DNA from: Calothrix sp. 336/3
GTDB taxonomy: Bacteria; Cyanobacteriota; Cyanobacteriia; Cyanobacteriales; Nostocaceae
DNA: 64,000 bases
Assembly: GCF_000734895.2 (NCBI RefSeq)
Contig: NZ_CP011382.1
Location: 5,124,700-5,188,699, forward strand
Direction of reading: 5' to 3'
Part shown: positions 1-64,000 of the stretch, in pieces
Numbering within the stretch: position 1 is the first letter of the stretch
Layout of the letters: the number at the start of each line of letters is the position of its first letter
Notes under the pieces: generated by a model
Databases searched by the model: none
Told to the model about the DNA's origin: nothing
Seen by the model: the letters and a program-made list of their open reading frames with translations, nothing else
Program-made: the position numbers and the translations under genes

Positions 1-161
1 TATTATTACAAGTTCATGATGAATTAGTCTTGGAAGTACCACCCCAAGAATGGGAAGAATTAAAGCCTCAAATTAAATCTGTCATGGAAGATGCGGTGCA
101 ATTAACTGTTCCTTTAGTGGTGGATATCCATGCGGGTGACAATTGGATGGAAGCGAAGTAG
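1..161 (+). CDS. polA: DNA polymerase I, C-terminal fragment
   Basis: Only the last 52 codons are present; the gene enters from the left edge and stops with TAG at 159-161. The fragment contains QVHDELVLEVP, which is motif C of family A polymerases, where His, Asp and Glu sit in the palm active site and the acidic residues bind metal. It ends with DIHAGDNWMEAK, a tail typical of PolA. The family fills gaps in DNA repair and replaces Okazaki primers in the cytoplasm. The assignment rests on this short but diagnostic segment. Confidence 0.9.
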   Translation, partial: LLQVHDELVLEVPPQEWEELKPQIKSVMEDAVQLTVPLVVDIHAGDNWMEAK

Positions 162-199
162 GGCAATGAGATTTTGATATTAAGAAATTATTTAGCGTT

Positions 200-1171
200 A
201 TGCCAATTTATGGAGCAGATGGGATTAATTTTCAAGGTGTAGATGGCGATCGCTATTGGTTTGAGCAACCCTTTGAATTTACAGGAATCCCTGACATTGA
301 TACTCCCTTGAGTAACTTCCCCGTCTCCGTGTTTCTTCCTTCCCATCGCTCCCCCCAGGAAACACCCCTAGTAATTGCTCTCCAAGGAATGGCTGCTCCC
401 TATGGTTGGAATGCTTTCATCGTACCGACACTGACACAAATGGGGATTGCTGTTGCTCTCCTAGAGACTCCCTTTGCTGGAGAGCGTAGTTTGGTACGCA
501 CTTTTTCCGCAATGGTTTCCCAGGAACTTCAACCATTAATTGCTAGAAATATTTATTTTGATACCCAATTATTATTCAAAATTTTCAGTTGTACCGCTCG
601 TGATATTAGCCTAGTCAGGGAATTTTGTGGCGATCGCTATCACCTGACAAATCCACGAGTTGCTCTTTTTGGTATGAGTATGGGAGTTTTATTTTCCGGC
701 TATGCTTTTACTGCTAACGGAATTGGTGAAAGATTACTAGGGGCGATCGGACATACTAATCTCCAATTATTTGCAAAAAGCTGGGGTGGCTCCTTACTCC
801 CAGATATTGCCGCATCACCCCTGCTAAGAGTTATGGAACCCCTGGTTTATAAAATTAAGCCCGAACTACGCACAGTCATCAAGATCATGCAATTAACCAA
901 AAATCTTAAATCTCCTGATGAATTTGGGCGTATTTGTAACCCGATGCACTATATTAACCGCGTCGAATCTCACCGTCGAGTGCGTTTTCTCCTAGGAGCA
1001 AACGATAACCTTGTGAATATTCGTGATGCCCGTTCCTGCGCAGCAGATTTCCCCAATGGTGAATGCTATGTGGTTCCAGGAATGGGACATGGCAAAATCC
1101 AATGGGGACCAAAATTTGTGGATCATGTGCGCTATTTTCTTGTGACTCAATTAGGAGACTGGCAAAATTGA
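200..1171 (+). CDS. alpha/beta hydrolase family protein
   Basis: A 323-residue protein with an alpha/beta hydrolase layout. The nucleophile elbow GMSMG (Ser160) follows a predicted strand VALF. A late acidic segment (LLGANDNLV) and a C-terminal GMGHG supply the likely Asp and His of the triad. An early loop LQGMAAPYGW would form the oxyanion hole side. There is no signal peptide, so it is probably cytoplasmic. The substrate cannot be told; esterase, lipase or thioesterase activity are all possible. It lies 38 bp behind polA on the same strand and could be co-transcribed. Confidence 0.8.
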   Translation: MPIYGADGINFQGVDGDRYWFEQPFEFTGIPDIDTPLSNFPVSVFLPSHRSPQETPLVIALQGMAAPYGWNAFIVPTLTQMGIAVALLETPFAGERSLVRTFSAMVSQELQPLIARNIYFDTQLLFKIFSCTARDISLVREFCGDRYHLTNPRVALFGMSMGVLFSGYAFTANGIGERLLGAIGHTNLQLFAKSWGGSLLPDIAASPLLRVMEPLVYKIKPELRTVIKIMQLTKNLKSPDEFGRICNPMHYINRVESHRRVRFLLGANDNLVNIRDARSCAADFPNGECYVVPGMGHGKIQWGPKFVDHVRYFLVTQLGDWQN

Positions 1172-1312
1172 TATTTTGGGGAAACATCCTGGGATATTTC
1201 CCCCTATTTTTAAGTATCTTATTTTTCTATGAGGGCTGAAATAAACGCCTTCAGCACATTCCTAAATCGATTTATAAATCATTTTCCCATCTGTCTCCTT
1301 AGCCAATTTGAC

Positions 1313-1663
1313 CTACTCATAATCAACACAAATTACCAAACCTGCAAGAATTTCTTGTAAAACTGCTTGAGAAACCTGTCCCAGACGCATAGTAAACCTC
1401 TCCGTAGAGACGCTACGCAGTTGCAGGAGATTACCTGCCGAGTCTTGAGCCAATCCATTATCCTCAGTACGCTTAATCGAAACCATAAAGGGACGCTCTT
1501 GAAATCTGGGTTGCCAGCTAGTGAGGGGGACAACTATCCGCATAGGAATGGTAGCAAAAAGTTCAGAATTGATAACGACTGCGGGGCGAGTTTTCTGAAG
1601 TTCTTGCCCGACGGTAGGATCTAGCTGGACTAACCAAATTTCACCACGCTTTGGGTTAGTCAT
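1313..1663 (-). CDS. MazF/PemK-type endoribonuclease toxin
   Basis: A 116-residue protein with the MazF signature: the N-terminal RGEIWLVQLDPTVGQE, then KTRPAVVIN, IVVPLTSW and a C-terminal half containing QLRSVSTERF. Family members are sequence-specific mRNA interferases neutralised by a partner antitoxin. The ATG overlaps the stop of the upstream antitoxin gene by 8 bp, which implies translational coupling and the usual antitoxin-first order. The segment that encodes QLRSVSTERF also contains a GTAGAGACGCTACG motif resembling repeats elsewhere in this genome. The toxin identity is firm; the RNA target is unknown. Confidence 0.88.
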   Translation of the reverse strand: MTNPKRGEIWLVQLDPTVGQELQKTRPAVVINSELFATIPMRIVVPLTSWQPRFQERPFMVSIKRTEDNGLAQDSAGNLLQLRSVSTERFTMRLGQVSQAVLQEILAGLVICVDYE

Positions 1664-2132
1664 TACCTCTGTCGCAGTTTTCGACTTCTAACATCGGGAA
1701 TTCAGCGAATTCAGGATCTAAGAAGTCTTCCGCTGTGGCAGCAATGAAAGGAACGAGTAGTCTGTGGCGTTCTTCCACTGGTAAAGCTGCAATTTGACGT
1801 AAAGATAGCTGAGATTTGCTCGCTACCGCAGTTGAGTCACTATCTATGTCACTCCCCAATCTATCAGGGACGTAGGATAAAGAACTAGTATCGATATCAC
1901 TCCCTAATCTATCGGGGACATAGGACAGAGAAGCAGTTTTATAACGAGAAAGAGCATCCATAAATTCTGAACAGCTTAAACCTGCGATTTCTGCGGCTTT
2001 ACGCTGGGAAATTTCCCCTAATTCGTACCACTTGACAGCAGCAGCGATACGCATTTCCTGAACAAATTCACTCGGTTGTTTGTGGAGGGCAGAAAATACA
2101 CTATCTGGTAATTCAAAGGAAACGCTTTTCAC
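1656..2132 (-). CDS. UPF0175-type antitoxin with duplicated linker
   Basis: A 158-residue protein starting at GTG with a GGGAG ribosome-binding site 8 nt upstream. Residues 1-66 look like UPF0175 (EMRIAAAVKWYELGEISQRKAAEIAGLS), a helix-turn-helix-like antitoxin domain. Residues 68-83 and 84-99 are two near-identical 16-residue units (SLSYVPDRLGSDID plus two residues). The C-terminal part (SLRQIAALPVEERHRLL, then AEDFLDPEFAEF) resembles the toxin-binding tails of cyanobacterial antitoxins. The gene overlaps the MazF toxin gene by 8 bp. The role as antitoxin is inferred from the domain and context; UPF0175 is more often met as a short stand-alone protein. Confidence 0.8.
   Translation of the reverse strand: MKSVSFELPDSVFSALHKQPSEFVQEMRIAAAVKWYELGEISQRKAAEIAGLSCSEFMDALSRYKTASLSYVPDRLGSDIDTSSLSYVPDRLGSDIDSDSTAVASKSQLSLRQIAALPVEERHRLLVPFIAATAEDFLDPEFAEFPMLEVENCDRGND
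1836..1931 (-). repeat. 48-bp tandem direct repeat (two units) inside the antitoxin gene
   Basis: Two adjacent units of 48 bp encode residues 68-83 and 84-99 of the antitoxin, both reading SLSYVPDRLGSDID followed by two variable residues. The DNA copies differ at a few third positions, so the duplication is not very recent or is under coding constraint. It lies exactly between the DNA-binding-like domain and the C-terminal tail. Confidence 0.9.
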
Positions 2133-2155
2133 TCTTGATTACTCCCAATTAAGCC

Positions 2156-2434
2156 TTAAAAATCTTCGTTGTCAAGGAAAAATTCAGCATCTTCATTCGA
2201 TGAATTATGATTTCGTTCCGTACCAGCTAACCCCCAAAGTGGTTGGAGAAGAGATATACCAATCATGCCAACAGCCGCACTCACGGCTAAAATTAAGCCG
2301 AAAGGGATTTGGATGGATTGGAATGTAAGAAACCTCAGAGAGACTGGTTCGGCGTTTTGTGCTGAAATGATGGCGATCGCCATCACCCAAAAACCCAAAA
2401 TTATTGATGTTAGGAGATTTGCAAGAGTTTTCAT
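2156..2434 (-). CDS. LapA-domain (DUF1049) small membrane protein
   Basis: A 92-residue protein with two hydrophobic helices at about residues 4-24 and 44-66, separated by a loop with AQNAEPVSLRFL, the characteristic LapA/DUF1049 segment (N-x-x-PVxLxFL). The tail is hydrophilic and acidic. In proteobacteria the family takes part in lipopolysaccharide assembly regulation; in cyanobacteria the role is not established. It sits 23 bp upstream of the antitoxin gene on the same strand, but a functional link is unlikely. Confidence 0.75.
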   Translation of the reverse strand: MKTLANLLTSIILGFWVMAIAIISAQNAEPVSLRFLTFQSIQIPFGLILAVSAAVGMIGISLLQPLWGLAGTERNHNSSNEDAEFFLDNEDF

Positions 2435-3093
2435 AACTGTCTAGCGGGCGATCGCCCAGCCACCTTCCGCTTACTAGCGACACAGGTACAAAGTTTGCTA
2501 CTTCTATCTTCGCGTATTTATGTCCATAACGCGAGTAAATTAACTACTAGATTTTTTTTCAGTGATTCTCGTCTCATGTATCAGTAAACCTTGAGAATGT
2601 TGATAAAGCATGACAAAAAAATCCTGGAAATATGATTTTACGGAAATGACAGAGAAAATTGCTCAGTATGTTTCGTGAATTGAGGACAAGTACCCCAGAG
2701 ATAAGCCTATAAGCACGCCCAGGGAAAACTACTGACAGCCAAACTCCACTGGTAATACATTATCACCAGCTTCTCTACTTTGGATATTTGCCACAATAGT
2801 ATCAGTAATTGTCAAAGTGACATCACTAGTACGAGCAGGAATATCTCTCATTGCCGTCTCCTTCCATCGCTCAACAATATTTGTCGGTGGGCAAGACGGT
2901 TGTTAAAACGGTTATATTCTCAGATTTCTACCTGTTGGACTCAAGATAAGGTCAGATGGGTTGACAGAATCCTGCTAAGAGTTCTTAGTCCCAATCTCAA
3001 CTTTTCAGCCCAGCCGGTATGAACATAGCCGTTTTTGTAGCTTGTAGAGTTACAGTTTAGCCCCACCGTATTGTCTCTCACCCGTTCTCAGCA
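2435..3093. other. intergenic region between lapA-like gene and nuclease gene
   Basis: About 660 bp without a convincing long gene. A plus-strand reading frame at 2780-3022 has a Cys/Arg/Ser-rich composition unlike a real protein. On the minus strand there is a small frame at 2729-2851 with a good ribosome-binding site, listed separately. I see no tRNA and no strong terminator. Confidence 0.5.
2729..2851 (-). CDS. possible 40-residue small protein or gene remnant
   Basis: The frame starts at ATG 2851, preceded by GGAAGGAGACGGCA, a strong Shine-Dalgarno sequence 5 nt away, and stops at TAG 2729. The translation begins MRDIPARTSDVTLTITDT and ends LPVEFGCQ, a normal amino acid composition with alternating beta-like Thr/Ile residues. 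I do not recognise it. It could be a small stand-alone protein or the 3' end of a decayed larger gene. Nothing else overlaps it except the unlikely plus-strand frame. Confidence 0.3.
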   Translation of the reverse strand: MRDIPARTSDVTLTITDTIVANIQSREAGDNVLPVEFGCQ

Positions 3094-3918
3094 ATGTCAA
3101 ACCCTGAGCAACCTTTCGCTAGTTATCACCTTTGGTCGTTAATTGCCCCAGCCACAGGGCAACAACGCTGGCATTGCCAGATGAGGAGAGGTTTTGTTAA
3201 AGCACGCCAACACGAACCACGAATTAAGGCACTAATGGCGAAAGTCACGGCTTCTCAACGTATTGGACTGCTAGCACAGAAAGGAGTTTATGAATTTCAT
3301 CAGAATAGACATTGGTTACAGCAAACAGATGGAGTGGAAAAGGTTGCACAATTACTAAAATTAAGCAATTTAGCCCATGAAGTTCAGCAACGTGTAATGC
3401 AAATTCTGCAAAGATATTACGATGCTCCGTTGCTTTCAGGAAAACGCATCATTTTGTTAACTCGCGGCGATGAAGGTTTTCCCAAACCAATTCTAATTGA
3501 ACAAGCAAATTATTGCTTCCGTTTATATGCGGCAATGGATTGCATATTTATTGAGTCAGGAGACACACTGCATATTCTTGATTTCAAAACCGGAAAATCG
3601 GATTTTGATCGCAGACAGGCTTTGGTATATTTGCTTGCAGCAAGCTACCTCTACCCTCGTCAACAGGCAGTGGCATCATTTTATAATTTGGAAGTCGGTA
3701 AAAAATCGGAATTAATTAATGTCAGTTCTGGAGAACTTAATAAAATAGAGTCTGAACTTGCACAGGTCGCTCGCAAACATCAACAGGACTTACAAAAATA
3801 TCATGAGAATAGTAATTTATTTCCTGATATTTTCCCCCCTAATCCTGGCTATCATTGCCGCTTTTGCCCTTTCAACTCTATTTGTGAATTCTCCTCTGTG
3901 CATATTCCTGGAATTTAG
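3094..3918 (+). CDS. PD-(D/E)XK nuclease with RecB/Cas4-like Fe-S cysteines
   Basis: A 274-residue protein of the RecB-type PD-(D/E)XK superfamily (PDDEXK_1). The core motif is LHILDFKTGK (Asp163, Lys165). The C-terminus has CRFCPFNSIC (Cys255, Cys258, Cys264), and a single N-terminal cysteine is Cys28; this 1+3 spacing is the [4Fe-4S] arrangement of AddB and Cas4 nucleases. The family cuts single-stranded ends in repair or, in Cas4, trims CRISPR spacers. No cas genes are nearby, so a stand-alone repair or housekeeping role is more likely. It is convergent with the transglutaminase gene. Confidence 0.8.
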   Translation: MSNPEQPFASYHLWSLIAPATGQQRWHCQMRRGFVKARQHEPRIKALMAKVTASQRIGLLAQKGVYEFHQNRHWLQQTDGVEKVAQLLKLSNLAHEVQQRVMQILQRYYDAPLLSGKRIILLTRGDEGFPKPILIEQANYCFRLYAAMDCIFIESGDTLHILDFKTGKSDFDRRQALVYLLAASYLYPRQQAVASFYNLEVGKKSELINVSSGELNKIESELAQVARKHQQDLQKYHENSNLFPDIFPPNPGYHCRFCPFNSICEFSSVHIPGI

Positions 3919-3990
3919 TAATTTAAATAGATAATCGTATTATTGCTCAAAAGATAAAATCATTTATTTCCTAGGAAATCTTAATACTAG

Positions 3991-4073
3991 AATATCCCAT
4001 TTTGTAAGGTAAACATTACTGCTTACCTCTTAACACAGGCAAGGGCACCTGTGCCACTACCGAATGGGATATT
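3991..4073. repeat. nested inverted-repeat element between convergent genes
   Basis: An 83-bp block bounded by a perfect 11-bp inverted repeat, AATATCCCATT at 3991-4001 and AATGGGATATT at 4063-4073. Inside are AGGTAA/TTACCT (4007-4012 with 4023-4028) and CACAGG/CCTGTG around 4034-4053. The right arm runs into TTTTTATTTG. It sits between convergent genes, so it may act as a bidirectional terminator, but the nested design also resembles a miniature palindromic repeat. Confidence 0.65.
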
Positions 4074-4107
4074 TTTATTTGAAAGTCCCTTGCTTTATCA
4101 ATAGCCC

Positions 4108-5778
4108 CTAAAAACCTGGCAATTCTTCCAAAATTCTAAAGCGAATATGATTAATTGCTAATTCTCCAATGGAAATTTCTTCCTTAGTTAAACGTTGTCC
4201 TTCACTGATTAAAGTTTCAAAGGAAATACCTTTACCAATTTCAACATGATACCAACACAAACCCATAAAAAATCTTGTGGGATGAGGTCCATAACCGCCA
4301 ACATCATCAGGGTTTGATTCCATTGGCAACCAACCAATTCCCGGAACGTAAAACTCTAACCATACATGGTTGAAATCGGGCTGGAGGGGAACTCCTTGTA
4401 ATTCTCCAAAGGGAGGGCATTTATAACGTCCTACAGTACGGCAGGCAATACCATTTAAGCGGCAAAGGGCAAGCAACACACCAACATACTCTCCACAGGA
4501 ACCAACACCCCGTTCTAATACCACATCTGGGGTATCAATATAGGGTTTAATTCCGTAGGAAAGTTTGTCGTAGACGTAGTTTCGGATACTATACATTTTG
4601 CGTAGTAAGTTGGTTTCAGTGCCAACTGCATCACGGGCAGCGCGACTGACAATGCTTGTATCCATTGCTAATTCGTCATCATCAACGAGATAACGAGCTT
4701 GAAATTCTGGGGGCAATTCTGGGATATTTTCGACATCTCTGGGGGTAATACGGTATTTTATACCTCGTAATTCCAGGATTGCTTTCCAGCCGAAAAGGTG
4801 GCGTTCACCGGGGGTAAGAGCTTCAAACTTGAAAACTGCGACTCGTTGTCCTTCAATAATTTCTTCCGTGAAGGGAATACCGACAGGTTCCAGGTGCTTG
4901 ACTTTTTGCCGTTCTGTGTCAGAGGGGAGGGCAATTCGCCACTCTACATCTGGGAGATAAACTTCATCAAGGGGGGAAATTTCCTCCACATAGGACATCT
5001 CTACAAGATAACCATTGGAAAGAGCATAACGTTTGTCACGGTTGAAGTGGTAGTGAAGAGGGTGAATAAAAGTGCGATCGCGGTAAGTTAATTCATGACT
5101 GGGGTGAGCATTAGGATTATCCCGAATATAGGGTTCCTCTGATGCGTAGGCAACGTAAAGTGTCTGTTTACCTGTGTGAGTATCTGTATGAATGGCGATG
5201 CCTGTGGGAGAATCAAAGGGAGTGAGAACGTTAAATTGAATTTCTCCTGTAGCTCGATCTAAACAATAAACAGTCTGTTCTGCTGTGTCACTGACCCAGA
5301 GATTATCACTATCTACGGCTAAATTTTCTACTCCGACTCCAGGAGCATAAAAGCGAGTAATTTCCTTGCGTGTATCACGGTCAAAAATCAAGATATACCC
5401 TAGCTTTTCACAGCTGACATAGATAGTAGATTCCCATACCGCAATGCCATCTGCTGGGTAAGGTAAGGTGGCAAAATGTTCTAAACCTAAGGAATTCAGT
5501 TTACATAAATAAACATTGTGGCTTCTTGTCACCCACAGAGTATCCTCCCAAACTGCGATTCCGGTAACTTCCGTAAATTCCCGGATTTGATGAGGATTAA
5601 TAATCTTTGTATTCTCAGAAACCAAGTCAATTTGCAGTAAATGCCCTTTACGGGTATCCATCGCAATGAGAGTATCTTGAATAAAAGCAATGCCACCCAA
5701 GGCAGCAGCACCGATTGGTCGAATAGTTTTTTGTCCAAACATTTGGCTTGTGGTAACACTGGGGATAGCAACACTCAT
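4108..5778 (-). CDS. beta-propeller plus transglutaminase-like cysteine protease fold protein
   Basis: A 556-residue protein in two parts. Residues 20-210 form repeated blades of the NHL/YVTN type (TGIAVWEDTLWV, DGIAVWESTIYV, ENLAVDSDNLWV). Residues 380-500 form a transglutaminase core: Cys428 in GVGSCGEY, His471 in FNHVWLEFY, and Glu487 in LPMESNPDD where the third catalytic residue, usually Asp, would be. There is no signal peptide. Such proteins are often proteases or peptide-modifying enzymes; the substrate is unknown. It is monocistronic, with a 600-bp divergent spacer to the ATPase gene. Confidence 0.85.
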   Translation of the reverse strand: MSVAIPSVTTSQMFGQKTIRPIGAAALGGIAFIQDTLIAMDTRKGHLLQIDLVSENTKIINPHQIREFTEVTGIAVWEDTLWVTRSHNVYLCKLNSLGLEHFATLPYPADGIAVWESTIYVSCEKLGYILIFDRDTRKEITRFYAPGVGVENLAVDSDNLWVSDTAEQTVYCLDRATGEIQFNVLTPFDSPTGIAIHTDTHTGKQTLYVAYASEEPYIRDNPNAHPSHELTYRDRTFIHPLHYHFNRDKRYALSNGYLVEMSYVEEISPLDEVYLPDVEWRIALPSDTERQKVKHLEPVGIPFTEEIIEGQRVAVFKFEALTPGERHLFGWKAILELRGIKYRITPRDVENIPELPPEFQARYLVDDDELAMDTSIVSRAARDAVGTETNLLRKMYSIRNYVYDKLSYGIKPYIDTPDVVLERGVGSCGEYVGVLLALCRLNGIACRTVGRYKCPPFGELQGVPLQPDFNHVWLEFYVPGIGWLPMESNPDDVGGYGPHPTRFFMGLCWYHVEIGKGISFETLISEGQRLTKEEISIGELAINHIRFRILEELPGF

Positions 5779-6403
5779 ACTCAGTTTAGATATTTAAAGG
5801 TTTGCACGCCTGGATTTTTTGGGTAAGACCAATTCGTAATTAGCAATTAGTAATTGAGAAATCACGCTTTGACAAGGGTTTGAGAACTGGGATATGTTTC
5901 CGGATTTTCGTGAAATGGTATAAAACCTGTTCCCTTTGAATCGTCCCACGCAAGCTGCACCCTATGACTTATTGCCTATTAGCCCTTCTCAATTCTCGAT
6001 CTGTGTTATAAAGTACTGTGATTTCCACAGGCACACATAGATAGTTTGCCAGAAATACATTTGTAATTGTGATGAATCTTGCCTGATTTTGCAAATCAAC
6101 ATCACATTTATCATCTAGCAAAGGTGATAGTCAGTGCCGAGTTATGGGTGTAGAGTAATGAGTATTTAGTGAGAAAACTTTTGGGTTAGCTCGCTGAACA
6201 CCATATAACAGCATACTTTGCATCAATATTGCATGGATATTGCTGACTACCCTGTAGAGTTGAGTGAAGTCTTCTGAGTAAACTTGTTAATAAAACTCCA
6301 TTACTCAGTACCTATTACTCAGCACTATATCTTTAGTAGATGGTATTTGCAGCCATCACTAAATTATGATCGAATTTTGTAACCATTTCCTGTGACCAAC
6401 ACA
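5779..6403. other. divergent spacer upstream of the P-type ATPase gene
   Basis: About 620 bp between two divergently transcribed genes. It contains short heptad repeats of the TAATTAG/CAATTAG type at 5837-5857 and two ATTACTCAG copies near 6300-6330. No open frame of note. Promoters for both flanking genes must lie here but I cannot place them with confidence. Confidence 0.6.
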
Positions 6404-9286
6404 ATGTCTGCTCATTCTTTGCCCGATTCAGCCACCGTTTGGCATAGTCTAGAAGTTAATCAAGCCTTAGAACTGCTCCAAACGAGTGCAGATAATGGTT
6501 TAACGCCTCAAGAAGTAGAGCAACGGTTGCAAAAATATGGACCGAACGAACTAGAGGAAACTGGTGGTCGCAGTGCTTGGGAAATTCTCTTGGATCAGTT
6601 CAAGAACATTATGTTGTTGATGCTGATTGCTGTAGCTTTCATTTCCGGGACTTTGGATTTGTTAGCTTGGCAACAAGGGACTTTAAAACCTGGTGAAATT
6701 CCCTTCAAAGATACGATCGCTATCCTTGCCATTGTAATTCTCAATGGTATCCTCGGCTATGTTCAGGAGAGTCGCGCCGAACAAGCTCTAGCAGCCTTGA
6801 AAAAAATGGCTTCGCCGAATGTGCGTGTCATTCGTAACGGTAAACCCATGGAAGTCGCATCTAAGGATATTGTCCCTGGGGATGTGATGCTCCTAGAAGC
6901 GGGTGTACAGTTATCAGCGGATGGGAGGTTGTTAGAAGTTTCTAACTTGCAAATCCGTGAATCTGCTCTGACTGGGGAAGCTGAGGCTGTGAGCAAGCAA
7001 GCTGAACTGAAGCTCCCTGAAGATACAACTCTGGGCGATCGCCTAAATTTGGTTTTCCAAGGAACCGAGGTTGTCCAAGGACGGGGTAAGGTACTGGTGA
7101 CAAATACCGGAATGACTACCGAATTAGGTAAGATTGCGGAGATGTTGCAATCAGTGGAGAGCGAACCGACTCCCTTACAGCAGAGGATGACGCAGCTGGG
7201 GAATGTGCTAGTAACGGGTTCCTTGATACTAGTGGCGATTGTTATTGTTGCTGGGATGGTACAAGCTTACCTGTCTGGTCTTTCCCAAAATGAATTATTT
7301 CTCAGATTCCAAGAACTGGTAGAAGTATCCCTATCTATGGCGGTTGCGGTAGTTCCAGAGGGTTTACCTGCGGTAATTACGGTAACTTTGGCATTGGGAA
7401 CCCAACGAATGGTACGGCGAAATGCCCTGATTCGTAAATTGCCTGCGGTGGAAACTCTGGGTTCTGTTACTACTATTTGCTCTGATAAAACGGGAACTCT
7501 CACCCAAAATAAAATGGTGGTGCAGTCAATTTTCACCAATAATCAAGAGTTCCGGATTACAGGAGAAGGTTACATTCCCCAGGGTGACTTTCAATTAGGT
7601 GGTAACAAAATTGACCCAGGTGAATATGGAGAAATTCCTCCTCTGTTGGTAGCTTGCACAGTTTGTAATGATTCTGTATTGCAGCAGGATAAGGGGCAAT
7701 GGCAAATTCTTGGTGACCCGACGGAAGGAGCGCTGGTAACTCTGGCGGGAAAAGCTGGTATCGAACAAGACCAGTGGAATAGTAAGCTGCCACGGGTAGC
7801 TGAGTTTCCCTTTTCCTCGGAACGCAAACGGATGAGTGTGGTTTGTCGCGTGGAGCAGGTGAATACGGGTTCATCTCCCATCGCAGAAATTGACCCGGCA
7901 ATTAGTGGCTTGGTCAAAGATGAAAAATTCTTGATGTTTACCAAGGGTTCACCAGAGTTAATTTTGGCGCGTTCTACCCAAGTATTCCTAGGGAAACAAG
8001 TTATTAGCTTAACTGAAGAAGAAAGGGTGAGAATTCTGGCGGAAAATGACCGCATGGCAAGTAACGGTCTGCGGGTTTTGGGTTTTGCGGCTAAACCTTG
8101 GATGGAAGCACCTCAGGAAGGTAATGATGAAGCTTCAGAGCAAGGTTTGGTGTGGTTAGGTTTAGTGGGAATGCTAGATGCGCCCCGTCCAGAGGTGCGA
8201 GCTGCTGTTCAGGAATGTCGAGATGCGGGAATTCGTCCGGTGATGATTACTGGCGATCATCAGTTGACTGCAAGGGCGATCGCGATTGATTTAGGGATTG
8301 CTCAGGATGGCGATCGCGTAATCACGGGTCAAGAACTCCAGAAAATGAGTGACTCAGAACTGGAACAACAGGTCGATTTGGTCAGTATCTATGCTCGTGT
8401 AGCTCCAGAACATAAGCTGCGTATCGTGCAAGCGCTGCAACGTCGTGGTCGATTTGTGGCAATGACGGGGGATGGGGTAAATGATGCTCCTGCCCTGAAA
8501 CAGGCAGATATTGGTATTGCTATGGGGATTACCGGGACGGATGTCAGTAAGGAAGCCAGTGATATGGTATTACTTGATGACAACTTTGCCACTATAGTTG
8601 CTGCCACCAAAGAAGGACGTGTGGTTTATACGAATATTCGTCGTTTCATTAAGTACATTCTTGGTAGCAACATCGGTGAAGTGATTACCATTGCTGCTGC
8701 TCCTATCCTAGGATTAGGAGGAGTTCCCCTCTCACCCTTACAAATTCTTTGGATGAACCTCGTTACCGATGGTTTACCGGCTTTAGCTTTAGCGGTGGAA
8801 CCCCCGGAACCAGATGTGATGAAGCGTCCCCCCTTTAGTCCCCGTGAAAGCATCTTTGCCCGTGGTTTAGGCTCCTATATGATTCGGATTGGGATTATTT
8901 TCGCCATCATCTCGATTATTCTCATGCAGTGGGCATATTTACACGTACAAACCAAGGTGGAAGGACTCGATCCAGAAAGATGGAAAACCATGGTATTCAC
9001 TTCATTGTGTTTAGCACAGATGGGACATGCGATCGCCATCCGTTCTAATAACCAATTAACCATCCAAATCAATCCTTTCTCAAATCCTTACGTATTGGGG
9101 GCGGTGGTTTTAACCAGTATCCTACAGTTGATGTTGGTATATGTTCCCCCTCTGCAATCGTTCTTTGGTACTCATTACTTAACCCCTTCAGAATTAGGGA
9201 TTTGTCTTGGTTTTAGTGCATTAATGTTCGTCTGGATTGAAGGTGAGAAAATCTTCTTCAAGTTGATGGGTAAGAAGTCGGTTTAG
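6404..9286 (+). CDS. pacL: P2A-type calcium/cation-transporting ATPase
   Basis: About 960 residues. The phosphorylation motif [13 protein letters not shown] holds the aspartate at residue 361 from the chosen start. TM4 carries PEGLPAV, the calcium-binding signature of P2A pumps, and TM6 carries [13 protein letters not shown] and [10 protein letters not shown] motifs of the ATP and hinge regions are present. About ten membrane helices fit the pattern 4+6. The enzyme pumps Ca2+ or a related divalent cation out of the cytoplasm at ATP cost. A GTG lies 12 nt upstream in frame, but ATG 6404 (MSAHSLPDS) better matches the family. The pacL name is by analogy to Synechococcus. Confidence 0.92.
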
Positions 9287-9290
9287 GTTA

Positions 9291-9311
9291 TGGGTGATGG
9301 GTAATGGGTAA
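9291..9311 (+). repeat. heptanucleotide repeat (TGGGTRA)3
   Basis: Three consecutive heptamers TGGGTGA, TGGGTAA, TGGGTAA follow the ATPase stop codon. This is a short tandemly repeated repetitive (STRR) sequence of the kind common in filamentous cyanobacteria. A reverse-strand version (ACCCATT) recurs near 41500. Confidence 0.8.
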
Positions 9312-9400
9312 TAGAGAAAAGTTGATAGTTAACAGTTAACAGCAATAAACCTTTTACCCTCCCCGTCTTTACCCTTCCTTTTCCCTTTTCCAGTTTTCTC

Positions 9401-10531
9401 ATGTATTTAAAAAACCTACTTCTACGACAATTTCGCAATTACCAGGAGCAGTATGTCGAGTTTACTGCTCCTAAAACTATTTTGGTGGGTAATAATGCTC
9501 AAGGAAAATCGAATTTGTTGGAAGCGGTGGAATTACTGGCAACACTGCGATCACACCGCACCCACCGCGATCGCGATTTAATTCAGGATGGCAAGGATTT
9601 TGCTTTGGTACAAGCTCATCTAATGCGAGACACAGGTGTGAGTGACTTGAGCTTAACTCTACGACGCAATGGCAGACGCACAGCAAACTTAAATAGCGAA
9701 AACCTGCGACGGCAGATGGATTTTCTGGGTGTTTTAAATGCGGTACAATTTTCCAGTTTGGATTTAGATTTGGTGCGGGGTAGTCCAGAACAACGTCGTA
9801 GCTGGTTAGATACCCTATTAATTCAATTAGAACCGATATACGCTCACCTTTTGCACCAGTACCAGCAGGTATTACGACAACGCAATGCTTTCTTGAAAAA
9901 ACACCAGGATTTACCACCTCAAAGTCATAGGGAAGAACTGGCTATTTGGGATAATCAACTGGCGATCGCTGGTACTAGGGTAATTAGAAGACGCGATCGC
10001 GCTATCCAAAGACTCGCACCCATTGCTGAATCCTGGCATAGTAGTATTAGTGGAAGTACGGAAGAACTAAGTATCCAATACGCTCCCAATGTTCCCCTAG
10101 GGGATAATCAAGCGGAGTTAATTCACCAGACTTTTTTAGAAAAAATTCAACAGAGGGCGATCGCAGAATGGCGACAGTGTACCACCCTTGTTGGTCCCCA
10201 CAGAGACGAAATTGAACTGATTATTAATCATACCCCCGCCCGTCAATATGGTTCCCAGGGGCAGCAACGTACCCTGGTGTTAGCCTTGAAATTAGCAGAG
10301 CTACAACTTATTGAAGAAGTCGTGGGAGAACCTCCCCTCCTCCTCCTAGATGATGTTTTGGCAGAATTGGATCCATCTCGCCAAACTCAGCTTTTAGATA
10401 CGATTCAAGACCGCTTTCAAACTCTCATCACTACCACACATTTGGGAGCTTTTGATTCCCAGTGGCTAAATTCTTCACAAATTTTGACTGTAGACGCAGG
10501 GCAAATCTTGTTACCCCTGAGGGAAATGTAG
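9401..10531 (+). CDS. recF: DNA replication and repair protein RecF
   Basis: A 376-residue SMC-like ATPase. The N-terminus [15 protein letters not shown] is typical of RecF. Walker A is GNNAQGKSN, the ABC signature region is [16 protein letters not shown], and Walker B is [12 protein letters not shown]. RecF loads RecA at gapped DNA with RecO and RecR. Length is normal for the family. It starts 114 bp after the ATPase gene, separated by heptad repeats, so an independent promoter is possible. Unlike in many bacteria it is not next to dnaA/dnaN here, as is usual in cyanobacteria. Confidence 0.96.
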
Positions 10532-10567
10532 ATAAGGTGGGTTCAATGAGCTTGGATACTTTGATAA

Positions 10568-10661
10568 ATCGAGAAAAAGCTCATAAGTAATTTCCTGCAC
10601 ATAACATAACTTATGGTTTGAGCCATATTTATATTTATTCCTTATACATGAGTTTTTCTCG
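10568..10661. repeat. imperfect inverted repeat with ATCGAGAAAA motif
   Basis: CGAGAAAAAGCTCAT at 10570-10584 pairs with ATGAGTTTTTCTCG at 10648-10661 with a single bulge. A smaller CATAA/TTATG stem lies between. The core ATCGAGAAAA(A)GCT recurs in reverse orientation at 11690-11702, on the other side of the next two genes. It may serve as a recF terminator on the plus strand, but no clear T-run follows. Confidence 0.6.
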
Positions 10662-10748
10662 GTTGTGGACTCTGGATTTCTGGAATAGAAATTAGTAGTT
10701 ATGTCTTAAATATTACTTTAATCTCCCTGTGAGTCCCTAACTATAAGT

Positions 10749-11165
10749 ATGGCTGTAAATAAAAAGATAAATGAGCAGGAAATCGCTTCTTTGGGTGCTT
10801 CATTGCGAGAAATTGAAAAAAAGTTTTTAAAGCAGGGAAAAAAAGAAGGAGTTAATCGAATTTGGTTTCAAGGAGGCGAACCATATTTTGATATATTTTT
10901 GGAATTAAATGACGATGAAATCACTTGGTTTCAGTTTACATTACGTGGTCAATCTCTTTCCTGGGATAAAAAACTCTCAACATGGCAGACTGGGCAGACA
11001 AATGAGATGAAAAGCGATGATGTGAGTTTCTATGCTGCCAGTAAAACGATTGAAAGTGATATGCAAATTGATTGGGAATTTGTGAATTTTGTCAAATCAA
11101 TTCTCGAAACTAGAAAGGAAGAGGCGACATTTAGGAAAATTCTGGCTTTATTCCCTGTATCCTAA
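10749..11165 (+). CDS. hypothetical protein, 138 residues
   Basis: I do not recognise this protein. It has a lysine-rich N-terminal helix (EIEKKFLKQGKKEGVNR), a central beta-rich part with several Trp and Phe (WFQFTLRGQSLSWDKK) and a C-terminal amphipathic segment. No signal peptide or membrane helix. It ends with TAA directly abutting, without spacer, the stop codon of the convergent mgtC-like gene. The reading frame has normal codon use. Confidence 0.65.
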   Translation: MAVNKKINEQEIASLGASLREIEKKFLKQGKKEGVNRIWFQGGEPYFDIFLELNDDEITWFQFTLRGQSLSWDKKLSTWQTGQTNEMKSDDVSFYAASKTIESDMQIDWEFVNFVKSILETRKEEATFRKILALFPVS

Positions 11166-11645
11166 CTAATGAATTTCCCATTTTTTGATAACATAAAGAA
11201 TGATAAAAGTGGCAATAGCACCAATTAATCCTAGTCGCCACAATCCACACCCAGCAGCGATTCCTAGTGCTGCTGATACCCAAATTGCGGCGGCTGATGT
11301 TAGCCCCTTTACTTCTATTTTTGTTACTTGACTTTCCGTAGATGCACGGACAATTTCTCCTGCACCTAAAAATCCAATTCCCGTGCTGATACCTTGAATA
11401 ATGCGAGAAAGAGCATCTGCCTGGGGTACTAATCCCTGAATTTCTAAGGGAATGAGGGTAAATAAAGCAGCTCCCACACTCACAAGAATATGGGTTCTTA
11501 AACCTGCTGGTTTTCTGTGCAATTGTCTCTCTAAGCCAATAATAGAGCCAACAAAAGCCGCAAAACAGATTCTCAAGATGAGATTCCATGTATCATTGTC
11601 AGATATCAAGGAAAGATTCGATGGAGTTGAGAGGACAAAGGTCAT
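11166..11645 (-). CDS. MgtC/SapB family membrane protein
   Basis: A 159-residue protein with about four to five hydrophobic helices. The MgtC signature is present: FVGSIIGLERQLHRKPAGLRTH, then LVSVGAALFTL, GIGFLGAGEIVR and GLTSAAAIWVSAALGIAAG. MgtC homologues affect Mg2+ and acid adaptation, in pathogens by interacting with F-type ATPase; the cyanobacterial role is not defined. The short form, lacking the ACT-like C-terminal domain, is seen here. Its stop codon abuts that of the hypothetical gene on the other strand. Confidence 0.9.
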   Translation of the reverse strand: MTFVLSTPSNLSLISDNDTWNLILRICFAAFVGSIIGLERQLHRKPAGLRTHILVSVGAALFTLIPLEIQGLVPQADALSRIIQGISTGIGFLGAGEIVRASTESQVTKIEVKGLTSAAAIWVSAALGIAAGCGLWRLGLIGAIATFIILYVIKKWEIH

Positions 11646-12022
11646 TGGGATAAATGCTTTTCTGGTATAATCGAGAAATTTACGCTACTAGCTTTTCTCG
11701 ATAAGCTACCAAGACAGCTAATTTGACCATTGTGATGATTCGCTTACAGATTAAGGGTATAGGGCTATTTTTTGATTAGAAGCCTGTGTGGTCTTGATTT
11801 GATTGATTCAAAAAATTTTAAGTTTGTACTTTTTTACTTCTATCACTTTTGAGTTCTCCTCTCAATTGATTTTTTTTCGGTATTCATGGTTTAGCAGCGT
11901 CTGTATGATTTGTGAGTTTTTGTCGGTTTTGGACGACAAATCACATGTTCGTAATTAGTAAGTCATTTTGATGACTAACAATTCTAGGAATTTTTACAGG
12001 CAAGCGACGAGTAACTAATTGA
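11646..12022. promoter_or_regulatory. spacer with palindromes and competing leader stems
   Basis: Two structured parts. First, TCGAGAAA (11671-11678) and TTTCTCGA (11694-11701) form a perfect inverted repeat, overlapped by TAGCTT/AAGCTA (11689-11708). Second, 80 nt before the next start, TTTGTCG (11919-11925) pairs with CGACAAA (11934-11940), while GATTTGT (11907-11913) can pair with ACAAATC (11936-11942). The two pairings exclude each other, as in attenuators or riboswitch-type leaders. No ligand class is recognised. Confidence 0.45.
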
Positions 12023-14374
12023 GTGAAAAGACTCTATTGGCTAGATGAAATTCAATCACAAAACCGCGCTGATGTGGGCGATCAAGCTTTCTATTTAGGC
12101 AAAATCAAACAGCGTGGGTATCCTGTGTTACCCGGTTTTGTGATATCGGCAACAGTGTTGCGAGAGTTTTTGGAAACCTTAAATAGTACAGAAGCTTTGG
12201 TGGCTGATTTACCCTACTCTTCCTTACATTTGGATGTGGGTAATTGGCGGCAGTTACAGCAAGTTGCTGGACGTTTACGCCAGGAAATTATTACAGCACC
12301 ATTACCGGAAGATTTTTTAGAGGATATCTTTACTGCCGCTAGGAGTTGGGATAATGAGTGCCTAATATTTCATCCTACACTGATTGTGCCAGGAAAAAGT
12401 GCTGCCAGTGTGGAGGGATTAATGGAAGCACAGGTTTGTTGTTGTCAACCAGAGGCGATCGCCATGACATTAAAACAAACCTGGAGTCAGTTATTTAGAG
12501 CCAGAAGTTTATTGTATTGGCAACAGGCTGGTGTAGACTTACAAAAAATCAAGCTAGCAGTACTAGTGCAACCCCTAGGGAAGGCGATCGCCAGTGGTAT
12601 TTTTAATGGCAATACTGCTGATTGGGAAATTCAGTCAACCTGGGGATTAGGGATGGCAATTACCACTGGGGAAGTTTTACCGGATGTGTATTACGTAAAA
12701 CCTCTAACTACCCAGGTTTTTGAACAACAATTAGGCAGCAAAATCCTAGAGTATTCTGTCAAAGAAAAATATCATCCTCTCCCGGAATTATCTGCACCTC
12801 AATTTTTATTAACAGTAGAGCAGAATTGTCTCCAGGTGGAATTGATTGATGAGACAAAACAACAAGAATACGCTTTACCAGAAATCCATTTGCACAATTT
12901 GATTGCTCTGGGAAATCGATTCGCTCAACAGGTGAGTCATCATTTCACTTGGGAATGGACAATTCGTCAAGACGACTCTTCTGGTACATTGTATATTACC
13001 CAAGTTAGCGCTTTTACTGGGATTAATCTCAATTCTCATTTTCTCAAAGGATTGGGAGCAGCAACGGGGATTATCACAGCAACTGCCCATGTTCTTTATA
13101 GTAAGCCAGAAGAAATACCTCCAGGAGTCATATTAATTGCACCTGCGATCGCTCCTGATTGGTTGCCAATTCTCCAACAAGCTGGTGGTATTGTTACGGA
13201 GCAGGGTGGTTTGACGAGTCATGGAGCAATTCTGGCAAGGGAATTAAGGATTCCCGCAGTCGTCAGCATCAGTAATGTGACTAACTTAATCCAACATGGT
13301 GAACAATTATTGATAGATGGGGAAAAAGGGGAGGTATACCGTTTAAGTATGATGGGAGAAGGAGAAAAACCACAAAAAGCCGATATTGAGGATAATCTAT
13401 CTCTGGCACCTGTTGCTCCACAAATATCAGATCCTCATCCCTCACCGGATATATTCCCTTCCTCCCAACTACCAATAATTGCTACAGAATTGCTAGTAAA
13501 TTTAAGTCAAGCAAATTTAATTGCACAGGTGGCAAAGTTACCAGTAGATGGTATCGGGTTATTGCGTTCGGAATTGATGGCATTGACAATTTTAGAAGGC
13601 AAACATCCCCAAGTTTGGATTAATGAGGGTAAGCAAGCAGAATTATTAACACGCTGGTGTGAACATCTCAGTCAATTTGTGCGTGCTTTCACACCTCGTC
13701 CCATATTTTATCGTTCCTTGGATTGGCGATCGCCAGAATTATCTTCTTTCCACAAGAATTTACCTATCGCTTCTCTCTCCATTTTGGGTGATAGGGGTAC
13801 TTATAGTTACATGAAAAATCCCGCAGTTTTTAATTTAGAATTAGCTGCGATCGCTGCTGTGCAAAAGGCGGGTTACGAAAATATTCGTTTATTATTACCC
13901 TTTGTACGTACTGTTGAAGAGTTTAGCTTCTGTCGTCAACAAGTCGAGCAGGTAAAACTCACAGCTAGCAAACATTTCCAACTCTGGATTATGGCTGAAG
14001 TCCCGAGTGTATTATTTTTACTAGATAAGTACGTGAAAGCCGGGGTGCAAGGTATTTCCATCGGTACAAACGACTTAACTCAGCTATTACTAGGTGTAGA
14101 TCGAGAGCAGGGTGAATTAGCACAAGCATTTGATGAGAAACACCCCGTAATTATGGACGCGATCGCCCAATTAATTCGTATGGCAAGGGATAATCATATC
14201 CCCTGTTCCATTTGTGGGCAAGCACCTGCTCTCTACCCAGAAATTATCCAGAGATTAATCGAATTAGGTATCAATTCTATCTCAGTAGAGCCAGAAGCAG
14301 TCATCCGTACCTATCAGGCGATCGCTCGCGCTGAAAGTCGAATTCTTCTAGCGAATGCAAGAAATCAATTTTAA
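12023..14374 (+). CDS. PEP synthase/PPDK-like protein with divergent ATP-grasp domain
   Basis: A 783-residue protein starting at GTG. It has the three-part layout of phosphoenolpyruvate synthases. The first 340 residues match the nucleotide-binding half (GDQAFYLGKI, VLPGFVIS, TWGLGMAITTGEVLPDVYYV), but the usual VRSS(A/S) stretch reads LIFHPTLI (about 114-121). The swivelling domain keeps its phospho-histidine, His400 in GGLTSHGAILARE. The PEP-binding barrel keeps GTNDLTQLLLGVDR and catalytic Cys731 in SICGQAP. So PEP chemistry may persist while ATP use is doubtful. Cyanobacterial homologues are often called putative PEP-binding protein. Activity is uncertain. Confidence 0.8.
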   Translation: MKRLYWLDEIQSQNRADVGDQAFYLGKIKQRGYPVLPGFVISATVLREFLETLNSTEALVADLPYSSLHLDVGNWRQLQQVAGRLRQEIITAPLPEDFLEDIFTAARSWDNECLIFHPTLIVPGKSAASVEGLMEAQVCCCQPEAIAMTLKQTWSQLFRARSLLYWQQAGVDLQKIKLAVLVQPLGKAIASGIFNGNTADWEIQSTWGLGMAITTGEVLPDVYYVKPLTTQVFEQQLGSKILEYSVKEKYHPLPELSAPQFLLTVEQNCLQVELIDETKQQEYALPEIHLHNLIALGNRFAQQVSHHFTWEWTIRQDDSSGTLYITQVSAFTGINLNSHFLKGLGAATGIITATAHVLYSKPEEIPPGVILIAPAIAPDWLPILQQAGGIVTEQGGLTSHGAILARELRIPAVVSISNVTNLIQHGEQLLIDGEKGEVYRLSMMGEGEKPQKADIEDNLSLAPVAPQISDPHPSPDIFPSSQLPIIATELLVNLSQANLIAQVAKLPVDGIGLLRSELMALTILEGKHPQVWINEGKQAELLTRWCEHLSQFVRAFTPRPIFYRSLDWRSPELSSFHKNLPIASLSILGDRGTYSYMKNPAVFNLELAAIAAVQKAGYENIRLLLPFVRTVEEFSFCRQQVEQVKLTASKHFQLWIMAEVPSVLFLLDKYVKAGVQGISIGTNDLTQLLLGVDREQGELAQAFDEKHPVIMDAIAQLIRMARDNHIPCSICGQAPALYPEIIQRLIELGINSISVEPEAVIRTYQAIARAESRILLANARNQF

Positions 14375-14518
14375 AGCTTAGTAGTACAATAGTATTATCA
14401 ATATCGCAATTCAATCAATTGATATATTTTTCTCTTTGCAGGGAAATATAGAGATAAATCTATTCGGCAAAAAATTGCTTTTAATTCCACAAGTTTGATA
14501 ATTGCAGTTAGGAAAGAT

Positions 14519-15229
14519 ATGACAATTCAATTAGGATTTGGTTCTGTACCCAAACCACAATATATTTTTGTGGCTCATGAGTCTGATTATTGCTGGTATA
14601 TGTTGTCAGATGATAAAAAGCAAATACCCATTTATCAGAGAGCTTTAACTGGAGTAATTACGGCAATTGAATGCAATAAATCTGTGGTGAATTCCTTTGG
14701 TATTGCCTATAAAACAGATTTACATATTTTAGCAGATAAACCCTATATTATTCGTTCTGGTAGAGATGCTTTTTTCTCTAAAAGTTTACTTCTATCCCTC
14801 GATAATCTGAATTTAGAACAGTTGCAAAAGCCGATTACAATTACAGTCAATCCTGGGGAGAAAAAAGTTGTATTTTGTACAATATACGACCCGATAAATT
14901 ATCAAGCTATAGATATTAATTGGGAAAGACATCAGGATATTGATTTAACTTTATTGGAACAGAAAATTCTCCATAAAATTAGTAAATTGACACCTGGCTC
15001 CACCTCCAATAGTTCTGAGTTACGAACTATGATTATTGCTCAGACAGATAAATATCTTCTAGAGTTAGCATGGACAAAGGAGCAGGGAAGACAGTATTTG
15101 CAGCAAAAATATGGCAAGCGATCGCGACATCAATTAACAGAGGTAGAGTTGCTAGAATTTATGATTCATTTGTGGGAAATAGCTGGGAAAAAGCAGAGTA
15201 TTTCCATGGATTTACAGCAATCGGCTTAG
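14519..15229 (+). CDS. hypothetical protein, about 236 residues
   Basis: I do not recognise a domain. The start chosen is ATG 14519, which has AGGAAAGAT immediately upstream; a TTG further up (14495) lacks this. The protein is mostly beta-type in its first 150 residues (PQYIFVAHESDYCWYML, PITITVNPGEKKVVF) and helical at the end (WTKEQGRQYLQQKYGKRSR, ELLEFMIHLWE). No signal peptide. It follows the PEP-synthase-like gene by 144 bp on the same strand. Confidence 0.6.
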   Translation: MTIQLGFGSVPKPQYIFVAHESDYCWYMLSDDKKQIPIYQRALTGVITAIECNKSVVNSFGIAYKTDLHILADKPYIIRSGRDAFFSKSLLLSLDNLNLEQLQKPITITVNPGEKKVVFCTIYDPINYQAIDINWERHQDIDLTLLEQKILHKISKLTPGSTSNSSELRTMIIAQTDKYLLELAWTKEQGRQYLQQKYGKRSRHQLTEVELLEFMIHLWEIAGKKQSISMDLQQSA

Positions 15230-15300
15230 AGTTAAGAAAACTGAGATTAAGTAACAGAAGAGAATATCTGATTTATTGTACTTTCTGAACTCAGAAAATC

Positions 15301-16227
15301 TTGGCGATCGCCAAGCTATCGTATAATAATACTAACATCTACTCACCTGTTGACTTGGCATACGATAACACCTGTAAGTACCTAGCGGAAACCTATGCGC
15401 CAAATTTTGTGCGTTGGTTGTTGGGAATTTCATCGACAAATGTCAGCGTCTTAAAAACAGAAATCATTCCTGAACCTATCCGCGCTGATGCCTTAATTCT
15501 TTTACAAGTTGATAATCGCATTCTTCATCTAGAATTCCAAACTTTACCCTACTCCAAACCGCCAATTCCCTACAGAATGCTCAATTATTGGACAATTCTT
15601 CATGGTCTATATTGGTGTGAAATTGAGCAAGTGGTAATTTACCTCAAAGAAACAACATCTGAGTTGGTTTTTCAAGAAAGATTCACCTATCAGAATACCA
15701 GACATTCCTTCCGGGTAATTCGCATGTGGGAAGAGGAATCAACACCCTTTTTCAACGATCCGGTACTCCTACCCCTAGCAACATTGACACGTAGCGACAA
15801 CCCTAGAGAGTTACTAGAACAAGTCGCCCAACAAATCGCTATCCTAGAAGAACCAGCACAGCAACGTAATATTTCTGCGGCTGCTGAGATACTAGCAGGT
15901 TTGCGCTTTGATAAAAATCTCATTCGTTTGCTATTGAGAGAAGAACTTATGCAAGAATCAGTTATTTACCAAGATATCCTGCAAAAAGGATTAACCCAAG
16001 GATTAACTCAGGGATTAACTCAGGGATTAACTCAGGGATTAACTCAGGGACAACAACAGGGAGAAGCGAATACCATTATCCGTATCTTGACACGGCGTTT
16101 TGGAGAATTAACTCCCGATATTACGGACAAAATCCGTAGTTTATCCATACCTCAACTAGAAAACCTTACCGACGCACAGTTTGATTTTGATTCTGTAGGT
16201 GATTTACTGAGTTGGTTAGAATCTTGA
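15301..16227 (+). CDS. Rpn-family PD-(D/E)XK nuclease / putative transposase-like protein
   Basis: A 308-residue protein. The core has RADALILLQ and LHLEFQ, the D...E-x-Q variant of the PD-(D/E)XK site seen in Rpn (recombination-promoting nuclease) proteins. The N-terminal DNTCKYLAETYAPNFVRWLLG is typical of the cyanobacterial branch. After residue 229 comes a run of five GLTQ units, then a DUF4351-like C-terminus (IIRILTRRFGELTPDI, LENLTDAQFDFDSVGDLLSWL). The only possible start is TTG 15301, because a stop lies upstream and the next Met is internal. Rpn proteins raise RecA-independent recombination in E. coli; the role in cyanobacteria, where they are numerous, is unknown. Confidence 0.82.
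   Translation: MAIAKLSYNNTNIYSPVDLAYDNTCKYLAETYAPNFVRWLLGISSTNVSVLKTEIIPEPIRADALILLQVDNRILHLEFQTLPYSKPPIPYRMLNYWTILHGLYWCEIEQVVIYLKETTSELVFQERFTYQNTRHSFRVIRMWEEESTPFFNDPVLLPLATLTRSDNPRELLEQVAQQIAILEEPAQQRNISAAAEILAGLRFDKNLIRLLLREELMQESVIYQDILQKGLTQGLTQGLTQGLTQGLTQGQQQGEANTIIRILTRRFGELTPDITDKIRSLSIPQLENLTDAQFDFDSVGDLLSWLES
15988..16047 (+). repeat. 12-bp tandem repeat, five units (GLTQ coding)
   Basis: Five head-to-tail copies of GGATTAACTCAG, with the first copy diverged to GGATTAACCCAA, encode (GLTQ)5 followed by GQQQG. The last four units are identical at DNA level, pointing to recent slippage. Units are a multiple of three, so copy number changes keep the frame. Confidence 0.95.
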
Positions 16228-16240
16228 GGGTAAAAATAAG

Positions 16241-16283
16241 CAAAAAAATAGCGATCGCCGTCTTTCTTGTCTGAGCGATCGCC
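16241..16283 (-). terminator. HIP1-based terminator of the chlLN operon
   Basis: Two copies of AGCGATCGCC (16250-16259 and 16274-16283) lie between the convergent Rpn and chlN genes. Their GCGATCGC octamers can pair as an 8-bp stem with a 15-nt loop. On the minus strand the stem is followed by TATTTTTTTGC, a proper U-tract. It lies about 50 nt after the chlN stop. Confidence 0.65.
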
Positions 16284-16335
16284 AAAGAAAATCTCAAATT
16301 GTGCAAAGAGTGATTTACCAACCTCCAGAAGACAA

Positions 16336-17763
<1,428 letters not shown>

Positions 17764-17847
17764 CTACTGCTAATGACCAAAAGCTAATAGTTAATATTTG
17801 TGATTAGATTAGCTATTAGCAATCAGTTCCTAGCAATTAGCCCAGAT

Positions 17848-18627
17848 TTAAGAGTTGGGGAAGAGACTGGCAATTTCTGAGTCATCAAAAGCGCCGTTAG
17901 ACAAGTCTTCCCCAAATAGTTCGCTATCCATTCCGGCTTTGGCTGCTACACTCTCATCACCCCAAACATCAGACATGACATCACCAAAGTCATGCTCTTC
18001 GGTGGTGACTGCTGCTGTAATGTCAGTGTTATCGTCTTTCACATTGCTAAAAGAAATATCACCGAACTCATCAACTGTGTTCAAATTCTCACTAGGATGA
18101 GCAGCATTATCACCAAAACCCTCAACGGTTTTCACTCCGTTACTAGGGGTTTTCTCTTCAAAAGACATGGCTCGGAGTTCATCTCTTAATGCCGTATCCG
18201 GAACCATAAGAGTCTCCTCATGGTCGAATCCCGCCTCAGTATCATTTACCCCATTATTAGTAAACTCATTACTCTGGGGCTGATTTAAAGCTGCTTCTGG
18301 AGCTGATGCTGTTTCTGTTTCTTCAGCATCGGATTCAGGGAAATTACGGTTGCCAAGGGCAATATCTGGGTCAAAGTGTAAGTCTAGAACTTCCACCAGA
18401 GTGTCCGCATCTTGGTTCAATTTAGAAAAGGGGAGCATTAACTGAGCTAGTTTCGGTTCTAGCGCGTTAACGACTCCCAGGATGAGGTAGGAAGATGGAC
18501 GTTTGCCACCATCGGGAGTGTAAACTGACTCCACCTGCATGTGGAGCTTTATCCAGTCACGGTTGGACTGAAAGAACTGCAACCACTTTTGTTTTATAGA
18601 ATCTGTAAAGCTGTAGAAAAAAGCCAT
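17848..18627 (-). CDS. DUF5331 protein encoded between chlL and chlN
   Basis: About 259 residues. The start is placed at ATG 18627 (MAFFYSFTDSIKQKW), which has GGGGGA just upstream; an in-frame ATG 12 nt further up is less likely. The first ~90 residues are a compact conserved domain (WLQFFQSNRDWIKLHM, RPSSYLILGVVNALEPKL). The rest is acidic and disordered, with recurring FGD-like motifs: GFGDN, EFGDI, DFGDV, VWGDE and LFGED. No enzyme motif is seen. Its fixed place in the operon suggests it assists dark chlorophyll synthesis, but this is inference. Confidence 0.8.
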   Translation of the reverse strand: MAFFYSFTDSIKQKWLQFFQSNRDWIKLHMQVESVYTPDGGKRPSSYLILGVVNALEPKLAQLMLPFSKLNQDADTLVEVLDLHFDPDIALGNRNFPESDAEETETASAPEAALNQPQSNEFTNNGVNDTEAGFDHEETLMVPDTALRDELRAMSFEEKTPSNGVKTVEGFGDNAAHPSENLNTVDEFGDISFSNVKDDNTDITAAVTTEEHDFGDVMSDVWGDESVAAKAGMDSELFGEDLSNGAFDDSEIASLFPNS

Positions 18628-18656
18628 AGAGTCCCCCATCCTGAGAAACTGATGAT

Positions 18657-19523
18657 TTATACAATCATCAAGTCTAATTCCTCTTCTTGATTCAGAACCT
18701 GTGGTTTTTGCGGATTTAAGTAAAAATCTGATAATAAAGAGAACAACTCCCTGTCTTGGGCATCTTTGGGAACTACTCCCTCTGGACAGGCAAGAATTTG
18801 GTCTGCAATATTCAGGTAATAATCACATACATAGCTTAAGGATGGGTCTTTCTCTGCCATTTCAAACAATGTTTTACCCTTGACGCGGGAAACACGGATA
18901 TCTTCAATTAATGGTAGAACTTCCAAGACGGGCATGGGTACAGATTCTACGTATTTGTCAATTAAGTCACGTTTAGAAGTCCGGTTCCCAATTAGACCAG
19001 CTAAACGTAGGGGATGGGTACGGGCTTTTTCTCTGACTGATGCCGCAATTCGGTTAGCCGCAAACAAAGCATCAAAACCGTTATCTGTAACTATCATGCA
19101 GTAATCAGCATAATTGAGGGGTGCTGCAAAGCCGCCACAAACTACGTCACCAAGAACATCAAACAATATGACATCGTACTCATCAAAGGCGTTGAGTTCC
19201 TTCAGCAATTTTACTGTTTCCCCAACGACATAACCACCACAGCCAGCACCCGCAGGTGGTCCCCCGGCTTCTACACAATCTACGCCACCATAACCCTTAT
19301 AGATAACATCTTCGGGCCATACATCTTCGTAGTGGTAGTCCTTTTCTTGAAGAGTATCAATAATTGTGGGAATGAGAAAACCTGTAAGGGTAAATGTGCT
19401 GTCATGTTTGGGGTCACAACCAATCTGCAACACTTTTTTGCCACGTTTGGCTAGAGCTACGGATATATTACAGCTTGTGGTGGACTTACCGATGCCACCT
19501 TTCCCATAAACTGCTAGTTTCAC
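18657..19523 (-). CDS. chlL: light-independent protochlorophyllide reductase iron protein
   Basis: A 288-residue NifH-like ATPase. It has the P-loop [11 protein letters not shown] (residues 7-17), the switch region GCDPKHDST, and the two cysteines that bridge a [4Fe-4S] cluster across the homodimer: Cys95 (AGAGCGG) and Cys129 (VVCGGF). It passes electrons to the ChlN-ChlB complex with ATP hydrolysis. First gene of the operon; about 30 bp separate it from the DUF5331 gene. The enzyme is oxygen-sensitive, which usually implies regulation by light and oxygen. Confidence 0.98.
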
Positions 19524-20031
19524 TTTTTTTGCCTCTGATAGTTGCTTCTCAAACTTGCGGCTTTAATACTGCCTTCACCTATCCCTCGGAATGCGATGGC
19601 TGATGTTTTGCATTATTGTGCAAATCCCAGGATAAATAAATGGGGTTTAAATTAGTATTTGGATGATATCTGGTATTTTTACGATTAAGAAAAATTTTAA
19701 GATTTAAGTTAGGTTTCAAAACTTCTAATCAAGCTATAAACTTTCAAAAATTAATTTTTTATAACTATAAAAATATAAATTAGTTACAAAAAACAAAGTT
19801 TACAAAATATAATATCTGTGAGGGTTTCATCAATTTTACTGATGCGATGTACAGAGAAACCCCTCATCTAGCGATCGCCACTCCTAGACAGCATAGATAC
19901 TAGTCAAATAAATTATCGATTTATTTAAACAATATGGAATTTTCAGGCGATCGCCCAGAGAAAAACAGTAGATGATCGCGCAGAAAAATTAACACGCAAT
20001 TTAAATGTAAAAAATTAATAATTTTGTTCAA
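19524..20031. other. intergenic region upstream of chlL
   Basis: About 500 bp, very AT-rich between 19640 and 19830, with several HIP1 octamers from 19870 to 19980. It must carry the chlL promoter (minus strand) and the 3' end of the Trp-rich protein gene's transcript. No frame or clear hairpin is visible. Confidence 0.6.
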
Positions 20032-20277
20032 TTAACCACAACTTCCACCCATTTCTTGCAAAGTTTGCCAACCAGCTTGCCACTGATTTCCATCCTGTAA
20101 CAACTTGGCATTAATCCAGAAGCGGACATTGGGGTCACAGGATGCTACCATTTCCGCATAAACCCATTTACCTTGATTTTTGCGGTTAGTTACTTGAAAA
20201 TGCCGCCAACCGTCTATTTTGGTTTGTGATGTCCACTTAGAACCAACAAGGTAAGGAAATTTTTGTTTTTTAGCCAT
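20032..20277 (-). CDS. TIGR02450 family Trp-rich small protein
   Basis: An 81-residue protein with seven tryptophans. Features such as VGSKWTS, GWRHFQV, KWVYAEMVASCDPNVRFWI and WQAGW match the TIGR02450 Trp-rich family found in cyanobacteria and some proteobacteria. Function is unknown. It has no signal peptide. It lies 53 bp after the YdeI-like gene on the same strand and may share its transcript. Confidence 0.85.
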   Translation of the reverse strand: MAKKQKFPYLVGSKWTSQTKIDGWRHFQVTNRKNQGKWVYAEMVASCDPNVRFWINAKLLQDGNQWQAGWQTLQEMGGSCG

Positions 20278-20330
20278 AGTGAAGTCGATAAAAAGGGCGA
20301 TCGCGCACAGAGAAACTCAATTTTTCCTAT

Positions 20331-20915
20331 TTATCTTTGTAAAGGACTTTGATTCATAACTGCGGAAAATACAGTTTGCTCAATTCTCTTCAACCTTGTA
20401 TCTATTCTTTTGGCACTATCAATCCAAAAGAGAATATTCTTCTTGGATGAATTACTAAATTTCTGGAAATTTTCCCTTGCTTCTGCATTGACTGCTAAAG
20501 CTGATTGTAAGTCTTCAGGAATTTTGAGTGCTTCAATATCATCCAAGGTAATCCAAGAGCCATCTGATTGAGCATTCAAGATTTTTGTCATACCCGCTTG
20601 TGTCATCAAACCCTGTTCTATGAGTTCGGCAACATATTGTTTATTTAATTTTGACCAGACGCTTTTCGGTTTGCGAGGTGTGAAAATCTGTTGATAACGC
20701 TCGGAATCTAATGATTGAACTTTACTATCAATCCAGCCAAAACATAATGCTTCCTGAACTGCCTCACTATATTTCACACTAGGTTTACCACTTTTCACCT
20801 TGTAATAAATCAACCAAACACCTGGTAATCTCTGGTGATTTTCTTGTAACCATTGTCGCCAAGTCTGGCGATCGCTAGCGTAAATAGTTTCTAGCTGCTC
20901 TGCAAATTTCGGCAT
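20331..20915 (-). CDS. YdeI/OmpD-associated family protein
   Basis: A 194-residue protein. The N-terminal half has WLQENHQRLPGVWLIYYKVKSG cut by conserved ALCFGWIDSKV and the motif FTPRKPKSVWSKLNK, all typical of the YdeI/OmdA group. The C-terminal half has FQKFSNSSKKNILFWI. Family members have been linked to bacteriocin or peptide protection in enterobacteria, but the biochemical role is unresolved. Start ATG and length agree with homologues. Confidence 0.85.
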   Translation of the reverse strand: MPKFAEQLETIYASDRQTWRQWLQENHQRLPGVWLIYYKVKSGKPSVKYSEAVQEALCFGWIDSKVQSLDSERYQQIFTPRKPKSVWSKLNKQYVAELIEQGLMTQAGMTKILNAQSDGSWITLDDIEALKIPEDLQSALAVNAEARENFQKFSNSSKKNILFWIDSAKRIDTRLKRIEQTVFSAVMNQSPLQR

Positions 20916-20943
20916 TTTTAGAGAATCCCCAAATTTGTGGTGA

Positions 20944-20982
20944 ATAATTTAAAATCCAGTCTCTCACTCAAGAAACTGGATT
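20944..20982 (-). terminator. terminator after prfA (end of the ribosomal block)
   Basis: AATCCAGT (20953-20960) and ACTGGATT (20975-20982) form a perfect 8-bp stem. On the minus strand the stem is followed by TTTAAATTATTC. It lies 50 nt downstream of the prfA stop and just before the YdeI-like gene. Confidence 0.65.
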
Positions 20983-21032
20983 CATCCATTTTATTTAGCA
21001 AATATCCTGATACCAGATAGAAAACTGATGTT

Positions 21033-22133
21033 TTAGTTACTATTTCCAGAAGCTGCCAGTTCTGCTAAACGTTCCTGTTGATCCAAGGAAATACAAGCTT
21101 GAATCACATCGTCAATATCGCCCTCCAATACACTATTCAAAGAGTAATTTTGTCCTAGACGATGGTCAGTGGCACGATTATCTTTGTAGTTATAGGTACG
21201 AATTTTTTCCGAACGAGAACCAGTTCCCACCTGCGATCGCCGCATAGATGTCACCGCTTCCTGCTGTTCACGCAGTTTCATTTCATACAACTTAGCTCGC
21301 AAAATTTGCATTGCTCGCTCTTTGTTCTGTAGCTGACTGCGCTCTTCCGTGCAGAAAATCCGGATACCAGTAGGTTTGTGGAACAAGTCAGCTGCGGTTT
21401 CTACCTTGTTGACGTTTTGCCCCCCAGCACCACCAGAACGAGCTGTAGTCATTTCAATATCCTTCGGGTCAATATGTATTTCCACATCGTCTACCTCTGG
21501 CATAATCGCCACAGTAGCCGTAGAAGTATGTACCCTACCTCCAGCTTCCGTTACTGGCACACGCTGCACTCGATGTACACCAGCCTCAAACTTCAACTTA
21601 CTGTATACACTATCACCTTGAATCTCTAGGATTGCCTCTTTAAAGCCACCCATTTCTGCTAGGGACTCACTGACAAGTTTGACTCGCCAACCCTGAGTAT
21701 CAGCGTACTTTGAATACATTCGGACCAAATCACCCGCCCAGATACTTGCCTCATCACCCCCCGTACCTGCACGGATTTCCAACATGATATTTTTATCATC
21801 ATTGGGGTCACGGGGTAACAGTAAGACCTTCAGCCGAGTTTCCAAATATTCTATTTTCTGCTCTAACTCGCCCACCTCCAAAGCCGCCATTTCTTGCAGT
21901 TCTGCGTCTCCCTGAGACTCCTTGAGAACTTGACGCGCTCCAATTAATTCTTCCTGAGCAGTTTTCCAATCTTCATAACTGTTGACTACTTCCTCCAAAC
22001 CTGAACGAGCTTTCGCTATTTTTTGATACTCATCAGGGTTTTTGGCAGTATCTGGGTCAGCCAAACGACGAGTCAATTCATTGAAAGTTTGCTCAACAGA
22101 TTTTAGTTTCTCCAGCAAATATTGTTCAGCCAT
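21033..22133 (-). CDS. prfA: peptide chain release factor 1
   Basis: A 366-residue class I release factor. It contains the universal GGQ motif ([10 protein letters not shown]), where the Gln is placed in the peptidyl transferase centre, and the PVT tripeptide of RF1 ([10 protein letters not shown]), which reads UAA/UAG. The tail [18 protein letters not shown] is conserved. The start is set at ATG 22133 ([10 protein letters not shown]), preceded by AAGGAG; a longer frame begins upstream without support. It ends the long ribosomal gene block, after rpmE. Confidence 0.97.
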
Positions 22134-22229
22134 ACAGCGCTCCTTAAAAATAACAAATTGGCTCGGCAAAATATGACAAGCGACCCAGCACAGAAATGCA
22201 GGGTCGTCATTAACAGCAGAGCCAAGCCG

Positions 22230-22466
22230 CTACTTTTGCTTTTTGCCGGCAGACTGACCTTCTTTCATGCCATACTTCCGCATGAAGCGTTCCACACGAC
22301 CTTCGGTGTCGATAATCTTTTGTGTACCAGTGTAAAAAGGGTGGTTTCCAGACCAAACATCAACGTGTAATTCTGGCTTAGTAGAACCAACAGTCATCAC
22401 AACCTGACCATTGCAATATACTTTCGCCTCTGGATACCACTGGGGATGAATATCAGGTTTTGCCAT
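22230..22466 (-). CDS. rpmE: 50S ribosomal protein L31
   Basis: A 78-residue protein with the L31 core (DIHPQWYPEAKVYCNG, DVWSGNHPFYTGTQ). It has just one cysteine (Cys18) and so lacks the zinc-binding cysteine set of many bacterial L31 proteins, which is usual in cyanobacteria. Located between rpsI and prfA. Confidence 0.97.
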   Translation of the reverse strand: MAKPDIHPQWYPEAKVYCNGQVVMTVGSTKPELHVDVWSGNHPFYTGTQKIIDTEGRVERFMRKYGMKEGQSAGKKQK

Positions 22467-22662
22467 TTTTCCTTTCGTGGTGATTGTATAGAAAATTATA
22501 ACTTAGAACTGACTCCTAACTCAGAGCCGATAGGCTAAAAACAGGTGTCGAAACTTTTTTTCACTTTTACCTTTTTGCCCTTCCGATCCAGAAAGACTTG
22601 AGATATAACCACCAGGGCGGTTAATTTTGCTCAAAACTGTTTCATTAACCTGTCTCAATCCC

Positions 22663-23079
22663 TTAACGTTTCGAGTATTGAGGAGCCTTACGAGCTTTAT
22701 GTAAACCGTATTTCTTCCGTTCCTTGGCTCTGGGGTCACGGGTAAGATAGCCTTCTACCTTCAGAGGAGGACGATTGTCAGGGTCTAACTGACAGAGAGC
22801 ACGAGCCACACCCAAACGAATTGCATCAGACTGACCTGTTAAACCGCCACCCTCTGCTTTTACCAGGATGTCATACTCACTTTCTAAACCCAAGGTTTCC
22901 AATGGTCCCTTGATTACACCTAGGTAGTTGGCATTGTACTGGAAATAATTATCACCAGGTTTACCATTCACAACCAACTGACCACTGCCAGGAACTAGGC
23001 GAACTCTGGCAGTTGCGGATTTGCGGCGACCAGTACCCCAATATACGGCACGACCACTATTGGTATCTGTAGCTTGCAT
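22663..23079 (-). CDS. rpsI: 30S ribosomal protein S9
   Basis: A 138-residue protein. It has [16 protein letters not shown] at the start and the basic C-terminal tail [24 protein letters not shown], whose last residues reach the P-site tRNA. The ATG shares one base with the rplM stop codon (TAATG), so the two are translationally coupled. Confidence 0.98.
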
Positions 23080-23543
23080 TAGTTATTTACTCCTGGAATC
23101 GTATTAACTTTTAGTTCTTTGGGTTGTTGGGCTGCATGGGGATGGACTGGACCTGCGTAAACTTTCAGCTTAGTAAACAAGTTTCGACCCAAGCTATTTT
23201 TTGGTAGCATTCCCTTGACAGCTTGTTCGATAATTCTTTCTGGGATGCGGTCTTGGAGTTTAGCAAAGGTTTCTGTCTTCATCCCACCGGGACGACCAGA
23301 ATGGCGGCGATAAAGCTTTTGTGTACGTTTTTTGCCAGTTACCGCAACTTTTTCCGCATTGATGACGATGACAAAATCACCAGTATCCATGTGGGGGGTG
23401 TATTCAGGTTTATTTTTGCCACGTAGAACCATGGCAATTTCTGTTGCTAAACGACCAAGACGTTGGTCTGCGGCATCTACGACATACCACTCACGCTCTA
23501 TAGAGCTTTGAGGGGGAAGATAGGTTTTATTATCGGTTGTCAT
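23079..23543 (-). CDS. rplM: 50S ribosomal protein L13
   Basis: About 154 residues from ATG 23543 ([11 protein letters not shown]), which fits the family length; an in-frame ATG 33 nt upstream would add a non-conserved extension. Conserved parts: [37 protein letters not shown] and [18 protein letters not shown]. An early assembly protein of the large subunit. It overlaps rpsI by one base. Confidence 0.97.
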
Positions 23544-23597
23544 TTCTTGTGTCCTTTTTGTATGTGTCATTTGCAATCCGGAGGCAACTATTTGCCT

Positions 23598-24434
23598 TCA
23601 GCTAACTCCAGGATGACCGATGACTAATTTTGGCTGATTGTCATACCAGACTTCTGGAGGAAAAGGAAAATCAGGATAACCAACACGCAACAGACATAAA
23701 CCATGGGCAGGCGCGGCATATTTGACTTCTTCCCGGCGTTCCGATTTCCAGATGTCGTAAAAATTTGAGAGCGATCGCTCTCCGGTTCCCACTTGAATCA
23801 ACATCCCCACCAATAATCTCACCATGCCATATAAAAACCCATCAGCCTGAATTTCTATGTGGACAAATGCTCCCTCCCGTTGACATTCTGCGGCTTGTAC
23901 TTCTACCCAAGAATGTTGCCGTGCGGAGTTGGCTCGGTGAAATGCAGCTAGGTGGTGTTTGCCTAGTAGAGGTTTCATGGCTGCTTGGATTAAATTTTCA
24001 TCCACAGGCGCATGATAATAATGCCAACAAAAAGGCTTGAGAAACAAGTTCGGACGTTTGTCTGTATAAATGGTGTAGCGATAGCGGCGATAATTAGCAC
24101 TAAAACGTGCGTGCCATCTAGGTTCTACACCTGTGGAAGCTCGTACTAGAACATCTTCAGGTAGGTGAGTGTTGATAACTGCTGCCCATTTGTGGGCGGG
24201 GATTCTTCCTGTGGCATCAAAATGTGCTACCTGAGCAGCAGCATGGACACCAGAATCAGTTCGTCCTGCTCCATGTAAGGTGACTGAATGACCAAGAATT
24301 TGCCGAATAGCATTTTCTATCTCTTCTTGGACAGTCCGGTGTTGTGCTTGCCTTTGCCAACCATGAAAATGAGTACCAAGGTACTGAATAACCAGGGCGA
24401 CTCTTTGGGTAGGTAGGCTGACAACTTCTAACAT
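23598..24434 (-). CDS. truA: tRNA pseudouridine(38-40) synthase
   Basis: A 278-residue TruA protein. Active-site motif GAGRTDSGVHA contains the catalytic Asp. Other family marks are YLGTHFHGWQRQ and the C-terminal FLYGMVRLLVGML. It converts uridines 38-40 in the tRNA anticodon arm to pseudouridine. Position between rplQ and rplM is the usual cyanobacterial arrangement. The gene is slightly extended at the C-terminus (LVIGHPGVS). Confidence 0.97.
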   Translation of the reverse strand: MLEVVSLPTQRVALVIQYLGTHFHGWQRQAQHRTVQEEIENAIRQILGHSVTLHGAGRTDSGVHAAAQVAHFDATGRIPAHKWAAVINTHLPEDVLVRASTGVEPRWHARFSANYRRYRYTIYTDKRPNLFLKPFCWHYYHAPVDENLIQAAMKPLLGKHHLAAFHRANSARQHSWVEVQAAECQREGAFVHIEIQADGFLYGMVRLLVGMLIQVGTGERSLSNFYDIWKSERREEVKYAAPAHGLCLLRVGYPDFPFPPEVWYDNQPKLVIGHPGVS

Positions 24435-24485
24435 GGTTTTGCTACTCGTCTTTACTGGTGAGTTCTAGCACCTGATGACAATTGA

Positions 24486-24836
24486 CTAAACTAATTCAAT
24501 AATTGCCATTTCGGCATTATCACCACGGCGAGGAACCGTATGCAAAATCCGAGTGTATCCACCATTACGGCTACCGTAGCGAGTAGGTGCTTGCTCAAAT
24601 AAAGCATGAACCAGTTGTTTATCGAAAATATAGCCCATGGCTTGACGACGGGCAGATAGGGAACCGTCCTTTGCCAGGGTAATCATTTTTTCCACTTCAC
24701 CACGTAGAACTTTTGCGCGGGTGAGGGTTGTGGTAATTCGACCATGGCGGATTAATTCGGTTGCTAGCGATCGCAATAAAGCACGACGCTGATCAGCTGG
24801 TTTGCTGAGTTTTTTGATTCGACAACGGTGACGCAT
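24486..24836 (-). CDS. rplQ: 50S ribosomal protein L17
   Basis: A 116-residue protein with [35 protein letters not shown] and the C-terminal [14 protein letters not shown]. It stands 230 bp after rpoA, a somewhat long gap for this pair. Confidence 0.98.
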
Positions 24837-25063
24837 AGGAAAAATTCGAGATTATATAATGGCGATCGTGGAGATTTCTACTTTACTCCCAAGTTAATTT
24901 TCTCTCTTTAATATCTTGTGATAACAGAAAGAACTATGGAAGTTACCCAAGGCTAAGAAAGGCAAGAAATTTAGCTTGATTCTTTCTAATGTCTGACTTG
25001 GAAAATTATGGTTGTGGGGAAGGTAAATATATAACTATAAGTACCTATTCCCCATACCCAATT

Positions 25064-26011
25064 TTAATTGTGTTTGGAAGCTCTCTCTTGAGGTAAAGTA
25101 ATACCTAGACGACGTTGTAAAGCCTCCACTACCTCTTCTGCTGATTTTTGACCAAAGTTCTTGATTTCCAAGAGGTCTTCTTGGGTATAATCCAGCAAAT
25201 CCGCCACAGAATTAACTTGTGCCCGTTTGAGACAGTTGTAAGCTCTGACAGATAACTGCAATTCCTCAATGGGGATTTGTGCAGTTGGATCATCTGGAAT
25301 ATCAGAATCTGTATCAGTTTGTCTGATATCGATATCCTTGAGAGGATTAAATAACTCAACCAAGATACCAGCAGCAGAAGAAAGTGCTTCCTGGGGACTG
25401 AGACTGCCATTTGTCCATACATCTAACAACAGTCTATCTTTGGGTATACCTGTTTCGCTTCGTGTTTCTTCCACACTGTAGTTGACTTTCCGCACAGGCA
25501 TAAATACAGAGTCAATTTGTAAAAAGTCAAGGGATGTTGCTTCTTCCCTTCCCCTTTCCACTGTCCGATAGCCTTTACCCTTCTCAATCCGAAATTCCAT
25601 TTCCAGTTTGCCGCCTTCAGCTACGGTGGCAATATACTGAGTGGGGTCAATGATTTCAACTTCGCTTGGTAAGTCAAAATGTGCTACAGTTACCGTTGCT
25701 GGACCGCTGACTAAGACACGACCAATTTGAGCTTGGGCGGAATAGCTTTTCAGGATGACTTCCTTCATCCGCATCAAGATTTCTAGAACATCTTCCCGAA
25801 CGCCCGGAACGGTGGCAAATTCGTGAGTTACGCCGGAAATACGCACTGCTGTAACTGCTGTCCCCTCTAGATTCGACAGTAGAACTCGTCTGAGAGCGTT
25901 ACCTACGGTGGTTCCTTGACCTCGCTCCAGAGGTTCCAGCACGAATTTACTGTAGTGGCTTCGACTTTCTTCTGTATTAGACTCTACACATTCAATTTGA
26001 AACTGCGCCAC
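25064..26011 (-). CDS. rpoA: DNA-directed RNA polymerase alpha subunit
   Basis: A 315-residue protein starting at GTG with GGGAGG upstream. The N-terminal domain (about 1-230) holds the dimerisation and beta/beta' contact parts (FVLEPLERGQGTTVGNALRR). A flexible linker of ~20 acidic residues follows, then the C-terminal domain (LKRAQVNSVADLLDY, LLEIKNFGQKSAEEV), which binds UP elements and activators. Length is normal. A perfect 7-bp hairpin lies 35 nt upstream of the start. Confidence 0.98.
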   Translation of the reverse strand: MAQFQIECVESNTEESRSHYSKFVLEPLERGQGTTVGNALRRVLLSNLEGTAVTAVRISGVTHEFATVPGVREDVLEILMRMKEVILKSYSAQAQIGRVLVSGPATVTVAHFDLPSEVEIIDPTQYIATVAEGGKLEMEFRIEKGKGYRTVERGREEATSLDFLQIDSVFMPVRKVNYSVEETRSETGIPKDRLLLDVWTNGSLSPQEALSSAAGILVELFNPLKDIDIRQTDTDSDIPDDPTAQIPIEELQLSVRAYNCLKRAQVNSVADLLDYTQEDLLEIKNFGQKSAEEVVEALQRRLGITLPQERASKHN

Positions 26012-26536
26012 AGAGTAGCCTCCCTTGTACTAAGGTCTTGCTAGCAGGCAAGCTAACTTGCCTCCGATTATCTTTAAATACCTTTGTATTTGAGGCTGAT
26101 TTTGGTAATTTTGACCTCAAACAGACAAAGGGTGTTATTTATCTTTAGGTTTTCCCAGGTTATTGTTTCTTGTTTTATGGTCAGAAGAAACTTTCAAACT
26201 GGGAACAGCCACTATGGGAGTGAGGGAGATCAGCAAGTGTAATCTAGAAGTCTCCTAGGAAGTTTGAATAGTGCTGATTAAAGAGTACTGAACGGGTGTA
26301 TTTTGCTTGTTGTTAGGCTAGGTCAGAATGATGAAATTATTTTCTGCTACTTCACTAGTCGAAAAACAACAAGACTCAGCACTTTATAGGTTCGCAAAAC
26401 GTGTCTTTTGGAGGCAGAGTGCCATGGATGGTGCAGTAGGCAAATATGCCCTTAAGCTGCATACAACTCAGCACTGATAAATTTTAGGTGACTTCGATGT
26501 TATCCTCGAATGCCTTTGCTTGCCTAGAAATCATGC
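26012..26536 (-). promoter_or_regulatory. long rpsK-rpoA spacer with leader hairpin
   Basis: About 525 bp without a gene, unusual for a pair that is normally close together. Near the rpoA start AGGCAAG (26046-26052) and CTTGCCT (26057-26063) form a perfect 7-bp stem with a 4-nt loop. Further up are three copies of a TCAGCACT word (two direct, near 26376 and 26468, and one inverted near 26271). A separate promoter for rpoA and downstream genes is probable but not placed. Confidence 0.5.
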
Positions 26537-26932
26537 CTATACACGACGGCGTTTGGGAGGACGGCAACCGTTATGAGGAATGGGGGTAATATCACGAATC
26601 AGAGTAATCTCTAAACCCGCTCCTTGTAATGCACGAATCGCAGTTTCTCGACCAGCACCAGGTCCAGAAACCATGACTTCTATTTGACGCATTCCTTGGT
26701 CGATTGCTCTGCGAGCAGCACTTTCTGCTGCGGTTTGTGCGGCGAAGGGAGTACCTTTTTTGGCTCCTTTAAAACCGCTAGAACCTGCACTTGCCCAGGA
26801 AATCACATCTCCGTTTTGGTCGGTGATGGTAACGATGCTATTGTTAAACGTAGATTGAATGTAGGCAACACCGTTGGGTACATTACGTTTTGTCTTTTTG
26901 CTGCCGCCTTTTTTTGATGGTTGTCGCGCCAT
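26537..26932 (-). CDS. rpsK: 30S ribosomal protein S11
   Basis: A 131-residue protein with [33 protein letters not shown] and the C-terminal [19 protein letters not shown]11 lies on the platform and helps in mRNA-tRNA contacts at the E site. Confidence 0.98.
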
Positions 26933-26993
26933 ATTGGTGTGATGAAATTAAGGTAAAATTTGCCCAAAGCAAGGGTAAAACAAATGGGATTAT

Positions 26994-27374
26994 TTATTTC
27001 CCTGGAGCCTTTTTCTTCCCGGCTACAGTCTGTCTTCTGCCGCGTCGGGTTCTGGCATTTGTCCGAGTTCTTTGTCCTCTGACAGGTAAACCCATACGGT
27101 GACGACGACCTCTGTAAGTTCCGATATCGATGAGGCGCTTAATATTCATTGCTTCCCAGCGCCGTAAGTCACCCTCAACTTCGTAATTACTTTCAATTTC
27201 CGAGCGAAGGGATGCAACATCTGCATCACTTAGTTCTTTGACGCGGGTGTCGGGATTCACACCTGTAGTGGCGAGAATTTCTTTGGATCTAGATAAACCA
27301 ATTCCGTAAATGTATGTCAGACCAATCTCAACGCGCTTGTCGCGTGGTAGGTCTACTCCGGCAATACGTGCCAC
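26994..27374 (-). CDS. rpsM: 30S ribosomal protein S13
   Basis: A 126-residue protein with [33 protein letters not shown] and the basic C-terminus with [19 protein letters not shown]13 forms intersubunit bridges in the 30S head. Confidence 0.98.
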
Positions 27375-27465
27375 AATAATGTCTCCCTATTGTTCGAGGT
27401 AATCCTGCTACTATTTAAGGTGATTTTCGATGCACTTCACCAAGTGCTGGGGGTAATATGCAATT

Positions 27466-27579
27466 TTATCCTTGACGTTGCTTATGCTTGGGGTTGATGC
27501 ATATTACCATCACACGACCGCGACGACGAATCACGGTACATTTTTCACAGATTTTCTTGACTGAGGCTCTGACTTTCAT
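27466..27579 (-). CDS. rpmJ: 50S ribosomal protein L36
   Basis: A 37-residue protein that I translated by hand. It begins [14 protein letters not shown], continues with [13 protein letters not shown] and ends [10 protein letters not shown]. The zinc ligands are Cys11, Cys14, Cys27 and His32. It lies between infA and rpsM, its usual place. Confidence 0.97.
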
Positions 27580-27693
27580 GCCTTTTGTTTAACTCCAAAT
27601 GGTGGATTATAACATTTTGGAAGAAAATATTCAATTAAATGGTGGTGGAAATCAACAAAACTGACAATTAATGTAAAATATTCTACATAGTTA

Positions 27694-27918
27694 TTACTTT
27701 TTGCGTAGACGGTAGGTTATTCTACCTTTTGTCAGGTCGTAGGGTGTGAGTTCGACTTTCACGCGATCGCCAGGTAGAATCTTGATATAGTTACGGCGGA
27801 TTTTGCCAGAGATATGAGCTAAAACATTGAAGCCGTTATCTAAATCAACGCGGAACATGGCGTTGGGCAAAGATTCCGTCACAGTCCCTTCCATTTCGAT
27901 TAAGTCTTGCTTAGACAA
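27694..27918 (-). CDS. infA: translation initiation factor IF-1
   Basis: A 74-residue S1-fold protein with [40 protein letters not shown] and the end [13 protein letters not shown]-1 binds the 30S A site during initiation. Located between adk and rpmJ. Confidence 0.98.
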
Positions 27919-28051
27919 GTTATTCCTTCCTCAACTCAACAATTTTTGTGTTCACTTACATGGGCAAGAGAACATATTTGTCGAAAAATATCAACAGTTT
28001 CTTAATATATCTTATCGAAATTTGGGTATAGATTTGAAAATGTGATAGGCA

Positions 28052-28076
28052 GGGGAAGACTGTTGTTGCCTTCCCC
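28052..28076 (-). terminator. hairpin in the adk-infA spacer
   Basis: GGGGAAG (28052-28058) and CTTCCCC (28070-28076) form a perfect 7-bp GC-rich stem, nine nucleotides after the adk stop on the minus strand. The sequence after it has only short T-runs, so it may attenuate or mark an RNA processing site rather than stop transcription fully. Confidence 0.45.
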
Positions 28077-28084
28077 GATAGAGA

Positions 28085-28636
28085 CTAGGCGATCGCCTGT
28101 TTCAATACTGTCGTGACTTCTTCTAGGGACTGATTTCCATTAATCATCAATAACTGTTGGCGATCGCGGTAATAGTCAATCAGAGGCGCAGTTTCCGAAC
28201 GGTATACCTCCAATCGGCGACGAATCACTTCTTCAGTGTCATCTTTTCGCCCTCTTCCCAGTAAGCGTCCGACAACAATCTCATCGGGCACATCCAGGTT
28301 GACTACTTTTCCACCATCCTGGTTTAACTTTTGCAATAATTCATCCAGGAACACAGCTTGCTTGACAGTACGAGGGAAACCATCCAAAATCCAACCAGAA
28401 TTAGTATCTGACTGTTGTAAACGTTCCTCAACCATATCCTGCACCAGTTGATCGGGAACTAACTCACCCCTATCCATGTAGCTTTGAGCTTTCACTCCCA
28501 GAGGTGTTTGTTCCTTCAAAGCTTGACGTAAGATATCACCCGTAGAAATATGGGGAATATTGAGGTCGTCTGCTAATGTCTGAGCCTGTGTGCCTTTGCC
28601 AGCTCCAGGAGGTCCCAAGAAGATAAGTCGCGTCAC
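28085..28636 (-). CDS. adk: adenylate kinase
   Basis: A 183-residue kinase that converts ATP + AMP to two ADP. The P-loop [10 protein letters not shown] is near the N-terminus; the AMP-binding parts HISTGDILR and WILDGFPRT follow. It has the short LID form ([11 protein letters not shown]) without zinc cysteines. It starts with GTG whose first base is the last base of the secY TAG stop, so translation is coupled to secY. Confidence 0.97.
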
Positions 28637-29949
28637 TATTGTTTCACCATTCCTTCGTAGCGCTGAGAGATAACGTAGGTTTGGATCTGTTTGGCAGTAT
28701 CAATTGCTACGCCCACCAGAATTAACAAGGATGTAGCACCCAGACCTTTAAAAGTTGGTACTCCTAAAGCTTGTTCAATAGCAGTGGGAATAATCGCAAT
28801 TAAACCCAAAAAGATAGCACCCAAGAAAGTCAATCGATTTGTCACCCGCTCAATATATTCACTTGTTGTCTTCCCTGGACGAATACCGGGAATACTAGAA
28901 CCCATTTTTTTCAGGTTTTGGGCTACATCGACAGGATTGAGAATCAATGAAGAGTAAAAGTAGCTGAAAAAGACGATGGAAACTAGGTAAACCAGAGCAT
29001 AAACCCAGGAACCAGAACCACTGGGGCTAAGATACGTGTTGATAATTCTTGTCAGTTCCGCATTTTTGGCGAAATTGACTATCATGAGGGGTAAGCTGAG
29101 AATGGCGGCAGCGAAAATGATCGGCATCACACCACCTTGGTTCAACCGCAGGGGTAGGTAGCTACGCTGTTCCGCAAAAATCCGCCGACCAACTTGACGA
29201 CGAGCCGAGATAATTGGGATGCGACGGATACCTTCTTGAACGAAGACAATGCCCACGATGGTTAACAGGAAGAGTACCAAGAGGACAATTACCCGACCAA
29301 TGGTTTCCCGACTTCCGCTCTGGACAAAATCAATGGTGTCACCCAGAGATTTTGGTAAGGTTGCCACAATGTTGACAAAAATCAACAAAGATGCACCATT
29401 TCCAACACCTCGCTCGGTAATTAACTCCGATGCCCACATGACGAACATAGAGCCAGCCACCAGGGCGATCGCAGTTTCCGCGATAAACACTGGACCATAG
29501 TTCAAAGCATAGTCTTTCAGAAAGAATGCAGCCAGAAAAGTGCTTTGTAGAGCTGCCCAACCAACAGATACATAACGGGTAATTTGGGAAATTTTCCGTC
29601 TTCCTGCTTCCCCTTCATTTTTCTGTAAATTTTCTAAAGCTGGGATTGCGGCAGTGAGCAACTGGATAATGATAGAGGCATTAATATAGGGCAAAATCCC
29701 TAACGCGAACACCCCTAAAGCAGACAGTCCGCCTCCCGAAAAAATATCCAAAAAGTTTACTATCTGATTATTGTTTTGGATGGCTGCGGCAAACTTCTCG
29801 CGGTTAATCCCTGGTATGGGGATATGGATACCCATACGAATCAAAACCAGAATACCGAGTGTGACAAGCAGCCGACCTCTAAGTCCTGCTGCTTGTGCCA
29901 TCTGCATAAAAGTTTCTTGAGCGGTTGGCGGTTTATCTCGACTTATCAT
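28636..29949 (-). CDS. secY: protein translocase subunit SecY
   Basis: A 437-residue integral membrane protein with ten hydrophobic helices. Conserved segments: [15 protein letters not shown] (TM1), GALxxF-type [20 protein letters not shown] (plug and TM2), and cytosolic loops with [13 protein letters not shown] and [12 protein letters not shown]. It forms the Sec channel in plasma and thylakoid membranes. It overlaps adk by one base. Confidence 0.98.
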
Positions 29950-30022
29950 AGAGGGCTACCTTGAAGTATGAACCAGGCGCTGGCTGGGCTGGCACTTAAT
30001 ATCCCTGTTGTGCCGTTCTGGC

Positions 30023-30469
30023 TCACCCCAAAACTTCACAACTCCCACCAGCAGCCTCAATTTTGCTACGAGCTGAACCTGTGAATGCTGCTGCCTGGAC
30101 TTTGAGGGCAACATTCAATTCCCCATTACCAAGAATTTTTAAAGGACCCTTGATGGAAGTGACAATCCCAGCGTCTTTCAAAGAGGTAAGGGTTACCTCA
30201 GTATTCGCAGGGAGAGAGGCTAGCTTTTCTACATTAATCGTAGTGTACTTTTTGCGGTTAACTACGGGAAAGCCCTTTAACTTGGGGATTCGACGGTATA
30301 AAGGTTGTTGACCACCTTCAAAACCAGGTCTGGTTCCGCTACCGGAACGGGACTTTTGACCCCGCATCCCTAAACCAGCACTAGCACCTTGACCCGCAGA
30401 AATACCACGACCGACACGACGACGGCGTTTTTTAGAGCCTTTCTGAGGACGAACATCACTTAATCTCAT
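30023..30469 (-). CDS. rplO: 50S ribosomal protein L15
   Basis: A 148-residue protein from ATG 30469 ([17 protein letters not shown]). A GTG 33 nt upstream opens a longer frame, but the family starts at this Met; no clear Shine-Dalgarno is visible for either. Gly/Arg-rich N-terminal half ([19 protein letters not shown]) and a globular end ([15 protein letters not shown]-like). Confidence 0.95.
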
Positions 30470-30524
30470 AAGCGGAAATTTGGTAACTGTTGTGTTTGTC
30501 ACTAGTCATGGGTATGACTTTTGA

Positions 30525-31049
30525 CTAAATATAGAGATTCTCTAGGGGAATACCACGCTCTTCTGCAACTTCTGCAAAAGTACGTAGGGTAGACAGGGCA
30601 TTAACTGCGGCTCTTGCATTGTTCAGGGGGTTGCCTGAGCCTAGTTGCTTGGCTAAGACATTACGAACACCAGCCAACTCGAGTACAGTCCGGACTGCAC
30701 CACCGGCAATTACACCAGTACCAGGGGCTGCGGGACGCATCATTACCTTAGCTCCACCGCCAGTGCCATCAATGGGATGGGGAATCGAGTTGGACTTAGT
30801 GATAGGAATATCAATCAGGTGTTTTTTACCATCGGCTACACCTTTTTTAACAGCTCCAATTACATCCGAAGCTTTTCCAACACCGACTCCGACTTGACCG
30901 CGCTCATTCCCAACTACAACGATCGCCCGGAAGCTGAGTTTTTTACCACCCTTAACTACCTTACTAACACGACGAATTTGAATTACCCGTTCTTGCCAGT
31001 TTGTTTCTTCTTTTTTGGCGCGGTTCGTTTTTCGACGATTTGTTGCCAT
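30525..31049 (-). CDS. rpsE: 30S ribosomal protein S5
   Basis: A 174-residue protein with the double-stranded RNA-binding part [20 protein letters not shown] and the fold [40 protein letters not shown]5 contributes to decoding accuracy and mRNA unwinding at the entry channel. Confidence 0.98.
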
Positions 31050-31116
31050 TTCCTTAGTACCTCGTTTTATTTATCACTTGTCTTTGCCATTCCTCCAAGT
31101 ATTTACTCAGACTCTA

Positions 31117-31137
31117 TGACCAATGACCAATGACTAA
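31117..31137. repeat. heptad STRR in the rpsE-rplR spacer
   Basis: Three heptamers TGACCAA, TGACCAA, TGACTAA directly precede rplR's stop on the plus-strand reading. Related copies occur in other spacers of the ribosomal block. Confidence 0.8.
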
Positions 31138-31140
31138 ATC

Positions 31141-31503
31141 CTAAAAATCTAGACCTGCTTCACGGGCTGCTTCTGCCAATGCCTTAATCCGACCATGGTA
31201 TAGGTTTCCACCACGGTCAAATACGATTTGGGTAATACCCTTTTCCTTAGCGCGGGCAGCAATTAACTTACCAACTTCCACAGACGCTTCACAGTTAGAC
31301 CCGGAAGCAAGTTTAGATTTTAAATCTGGCTCCAAGGTGGATGCGGAAACGATAGTACAGTGTTGGGTATCATCAATTACCTGGGCATAAATATGCTCAT
31401 GGGAGCGAAACACCGCTAACCTGGGACGTTCAGCAGAACCATTTACCTTGCCACGAACCCGCCGATGGCGGCGTATTTTGGATTCTCTACGAGTCAGTTT
31501 CAT
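31141..31503 (-). CDS. rplR: 50S ribosomal protein L18
   Basis: A 120-residue protein with [38 protein letters not shown] and the end [21 protein letters not shown]18 binds 5S rRNA with L5. Confidence 0.98.
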
Positions 31504-31506
31504 AAT

Positions 31507-32055
31507 CTATTTCTTACCACCCTTACCAGTCTTACCAGCTTTCCGTCTAACCACTTCGCCTGCATAACGGATACCTTTACCTTTGTAAGGTTCTGGGGGA
31601 CGGACGGCGCGGATTTTGGCTGCTGTGTTCCCGACTATTTCTTTGTCGTAGCCAGTAACGATGACGTTGGTGTTATTTTCGACGGCAAATTGTATACCTT
31701 CAGGGGGAACAATTTGTACTTGATGGCTATAACCCATGTTCATCACCAGGTTCCGACCTTGTACCTGTGCCCGATAACCTACCCCTTGAATTTCCAACCG
31801 GCGTTGAAAACCTTGGGATACTCCCTCAACCATATTGGCAACCAAAGTCCGGGATAAACCGTGCATTTGGCGGGAGACGCGGGAATCGTCTTTACGTTCA
31901 ACTGTCAGAGTCTGCCCTTCTTGAGAAACAGAGACTTGGGTGGGTAACTCACGGGAGAGTTCACCCTTGGGACCTTTGACTACTATCTTTGTCCCATCGA
32001 TTTTAATTTCTACCTTCGCAGGTACTGCTATTGGGCGCTTACCAATACGAGACAT
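31507..32055 (-). CDS. rplF: 50S ribosomal protein L6
   Basis: A 182-residue protein from ATG 32055 ([17 protein letters not shown]). A longer in-frame extension of 23 residues upstream is not conserved in the family and falls in repeat-like spacer sequence. Duplicated L6 fold with [25 protein letters not shown] and the C-terminal [16 protein letters not shown]. Confidence 0.97.
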
Positions 32056-32134
32056 AACTAGATTTGTCCTTGATGATTTGTCCTTTATCTTTGGTCGTTT
32101 GTCTGCTGGTGCAGGGAAGACCAATGACTATTGA

Positions 32135-32536
32135 CTACCAAACGTAGCAAAGCACTTCGCCGCCCAAGTTCTGCCGCCGTGCTTCTCGATCAGTCATAAT
32201 GCCGCTAGATGTGGAAATAATGGCGATGCCAATCCCACCTAGAACTCGGGGTAATTCTTTTTTGTTGGAGTAAACTCGTAAACCTGGTTTGCTCACACGC
32301 TTCAGGGCTGTAATCAAGGGTTGGCGATTTTTGCCTTTGTATTTTAAGGAAATCACCAAGTTTTTCTTGATACCTTCACCACTTTCTTCAAAATCAGCAA
32401 TGAAACCTTCTTCCCGTAATACTTTGGCAATACTACGAGTCATTTTAGTTGCAGGCACGTTTGTAGTTTGTTGCCTTGCTAGGTTGGCATTGCGGATGCG
32501 CGTTAGCATATCTGCAATTGTGTCGTTTGCCGCCAT
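32135..32536 (-). CDS. rpsH: 30S ribosomal protein S8
   Basis: A 133-residue protein with [17 protein letters not shown] and the C-terminal [21 protein letters not shown]8 binds the central domain of 16S rRNA. It follows rplE by 20 bp. Confidence 0.98.
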
Positions 32537-32556
32537 CGTTCCCTCTTTAGATGAAC

Positions 32557-33102
32557 TTATTGATCCCGGAAGGGCATTCCCATTTCTTTCAGTAAAGCGC
32601 GACCTTCTTCATCAGTCTTCGCGGTGGTGATAATGGAAATGTCCATCCCCCGAATTTGGTCAATTCTGTCGTATTCAACTTCGGGGAAAATTAATTGTTC
32701 TCTAACGCCGAGAGTATAGTTACCACGACCATCAAAACTCTTCGGACTGATACCGCGAAAGTCACGAATTCTAGGTAGTGCCAGGTTGATGAGACGGTCG
32801 AGGAAAGCGTACATGCGATCGCCTCGAAGTGTCACCATAATCCCTACGGGCATACCTTGACGAATTTTAAAACCAGCGATCGCCTTTTTAGCTCTGGTGA
32901 CCACAGGTTTTTGACCTGTAATTAAAGCAATTTCACTTAAAGATGCTTCTAGGGCTTTAGCATTAGAGGCTGCTTCTCCCAAACCTCTGTTTACAGTCAC
33001 TTTCACCAACTTAGGTGCTTGATGAACGTTGGTGTAGTTAAACTGTTGGATGAGTTTAGGGACAATAGTTTCTTGGTATGTGGTTTTGAGTCTGGTTGCC
33101 AT
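32557..33102 (-). CDS. rplE: 50S ribosomal protein L5
   Basis: A 181-residue protein with [33 protein letters not shown] and the end [19 protein letters not shown]5 contacts 5S rRNA and the P-site tRNA. The N-terminus [11 protein letters not shown] is normal for cyanobacteria. Confidence 0.98.
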
Positions 33103-33172
33103 AGTTTTGTTTAAACCCCTGGTCTTGGTCAGGGAAATTAAGGATTAGAAATTGGCAAATGCTGCGGAAAAT

Positions 33173-33523
33173 CTACTTATCGAGGATTTCCCCGGTTTTC
33201 TTGAGCATTCGCACCTTTTTCCCTTCAGAAGTGAAGGTATAGCAAACGCGACTAGCGACGTTCTGCTTGGTGGAGTAGAGCATCACATTGGAACTGTGGA
33301 TGGGATACTCGTTGGTGACGATGCTTCCGGACTCGCCTTCTGCTTGGGGTTTTACGTGCTTAGTCTTGATGTTGACACCTTTGACTACCACTTTACTTTC
33401 CTGGGGTAAAGCTTTGATGACTTCTCCCACTTTGCCTTTGTCTTTGCCGGCAATCACTTGTACTGTGTCTCCGGTTTTGACGTGCATTTTTTGAAACTTC
33501 GGCTTTGCTTTACTGCTAGCCAT
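33173..33523 (-). CDS. rplX: 50S ribosomal protein L24
   Basis: A 116-residue protein with the KOW motif ([20 protein letters not shown]). It starts the assembly of the large subunit. The ATG shares a base with the rplN stop. Confidence 0.97.
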
Positions 33524-33891
33524 TACAGTACCTCCGGAGCCAAAGAGACGATTTTAGTAAAGCTTTTATCACGTAATTCCCGTGCTACTGGTCCGAAAAC
33601 ACGAGTTCCTTTGGGGTTACCGTCTTTGTTGATAATCACAGCAGCATTATCATCAAAACGGATGGTCATACCGCTATCACGACGAATGCTGTAGCGAGTA
33701 CGGACGATTACCGCTTCTACGACATCTGATTTTTTCACAGCCATGTTGGGCTGGGCATCTTTGACTACTGCGATGATGCGATCGCCTACGTGACCATAAC
33801 GACGGTTTCCCGCACCGAGGACGCGAATACACATCAGCTTGCGAGCGCCGCTATTGTCTGCCACATTCAGGTAGGTCTGGGGTTGAATCAC
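33523..33891 (-). CDS. rplN: 50S ribosomal protein L14
   Basis: A 122-residue protein with [20 protein letters not shown] and [20 protein letters not shown]14 lies at the subunit interface. It overlaps rplX by one base. Confidence 0.98.
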
Positions 33892-33925
33892 AATTATTCT
33901 CCCTTGTTGTTAGTTAACCAACAAC

Positions 33926-34165
33926 TTATTTATTCAAAACTTCTGTGACCTGCCAGCGCTTGGTTTTACTCAGGGGTCTGGTTTCCTGAATCCGCACGCG
34001 ATCGCCCACTTTGCATTGATTATCTTCATCGTGGGCTTTGTAGCGTCTGGTCTGAACTACAATTTTTCCGTACTTGGGATGGGGAGCGCGGTTTTCTACG
34101 GCAACTACTACCGTTTTCTGCATTTTGTCGCTCACTACCAAACCAACTCGTTCTTTTACTGCCAT
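33926..34165 (-). CDS. rpsQ: 30S ribosomal protein S17
   Basis: A 79-residue OB-fold protein with [20 protein letters not shown] and [18 protein letters not shown]. It binds the 5' domain of 16S rRNA. Confidence 0.98.
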
Positions 34166-34204
34166 ATTCTCCTAGTATGTTGTTAACGATATAACTGTTA
34201 ACTC

Positions 34205-34420
34205 CTAACTTTGTTTAGCAACTGCCCGTTTTCTTTCATTCTCTACAGTCAGTAACTGTGATAAACGATGGCGAGCGTGTCTAAATTGGTGAGGTTTCTG
34301 TAACTGTCTGGTTGCTTTCTGTAAACGCAGTTGGAATAACTGCTTTTTCACAGCAAGAATCTCCTCGGACAGCTTTTCGTCTGTTAATTCTCTGGCTTCG
34401 GAAATTTTGGGAAGTGGCAT
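34205..34420 (-). CDS. rpmC: 50S ribosomal protein L29
   Basis: A 71-residue helical protein with ELTDEKLSEEILAVKKQLFQ and RHRLSQLLTVENER. It sits near the polypeptide exit next to L23. Only 3 bp separate it from rplP. Confidence 0.97.
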   Translation of the reverse strand: MPLPKISEARELTDEKLSEEILAVKKQLFQLRLQKATRQLQKPHQFRHARHRLSQLLTVENERKRAVAKQS

Positions 34421-34423
34421 GAC

Positions 34424-34855
34424 CTACTCCTGCTCTTGTGGCTCTATCTCAGAGCGCGAAATGAACTTGGTTTTGATGGGCAATTTGTAAGCCGCTAGGC
34501 GCATGGCTTCACGGGCTGTAGCTTCTGGCACTCCAGCGATTTCAAAGAGAATCCGCCCTGGCTTCACTACTGCTACCCAAAACTCCGGATTACCTTTACC
34601 GGAACCCATCCGGGTTTCTGCGGCACGCATTGTTACTGGTTTGTCAGGGAAAATACGTATCCAGATTTTTCCACCCCGACGAATATAACGAGTCATGGCT
34701 CGACGGGAAGCTTCAATCTGCCGAGAGGTAATCCAGCATGGCTCCTGTGCCTGGAGAGCAAAGTCACCAAAGTTCAAGCTGCTGCCACGGTTGGCAAGAC
34801 CTTGCATCCGTCCGCGTTGCTGTTTGCGGAATTTAGTTCTTCTTGGACTAAGCAT
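34424..34855 (-). CDS. rplP: 50S ribosomal protein L16
   Basis: A 143-residue protein with [19 protein letters not shown], GSKxxFG-type [11 protein letters not shown], and [20 protein letters not shown]. It binds near the A-site and central protuberance. Confidence 0.98.
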
Positions 34856-34912
34856 AATTTGCTAATTGGGAATTGCTATTTGCTAATTGGGTAATATATA
34901 CCCATTTACCGA

Positions 34913-35668
34913 TTACCCTTCGTTAGAACGGTCTTCAAATTGCTGACGACGACGTTGCTGTTGGCGACGACGGGGTTCCCGTTCACGCGGACCAGATGGT
35001 GCTGGGGCTTCTTCCTGTCCGGGAATAATTTCTCCCTTGAATACCCAAACTTTGATACCAAGAATACCGTAGACAGTTTTCGCAGTGCAGTAGGAATAGT
35101 CAATGTCTGCCCGGAGAGTATGCAAAGGTACTCTACCTTCACGAGTCCACTCGGTACGAGCAATTTCCGCTCCGTTTAACCGACCACCTACTTGTACCTT
35201 GATGCCTTGGACTCCTGCCCGTTGAGCGCGTTGGATTGCTTGGCGGACAACACGGCGGAAAGACACCCGACGTTCTAACTGTTGAGCAATGAATTCCGCA
35301 ATTAAGTAGGCATCAGCGTCTACTTTTTGCACTTCCACAACGTTGATACGGATTTGACGGTTGCCGCCTAATAAATCCTGAAGTCCTGTACGTAGGGATT
35401 CAATTCCTTGACCCCCACGACCGACAACTACGCCCGGTCTAGCGGTTCTAACCTCTAGGTCAATTTGGTCAGCTTTACGCTCAATTCTTACCTCAGATAT
35501 GCCGGCGTTGTTTTGAGCATAACGACCAAGTTTGCTTTCGATGTAGTTACGCAGTTTGTAGTCTTCCTGTAGTAATTCGGGATAACGACTAGGTTCTGCA
35601 AACCAGCGAGATTGGTGCTCTTGGGTAATACCCAAACGAAAACCAACTGGATGTATCTTTTGTCCCAC
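34913..35668 (-). CDS. rpsC: 30S ribosomal protein S3
   Basis: A 251-residue protein with [18 protein letters not shown] and the KH domain with [18 protein letters not shown]. The extreme C-terminus is Arg/Gln-rich ([16 protein letters not shown]), a low-complexity tail longer than in E. coli. S3 lines the mRNA entry tunnel. Confidence 0.98.
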
Positions 35669-35728
35669 GAGTGCTTCCTCTAAAATTTTTTTTATGAAAG
35701 ACTTTTACTCCTGTCTGCTACTTCCCGC

Positions 35729-36088
35729 CTATTCTGCTGCGGGGTCTGTAGCAACAGCCAGGGTGATATGACAGGTTGGTTTGCGAATCTGGTAGGCTCG
35801 TCCTTGTGCCCGTGGTTGGAACCGCTTCAGAACGGGTCCTTGATCAGCATAGGCTTGAGTAATTTTTAAGGAAGCTCTATCTAACCCAGCATTATGTTCG
35901 GCGTTGGCTGCGGCACTTCTGAGTAATTTCAGAACTGGGTCACAGGCTCGATAGGGCATGAATTCTAGAATAATCAATGCTTCCCGATAGGAACGCCCAC
36001 GAATTTGGTCTAGGACACGCCGTACTTTGAAAGGAGACATCCTGACAAATTTGGCGATCGCTTTTACTTCTTTAGTATCAACTGCCAT
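35729..36088 (-). CDS. rplV: 50S ribosomal protein L22
   Basis: A 119-residue protein with [34 protein letters not shown] and the beta-hairpin [17 protein letters not shown], which reaches the exit tunnel. Confidence 0.98.
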
Positions 36089-36150
36089 AGTTTTCTCCGT
36101 ATTTAGTCAATAGCCAGTGGTCAATAAGGAAGTGACTCTTGACTAATGAA

Positions 36151-36426
36151 CTACCTTCCTGCTTTTTTATCTTTGGTATGACCTCTGAAGGTGCGTGTAG
36201 GAGCAAATTCTCCTAACTTGTGACCCACCATCTGCTCATTGACAAAAACGGGGACGTGTTGACGACCGTTGTGAACGGCGATCGTGTGACCTACCATTTC
36301 GGGCAATATGGTTGAAGCTCGTGACCAAGTTTTGATCACTTCCTTCTTATTAGCATCGTTGAGCTTTTCAATTTTTCTCAGTAGGTGATCCGCAACAAAG
36401 GGACCTTTTTTTAGTGAACGACCCAT
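36151..36426 (-). CDS. rpsS: 30S ribosomal protein S19
   Basis: A 91-residue protein with [20 protein letters not shown] and [20 protein letters not shown]. It forms a complex with S13 in the 30S head. Confidence 0.98.
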
Positions 36427-36431
36427 AATAC

Positions 36432-36463
36432 GATTTTGGCGATTTTGGATTTTGGATTTTGGC
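36432..36463. repeat. heptad STRR (ATTTTGG) in the rplB-rpsS spacer
   Basis: Four GATTTTGG/ATTTTGG units in a row lie immediately upstream of rpsS on its coding strand (as CCAAAAT). This is the CCAAAAT-type STRR known from filamentous cyanobacteria. Weaker traces (GATTTTTGATTTTGG) occur in the rplW-rplB spacer near 37440. Confidence 0.85.
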
Positions 36464-36555
36464 TGAAAAACTGAGATTTTTGGGATTGGGGATGGTTCAA
36501 AACATCTCAGGCAACAAGCCCAATTTGCCCATCCTCAACCGCAAATCTGAGCATT

Positions 36556-37419
36556 TTAAGATTCACGTCCACCACGTCCCCGTTTGGAGGACTTACGACG
36601 ACGACGGACAATCAATTTGCTACTAGCTTTCTTGGGTTTCCGTGTCTTCGCACCTAGAGCTGGTTTACCCCAAGGAGTTACAGGACCGGATCTACCGATG
36701 GGAGCTCTACCCTCACCACCACCATGGGGGTGATCTACGGGGTTCATCACACTACCACGAACCTGGGGACGGCGACCTTTCCAACGGGTACGACCAGCTT
36801 TACCTGCACTGAGGTTACGGAATTCAGAGTTCCCTACTTGTCCAATGGTGGCGTAGCATTCACGACGTACCATTCTGACTTCTCCAGAAGGTAGTCTCAA
36901 GGTGACATAATTACCTTCTTTTGCCATTACCTGGGCGCTAGCACCTGCGGCACGGACTATTTGACCACCTTTACCGGCTTTTAATTCCACATTATGGACA
37001 CTAGTACCTAGGGGAATGTTTGCCAAGGGTAAAGCGTTGCCATCTTCGATGGGAGATTCGGGACCGGAAATAACGGTTGTGCCGACTTTTAACCCTGTGG
37101 GATGGAGAATATAACGTTTTTCGCCATCTTGGTAAAAAAGTAGGGCAATGCGGGCGTTACGGTTGGGGTCGTATTCAATTGCTGCAACTTTGGCAGGAAT
37201 ATTCAACTTATCGCGCTTAAAGTCAATGATGCGGTAAAGACGTTTATGTCCACCACCACGATGACGAATAGTGATGCGACCTTGGTTGTTACGACCTTTG
37301 GCGCGATGAACAGAGATTGTTAAGGACTTTTCTGGCTCGGTTTTGGTAATTTCCGCAAAGTCGGAAATTGTCACCTGGCGCGTACTGGGGGTATAGGGGC
37401 GATAGGAACGAGTACCCAT
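36556..37419 (-). CDS. rplB: 50S ribosomal protein L2
   Basis: A 287-residue protein with [19 protein letters not shown], the SH3-like middle and the C-terminal [19 protein letters not shown]. The His in the last motif is at the peptidyl transferase centre region. It starts [15 protein letters not shown]. Confidence 0.98.
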
Positions 37420-37512
37420 AATCTAAATTTTGGTTTTCCGATTTTTGATTTTGGATGTATTGCCGGAGATTGGGGAAATTTCGGACTTGGGTGCTCCCAA
37501 ATCTCAAAATTT

Positions 37513-37827
37513 CTAGACTTCTGGGAATAGAACTTGTCTAATCTTCTCTTCGTCCCCAGGGGCTAGGGTGATAATGGCACGTTTGTATTGGGGTTTAAAA
37601 CCGATGAATCTACCCACACGACGCTTTTTACGGGGCGGTTGGGTGGTGTTAACCTTTACCACTTTGACATCAAACAGAGTTTCAATCGCAGCTTTAATGT
37701 CTGGCTTCGTGGCTTTCGGGGAGACTTCAAAGGTGTATTTATTCTGTTCCATCAACATGGTCGCCTTTTCAGTGACGATGGGGCGACGCACTAGGTCGGG
37801 TAGGTTACGGGGGTCGAAGTTAGTCAC
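37513..37827 (-). CDS. rplW: 50S ribosomal protein L23
   Basis: A 104-residue protein with [20 protein letters not shown] and [19 protein letters not shown]. It docks trigger factor and SRP at the exit site. Its start overlaps the rplD end by 8 bp. Confidence 0.98.
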
Positions 37828-38452
37828 TGTAGACCTCCTGAATTTTCTCTAATGCGGATGCGGTGATCACAATTTTGTCAGCATGGAGCAGGTCGAAAAC
37901 ATTAAGTTGATCAGCAATCATCAACTTCAAGTTTTCAATATTCCGTGCAGAAAGATATATATTTTCAGTTCTTTCGGGCAGAATTAATAGGGTTTTGTTG
38001 CCTGGTTCTGAACCCCAACGGGCGATCGCGGCAACTAATTCCTTGGTTTTGGGACGAGATAACTGATCGCCAAATTCTTCTACGACTATCAAATCTTCTG
38101 CTCGACCAGCAAAGGCTGTTCTCAAAGCTAACCGCCGCTCTTTGCGGTTCATCTTCAAATCAAATTCCCTGGGTTTGGGTCCGAAAATGACACCACCACC
38201 CCGCCAGAGGGGAGAACGGGTAGAACCAGCTCTTGCCCGACCTGTACCTTTTTGCCGCCAAGGTTTGCGACCACCACCTCGAACTTCTGAACGGGTCTTG
38301 GTGCTAGCTGTTCCTTGACGGGCATTATTTAGTTGTCTTACTAAAGCTCTATGTACGACATGAGCTGCTGTTGTTTCCTTGGCAACCCGCAAGTCAAAGC
38401 TTTTCTGCCCGACCTGCTCTCCTTGCCAATTTTTCACTACACATTCAACCAT
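37820..38452 (-). CDS. rplD: 50S ribosomal protein L4
   Basis: A 210-residue protein with the tunnel loop [19 protein letters not shown] and the globular end [20 protein letters not shown]. In E. coli L4 represses its own operon through the S10 leader; whether this holds in cyanobacteria, where rpsJ is elsewhere, is unknown. Confidence 0.98.
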
Positions 38453-38463
38453 TTTGAATCCTT

Positions 38464-38491
38464 AGTCATGAGTCATGAGTCATTAGTCGCT
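38464..38491. repeat. heptad STRR in the rplC-rplD spacer
   Basis: AGTCATG, AGTCATG, AGTCATT, AGTCGCT: four successive heptamers, the last degenerate, in the short spacer between rplC and rplD. Confidence 0.8.
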
Positions 38492-38508
38492 AGTTAAATA
38501 ACTATTGA

Positions 38509-39144
38509 CTATTTCCCAACTTTCTTTGTAGGAACAATATTGAGCAAGGTGCCGGGTTTACCAGGAACGGCTCCTTTGATCAGAATTAAGTTGCGCTCTG
38601 TGTCTACTCGCACTACGGTCAATTTCTTGACGGTGACACGGCAACCACCCATACGACCTGCTAAACGTTTACCAGGATAAACACGACCAGGGGTAGTACC
38701 TGCACCGATAGAACCGGGCGCTCTGTGGTTTTTGGAACCGTGGGACATGGGTCCACGTCCGAAATTATTGCGTTTTTGGTTACCAGCAAAACCACGACCA
38801 ATACTAGTACCAATGACATCTACAATCTCACCAGCGCTGAAGATATCTGCCTTAATCTCTTGACCAAGGTTATATTCGCTGGCGTTGTCAATGCGATACT
38901 CACGCAAATGACGGAGGGATGGAGCAGAGGATTTCGCTAAGTGTCCCAATTTGGGCTTACTTAACGCCTTAGGCTTAACTTCGCCAAAACCAACTTGGAT
39001 GGCGGAGTAACCGTCGGTCTGCTGTGTTTTGACTTGGGTGACTGTGCATGGACCCGCTTGAATGACGGTGACAGGAATAGCTACTCCTCCCTCGTCAAAG
39101 ACTTGGGTCATACCCAGTTTGGTGCCGAGAATACCTACAGACAC
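38509..39144 (-). CDS. rplC: 50S ribosomal protein L3
   Basis: A 211-residue protein with [20 protein letters not shown] and the loop [20 protein letters not shown] that approaches the peptidyl transferase centre. It is the first gene of the block in this genome because rpsJ is not present upstream. Confidence 0.98.
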
Positions 39145-39987
39145 AGTTACTGGTTCTCCTTATTTAATTCGCTGTGAAGAAAGCGGATTTCCGATAGGCA
39201 GCAGCAAACAATACCCTTGTGGCGTTCCTCTGAAACAGAGATGCCTGTGAAGTCGTGGCGGCAAGGTATAAGCGGCTACAACTTCTCCGGGTGATCACCA
39301 AGCTGACTGCTCATGACAAATTCGCTGATTTAGCTAGGAATTGAGCTATCAGATTCAAAAGCTTTTCTCCTGTAACTTGGACTGGAGGAGCTAATTTCTG
39401 ATTTTCTCTGCAAGGCTTATAGCTTTGCGGTTCGTGCAACAAAGCTGATGAATGAGCTTTTGTTCTGGCACTTTTACTTAAGATGCGGTTGGACTTAAAC
39501 AGATGATTCTGCTCAGTATCCTATATAACTGCACTTAGGGTAACCGTAATGTGGATAACCTACATTACTTTGGGCTTGAGCTTGACTAATTCCTTTCAGT
39601 CAGGCTGAAAGCTTTTTTAGTTTATCAATCTTTTGCCTTCTCGACTAGCTTATTCCCAGGAAATTTTTATCTTCAGGAGTTTGCTAGTGACGGGGAAAAC
39701 AAAGTTTTAACTATTTGCTTTGGTCACAATCCGATATTGTAGCTTGTTTAGTAAATTTTGTCTATCAATATTTGTGCTATGGCTGTTGAGGTATTTTTGA
39801 TGCTGAACGTCTAATCTATACTTTGTACGTGTTTTTGCTTATTTAAAAAGTAAAGCATTAAATATTATACTATCAATTGACAGTGTCAAAAAAATAAATT
39901 TAGTTTTCACAGGCATCTAGGCGACTTACACAAAGATTTTTATAAAAGATTTAGTTGTTTTTTATACTTTTGTGCTTAAGAAGAAAA
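39145..39987. other. intergenic region upstream of the ribosomal block
   Basis: About 840 bp between divergent rplC and a secreted-protein gene. It must hold the rplC promoter and a 5' leader. A 13-bp palindrome TTGACAGTGTCAA lies at 39877-39889, about 100 bp before the secreted protein start, and could be an operator. The stretch has no open frame of note. Confidence 0.55.
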
Positions 39988-41478
39988 ATGAAAGTCATCT
40001 ACCAAGTTTTAACAACGGCTGCAATTACCTGGACTCTGTTATCAGGGAGAGCGATCGCCGGCACATTTACCATTGGTCAAAACTTCACGGGTACAACCCT
40101 AAAAGAAGTAGAAACCCTAAATGGATTTTCTGTGACTCCCCCAGACATCATGGGAGCAGTGGGAAAGAATCACTTTGTGGAATTTACCAACGGTGTTTTT
40201 GCCATCTACGACAAAACCAACGGAACAAACCTGAAAAAGACCAGTAGCTTTGATTTTTGGCATCAGATTGCTGGGGTAGAAATTCCTGATAATTTTCTCA
40301 GTACTCCCCGAATGTTATTTGATTCTCACAGCGATCGCTGGTTTGCTGTCCAACTAGATTTTTCTGAGCAAGGAAACAAATCCAATAATTTTCTTCTGGC
40401 TGTTTCCCAAACTGCTGATCCCACAGGGGGATGGAAGGGATGGAAAATCAACACAGACCCCACAAATACAACATTTGCGGAATTTCTCAATCTAGGTTTA
40501 GATGCTGATGGAGTTTATCTAGCTGCCAACACCTTCAACACCAGTGATTTTTCCTCTAGTCAAACCTTAATTTCTCTATCGAAATCAGATTTACTTTCTG
40601 CAACACCAACCATTGCCAACAGAAAGACTTTTAACTCTCTGGATGCAAAAAAATTTGGAGCAACCATACAACCAGTTATCAACCAGAGCAAAAGTGATGG
40701 ACATACAACCTTACTAGGGGTAGACAGCAATGTGCAACAACTGGGAACTGGCAAAACCATCAAAAAAACCCAGCTAGGAAATAATTCCATTCTGACAACA
40801 AATGATATCTCGGTGAATAGCTACAACTTGTCACCCCTAGCTGTACAACCGAATAAAACTGCCCTGGACAGTGGTTTAAGTGACTTTAGCAGTAGTATTT
40901 ATCAAGTTGGTAAGAGTATCTGGACAGTTCAGACTGTAGAGGTAGGAGGTAAATCTGCCATTCGTTGGTATGAAATCGATGGGGAAACAAACAAAATCCT
41001 GCAATCCGGAACAATTGCTGACTCTGGGTATGATTACTTCTTCCCTTCCATTGCTGTCAACGAATTTGGAGATGTGGTGATTGGTTTCAGTCGTTCGGGA
41101 CTCACGGAATATATTAGTAGCTACGCAGTGGTGGGGCAAACAGTCAATAAAATTACCACTTTTGCGGCTCCCCAATTGCTCAAAGCTGGAACCAACAACT
41201 ATAATTTATCAGGTGACGGCAAAGAAAAGTGGGGAAACTACAGCGCTACAAACCTTGACCCCAGTGACCCCTACAGTTTTTGGACAATCCAAGGATTTGC
41301 TGCTGGTACAGATAATTGGGGTACACAGATTACCCAAATCAAAATTAATCGTACTATTCCTAATCCTTCCGGAGTGATTACTCAACCCACTAAAAGCATT
41401 CCGGAAGCGGGTTTATGCTGTGGATTGCTCACTGTTGCGGTTGTTGGTGTGGGGTTCGGAAAGAGAAAAGTGAGTTAG
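39988..41478 (+). CDS. secreted PEP-CTERM-like protein
   Basis: A 496-residue protein from ATG 39988 (MKVIYQVLTTAAITW), preceded by AAGAAGAAAA. Residues 1-25 form a signal peptide ending ...GRAIAG. The bulk is a repetitive beta-structured domain with many Ser/Thr/Asn/Gly (DKTNGTNLKKTSSF, DADGVYLAANTF) suggesting a beta-propeller. The C-terminus SIPEAGLCCGLLTVAVVG then GKRKVS is an anchor with PEP-like motif, hydrophobic helix and basic end. Likely exported and possibly processed by an exosortase. Function unknown. Confidence 0.75.
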   Translation: MKVIYQVLTTAAITWTLLSGRAIAGTFTIGQNFTGTTLKEVETLNGFSVTPPDIMGAVGKNHFVEFTNGVFAIYDKTNGTNLKKTSSFDFWHQIAGVEIPDNFLSTPRMLFDSHSDRWFAVQLDFSEQGNKSNNFLLAVSQTADPTGGWKGWKINTDPTNTTFAEFLNLGLDADGVYLAANTFNTSDFSSSQTLISLSKSDLLSATPTIANRKTFNSLDAKKFGATIQPVINQSKSDGHTTLLGVDSNVQQLGTGKTIKKTQLGNNSILTTNDISVNSYNLSPLAVQPNKTALDSGLSDFSSSIYQVGKSIWTVQTVEVGGKSAIRWYEIDGETNKILQSGTIADSGYDYFFPSIAVNEFGDVVIGFSRSGLTEYISSYAVVGQTVNKITTFAAPQLLKAGTNNYNLSGDGKEKWGNYSATNLDPSDPYSFWTIQGFAAGTDNWGTQITQIKINRTIPNPSGVITQPTKSIPEAGLCCGLLTVAVVGVGFGKRKVS

Positions 41479-41612
41479 GGGAAAGGGTATTTTTTGTCAC
41501 CCATTACCCATTCCCTAATTTACCCAATATCATCTATAAGTTAATCCTGTAACTTCATAGAGCAGTTCAAGGGCAATAATAGAGATATCTGAGTGGGATA
41601 GGACAAAAATCT

Positions 41613-42089
41613 ATGGCACTAATTACCACTGGTAGTGGTTTTATTCGTGATTTGGAAAAACATGGCGCTGTTGGCGTGTATGTTCCTCTAGAAGGCGGTT
41701 TTGAAGGTCGCTACCGTCGCCGTCTGCGTGCTAAAGGTTACACAACCTATAGCATTACTGGCAGAGGTTTAGGAGATGTGGCTGCTTATTTGACAGGTGT
41801 TCATGGTGTTAGACCTGCTCATTTAGGTAAGCGAAGTGTTGCTAGCGGTGCAGCAGTTGGTGAAGTTTACTATATTCCACCGATTGTTGATACTTTAGTT
41901 GCGCAACTGCCACCCAAGTCTAAGGGTTTAGTGTTGTGGATTATTGAAGGACATATACTCTCCGATGACGAAATAGAGTATTTGGCGAATTTGCACAAGA
42001 TTCAACCCAAGGTGAAAGTGGTGATTGAGCGAGGTGGCGATCGCGTTTTTCGCTGGCAACCCTTAGAAAAGACTTTATTGGCTAGTTAA
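41613..42089 (+). CDS. ndhN: NAD(P)H-quinone oxidoreductase subunit N
   Basis: A 158-residue NDH-1 peripheral subunit. It begins MALITTGSGFIRDLEKHGAV and has YRRRLRAKGYTTYSITGRG and GVHGVRPAHLGKRSV, all specific to NdhN. NDH-1 drives respiration, cyclic electron flow and CO2 uptake in the thylakoid. The gene stands alone. Confidence 0.97.
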   Translation: MALITTGSGFIRDLEKHGAVGVYVPLEGGFEGRYRRRLRAKGYTTYSITGRGLGDVAAYLTGVHGVRPAHLGKRSVASGAAVGEVYYIPPIVDTLVAQLPPKSKGLVLWIIEGHILSDDEIEYLANLHKIQPKVKVVIERGGDRVFRWQPLEKTLLAS

Positions 42090-42156
42090 TTATTAGTCAT
42101 TCCTTGATAGTCATGGTTTTATAAACATAACCAAAGTGATATTAATTCCATGGCTA

Positions 42157-42771
42157 TCAACTCGTCAAAATACCCACAAGTACACGTAATAACTCTTCTA
42201 AACCTTCAGGTACGCGATAAAGTTTAATATCTTGTATGACCAGTCTTTCTTGGCGATAAAATATTCCAAAGCGCCAATCTTCCCCATTTGTCACTGCACC
42301 ATATAACATAGAATTATCAGAATTGACCCACTGGTCTAGGGCAATTAATTCCACCGCTAACTGAGTAAAACCCCTACTTAAATCTGATTGTTTAGCTTCA
42401 ATAACCAATAAGTTTTGAGACGATGTAATATAATAATCAAGGTTGCCCTTCAATAACTCATTCACATTAATGGGATACTCAATGTTGAGTTGATTCTCTG
42501 TCTGACCACAAACCTCTAATAAGATAGGAGCGATTAAAACCTCTCGCTTTGCAGTTTCACTAATGGGATTGACACGGAGAATATTACGTTGTAAGTAACG
42601 TTGTAAAAAATCTAGATAATTTAATTCTCCCCTATATAATGGTAGCTCTAACATAGAGCGTTGATAGGTACAGCCCAATTCTGATAAAATGTCACCCGGC
42701 GCATAGGGCAAATCAAAATACTTACTAAAGGTGTAAGACTGACCAGCTTGAAGAATAGGCAAGCGGCTCAT
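42157..42771 (-). CDS. PD-(D/E)XK-like small protein
   Basis: A 204-residue protein. The core reads GNLDYYITSSQNLLVIEAKQ: Asp112, then Glu125-x-Lys127, the D...ExK arrangement of PD-(D/E)XK nucleases. Then comes a helix and GAVTNGEDWRFGIFY. Homologues are commonly labelled restriction-like or unknown. There is no methyltransferase next to it, so a restriction system is not supported. It ends next to, but convergent with, ndhN. Confidence 0.65.
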   Translation of the reverse strand: MSRLPILQAGQSYTFSKYFDLPYAPGDILSELGCTYQRSMLELPLYRGELNYLDFLQRYLQRNILRVNPISETAKREVLIAPILLEVCGQTENQLNIEYPINVNELLKGNLDYYITSSQNLLVIEAKQSDLSRGFTQLAVELIALDQWVNSDNSMLYGAVTNGEDWRFGIFYRQERLVIQDIKLYRVPEGLEELLRVLVGILTS

Positions 42772-42789
42772 AGGAAAAATTCTCTAATT

Positions 42790-43728
42790 TTATTTGCTCT
42801 GTTTGTTATATATTATCTCCCATTGCTGTATTGCTGTTTCACTCACTACTGACTGTGCATATTCTGCCAGCATCCGGTGCCCATGGGCTGTCGGATGGAT
42901 ATCATCCCAAAATAAATAATCTTCTGGATTAGAGCAAACAGTGAATATTCTGCGATTAAAACAAGGTTGGGTAACGTTAATAAAGCCATATTTGACTGGT
43001 TGATTAATTACATCTTGAAATAGGGAATGAATATCGAGAAGAATAATCTTGACATGGGGATTTTTCTCAGACAATATTTGTACAGCAAGACGCAAATTTG
43101 CATTATGGCTATTACTGCGTTCTGTGCTAATATTAGATGTACCTAAGGCTATCTCTTGGGGTATTTTTCCTAAATCTGGTAAGTTAGGAATAATTAAATT
43201 GCGTGCGCCTCTATCAATGAGTATTTGAGCAGCATTAGAAATATTATTCACTACAAATTGAGTATCTGTAGCGCGGAGATTCTGTGGTTGGGCTAAGTAA
43301 TCATTGGCACCTGCCCAAAGTACAAAAATAGCCTGGGAACTGGGTTGATTTGGTGAAGCTGTAAAATCCTTAACTTGTGATGGCAGGGAAGGAATTAAAT
43401 AGCTGGTTTTCTCATCAATAGCATTTCTATTAGTGGTAGTAGAACCAATGACAGCAAAGTTTTTGATTTTATCGTTATTAATTTTTAATTTCTGACCCAA
43501 AATCTCGACCCAAACAATACCGTTAGAAGCGCGTCCACGGTAGTAGGGTTGGGGTGGAAAATATCCTCTTGTGATGCGGTATAAATTACCATTGTCGGAG
43601 AGACTATCACCAAAAATAAAAAATTGGTCAAAACTATCTGCTAATGCTTTCAAGGGCAATAAAACAGGGAAAAACAAAATAGTCAAAACCAATGCGGATG
43701 TGGGAGTTTTGGCAGCAATCTTAAACAT
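42790..43728 (-). CDS. SGNH/GDSL family hydrolase, secreted
   Basis: A 312-residue protein with a signal peptide (SALVLTILFFPVLLPLKALA). Block I is FIFGDSLSDNGN with the nucleophile Ser, block III is LWAGANDYL with the oxyanion Asn, and block V is DDIHPTAHGH with the Asp and His. Members are esterases or lipases. It starts on the minus strand and is followed 18 bp later by the PD-(D/E)XK gene. Confidence 0.88.
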   Translation of the reverse strand: MFKIAAKTPTSALVLTILFFPVLLPLKALADSFDQFFIFGDSLSDNGNLYRITRGYFPPQPYYRGRASNGIVWVEILGQKLKINNDKIKNFAVIGSTTTNRNAIDEKTSYLIPSLPSQVKDFTASPNQPSSQAIFVLWAGANDYLAQPQNLRATDTQFVVNNISNAAQILIDRGARNLIIPNLPDLGKIPQEIALGTSNISTERSNSHNANLRLAVQILSEKNPHVKIILLDIHSLFQDVINQPVKYGFINVTQPCFNRRIFTVCSNPEDYLFWDDIHPTAHGHRMLAEYAQSVVSETAIQQWEIIYNKQSK

Positions 43729-44075
43729 GACTAATTGATAATCACCTGAATACTGTAGCCCTTATACCAATTATTTGTGAAGTTGCATAGAATTAACCCC
43801 TCCCCGATTTCGAGAAGGGGAAATTCGAGCGAAAGTCAAAATGGAATGGAGTTCTTCTTTTTTTATGCGTCTTCATATTAATGTGGGATTAACCATCAAT
43901 TCGATACCAATTTGCGGTCAAAAATAGTCTTCCCTGGATGGTTTTGGAGATTGAACTGGATGGGGTGGGAGAGAAATCCAAAAACCTGATTGCTGTATGA
44001 TTCAAGTATACTAGCAACCCTAGAAGCTTTATATTTGTAATTACCAAGACCACTAGAAAAAATCAAGGTGTGAGA
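43729..44075. other. intergenic region with a small hairpin
   Basis: About 345 bp between divergent genes. CCCCT (43797-43801) and AGGGG (43816-43820) can pair around CCCCGATTTCGAGA. A minus-strand frame at 43896-44081 has no ribosome-binding site and overlaps the next gene's start, so I do not call it. Confidence 0.5.
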
Positions 44076-44582
44076 ATGCAAGGAGTAATTTTTCGCAAAC
44101 CCTTAAATATTCGTTGGGTGAGTTTTCTGGGGGATTTCTTATTAACTGGGATGGTAATCGGTCCGATCGCGGCTCCTTTTTTGGCTGCATCAGGTATTCC
44201 CACCCTACCCATTATTGCCCAGATTATCTACTTTATGGGTGATCACGTCTGTCCCCAACCTAGTATGGGATTAGAATTAGCACCACCCTGGATTATGGCT
44301 GTATGTATGCGTTGCTATGGAACAGTTAGTGGTTTATTGATAACTAGGCTATTGTATGCGGTCACTCAAGGGAAAGGTGGTTATTGGTTATCGCGTTATG
44401 GGTGGAATGGTGCAGCGATCGCCAGTGTGTTCATGATGGCATATCCTGGGGAATTAGCCGCAGAAGTGTTTGGCTGGTGGAGTTTTAATAATTATGTGGT
44501 AACAATCTTTGGTTTAATCACAGGTTTATCCTGGGGATTATTTACGATGCCGATATTACATGAAAAATTGGGTAATCGATAA
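44076..44582 (+). CDS. DUF2085 integral membrane protein
   Basis: A 168-residue protein from ATG 44076 with AAGGTG 6 nt upstream; a GTG two codons earlier is less likely. Four hydrophobic helices. The DUF2085 signature is present: GDHVCPQPSMGLEL, then AVCMRCYGTVSGLL, with conserved Cys pairs that may bind metal. Function unknown. Confidence 0.82.
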   Translation: MQGVIFRKPLNIRWVSFLGDFLLTGMVIGPIAAPFLAASGIPTLPIIAQIIYFMGDHVCPQPSMGLELAPPWIMAVCMRCYGTVSGLLITRLLYAVTQGKGGYWLSRYGWNGAAIASVFMMAYPGELAAEVFGWWSFNNYVVTIFGLITGLSWGLFTMPILHEKLGNR

Positions 44583-44656
44583 ATAGTAGAGACATTTCAG
44601 TGAAAGTCTTTACAGGATTATCATAGAACCAACATTTTTGGAATCCCTCGGTACAG

Positions 44657-44691
44657 TAAAAAAACAAAGCCCCTAGCCAAAGACTAAGGGC
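44657..44691 (-). terminator. terminator after moaC
   Basis: GCCCCTAG (44669-44676) pairs with CTAAGGGC (44684-44691) with one mismatch and a 7-nt loop. On the minus strand the stem is followed by TTTGTTTTTTT. It lies 85 nt after the moaC stop. Confidence 0.8.
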
Positions 44692-44774
44692 AGAATAATA
44701 TAGGGTGCATCTACCATACCTATATCCGTCATGGTTGTAGCTGCATCCGGAGAGTTTAAGGATTTCTCTTGTGA

Positions 44775-45272
44775 TTATTGTCGATAGTCTCCTGATTTGC
44801 CGCCAGTTTTACTAACCAGTTGGATAGATTCTATTTGAATTGATTTTTCCAAAGCCTTTGCCATATCGTACAGGGTAAGGGCTGCAACAGAAACTGCCGT
44901 TAGCGCTTCCATTTCCACTCCAGTTTCCGCTTTGATTTTCACCGTTGCTTGGATTTCGTAACCTGGTAATTCTGGCTGAGGAATGATTTCCACTGTCACT
45001 TTTTGAATGGGTAGGGGATGACAGAGGGGAATTAAATTGGCAGTTTGTTTAGCTGCCATGATACCAGCGATTCTAGCTGTCCCTAAAACATCACCCTTGG
45101 GTGCATTCCCTGCTTGGATAGTGGCAAAAGTTGCTAGTTGCATTTTGACTTTGGCGATCGCAGTGGCTTGACGAACTGTAACATTCTTTTCAGACACATC
45201 TACCATCTGGGCTTGCCCTTGGGAATCGAGGTGAGAAAGGTTAGAAGGATTTTCTGGAGAATTTGCTTGCAT
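44775..45272 (-). CDS. moaC: cyclic pyranopterin monophosphate synthase
   Basis: A 165-residue MoaC protein. It turns the MoaA product into cPMP in molybdenum cofactor synthesis. Active-site segments: [28 protein letters not shown] and [20 protein letters not shown], with conserved Lys and Asp. The first ~20 residues are Asn/Ser/Gln-rich and non-conserved; an internal Met at residue 23 is another possible start. It is divergent from tRNA-Arg, 37 bp away. Confidence 0.96.
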
Positions 45273-45309
45273 CTTCTTTGTGTCTGTGCTAGTATTAGAT
45301 TCGGTGATA

Positions 45310-45383
45310 AGGGCGTGTAGCTCAGTGGACTAGAGCACGTGGCTACGGACCACGGTGTCGGGGGTTCGAATCCCTCCTCGCCC
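45310..45383 (+). tRNA. trnR-ACG: tRNA-Arg(ACG)
   Basis: A 74-nt cloverleaf. Acceptor GGGCGTG pairs with CTCGCCC with a single T6-T67 mismatch. D-stem GCTC/GAGC, anticodon stem CGTGG/CCACG, loop CTACGGA with anticodon ACG, T-arm GGGGG TTCGAAT CCCTC. The CCA end is not encoded. It reads CGU, and CGC/CGA after A34 deamination to inosine by TadA. Confidence 0.95.
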
Positions 45384-45405
45384 GTTGAATGATAAAAACC
45401 TGGTA

Positions 45406-45436
45406 GAGACGCAGCGTCGCTGCGTCTATATTTTTT
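45406..45436 (+). terminator. palindromic repeat / terminator after tRNA-Arg
   Basis: AGACGCAGCG (45406-45415) and CGCTGCGTCT (45417-45426) form a perfect 10-bp inverted repeat with a one-base centre, followed by a run of seven T. It belongs to the GTAGAGACG-type repeats seen elsewhere in the window and probably ends the tRNA transcript. Confidence 0.7.
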
Positions 45437-45448
45437 TGAGATGTATAT

Positions 45449-46684
45449 TTAGTTATTATTGCTTAGAGCATATTTGTCGGGAGCGCGACCAATAGCGAAC
45501 TTGAAAGAATTACCTAAGTCCTTGTTACCTAGGGTGACAAAAATTATGACTGCCAGGAATGTTAAACCTGTAGTGACTGCGAAGAGGAAAGGATAGCCGT
45601 AATTTTGGGCAAGGTAGCCTAAAATTGCACCACCAACACCAATTCCCACATCAAAACCACTCAGGGAAATAGCAAATACCCGTCCTCGTTCTTGGGGTTG
45701 GGCACGGTCAGTCAGCATAGTGGCAATGGTAGGAATAAATATACCACCACCCATACCCTCAAAGACTGCCGCTACCAGGAAAGCGACTTCACTTTTTGCC
45801 TGCCATAGTAGGAGCATTGCTAAGGAATATAGTACTAAACCGATTGTGACGAATAAACCACGACCGAGGCGATCGCTAGCCCGACCTGTAAATAAACGTA
45901 CACTAAAACTGGCGATCGCAGCGGCAGTGTAGAACAAACCAGGGTTTAAATCTATATTTGCAGACTTGATATACAAAGGAACAAAGGTGTGTAAAGCACC
46001 CAAAGCCAAACCCACTAAGAGCATCAAAATAGATGGCACCCTCACCCTTTCACTAATGAGAATTTGCCAGAAATTATGATTTTGAGTATTTGATTTTTTT
46101 GATTTTGGGGCAGAAGTATTTTTTACCTGCAATGCACCTAATAGAGCAATCAATGCCACTTCTGAGGATAATAGGAATAATAATTTATCCCCTCCTAAAG
46201 CTTGAATATACCCCCCAATTGCCGGTCCGAGAGCCATTCCAATTGGGTTGACTAGGTTCATGTAACTCATAATTTCACCCCGTTGGTTCGCTGGTGAAAT
46301 ATCTGCAACCATGGCAATAAATGCAATGGAAAAAGCAGCAATACTAATGCCATGAAACACCCGCATCACCATCAGCAAAGGGATAGATGTGGCTACCAGA
46401 TAGCTTAAGGGAGCAAGAACTGCAACGGCAATACCAATGATTAAAACGATTTTTCGTCCGCGCATATCCGCTAATCGCCCTAACCAAGGACGAGATAGCA
46501 ATAACCCGACGGCGAAACAAGCCATAACTAAGCCTACTTCCTGTTTATTCCCACCCAGACTTTCGATATAAATGGGTAGGGTTGGTAACAGTGAAGCCAT
46601 ACTCGACCAGAACAATAAACCTGCTGTAAATAATATCAGCAGGTTCGTCTGTAGTTGGGTATCAAAGGTGCGAATAAGTTTCAC
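45449..46684 (-). CDS. MFS family transporter
   Basis: A 411-residue protein with twelve hydrophobic helices. The MFS loop 2-3 motif is LSRPWLGRLADMRGRKIV, and the mid-protein loop repeat is LFTGRASDRLGRG. The N-terminal half begins LLILFTAGLLFWSSMASLLPTLP. It resembles drug or small-molecule exporters; the substrate is not evident. It stands alone, downstream of tRNA-Arg on the other strand. Confidence 0.88.
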   Translation of the reverse strand: MKLIRTFDTQLQTNLLILFTAGLLFWSSMASLLPTLPIYIESLGGNKQEVGLVMACFAVGLLLSRPWLGRLADMRGRKIVLIIGIAVAVLAPLSYLVATSIPLLMVMRVFHGISIAAFSIAFIAMVADISPANQRGEIMSYMNLVNPIGMALGPAIGGYIQALGGDKLLFLLSSEVALIALLGALQVKNTSAPKSKKSNTQNHNFWQILISERVRVPSILMLLVGLALGALHTFVPLYIKSANIDLNPGLFYTAAAIASFSVRLFTGRASDRLGRGLFVTIGLVLYSLAMLLLWQAKSEVAFLVAAVFEGMGGGIFIPTIATMLTDRAQPQERGRVFAISLSGFDVGIGVGGAILGYLAQNYGYPFLFAVTTGLTFLAVIIFVTLGNKDLGNSFKFAIGRAPDKYALSNNN

Positions 46685-46781
46685 GGTAGAGGCGAATTTT
46701 ATCAGGGTTTCTCAATAGTCAGAGGTGAATTACAACTGGTTGTTTGATAAATAACCTCTGAACCATGAAAATATTCTCCCA

Positions 46782-47792
46782 CTACTCTGTCTTCTTGGCT
46801 ACTACCTCTCGGACTCGGTATATAGGTCGTCCCTGGGATTCGTGGTAAGTTCGCATCAGTAACTCAGCTAGTAAACCAAAGCAGAATAGTTGTACACCCG
46901 TGACTAAGAGCAGCACTGCCAGAATTAACAGGGGACGATTGCCGATATCCTCATGGAAAATTATTTTTACCCAAGTTAAGTAAATACCAATTGCTCCACC
47001 GGAAAGTATAGAAACCATACCCCACAAACCAAATACATGCATGGGGCGGGTGAGGAACTTTTTCATGAAGGCAATGGTAAACAAATCCATTAATACCCGA
47101 AAAGTCCGTGATAACCCGTACTTGCTCTGACCAAAACGCCGAGCATGGTGTCTTACGGGCATTTCTGTGATTCTTGCTCCTTCGATATATGCCAGGGCTG
47201 GTAAAAAACGATGCAATTCACCGTATAAATTCATATCGGCGACTAATTCGGCGCGGTAAGCTTTTAAAGAGCAGCCGTAATCATGAATATGGACGCTAGT
47301 AATCCGACGAATTAACCAGTTAGCAATTTTGGAAGGTAGTAAGCGAGTTAAAGCCGCATCTTGTCGTTGTTTGCGCCAACCACTAACCAAATCATAGCCT
47401 TCCTCTAACTTTGCCAGCAGCATCGGTATATCTGCGGGGTCATTTTGTAAGTCTGCATCTAATGTCACAACTGCTTTGCCGATGGCATAGTTGAAACCTG
47501 CCGCCATGGCTGCCGTTTGTCCGTAGTTACGGCGTAAAATTACGGCTTTCAGGTCGCTACGAATTTCTGCCTGGGTTTTGAGGTACTGAGCAGAACCATC
47601 ACTTGAACCATCATCAACACAGATAATTTCGTAGGTTAAACCGCTTTCTGTGAGAATGGTGGCGATCGCCTCTAATAAATGGGGTAAACTTTCGACCTCA
47701 TCTTTAATTGGTACCACCACCGATACTTGGGGAATTATGGCAGAGATTACACCATCTTCCTCCATACTGTTAGACAACAACCCACTCCTCAT
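46782..47792 (-). CDS. GT2 family glycosyltransferase, DPM1/GtrB-like
   Basis: About 336 residues from ATG 47792; a GTG 54 nt further up would add a doubtful hydrophobic extension, and neither has a clear ribosome-binding site. The catalytic domain begins SVVVPIKDEVESLPHLLEAI. GT-A motifs: ICVDDGSSDGS, the DxD-type VVTLDADLQNDP, and the loop SGWRKQRQD. Two C-terminal membrane helices (GLWGMVSILSGGAIG, LLILAVLLLVTGVQL). It likely transfers a sugar from a nucleotide donor to polyprenyl phosphate on the membrane. Confidence 0.88.
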   Translation of the reverse strand: MRSGLLSNSMEEDGVISAIIPQVSVVVPIKDEVESLPHLLEAIATILTESGLTYEIICVDDGSSDGSAQYLKTQAEIRSDLKAVILRRNYGQTAAMAAGFNYAIGKAVVTLDADLQNDPADIPMLLAKLEEGYDLVSGWRKQRQDAALTRLLPSKIANWLIRRITSVHIHDYGCSLKAYRAELVADMNLYGELHRFLPALAYIEGARITEMPVRHHARRFGQSKYGLSRTFRVLMDLFTIAFMKKFLTRPMHVFGLWGMVSILSGGAIGIYLTWVKIIFHEDIGNRPLLILAVLLLVTGVQLFCFGLLAELLMRTYHESQGRPIYRVREVVAKKTE

Positions 47793-47889
47793 AGATTTAT
47801 TCACTATTAAAAATAAGAAATTACGTCTGATGTGAATGAGAAACACCTCTTATCCCATAAGATTTTCAAGGCTTAATTCACAATTTATT

Positions 47890-47931
47890 ACTCATTACTC
47901 ATCACTCATTACTCATCACTCATTACTCATA
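47890..47931. repeat. heptad STRR (ACTCATT/ACTCATC)6
   Basis: Six heptamers alternate ACTCATT and ACTCATC, forming a 14-bp higher-order unit. They fill most of the spacer between the GT2 gene and the NlpC/P60 gene, just past its stop codon. Confidence 0.9.
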
Positions 47932-47939
47932 AATTTTCC

Positions 47940-48635
47940 TTACCTGTTCTGATTTTGCGGTAGATAACTTCTGACTACCCTTCCCCCACCGCGTAATTGT
48001 TGGTAATAAGACTGACTTACCTTGTCTCCATGTTCCGAGAGAATATCAATACCGATACCATTACGTCCTTGGTCTTTACCAGAGCTATGAATGTAATAAC
48101 CATCCCCTAAATAGAGTCCCACATGGGTAGCTTTTTGGGGAGTCCCGAAAAAGACTAAATCACCGGGTAAGAGTTGGGAAATATCCACGGGTTCTAGAAA
48201 AGCTTCCTGTTGGTATGCGTCCCTGGGTAAAGAAATTCCTACGGAACGGAATGCTGCTTGCATTAATCCAGAGCAGTCATAATTAGGTGGGACGGTACCA
48301 CCCCAAAGATAGTGATTTTCCTGTTCCATTGCTTCCTGGGTAAAAGCAATAACTTGGGGTAACAGTTTGGTAATTTCATCACCAGAGAGCGATCGCCCCT
48401 GATAAGCTACATTAGCAGGTTGTAAGTAGACCAAATCTTTTACAGACAACCATCCTGGATAATCATCCTCACACAAACGTACTTGTACTGCATTTTCCTG
48501 AGTATCTCCGATGATTTGTAGATATCTTCCTGTTGCAGCTTGAGTTGCTAACTCTAAACATAACTGCGAGTTATAGATATTCAGGTCATTAATACATTGG
48601 TATTGTTGTGATTGGGGATTGGCAAGCATAATCAC
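47940..48635 (-). CDS. C40 (NlpC/P60) peptidoglycan peptidase
   Basis: A 231-residue protein. The N-terminal ~90 residues are SH3-like (ATGRYLQIIGDTQENAVQVR). The C-terminal NlpC/P60 domain has catalytic Cys in NYDCSGLMQ, His in THVGLYLGDG and a later polar residue in YYIHS. It cleaves peptide cross-links in the cell wall. No signal peptide is apparent, which is common for cyanobacterial members. GTG 48635 or ATG 48629 can start it. It is divergent from the serine hydrolase, only 25-31 bp away. Confidence 0.9.
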   Translation of the reverse strand: MIMLANPQSQQYQCINDLNIYNSQLCLELATQAATGRYLQIIGDTQENAVQVRLCEDDYPGWLSVKDLVYLQPANVAYQGRSLSGDEITKLLPQVIAFTQEAMEQENHYLWGGTVPPNYDCSGLMQAAFRSVGISLPRDAYQQEAFLEPVDISQLLPGDLVFFGTPQKATHVGLYLGDGYYIHSSGKDQGRNGIGIDILSEHGDKVSQSYYQQLRGGGRVVRSYLPQNQNR

Positions 48636-48660
48636 TAATATTTCAGGTTTCTAGCTAACA

Positions 48661-49602
48661 ATGACTTTCTTTACTAAAGACGACCAACTGGAAAAACTTG
48701 GTAATGGCATTTTAGAGGCAACTTGGGGGGAATTTCCCACCTTAGCCCGTAACCAAATTGCCCTCACTTGGATTATCTATGATCCTCCTGTACCCGTAAA
48801 TACTGGCGGTGCATTAACACCGGATGCTTTTTGGCACCATACTGTCCGTGGTTTTAGTTATCGAGGTGTGGAACGCATTTATCCTGCTAGTGTCGTGAAA
48901 TTATTTTACCTAGTGGCGGTACAGGAATGGTTAGAAAAGGGAATGATGCAAAGTTCCCGTGAGTTGGAAAGGGCAATTAGAGATATGATTGTGGACTCTA
49001 GCAACGATGCTACAAGCTTAGTTGTAGATATATTAACTGGAACCACATCGGGACCAGAGTTACCCCTCGCACCCTTTGAAACTTGGAAACAGCAAAGAAA
49101 TATTATTAACCGCTACTATCAATCTTTAGGTTGGGGGGAACTAGAAACGGTAAACATTTGCCAGAAAACCTGGTGTGATGGTCCCTATGGTCGGGAAAGA
49201 GCCTTTGTGGGTGAATTGTTAGATAACCGTAATATGTTGACTACTAATGCCACTGCCAGATTATTGCATAGTATTGTTGGTGGGGTGGCGGTTTCTAGTG
49301 CGCGATCGCAAACTATTATGGGTCTAATGCAGCGTAGTGTTAACCCTAATGACTTGCCTCAGGATGTGGAGGAAGACCAAATTACAGGGTTTTTGGGTGG
49401 AAGTCTTCCCCTAACAGCAAAAATTTGGTCAAAAGCAGGATGGACAAGTCAAGTTCGTCACGATGCAGCTTATATTGAAATACCAAATAAATGTCCCTAT
49501 TTACTTGTGGTATTTACAGAAGGTAAATTAAATGCCAAGAGTCGAGATATTTTACCTTTTGTATCACGATTAGTTGCAGAGTCTGTAGATAATTTAGGTT
49601 GA
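48661..49602 (+). CDS. class A beta-lactamase-fold serine hydrolase
   Basis: A 313-residue protein. The SxxK motif is Ser77-Val-Val-Lys80 in YPASVVKLFYL. The second motif reads DSSNDATS (an S-x-N type triad). A KxG-like motif is SKAGWTSQ near the C-terminus. This is the beta-lactamase2/PBP fold. There is no signal peptide, and the long insert around residues 120-190 is unlike secreted beta-lactamases. It may be an intracellular or unusual D-amino-acid amidase or esterase. Start ATG; 25 bp from the divergent peptidase gene. Confidence 0.8.
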   Translation: MTFFTKDDQLEKLGNGILEATWGEFPTLARNQIALTWIIYDPPVPVNTGGALTPDAFWHHTVRGFSYRGVERIYPASVVKLFYLVAVQEWLEKGMMQSSRELERAIRDMIVDSSNDATSLVVDILTGTTSGPELPLAPFETWKQQRNIINRYYQSLGWGELETVNICQKTWCDGPYGRERAFVGELLDNRNMLTTNATARLLHSIVGGVAVSSARSQTIMGLMQRSVNPNDLPQDVEEDQITGFLGGSLPLTAKIWSKAGWTSQVRHDAAYIEIPNKCPYLLVVFTEGKLNAKSRDILPFVSRLVAESVDNLG

Positions 49603-49613
49603 TATTATTTGTG

Positions 49614-49640
49614 TAGAGGCGTTTTGAGAGAACGTCTCTA
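49614..49640. repeat. GTAGAGACG-type stem-loop
   Basis: TAGAGGCGTT (49614-49623) and AACGTCTCTA (49631-49640) pair along 10 bp with one G-T wobble. It lies just after the serine hydrolase stop and is of the same kind as the repeat at 45406 and the motif inside mazF. Confidence 0.7.
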
Positions 49641-49680
49641 TATAGCGTTTGTTGCTACCGTAATTTTAATTTTATTTATT

Positions 49681-50319
49681 ATGATAAAAACAGCAGCCAT
49701 TACGGAAGTCATTACAAATTTAACGGATGTAGAAAGGCGCTTTAGTTTAGTACGGATTGAGTCCGAGGAATTTTTTCCGGAGTGGTGTGAGGAATTACCA
49801 GAAGTTACCCCTGAGGAAAAATCTGCTCTGGATATTCTGCGACGTAGATACCTTTATCATCGCGGAGCAGGGGATTTACTGGAGGGAACAGTCATGTTAC
49901 TAGTAGTATCTCCTTTGCTTGCTTTGGCAGGATTTTATGACCCTCCTTTTCGGATTAAAGCTGAATCATCGGTGGAACTGGTGGTTAATGATGGAGAAGA
50001 AATACTCAGAGGGCGTATTGATGTTTTAATTCTCCAAAATCAGTTTTGGGTAATAGTTCTGGAGTCAAAAAAAACTACTCTTTCTGTTTGGTCGGCAATC
50101 CCTCAAGCATTAACTTATTTACTGGCTAATCCCCATAGAGAAAAACCAGTATTTGGTTTGGTGACAAATGGAGATGATATTGTATTTATCAAGTTGAGAA
50201 AATCTGATATTCCAGAATATGACCTTTCTAGGGTTTTTGCTCTCTACACATCAGGGAAGGAACTATATACAATTTTGCAAATTCTCAAACGTATTGGTCA
50301 AATAATTTCTACAGTTTAG
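49681..50319 (+). CDS. PD-(D/E)XK-like protein
   Basis: 212 residues from ATG 49681 (MIKTAAITEVITNL); upstream in-frame codons run through a dispersed repeat and are unlikely to be translated. Core: GRIDVLILQ, then VIVLESKKTTL, the D...ExK pattern. Later LVTNGDDIVFIKL. Homologues are often annotated as restriction endonuclease subunit-like, but no methylase or specificity subunit is near. The last 11 bp overlap the convergent flippase gene. Confidence 0.65.
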   Translation: MIKTAAITEVITNLTDVERRFSLVRIESEEFFPEWCEELPEVTPEEKSALDILRRRYLYHRGAGDLLEGTVMLLVVSPLLALAGFYDPPFRIKAESSVELVVNDGEEILRGRIDVLILQNQFWVIVLESKKTTLSVWSAIPQALTYLLANPHREKPVFGLVTNGDDIVFIKLRKSDIPEYDLSRVFALYTSGKELYTILQILKRIGQIISTV

Positions 50320-51586
50320 CTAATCGTGGGAAAACATATTTTGTTGCCCAAATTGTAAACACAGGCAAACACAGCCAATGGACAATTAAAACAGAGGTTG
50401 CGACACCTATTGCTTGCCACTGCACACCAATAAATAAAGCGAGGGCAAAAAGACTGGTAAAAATGATATTCCAGCGAAAATCTAAGTGAGGTTTACCCAC
50501 AGCGACTAGTAGCTGGGAAGCTGCATCCGCAAAAGGACGGGGAATAGCTGACAGACAAATGAGGATTAAAATCGGAATTGCTCCTGTCCATTTTTGCCCA
50601 AAGACAATAGGAACATAAAAGGGAGCGAAAAAAGATTGCAGGAGGACAAAGGGAATAATTATGTAGGAAATTGTCCGAATACTCTGAAAATAGCGCTGTT
50701 TAAATTCCTGCCATTCTCCTTTGGCAGCGCACAGATGAGGTAAGATTACAGCATTAATGGCATTAATAATACTTAAGCTAATGCCTAAGCCAGCATTGAA
50801 ACCAAAGAAATAAACTCCTAATTCTTTAATCCCAATAAAACGCCCAATAATTAAATAATCGAGGTTGTTTCTCAGGGTTTTCAGTAATGTTACACCCAGG
50901 AGATTCTTGCCAAATTTAAAAATTTCACCCCAATGTTTGGTAGTAAAGCTAGATTTAATTCGCCAATCATGGGCATAGTAATAAATAACAATTTCTATCG
51001 GTGCAGCTAATACTGGTGGTAAGGCAAATGCCCAAACGCCTAAACCCATGACAGCGAGAATAGCAGAAAATATACTAGATATTGAGTACTGTAAACTATC
51101 TGTGAGGGCAATAACTTTAAAACGATTTTCCCTTTGAATCAGATTTTTTTGAATTCCAGTGATGGGCCAAATCAAATAGGCTCCGCCAGCAAAGATAATT
51201 GGTAAGATAATATCCTGACTTTTGTAAAACCAAGCAATGGGAAAAGCGGCAACAGCTTGAATGACAAATAAACTGGCAAAAATTACCCAATTGAGCCAAT
51301 AGGCAGAATTACAAATGGTATCTAATTCTGCTTCTTCAGTTTGAATAATTTTGGCACCTATTCCAATATTGGTAAATGTCTGGGTGACTTCTCTAACCGT
51401 AAGAATTATGGCTCCTAAACCATAGTCATAGGGTGTGAGGAAACGAGCGATAATTACTACTAAACCTAGTCGTAGTAAACGGTAGATGACCTCTGCCATT
51501 CCTAGCCAGCCAAGATTCCGAATAAACTGGCTAGAGAATTTTTTCTTAAGTTCCCGAATGATATTTTGAATTGAATTCACACTCAA
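50309..51586 (-). CDS. polysaccharide flippase, Wzx-like (MOP superfamily)
   Basis: A 425-residue membrane protein with about twelve helices. The N-terminus NLGWLGMAEVIYRLLRLGLV and the segment LTPYDYGLGAIIL match polysaccharide_synt/RfbX proteins. It moves lipid-linked repeat units across the plasma membrane. It opens the minus-strand part of an exopolysaccharide locus together with the Wzc-like gene. Confidence 0.88.
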   Translation of the reverse strand: MSVNSIQNIIRELKKKFSSQFIRNLGWLGMAEVIYRLLRLGLVVIIARFLTPYDYGLGAIILTVREVTQTFTNIGIGAKIIQTEEAELDTICNSAYWLNWVIFASLFVIQAVAAFPIAWFYKSQDIILPIIFAGGAYLIWPITGIQKNLIQRENRFKVIALTDSLQYSISSIFSAILAVMGLGVWAFALPPVLAAPIEIVIYYYAHDWRIKSSFTTKHWGEIFKFGKNLLGVTLLKTLRNNLDYLIIGRFIGIKELGVYFFGFNAGLGISLSIINAINAVILPHLCAAKGEWQEFKQRYFQSIRTISYIIIPFVLLQSFFAPFYVPIVFGQKWTGAIPILILICLSAIPRPFADAASQLLVAVGKPHLDFRWNIIFTSLFALALFIGVQWQAIGVATSVLIVHWLCLPVFTIWATKYVFPRLAKL

Positions 51587-51708
51587 TTTTGCGATTGTGG
51601 CATATACACAACTGTAAACTCGTCTCCAGATTTTTTAAAGAGCGTAGAGAAAAGAAAATCATATTTTCATCTTGGCAACTGCTAATCACGATCAGTAGTG
51701 ATTTGAGC

Positions 51709-54036
51709 TTATAATTCCAGGGTATTTGCCACCATTCCTAGAGTCATGACAGGAGAAGTTTTAAGTTCTTCTAATACCTGTTGGAAGGTGGGACGGGGTA
51801 TTTTACCCATACCTGTGACTAGGAGGACTCCATCTAAATGATGGGTCAATAAATTCGTGTCTAGGACTCCCAAAACGTTGGTTGTATCGTAGATAACTAA
51901 GTCAAAATGGGTCTGCGATCGCTCTACTAAATTTTGCATTCTCTGGGAGGAGAATAACTTTGTGGGGTTGGGCATTACTTGTCCCGCAGTCAGGATAAAT
52001 AGGTTATCATCCTCTGGCGATCGCTGTATGGCATCACTGATATCTAGCCCTTGGGATAGGACTTCTGTTAATCCACTGGTATTACCTAAACCCAGGAGTC
52101 GGTGAATTTGCGGACGACGGAAATCGGCATCCACTAGTAGTACCTTCTGACCGGCTTCGGCGGCAATTTTGGCTAAATTCAGGGCAACTGTGGTTTTTCC
52201 TTCCCCTGGAGTGGCGGAGGTAATTGCTAGGGAACGGATAGAAGCTTCACGCAGGATAGGCTGTATTCTTGTATACAGAGAGCAGAAGGCTTGGGATAAA
52301 CTATGAGGTAATTCCTGGCGTTTTCTAGGAATATAGTCGGTTATTTGTCGATGGGAAGCTTCTATTTTTCCAGAATAGCCAATTTGGGTAGGAACATTGT
52401 CCCACTGTTTTTTAAATTCCTTATCAAAGGGAATTAATCCGAGAAGGGGTAATTGGGCAGCGCGTTTTGCTTCCTCTGGATCGTGGACAACATTGCGCAA
52501 ATTTTCCAGCAAGAATGCCACCATGATTCCAGCTAGGATGCCACCAAGCGCACCAATTGCAGCGTTTCGAGGTTTATTAGGAGATACCGCCACAAAATTA
52601 CCTGAGCTATCCCGTGGTAAAGTCGGGGGCATAATTAACTCCCAGGGTACATCCTGTTGAGCAGCATCGACTCTCAATGCTTCTTGTTTTGATAAAAGCT
52701 GGTTTAAGGTGTCATTAGCAACCTGTAGCTCTCGTTGAATATTCGTGTAGTTCCGTGATATTACAGGATATTCCCTAATTTGCTTATTTAATTGTACTTG
52801 ATTTTTCTGAATATTACTGAGACTAGCTTCTAGGGTTTTAATTTGGTTGCCAGTATTTGCTAATTGTTGAGTTAACTCTCGACGGATCGAGTTTTGGTAA
52901 GTACCGAGGGATATTTGACTATTATCAGTAGTGGATTTACTGCCTAGAGTTCTTTTCGCTTCTGCATTTAACAGGGGCAACAATTTCTCTCTTTCTTCCC
53001 GCAGGTTAAGCATAATCGGGTTAGCGTCGTGGAAGCGGGTAGAATTCTTAGCTATTTTGGCATCAATTTCTCGAATATCATTAAGTATTTTTTGATACTG
53101 AGGTGATTCACTAGCTGCGGAAGCGGCGATCGCGGTACTTTGTCCCATTCCCAGTTGTTGTTGCAAAGACGCAAACAGAGAACGTGCTTCTATCAATTTT
53201 TTACTAGTTTCTTGTTGGGATGTTTTCATCTCATCCAAACGTTTCAGCAATTGTTCTCCCTGTAATTCCGGATTGAAGATACCGTAACGTTGCTGATAAA
53301 TTTGTAATTGCCCTTGGAGATTATTTACCCTTCCCCGTAACTTGGGAATCTGTTTCTCAACAAACTTAATTCCTTGGCTGAGATTGCTCTGTTGTTGCTC
53401 AATACTATAGTTACGATAAGCTTGGGAAACCCGATCCAAAACAACCTGAACTTTCTGCGGGTTCACATCCCGATAATGTACTTCCACAACCCGTGACTCA
53501 TCCTTACCCTTAGTAATTCGGGTAATATATAAAGTCCCATCCCTACCAGTGGGTAGCTTACCAGTAATATCATTACCCACCAAGCGGTCATAGTTGACTT
53601 CGGGGTACTTATTGCTCAACTCCTGCACTACAGGTTCAATCAATTTGGGACTTTTCAGCACTTCTAACAATGCTTGATAGTCCATGGATGTACTATTTTG
53701 TCTAGTGATTTCATTAACGTTCTGTCTCAGGGTTTCTGACAGCAACACCAACAACTCACTATCAGAAGTTTTCAGTGGTTCTACAAGTAACTGGAACTTG
53801 CCTTCATACTTCTGGGTACGTGTTATTGTCCAGACACTGGTAGCCATTGTCACAACAACTGCGATGCTCGTAATCAGACCCAAACGTCGTCGCAAAATTG
53901 GTAAAATTTGACCAAAACCCTTACTTTCCAATTCACTTTCTGGTCTGCGTAAAAACCAGTAGGTTTCCTTTGCCAGTAAATTGGGATTTTTCAGGTGCTG
54001 CAATTCTTGTTCCTTTATTTGCATCTGCTTTCCCAC
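51709..54036 (-). CDS. Wzc-like polysaccharide co-polymerase / BY-kinase
   Basis: A 775-residue protein. The Wzz domain lies between two membrane helices (LGLITSIAVVVTMATSVW near 55 and AAIGALGGILAGIMVAF near 490) with a coiled-coil loop. The C-terminal bacterial tyrosine kinase domain has Walker A TPGEGKTTVALNL, Walker A' VLLVDADFRRP and Walker B FDLVIYDT. It ends VANTLEL without a Tyr-rich tail. The family controls chain length and export of polysaccharide. Start GTG 54036 or ATG 54024. Confidence 0.92.
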   Translation of the reverse strand: MGKQMQIKEQELQHLKNPNLLAKETYWFLRRPESELESKGFGQILPILRRRLGLITSIAVVVTMATSVWTITRTQKYEGKFQLLVEPLKTSDSELLVLLSETLRQNVNEITRQNSTSMDYQALLEVLKSPKLIEPVVQELSNKYPEVNYDRLVGNDITGKLPTGRDGTLYITRITKGKDESRVVEVHYRDVNPQKVQVVLDRVSQAYRNYSIEQQQSNLSQGIKFVEKQIPKLRGRVNNLQGQLQIYQQRYGIFNPELQGEQLLKRLDEMKTSQQETSKKLIEARSLFASLQQQLGMGQSTAIAASAASESPQYQKILNDIREIDAKIAKNSTRFHDANPIMLNLREEREKLLPLLNAEAKRTLGSKSTTDNSQISLGTYQNSIRRELTQQLANTGNQIKTLEASLSNIQKNQVQLNKQIREYPVISRNYTNIQRELQVANDTLNQLLSKQEALRVDAAQQDVPWELIMPPTLPRDSSGNFVAVSPNKPRNAAIGALGGILAGIMVAFLLENLRNVVHDPEEAKRAAQLPLLGLIPFDKEFKKQWDNVPTQIGYSGKIEASHRQITDYIPRKRQELPHSLSQAFCSLYTRIQPILREASIRSLAITSATPGEGKTTVALNLAKIAAEAGQKVLLVDADFRRPQIHRLLGLGNTSGLTEVLSQGLDISDAIQRSPEDDNLFILTAGQVMPNPTKLFSSQRMQNLVERSQTHFDLVIYDTTNVLGVLDTNLLTHHLDGVLLVTGMGKIPRPTFQQVLEELKTSPVMTLGMVANTLEL

Positions 54037-55010
54037 TGATAATTATTGTATATACAGACTTGAATAAAACTTCTTGATATTTTCCAGAATGGTCGTTTAC
54101 CACGTCTAACTAAACAGCTAATAACCTCATTATCAAAACCAGTATATATATACCACTTTAGGTATCCTGTGGTAGAAATTTCTGAGTTCTTGGCAATTAA
54201 CTTAACTTGAGTCGAGAGGTTAACAATTGCTTAGGAGACATCATACCAGAATTCTGACAATTTCAAATATCCTCTAACATATATCTTGCTATCCGTAATT
54301 ATCTCTGCTTAATGAAAAAATTCTCTAAAAGTTTATCAGATAAATCAGAGAGATGAAGATTAGGTAAAGTCGGAGAAAAATAGGAAAGTTTGGCAGATAG
54401 ATTCGACATCAGAAGCTAGCATAGCAGTCAAAAAGCTATATTGAGTTTTTGAGGTTTGCACAAAATTTTGATAAACCTCTTGACACAGCACAAAAATAGC
54501 TAGTTAATAACAAAATAATTACCAGATATAATTCCTTAGGCACAGACCGGATAAATGATACAGACAAAATGACGCACTGGAATTTTATCTAGGAATAATG
54601 AGGGTTACAGGAGTTGCAAAATGTTAGAAAGTTATCTTGACAAGGGACGGAAAACTATTCACTTTCTCAGAATTTTACGAATGGTTTTTCCATATGAAGT
54701 TCAAACATGAGATTTATCGTTATCCCAAGTTGATTTATTGATATCACGGAAGTAAAAATAGTAGTTTTTGTGTTCAAGATTACATTAACTCAGGTGGAGT
54801 TAATGGCGGGTTAACTATTTAATTACTTCTATATCAAGACTGTGGACTTTATCTGACTGAGAATTCATATCTTAGAGTTTTGTCAGTTAGATTACTCAAA
54901 ATCTTCATTGACTACTGACAACAGAATAGATACAGAAGGTGGCAATAGATTATGATGATTAGCTTCAAACAAAATCTATTGTATGCAAATGAACACAAAA
55001 TTGATAAATA
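54037..55010. other. long divergent spacer in the polysaccharide locus
   Basis: A 974-bp, AT-rich spacer between the Wzc-like gene (minus) and the O-antigen ligase gene (plus). I find no frame above noise and no tRNA. Promoters for both halves of the locus must be here. It is the longest gene-free stretch of the window. Confidence 0.6.
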
Positions 55011-56315
55011 ATGTCAAGTTTACTGAAAATTGCTGAGAAGATATTTGTTGTCCTCACCTTATTTTTATCAACTACAGCACTAATACCTGTTTTAGTAGAA
55101 AAAGAGGATGTAGGTATAACTTCTGACCCCTATAGTCCCATATTATTTATGGGTGTATACCTGATTACAGGAATTTTGGTTTGGAAAAGACAGCAAACTT
55201 TTATATTCTTTGCTCAGAAAAATATTTGGATTTGGTTACTAGTAGGAGTTGCTTTAGCATCAATATTTTGGACAGTTGCTCCAGATATTACCCCTCGTAG
55301 AAGTTTTTTGTTGCTAGGAACAACGGTTTTTGGGGTTTATTTAGCAATGCGTTATAGCTTACGAGAGCAATTAGAATTACTAGGGTGGGCATTTAGTTTA
55401 ATCATTATTCTCAGTTTTATTTTTGCGATCGCCCTACCTAAATACGGTGTCATGACTTTCCAAGAAGATGGCATTCACGGTGGTGCTTGGCGTGGTATTA
55501 TGTCCCACAAAAATATTCTGGGAAGAACGATGGTACTCAGTAGTTTAGTATTTTTCTTCCTTGCTATCAGTAAATTAGTTTCTCATCCTAAACATCGCTG
55601 GTTCGCTTGGGGAGGTTATATCCTTTCACTTTTGTTAATTCTTCTTTCCACCTCCAAGTCTGCTCTGATTATTAGTATTTGTACTACATTAACTATTCCT
55701 CTATATCGTACCTGGAGAAGTAAGTACACCCGACTTATTCCTACAGCTATTCTGGCGATTTTAGTCATGGGTAGTGGTGCCATTTTACTCCTAGATAATT
55801 TACCAATTGTAGCCAGTGCCATTGGCAAAGATTTAACACTCACAGGGCGTACAGATATTTGGAATTTAATGTTAGATTTAATTCAACAACGTCCTCTCTT
55901 TGGTTATGGATTTAATGCATTTTGGCGCGACTGGGATAGTGAGGTGACTGCCTATTTATGGCGGAATCTAGAGTGGGAATGTCCTTATGGACATAATGGC
56001 TTTATGGATTTACTCGCAGAATTAGGTATTAGTGGTTTAGGATTATTTATTATCAGTTATATTAATACTTATATTCGCAGTATTAGATATCTATGCTTAA
56101 CTAAATATAGCGAAAGTATTTTCCCTCTGATCTATCTGACTTTTTTATTAATTTATAATATTACTGAAAGTACTCTGGTGACAACAAATAGTATTTTTTG
56201 GATTCTTTATGTCTCAATGATTTTCTCTGTTGCCTTTGAATATGAGCAAGCAAAGAACTTCCAACTTGTAGGAGAAAATCTGACAATCATGGATATGGAG
56301 AATTCTCAACCATAA
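55011..56315 (+). CDS. O-antigen ligase / polymerase family protein
   Basis: A 434-residue protein with about eleven membrane helices. The large periplasmic loop with RTDIWNLMLDLIQQRPLFG and WECPYGHNGFMDLLAELGI, including the conserved His, identifies the Wzy_C/O-antigen ligase family. It joins or polymerises lipid-linked repeat units. It is the first gene of a plus-strand operon with glycosyltransferases and GH5. Confidence 0.88.
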   Translation: MSSLLKIAEKIFVVLTLFLSTTALIPVLVEKEDVGITSDPYSPILFMGVYLITGILVWKRQQTFIFFAQKNIWIWLLVGVALASIFWTVAPDITPRRSFLLLGTTVFGVYLAMRYSLREQLELLGWAFSLIIILSFIFAIALPKYGVMTFQEDGIHGGAWRGIMSHKNILGRTMVLSSLVFFFLAISKLVSHPKHRWFAWGGYILSLLLILLSTSKSALIISICTTLTIPLYRTWRSKYTRLIPTAILAILVMGSGAILLLDNLPIVASAIGKDLTLTGRTDIWNLMLDLIQQRPLFGYGFNAFWRDWDSEVTAYLWRNLEWECPYGHNGFMDLLAELGISGLGLFIISYINTYIRSIRYLCLTKYSESIFPLIYLTFLLIYNITESTLVTTNSIFWILYVSMIFSVAFEYEQAKNFQLVGENLTIMDMENSQP

Positions 56316-56379
56316 ATTTTGAGCGGTTTTTTCATTAAAAAAATGATTGAAGATATCGCTGTTTAACTTACTAATAATT

Positions 56380-57567
56380 ATGAAAATAACTGTAATTTGT
56401 CACGACGTTCCCTATCCTGCTATCCATGGAGGTAGAGTGGATATGTGGCACCGTATCAAAGCTTTAGCCAAACTAGATGTAGAAATACAATTAATTTGTT
56501 GGCATAAAGAAGCTTTACTAGCAAAAGATATACAGGTAATTAATGAATATGTTGATAGCTTTCATCATATTCAATATGAATCAGGAGTTTTTGCTTTATT
56601 ATTCAAGTTCTGGAGTCTACGCAAATTTCCTCTAGAAATAGCCTCGCGAATTATTTCTGGAAAGAAGCTAGAATATCTTATTTCTCAAGTTGAAAAATTT
56701 CAGCCAGACATTATCTGGTTAGATGGAATTCATGGTGGAGAATTAGCTAAAACTTTAGCTCAAAAACTCAATATACCTTTAGTGACGCGATGTCATAATA
56801 TTGAGCATATTTATAATCAAAAATTATATGCATCAGCAACTGGTATGGGTAAGCTGAAAAAATATTTATCAACTTTACATTTAGAAGAATATGAAAAGAA
56901 TATCCTGCGAATAAGTCACCAATTTTATGATATATCAAATGATGATTTACAATTTTGGCAACAACAAGGATTCCATAATGGAAATTACTTGCCACCCATC
57001 CTTGATGTGAGTTCTGAAAATGATGTTGCAGATATTAATAATTCTCTGATTCCATCTGAATATGACATCATTTTTATGGGTAATCTCTACACCCATAATA
57101 ACGTTGCTGGGGTATCTTGGTTTTTAAGCGAAGTCTTGCCAATCGTCAGAAAAACGCTACCTGATATCAAAGTTTTAATTGCTGGCTCTAAACCTACCGC
57201 TACAATTTTAGAAATCTGTAATCAAGTCAAAGTCAGTTTAAAAATTAACCCAATTTCAACTACCGAAATCTACAATTCAGGAAACATATTTATCAATCCA
57301 GTTTTAACAGGTAGTGGAGTTAGTATTAAATCTATCGAAATGTTGAGCTATGGAAAGCCAATTATTTCTACCAATCAAGGGATTGCGGGATTACCAACAG
57401 AACTCAAGCAATATTTTACAGTTGCTAATAATGCCATTGATTTTGCTGACAAAATCTTGTATCACTACAATAATTTATCTGTTCAAAAACTCAATATAGA
57501 ACCCAAAGTGATATCTGAATATTTGGGAATTGAAGTCATTAAAAAACTTTTATCTAATTTGCCATGA
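56380..57567 (+). CDS. GT-B family glycosyltransferase
   Basis: About 395 residues from ATG 56380 (MKITVICHDVPYPAIHGG). N-terminal Rossmann domain with an early Gly-rich turn; linker RCHNIEH; C-terminal donor domain with IIFMGNLYTHNN and the signature GSGVSIKSIEMLSYGKPII. A TTG 33 nt upstream is less likely. It overlaps the next gene by 4 bp (ATGA). The sugar is unknown. Confidence 0.85.
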   Translation: MKITVICHDVPYPAIHGGRVDMWHRIKALAKLDVEIQLICWHKEALLAKDIQVINEYVDSFHHIQYESGVFALLFKFWSLRKFPLEIASRIISGKKLEYLISQVEKFQPDIIWLDGIHGGELAKTLAQKLNIPLVTRCHNIEHIYNQKLYASATGMGKLKKYLSTLHLEEYEKNILRISHQFYDISNDDLQFWQQQGFHNGNYLPPILDVSSENDVADINNSLIPSEYDIIFMGNLYTHNNVAGVSWFLSEVLPIVRKTLPDIKVLIAGSKPTATILEICNQVKVSLKINPISTTEIYNSGNIFINPVLTGSGVSIKSIEMLSYGKPIISTNQGIAGLPTELKQYFTVANNAIDFADKILYHYNNLSVQKLNIEPKVISEYLGIEVIKKLLSNLP

Positions 57568-58715
57568 AAATTCTGTACTTAACAACTGTTTTACCCAGTG
57601 GCAAAACAACAGGTGGAGAGATTGCTTCTCAAACATTTATCGATGCATTAATAGAATTAGGACATGATGTTTTAGTTCTGGGATATCAGCGCATAGGAGA
57701 TAGAAAGCATCCCAAAGATAACGAAATAATTGTTGGCGATCGCCACATCGAAACTTCCACATCTAAGTATTATCCAATTCTATGGATGGGAGTCAGTTTT
57801 CTGCGTCATCTTCCCTACTCCGCAGCTAAATATTATTCCCAAAAATATCTGCAAAAAATTCATCAACTAACACACCAGCAAGCATTCGATATAATTATTA
57901 TCGATCACGCTCAATTATCATGGGTAATTCCCCATATAAATCACCAACAACAGATAATTCTAGTTGCTCATAATATCGAGCATGAGGTATATCAAAAACA
58001 ATTATTAAAATCTCAAAATATTCTGAAAAGATTCATTATAGAAAGAGAATCAAACCTCATCCAGAAAATAGAAAATAAATTAGCTACAATAGCAAAAAAA
58101 GTATGGACTATTAATCAGCATGATTATGATTACTTTCAGAAAATAAATTCTGATACTCAACAGTTTCATCTTCCTTTAAAATTAATCTCTACCTCAGATA
58201 AAAGCACTAAAACTAATTACGATATTGCCATAATTGGAACTTGGACATGGCAAGCAAATCATCTAGGTTTAGAATGGTTTTTTCAGTCAGTTTATCCTCT
58301 TATTCCGGAACATTTTACTATTCATGTTGCTGGTAAAGGTGCAAATTGGCTAATCAATAAATATCCTAATGTTAATTACCATGGCTTTGTAGAAAATTCT
58401 CAACTCTTCATGCTACAAGCAAAAGTTATTGCTATTCCTTCCGTCAGTGGTACCGGTATACAGATTAAGACATTAGACGCGATCGCCACAGCTAAACCCA
58501 TTGTCGCAACCTCCCTTGCTTTAAGAGGAATTGTTGATTATCCATCTAGTGTTCAATCAGTAGAAACACCAGAAGAATTTGCTGCCAAATTATGTCATCT
58601 TTTAGCTTATAACTCAGATACTTTAGATGATTTATTCACAGAAAGTCATCAATGGGTAGAAAAACGCCAAAAATCTTTTCTTGGTGCTGTGCAATCCTCT
58701 GTTGAAATCATTTAA
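57564..58715 (+). CDS. GT-B family glycosyltransferase
   Basis: 383 residues with MKILYLTTVLPSGKTTGGE, a linker with VAHNIEHEVYQ and the donor motif GTGIQIKTLDAIATAKPIV. It shares these segments with the upstream protein, so the two look like tandem paralogues. The 4-bp overlap indicates coupled translation. Confidence 0.87.
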   Translation: MKILYLTTVLPSGKTTGGEIASQTFIDALIELGHDVLVLGYQRIGDRKHPKDNEIIVGDRHIETSTSKYYPILWMGVSFLRHLPYSAAKYYSQKYLQKIHQLTHQQAFDIIIIDHAQLSWVIPHINHQQQIILVAHNIEHEVYQKQLLKSQNILKRFIIERESNLIQKIENKLATIAKKVWTINQHDYDYFQKINSDTQQFHLPLKLISTSDKSTKTNYDIAIIGTWTWQANHLGLEWFFQSVYPLIPEHFTIHVAGKGANWLINKYPNVNYHGFVENSQLFMLQAKVIAIPSVSGTGIQIKTLDAIATAKPIVATSLALRGIVDYPSSVQSVETPEEFAAKLCHLLAYNSDTLDDLFTESHQWVEKRQKSFLGAVQSSVEII

Positions 58716-58730
58716 TTGGTTGTGTAGGAA

Positions 58731-59978
58731 ATGAGAAAAATAAAATATCGCTTCCAAGATATCTATGCAAGATTTTTGTTGACTATCAATTTCTGTCAAC
58801 ATATTTATCAAAAAACAAAAAAATATCTTTTTTATGTCTTGATTTTAGTAACTATAATTTTGCTATCTTCTCAAGATTCTATTGTTGCTAATAATTTATT
58901 TTCTCGAAAACATACTAATGATAATAATATTTATCCTCCATTCGTAACCTATAAAAATCAAATTATTGATAATAAAAAACATCCAATAATTTTACGTGGT
59001 ATTAACTGGTTTGGCATGGAAATTAATACCCATGTTCCCCATGGTTTATGGGTGAGAGACTATAAAGAAATGTTGGCACAAATTAAAAGCTTAGGATATA
59101 ACTTCATTCGCTTGCCATATTCTCTCGAAGGAATACGCTCCCAAAACATCAGTGGTGTAGATTTTACAATTGGTGCAAACAAAGAATTAAAAAATAAAAC
59201 ACCCTTGGAAGTAATGGATTTAATTATTCAAGAAGCACAACGCCAAGGGATATTTATTTTACTCGACAGTCATTGTTTAAAGGATAGTCATATTGGAGAA
59301 TTATGGTATGGAGATGGCTTTACAGAAAAAGATTGGATTGATACTTGGGTAATGTTAGCCAAGCGTTATCGCAAGTATAAGAATGTCATTGGTGCTGACT
59401 TGAAAAATGAACCCCATGGTAGTGCTAGTTGGGGAACAAACGAGAAAAAAACGGATTGGAGATTAGCTGCTCAACGTGCTGGCAATCAAATTCTTCACGT
59501 CAATCCTCACTGGTTAATAGTAGTAGAAGGTGTCGAAAAAAACGTCCCCAATCAAAAACAGTTTGGTTATTTATGGGGTGCTAATTTAGAAGGTGTGCGT
59601 CAATATCCAGTAAATTTAAATAGAAAAAATCAGCTAGTTTATTCTCCCCACGAATATGGTTTATCAGAATATGCTTGGTTCTCAGATACAAACTTTCCTA
59701 AAAATTTATCTCAACGCTGGGAAGTCGCTTTTAACTATATTTCGACTCAAAAAATTGCTCCTATCCTAATTGGAGAGTTTGGTGGCTACTATGTTGATAA
59801 TCTTACAAAAGAAGGAGTGTGGCAACAAAAAATTGTCAATTTTATCGCGCAGAAAAAACTAAGTTTTGCCTATTGGAGCTGGAACCCTAATAGTAAAGGT
59901 ACTGGTGGAATTTTACAAGATGATTGGCGCAATATTAATCTCCCCAAACAGCAGCTATTAAATAAAATCTTGAAATAA
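58731..59978 (+). CDS. GH5 family glycanase with N-terminal membrane anchor
   Basis: A 415-residue protein. A hydrophobic stretch at about 30-52 (YLFYVLILVTIILL) after a basic start acts as signal anchor. The GH5 barrel has RGINWFGMEINTH, FIRLPYSLEGIR, the acid/base Glu227 in DLKNEPHG, the His-Tyr loop YSPHEYG, and the nucleophile Glu349 in IGEFGG. GH5 enzymes cleave beta-1,4 glucans, mannans and related chains. Inside a polysaccharide operon it may trim or release the nascent polymer. Confidence 0.9.
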   Translation: MRKIKYRFQDIYARFLLTINFCQHIYQKTKKYLFYVLILVTIILLSSQDSIVANNLFSRKHTNDNNIYPPFVTYKNQIIDNKKHPIILRGINWFGMEINTHVPHGLWVRDYKEMLAQIKSLGYNFIRLPYSLEGIRSQNISGVDFTIGANKELKNKTPLEVMDLIIQEAQRQGIFILLDSHCLKDSHIGELWYGDGFTEKDWIDTWVMLAKRYRKYKNVIGADLKNEPHGSASWGTNEKKTDWRLAAQRAGNQILHVNPHWLIVVEGVEKNVPNQKQFGYLWGANLEGVRQYPVNLNRKNQLVYSPHEYGLSEYAWFSDTNFPKNLSQRWEVAFNYISTQKIAPILIGEFGGYYVDNLTKEGVWQQKIVNFIAQKKLSFAYWSWNPNSKGTGGILQDDWRNINLPKQQLLNKILK

Positions 59979-59988
59979 TTCAAAATAT

Positions 59989-61188
59989 ATGCATAATTCT
60001 GTAAATATGACAAACTGGAATGATATTGACAATTTGACAATTAAGACAAGAGATCAAGGAAGACAACAACCAAGAATATTAGTTATGTCTATGCGGGGCT
60101 TATATTCAGAAGCATTTCGTTCGGCTGAATATGAGTTTGAAGATATAATTTGTAACTTTGATCATGCAGAATTAATGACACCAACTCCTAATGTGAGTTT
60201 ACCCAATTCTGTCAAAAAGAAAATATTTAATTATGTCGGCTTAAATCTTAAAAAATCTCACCTACTCAAATCTCATTGTCACGATTTAGAAATTAATCAA
60301 GAGTATGATTTATTCTTCTTTGTTTGTCAGCATTTTTGGGATTTATCTTGTTTGAATTCAATTCATAAATGGCGCGATAAATGTAAAAAAGCAGTTTTAT
60401 GGATAGATGAAATTTGGTTTAAAGAATTAAAAGATAATAAAACAAAACTCTGCTTTGATTTAGTTAAAGAATTTGACTATATCTTTACAACTCAAAGTGG
60501 GAGTGTAGAAGGAATTTCGCGTGTAACTAAATGTCCTGCTTATTCCTTACCCTACGGAGTTGATACCATTAAATTTTGTCCTTATCCCCAAATTGTTAAA
60601 CGTAATATCGATGTTTATAGTATTGGTAGGCGTTCAGTATCTATTCATCAAGATTTACTAGAGTTGTCGAAAAGTAAAAAACTATTTTATGTCTATGATA
60701 CCCTTAAGGGTTTAAATATGTGCGACTATCAAGAACATCGCCATTTATATATCCAGATGATTCAACATAGTCGGTATTTTATTGCCCATAAAGCTAAATT
60801 TGATGCTCATAAGCAAACAGGGGGTCAGGAAGAATTAGGTTCTCGCTTTTTTGAAGGTGCAGCAGCAGGAGCAGTGATGATAGGAACTCCTCCCGAATGT
60901 GAAGCTTTTCAAAGACATTTTGACTGGTCAGATGCAGTTATTCCTATTTCTGGAAATTCTCCTAGTATCAGAGATATTATTCAAGAATTGGATGCTCATC
61001 CTCAAAAAGCCATAGCTATTAGAAAAAACAATATCATTAATTCTCTCTTACGCCATGATTGGGTGTACCGTTGGGAAGCCATTTTAGAGAAAGTTGGTTT
61101 AAATATAACGCCTGCAATGAATAAAAGAAAGCTATATCTCAGTAATTTAGCCACATTAGTTGCAGACTCTCAAATAGATTTGTCATAA
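59989..61188 (+). CDS. GT-B family glycosyltransferase (group 1 C-terminal type)
   Basis: 399 residues, Cys- and Lys-rich. C-terminal segment GGQEELGSRFFEGAAAGAVM then GTPPECEAFQRHFDW is typical of the Glyco_trans_1_2 group, where the Glu binds the donor sugar. Two Mets (59989 and 60007) could start it. Last gene of the plus-strand operon, 10 bp after GH5. Confidence 0.8.
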   Translation: MHNSVNMTNWNDIDNLTIKTRDQGRQQPRILVMSMRGLYSEAFRSAEYEFEDIICNFDHAELMTPTPNVSLPNSVKKKIFNYVGLNLKKSHLLKSHCHDLEINQEYDLFFFVCQHFWDLSCLNSIHKWRDKCKKAVLWIDEIWFKELKDNKTKLCFDLVKEFDYIFTTQSGSVEGISRVTKCPAYSLPYGVDTIKFCPYPQIVKRNIDVYSIGRRSVSIHQDLLELSKSKKLFYVYDTLKGLNMCDYQEHRHLYIQMIQHSRYFIAHKAKFDAHKQTGGQEELGSRFFEGAAAGAVMIGTPPECEAFQRHFDWSDAVIPISGNSPSIRDIIQELDAHPQKAIAIRKNNIINSLLRHDWVYRWEAILEKVGLNITPAMNKRKLYLSNLATLVADSQIDLS

Positions 61189-61825
61189 TTTTGTGATTTT
61201 TGCATTAGATGTCAAAAGGACTATGAGGACTTACATAAAAGTACCCTTGGCAATGGTAATATTATCCTGAAAAAGCTGCTCTGCATCTACATAGATTGCA
61301 ACTACATGAAAATAGTGGTTTTGGCTATTATTTGTGTAAACCATGACTATACTGTTGCGATTTTATCTGAGAAAATTACACCCTAATTGTATCTTGCACA
61401 ATTCAACCTAGCTCCTATACTGGTATAGTAAGTATCTCGTATTCTGAAAAGCAATTATAACAGATAAACTATCAGTTGAAATAGGAAAAAAGTCATAACA
61501 GAACTGTGACTTTAGGGCTAATTTTGTTATAGATATTCATGACTTTATGTACATAATAAAATTACTTAAATCATGACTTTATTCTCATGTCATAGTTAAA
61601 TAAAGTCTTTTACAGTAGATTTACTTGAATCAACCAAACTTACTTATACGCAATTCAAAAATAGCAAAGTATTGTATAAGACAATCAGATTCAGTAAAGA
61701 TACTACGAAACTATAAAGATAATTTCATACTGAATATTGATATTCGGAGCAACTACCATTTATCTGATTGAACCATGAGTGAGGTTTGCAAGTAAAAAAT
61801 ACCAACTCAATGAGGTTGTAGGATC
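61189..61825. promoter_or_regulatory. spacer with paired TCATGACTTTAT direct repeats
   Basis: A 637-bp spacer. TCATGACTTTAT occurs at 61537-61548 and 61571-61582, 34 bp apart, with an inverted partial copy (AAAGTCATAA) near 61490. The repeats lie 240-290 bp upstream of the next gene and could bind a regulator. No frame is evident. Confidence 0.4.
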
Positions 61826-62176
61826 GTGAAACGTCAAATTTTTGCACTTCTGATGGCACTTCCCCTGGGGACTGTATCCTTGCTTCCAGAATCAGCATCA
61901 GCAACCGAGATGTATTCCCAATTTAACTCTACCCATAATTCACCTATAGTTGTTGCTCAACGACGGGAAGAGTATCGAGGTAGAGACAACAGAGGGAATA
62001 GAGACAACAGAGGTGATAGATACAACAGAAGTGACAGATACAACAGGACTGACAGATACAACAGAGGTGATAGATACAACAGATATGGTCACAGAATGTG
62101 GGTGAAAGGTCATTGGGAAAGAAACCGCTATGGTCGCCGTATATGGGTTCCAGGTCACTGGGTTTATCGTCGTTAA
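61826..62176 (+). CDS. secreted Arg/Asn/Asp/Tyr repeat protein with GHW motifs
   Basis: A 116-residue protein starting at GTG with TAGGAT upstream. Residues 1-26 are a signal peptide (FALLMALPLGTVSLL...SASA). The middle has RDNRGNRDNRG then DRYNR(S/T/G) units at 6-residue period. The C-terminus holds MWVKGHWERNRYGRRIWVPG and a second GHW, the W-x-x-GHW pattern of small exported cyanobacterial proteins. Strongly basic. Function unknown. Confidence 0.7.
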   Translation: MKRQIFALLMALPLGTVSLLPESASATEMYSQFNSTHNSPIVVAQRREEYRGRDNRGNRDNRGDRYNRSDRYNRTDRYNRGDRYNRYGHRMWVKGHWERNRYGRRIWVPGHWVYRR

Positions 62177-62731
62177 GAATGGAAACATTTCAACTTTGTA
62201 GTTAAAACTTTTCCAGGGTGAACCCGTATTACCGAATTACTGAGTAGTGCTTTTTCAGTAACATAATATACGTATCCGCAAATTAGCATCAAAACCTTGC
62301 ACAGTAGGTTCAAAGCCTAAATTTTCGGATAAGTCTAATCTTTTACCCGACACCCGACAAGCTCAAATGCCCCAGGTTGATTACCTGCGGGCTTTTTGTC
62401 TAGGAAGTGGCACTGAAGAATATAGGAATTTACATAAGTCTTCGACTTTGCTCAGACTGATACCGAGGAAAGTTGAAGTGCAACAGAGGTTTTCCTTAAT
62501 TTTTATGAGGGGAATTTTTAAGACTTGGGATACGCCTAGCACTTGACCAGAAAAATTAAATTTATCATGAAGTCTTTCTCCGCGATCGCCCGGAAACTCA
62601 AGATATCTTGTTTGCCAGATGCCGCGCGATCGCTTATAAAATTAATATAGTTAATAACTTATTTTCGGTTGGCATTTTTACTCAAATCAAAATAAATGTA
62701 TTCAAATATTTTTGCAAGGGAGCATGGCGGT
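62177..62731. other. intergenic region with a terminator
   Basis: About 555 bp. It carries the terminator at 62369-62397 and several HIP1 octamers near 62581-62635. No other gene is seen. Confidence 0.6.
62369..62397 (+). terminator. rho-independent terminator
   Basis: GCCC-CAGGT and ACCTG-C-GGGC pair around TGATT with one bulged C, followed by TTTTTG. It lies 190 nt after the repeat-protein gene. Confidence 0.8.
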
Positions 62732-63040
62732 ATGGATATGCAAGTCCTGAGAGAACGTGCGGGACTTAGTCGTGCAGAGGTTGCCTTTAGGCTTGCAATC
62801 AGCGAAACAAGTGTTCGTAACTGGGAAGCAGGACGTACTGAACCGACAATGACACCGAAAAAGTACTTAGAGGCAATCAGGTTATTTAAATGCACACCAG
62901 AAGAACTAGCCGCAGCCAGTGAAAAATCTATTAATCAAAGACATAAACGCAAACCTGGTAGACCAAGAAGATTTCCCAATAACCCACTTCCTACAGTTGC
63001 TCAAGTGCCTCAGGTGGTTGATGCATCGGTTTGTGGATAA
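62732..63040 (+). CDS. XRE-family helix-turn-helix regulator
   Basis: About 102 residues from ATG 62732 (MDMQVLRERAGLSRAEVAF), with GGGAG 9 nt upstream; a longer frame starts 36 nt earlier. The HTH reads RAEVAFRLAISETSVRNWEAG. The tail is basic (KRKPGRPRRFP), AT-hook-like. Located 210 bp upstream of the pyruvate dehydrogenase gene; a regulatory link is possible but unproved. Confidence 0.85.
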   Translation: MDMQVLRERAGLSRAEVAFRLAISETSVRNWEAGRTEPTMTPKKYLEAIRLFKCTPEELAAASEKSINQRHKRKPGRPRRFPNNPLPTVAQVPQVVDASVCG

Positions 63041-63250
63041 GCAATATTACATATTTTCCAAAATTTAGTGTAACTTTTACCACCTTCACTAAATCACAAT
63101 TGCATCAGGAAATCGTCCCGATAGTCATTTTTTGTGTCTTTGGCTTCTAGACAACTCATATCTTTTATGCAAGTCGTGCCATTCTGCACCGTATTTGCTA
63201 CGGATGCGCGATAAGATTCTAAAACAAGAATCGCATGATTTTAAAGTCTA

Positions 63251-64000
63251 ATGGCAGAAACACTATTCTTCAACGCTCTGCGGGAAGCCATTGATGAGGA
63301 AATGGCACGGGACTCCACTGTATTTGTTTTGGGGGAAGATGTAGGACATTATGGGGGTTCCTACAAAGTTACCAAAGACTTATGTCAGAAATATGGAGAC
63401 CTCCGCGTACTCGATACTCCCATTGCCGAAAATAGTTTTACAGGTTTGGCTGTGGGAGCCGCGATGACGGGTTTACGTCCGATTATCGAAGGGATGAACA
63501 TGGGCTTTTTGCTCCTTGCCTTCAATCAAATTTCTAACAACGCTGGGATGCTGCGTTATACCTCTGGCGGAAACTTTAAGATTCCGATGGTAATTCGTGG
63601 TCCTGGTGGGGTTGGTAGACAGTTAGGTGCGGAACATTCCCAACGTTTGGAAGCCTATTTTCAAGCTGTACCAGGGTTGAAAATCGTGGCTTGTTCTACC
63701 CCATACAATGCAAAAGGGCTGTTGAAGTCTGCCATCCGTGATGATAACCCTGTACTGTTCTTTGAACACGTTTTACTTTACAACCTGAAAGAAGATTTGC
63801 CAGAGGAAGAATATCTTGTACCCCTGGATAAGGCAGAGGTTGTACGTCGAGGTAAGGACGTAACAATTCTTACCTATTCTCGGATGCGTCATCATGTGAT
63901 GCAAGCGGTAAAAACCTTAGAAAAGCAAGGGTATGACCCAGAAGTCATTGATTTGATTTCCTTGAAACCCTTAGATTTTGATACCATAGGTGCATCAGTA
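63251..64000 (+). CDS. pdhB: pyruvate dehydrogenase E1 component, beta subunit (5' part)
   Basis: The first 250 codons are present; the gene runs off the right edge. It begins [20 protein letters not shown] and holds [33 protein letters not shown] and [18 protein letters not shown], all typical of E1 beta. With the alpha subunit it decarboxylates pyruvate using thiamine diphosphate. Confidence 0.96.

Follow-up and report, generated by a model that had tools for sequence, protein, structure and literature searches.

PslG is a glycoside hydrolase of family GH39, ExoK of GH16 and BcsZ of GH8. Hydrolases are common in exopolysaccharide (EPS) operons (PMC6813494). The Psl locus of Pseudomonas aeruginosa is an EPS gene set with a co-polymerase, an exporter and the membrane-associated hydrolase PslG, the activity of which is reported to be critical for optimal Psl production (PMC6813494). 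The same paper, in the part cited here, refers to Baker 2015 as concluding no involvement of pslG. In the succinoglycan exo cluster of Rhizobium, a heteropolysaccharide system, endoglycanases reduce the size of the product, and ExoK and ExsH are named as the enzymes that lower it (PMC4443731). A dedicated endoglucanase also lies beside the polymer-making system in cellulose loci with BcsZ and in the cyanobacterial Xcs system with XcsC (PMC12430437). The HEP island of Anabaena PCC 7120, which encodes several glycosyltransferases, is a cyanobacterial cluster for an envelope polysaccharide; its printed gene list (PMC4390870) includes the hepA ABC transporter, sugar-modifying genes, rfbC, an oxidoreductase and several entries called "unknown protein", and names no cellulase. 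The EPS genes of cyanobacteria are reported to be dispersed, occurring singly or in small clusters (PMC4594306).

Here, we describe a compact, conserved cyanobacterial cluster in the window, the 64,000-nucleotide stretch of DNA that was analysed. It is probably a Wzx/Wzy EPS locus, the dedicated GH5 glycanase of which makes endo-cuts in the locus's own β-1,4-glucosyl-containing polymer outside the cytoplasm. The hydrolase differs in family from the GH39 enzyme of the Psl locus, which also belongs to a different organism, and from the GH16 enzyme ExoK. Unlike the synthase-dependent Bcs and Xcs systems, the locus has no cellulose synthase. Cutting enzymes encoded within polymer loci are already known, and we did not find this combination described within open-licence papers. 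The family of the hydrolase predicts a testable bond in the largely unassigned EPS pathways of cyanobacteria.

Gene content and order of the locus

The locus is composed of two divergent transcription units (Table 1). The minus-strand genes for Wzx and Wzc diverge from a tight plus-strand operon with the order Wzy-GT-GT-GH5-GT, as identified by Pfam. The original prediction of a flippase, Wzc, a polymerase or ligase, and three glycosyltransferases around a GH5 enzyme agrees with these assignments gene for gene, positions included. The genes for GT1 and GT2 overlap by 4 bp, and the GH5 gene is separated by 15 bp from GT2 and by 10 bp from GT3. In 19 of 25 loci of relatives, the GH5 gene starts at most 30 bp after the preceding gene. 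The gap between the divergent units is kept in relatives, with lengths of 315–1453 bp.

Table 1. Features of the EPS locus at positions 50309–61188 of the window.
Feature	Position	Strand	Domain matches
Wzx-type flippase	50309..51586	-	PF13440 E 1e-58, PF01943 E 1.6e-27
Wzc-type co-polymerase with ATPase domain	51709..54036	-	Wzz PF02706 and AAA_31 PF13614; NCBIfam eps_fam TIGR01007 above cut-off
Intergenic region of 974 bp separating the two divergent transcription units	54037..55010	.	
Wzy-type polymerase (Wzy_C / O-antigen ligase family)	55011..56315	+	PF04932 E 5.6e-17
GT-B glycosyltransferase 1 (GT1)	56347..57567	+	PF13692 E 9e-17
GT-B glycosyltransferase 2 (GT2)	57564..58715	+	PF13692 E 2e-15
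GH5 glycanase, endo-1,4-β-glucanase type	58731..59978	+	PF00150 E 3e-50
Third glycosyltransferase (GT3), PF13524 type	59989..61188	+	PF13524 E 4.5e-9

The flippase, Wzy polymerase and Wzc co-polymerase of a Wzx/Wzy-dependent EPS pathway are encoded together. The genomic context suggests that the Wzy_C protein is a polymerase rather than a ligase. Pfam identified neither a priming transferase nor an outer-membrane exporter in the locus. Elsewhere, the window's genome has seven PF02397 matches (candidate priming transferases) and two PF02563 genes (candidate exporters), none of them tied to the locus. As in the original prediction, no named locus was recognised, within open-licence papers.

The predicted tandem GT-B paralogues, GT1 and GT2, are truly related but distant, with 21% identity over 375 alignment columns (E 1e-12). 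The alignment to GT2 begins at residue 12 of GT1, and the ATG at 56380 is the likely start of GT1. BLAST similarity between GT3 and its neighbour GT2 is not significant, and neither of the two has a match in a PDB sequence search. In relatives, Wzx is 61–75% identical where present, and GT3 is 43–63% identical where full or partial copies occur. The position of GT1 is taken in a number of relatives by an enzyme of the GT2 family (tested in the locus L076).

A promoter and terminator scan of positions 53900–61900 yielded 43 sites against 37.6 ± 8.5 expected from shuffles, which is not an excess. The promoter-like matches in the intergenic region, for example at 54504–54532 on the plus strand, are part of this total. 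The sole Rfam match in positions 45000–64000 is a tRNA at 45311–45384.

The GH5 enzyme and its clade

Judged by its sequence, the GH5 protein is full length, belongs to the EGPh/E1 type of endo-1,4-β-glucanases and has the two catalytic glutamates, E227 and E349. It matches PF00150 with 171.6 bits against a cut-off of 23.5. The best 11 PDB sequence matches include EGPh from Pyrococcus horikoshii, E1 from Acidothermus, and 4tuf from Xanthomonas. A fold search agrees, with 42% identity to EGPh and E1, endocellulases solved with cellotetraose; the AlphaFold model, with a mean pLDDT of 75.9, was used for this fold match only. We take the subfamily of EGPh and E1 to be GH5_1. To our knowledge, the genes for these two enzymes are not part of an EPS operon.

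The glutamates, predicted to be intact, are found in the motifs NEP (E227) and GEF (E349). In the alignment with the endoglucanase of P. horikoshii, their counterparts are chain residues 168 and 309 in alignment numbering, and an offset of 33 identifies these as E201 and E342, the residues altered in the PDB entries titled E201A and E342A. EGPh shares with the locus enzyme the catalytic residues and the conserved active-site positions. Residues R127, N226, E227, H307, Y309, E349 and W382 are conserved in all 25 distinct locus GH5s, and H181 in 23, with glutamine in the other two. The enzyme has a single N-terminal hydrophobic segment, approximately residues 33–49, which is predicted to be a membrane anchor but may instead be removed as a signal peptide, in which case the enzyme would be released into the medium. 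A strict lipobox-like N-terminal motif, too weak to call, occurs in 6/25 locus GH5s and 0/42 solo GH5s, and is absent from the enzyme of the window.

The phylogenetic comparison included 88 ORFs and the window's GH5, merged into 73 rows where sequences were identical. The solo set contains 40 sequences picked from 74 non-locus GH5 matches (hand count) outside the window's genome, and two from that genome. In a quick tree without bootstrap, the 25 distinct GH5s of the loci group in a single clade with SH-aLRT support of 100. None of them carries a CBM2 domain, which is present in 40/42 solo and 4/4 other cyanobacterial GH5s. In total, 44 of these 46 cyanobacterial relatives have CBM2 and are located away from EPS-type genes. 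Among the 42 solo regions, covering about 6 kb or more on each side where the contig allowed, none has an ORF with its best match at E<=1e-6 in Wzx, Wzc, Wzy or a glycosyltransferase of the window, a threshold that more distant glycosyltransferases would escape. Because the label "locus" was assigned from EPS-type neighbours, the neighbourhood is not independent evidence for the split between locus and solo enzymes; this caveat does not apply to the clade or to the CBM2 split, neither of which depends on the label.

Locus and solo GH5s also differ at positions 184, 277, 280, 284, 383 and 403, none of which is catalytic; positions 277–284 are close together. The window's genome encodes two solo GH5-CBM2 paralogues. 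L033 is a further PF00150 match of this genome.

Conservation of the locus and its hydrolases

Within the same family, 43 of 192 genomes have an orthologue of Wzy at E<=1e-120, and the other 149 lack one at this threshold. In 26 of the 43, a GH5 gene lies in the same cluster and on the same strand as the Wzy orthologue, so that the hydrolase is built into its own EPS operon and conserved there. The count of 26 includes one GH5 gene split by contig ends (genome G277), which was left out of the tree. GH5 enzymes occur in 60 of the 192 genomes rather than 62, as two short fragments with stops (G381 and G411) were excluded. The chance neighbourhood of GH5 and EPS genes is ruled out, because the same gene order recurs in dozens of genomes; in addition, the locus GH5s are one clade.

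Every one of the 16 GH5-seeded loci with EPS genes also has Wzy, whereas the first glycosyltransferases are swapped. These 16 loci and the 26 family loci overlap in genomes and are not additive. The named holders of the locus are Tolypothrix, Rivularia, Hassallia, Plectonema, Calothrix, Scytonema, Spirirestis and Brasilonema, together with strain HT-58-2 and one MAG.

The remaining 17 of the 43 loci lack GH5. Two of them have a GH9 enzyme, and 15 have neither GH5 nor GH9. A remnant of GH5 was found in 0/17 of these loci at E<=0.05; a control locus was matched by 25/25 queries. Thirteen of the 15 loci without GH5 and GH9 fall to the same side of a branch in a quick tree without bootstrap. The end branches of seven rows in this tree, including that of the window, are long, and L087 covers only 26% of the columns; the places of these rows and of L087 are unsure. 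Because 15 of the 43 loci have neither enzyme and the 17 GH5-less loci contain no GH5 remnant, polymers of this general type do not require the hydrolase. The 26 loci with GH5, two with GH9 and 15 with neither offer a natural comparison for the role of a built-in glycanase in EPS.

An unrelated GH9 cellulase with a DAGD motif is encoded in related Wzy clusters of five genomes. The GH9 enzymes belong to two lineages that are 33% identical. Of 11 regions with GH9 matches examined, five are in Wzy clusters (L087, L091, L150, L151 and L152); the other six (L153–L158) have no Wzy-cluster neighbour.

Probable function and alternative explanations

We propose that the glycosyltransferases assemble a lipid-linked repeat unit, which would be flipped by Wzx and polymerised by Wzy with Wzc. 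The GH5 enzyme, exported or tethered via its N-terminal hydrophobic segment, would then make endo-cuts in the polymer outside the cytoplasm. The cuts may determine how long the chains become, set chains free or remove those that have stalled, as is thought for PslG, ExoK and BcsZ. The enzyme type of GH5 implies that the polymer would contain β-1,4-glucosyl or very similar bonds. Since Wzy accompanies GH5 in 16/16 loci, whereas the first glycosyltransferases are swapped, our guess is that the bond cut by GH5 is the one that Wzy makes between repeats. The β-linked polymer with a built-in GH5 enzyme of the original prediction gains, as an interpretation, from the linkage in 26/43 loci, the lack of CBM2 and the occurrence of GH9 in related clusters.

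It is possible, as a refinement of the proposed function rather than an exclusive alternative, that the polymer is the sheath polysaccharide of sheathed filamentous cyanobacteria and that GH5 makes the sheath looser, so that filaments can grow, branch or be released. The genera that hold the locus, among them Tolypothrix, Rivularia, Scytonema and Calothrix, are presumably sheath formers; however, the scan for holders was seeded with the window's GH5 and thus favours the kin of that enzyme.

We consider it unlikely that GH5 is a secreted endoglucanase for external β-glucans or for the organism's own cellulose, placed in the EPS operon only for co-expression under biofilm or sheath conditions. 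Outside the locus clade, the nearest relatives resemble cellulases with CBM2, for which cellulose is the presumed substrate; a bcs-type cellulose cluster and the two solo paralogues are also present in the genome. However, the locus enzymes are one clade without CBM2 and in tight linkage with the EPS genes, and GH9 occurs in related clusters. Furthermore, the cellulose cluster already has a hydrolase of its own, as the cellulose synthase (TIGR03030 match above the cut-off at C1:3199216) adjoins GH8 and BcsB. Some action of GH5 on cellulose is conceivable, because near relatives carry CBM2 and the genome has a cellulose synthase. The locus itself was rejected as a cellulose locus: in the comparison with cellulose loci, suggested along with the original prediction, a BcsA/XcsA-type synthase is not in the cluster, and the bcs-type cluster of the genome is separate from it.

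Relatives of the organism include heterocyst formers, and both the heterocyst envelope (HEP) and hormogonium (HPS) polysaccharides need glycosyltransferases and exporters. Nevertheless, a HEP or HPS locus, the former in line with the predicted heterocyst-type polysaccharide, is very improbable: the absence of the Wzy orthologue from 149 of the 192 family genomes would be odd for a gene needed in either, Pfam identified no hepA-type ABC transporter among the cluster genes, and, in a comparison of gene lists, the printed HEP list has hepA, rfbC and an oxidoreductase but no named cellulase, with several entries called "unknown protein" (PMC4390870).

Under the proposed function, GH5 could serve as a reagent to cut the polymer. 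We also speculate, with considerable doubt, that cyanobacterial Wzx/Wzy loci have an exchangeable hydrolase slot, for which a glycanase is acquired to fit the bond made by Wzy. Such a slot might account for GH5 in this locus, GH9 in sister clusters, and GH8 with the cellulose synthase. If it exists, the family of the hydrolase would make the linkage of the EPS backbone of cyanobacteria readable from the genome alone. The slot might likewise cover the second EPS locus of the window's genome, which has a PslG-like hydrolase.

Organization and conservation of the exopolysaccharide locus

The exopolysaccharide (EPS) locus of Calothrix sp. 336/3, whose 6.42 Mb genome comprises four contigs, is organized as two divergent transcription units, one encoding Wzx and Wzc, and the other Wzy, two GT-B glycosyltransferases, a GH5 hydrolase, and a third glycosyltransferase. 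GT1 and GT2 share 4 bp, and gaps of 15 and 10 bp separate GH5 from GT2 and GT3, respectively. The flippase, Wzc, polymerase, and three glycosyltransferases that the original prediction placed around GH5 are all present. The tandem GT-B genes are paralogues, as it proposed, with 21% sequence identity (E 1e-12), so the paralogy is distant.

Coordinates of the EPS locus and related features (L, genome region; C1, contig of the Calothrix genome)
Feature	Position	Strand
NlpC/P60 and β-lactamase-fold proteins	window 47940-49602	
ORF with HSDR_N match	window 49609-50319	opposite to Wzx
EPS locus	window 50309-61188	both
Wzx	window 50309-51586	-
Wzc	window 51709-54036	-
Wzy	window 55011-56315	+
GT1	window 56347-57567	+
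GT2	window 57564-58715	+
GH5	window 58731-59978	+
GT3	window 59989-61188	+
116-residue ORF	window 61826-62176	
bcs-type cluster (TPR protein, GH8, BcsB, cellulose synthase with PilZ)	L165:325-9685; C1 3.192-3.202 Mb	+
Cellulose synthase	C1:3199216	
Second EPS cluster (priming transferase, WecG-type transferase, GTs, Wzy, PslG-like hydrolase)	C1 ~1.81 Mb	
PslG-like hydrolase	L161:9192-10523, near 1.812 Mb	-
WecG/TagA/CpsF transferase (PF03808)	L068:3879-4667	
DUF6492 protein (PF20102)	L078:10361-11254	
MBOAT acyltransferase (PF03062)	L091:6096-7499	+

The EPS locus with its dedicated glucanase is real and conserved. Named relatives carrying the GH5 are mostly filamentous cyanobacteria. Searching named genomes with the window GH5 identified 22 loci, sixteen of which, all cyanobacterial (L006-L020 and L025), contain Wzx, Wzc, and Wzy upstream of GH5 in the same order. 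The remaining six, four of them cyanobacterial and two verrucomicrobial, contain GH5 without these three genes, with short flanks in L023 and L024. Orthologues of Wzy (E ≤ 1e-120) occur in 43 of 192 sampled genomes of the family, and GH5 adjoins Wzy in 26 of these 43 loci. Two loci contain a GH9 enzyme instead, and fifteen have neither, these being the two hydrolase families looked for. GT2 is directly followed by GT3 in 13 of the 15. No GH5 remnant was detected in the 17 GH5-less loci by 25 queries at E ≤ 0.05, all of which matched the control locus. In a quick tree of Wzx, Wzc, and Wzy with seven long end branches, a well-supported branch sets 13 GH5-less loci apart. Every one of the 26 loci with GH5 lies on its other side, together with both GH9 loci and the remaining two that have neither enzyme. 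GT3 is absent or fragmentary in loci L064, L073, and L082, while their GH5 is full-length.

Several further features were observed in and around the locus. Wzc contains an ATPase domain and a single tyrosine within its last 60 residues; Wzc kinases usually end in a tyrosine cluster. The flanking NlpC/P60 and β-lactamase-fold proteins have homologues in 16 and 19 of 42 relative loci, respectively. An ORF that shares 11 bp with the end of Wzx has a weak match to the type I restriction domain HSDR_N (PF04313, E 4e-7). The 116-residue ORF, without a Pfam match, has a signal-like start and RYNRGD(R)-type repeats. Of the 42 relative loci, 31 encode a homologue of a WecG/TagA/CpsF transferase, often directly 3' of GT3. 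No such gene occurs in the window, and five PF03808 matches are located elsewhere in the genome.

Structure and origin of the GH5 enzyme

The GH5 protein matches PF00150 with 171.6 bits. The solved structures closest to it are endoglucanases of Pyrococcus horikoshii, Acidothermus, and Xanthomonas (4tuf), with E-values from 9.5e-87 to 1.4e-83. A predicted-fold search with a model of mean pLDDT 75.9 was concordant, with TM-scores of 0.72-0.74 by query length for the best 21 chains. The predicted intact Glu227 and Glu349 are present and align with the residues altered in PDB entries titled E201A and E342A. Residues R127, N226, E227, H307, Y309, E349, and W382 are invariant in all 25 distinct locus GH5s, two of which have His181 replaced by glutamine. 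The N-terminus contains a single hydrophobic stretch, which may be an anchor or a cleaved signal.

The 25 locus GH5s, so labelled by their EPS-type neighbours, form one clade among 73 distinct sequences (SH-aLRT 100). Two more such GH5s are encoded in the Calothrix genome, and each carries a cellulose-binding CBM2 at its C-terminus. A search model built from these two CBM2s matched none of the 25 locus GH5s, 40 of 42 solo cyanobacterial relatives, all four other cyanobacterial enzymes, and neither of the two verrucomicrobial ones. None of the 42 solo GH5 regions contains EPS-type neighbours resembling those of the window. The simplest reading of these sequence comparisons is that the locus recruited a cellulase once, and that the recruited form lacked the cellulose-binding domain. 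In the wider order, 35 of 243 sampled genomes encode GH5 relatives; outside the family, their reading frames are open over at least 450 residues, except for two fragments in genome G208, and no adjacent GH5-Wzy pair was found there among the matches listed. Solo relatives in L126 and L130, located on a long branch, may be inactive or binding-only, since asparagine replaces the acid/base glutamate (window position 227).

Known hydrolases and other polymer loci

Hydrolases built into EPS operons are already known, and the locus is a variant of that arrangement. Examples are PslG, BcsZ, PgaB, WssD, AlgL, and PssZ, named in a paper that also cites one study finding pslG not involved (PMC6813494), ExoK and ExsH (PMC4443731), and XcsC (PMC12430437). 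The main text of a phylum-wide EPS survey contains no words starting with hydrolase, cellulase, or glycanase (PMC4594306), and the only "hydrolase" in the synechan paper stands in the title of a cited reference (PMC8205485). As in the original prediction, the locus could not be matched to a named one: in the open-licence literature we recognised no description of it, and the HEP island differs in named gene content, compared by gene list (PMC4390870).

The Calothrix genome contains other polymer loci. In the bcs-type cellulose cluster, GH8 and BcsB precede the cellulose synthase (TIGR03030, over cut-off), unlike the XcsA-XcsB(HlyD)-XcsC order described for other cyanobacteria (PMC12430437). 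The hydrolase of the second EPS cluster has weak GH39 (PF01229, 2e-7), GH10, and GH5 matches, with PslG as the best PDB match (E 4e-5). Ten ORFs scanned in a third EPS cluster near 4.13 Mb include no hydrolase. Outside the window locus, the genome has seven matches to priming transferases and two genes for exporters.

Putative substrate and GH9 cellulases of related clusters

We propose that GH5 would act outside the cytoplasm on the polymer made by its own locus, and would cut a β-1,4-glucosyl-type bond. The cut bond may be the one formed by Wzy. The early glycosyltransferases are not constant, with a GT2-family enzyme in place of GT1 or other GT-B enzymes in place of GT2 in some loci, whereas Wzy is found with GH5 in every one of the 16 GH5-seeded loci that hold EPS genes. 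In addition, GT4-like GT-B enzymes usually retain configuration and Wzy usually inverts it. This assignment is a guess, because the GH5-less loci have the same Wzy.

GH9 occurs in 13 of the 192 family genomes and was not found in that of Calothrix. In L087 and L091, where Wzy is 62-63% identical to that of the window, the cluster contains a GH9 cellulase with an N-terminal Ig-like domain. The clusters of L150, L151, and L152 also encode a GH9 with this N-terminal domain, together with a flippase-like gene and a Wzy homologue that is more distant (34-38%). The five enzymes split into two lineages that share about 33% identity. Each of the five contains the motif DAGD, which is catalytic in GH9. 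Six other GH9 regions examined lack the EPS-type neighbours Wzy and flippase. That related EPS clusters contain cellulases of unrelated folds points to a common substrate bond. If the hydrolase family truly reports the polymer backbone, the finding gains importance.

A DUF6492 protein, which may be a transferase or a sugar-modifying enzyme, recurs next to GH5 or GH9 in L078, L091, L151, and L152. The GH9-bearing cluster of L091 also contains an MBOAT acyltransferase, suggesting that its polymer is acylated.
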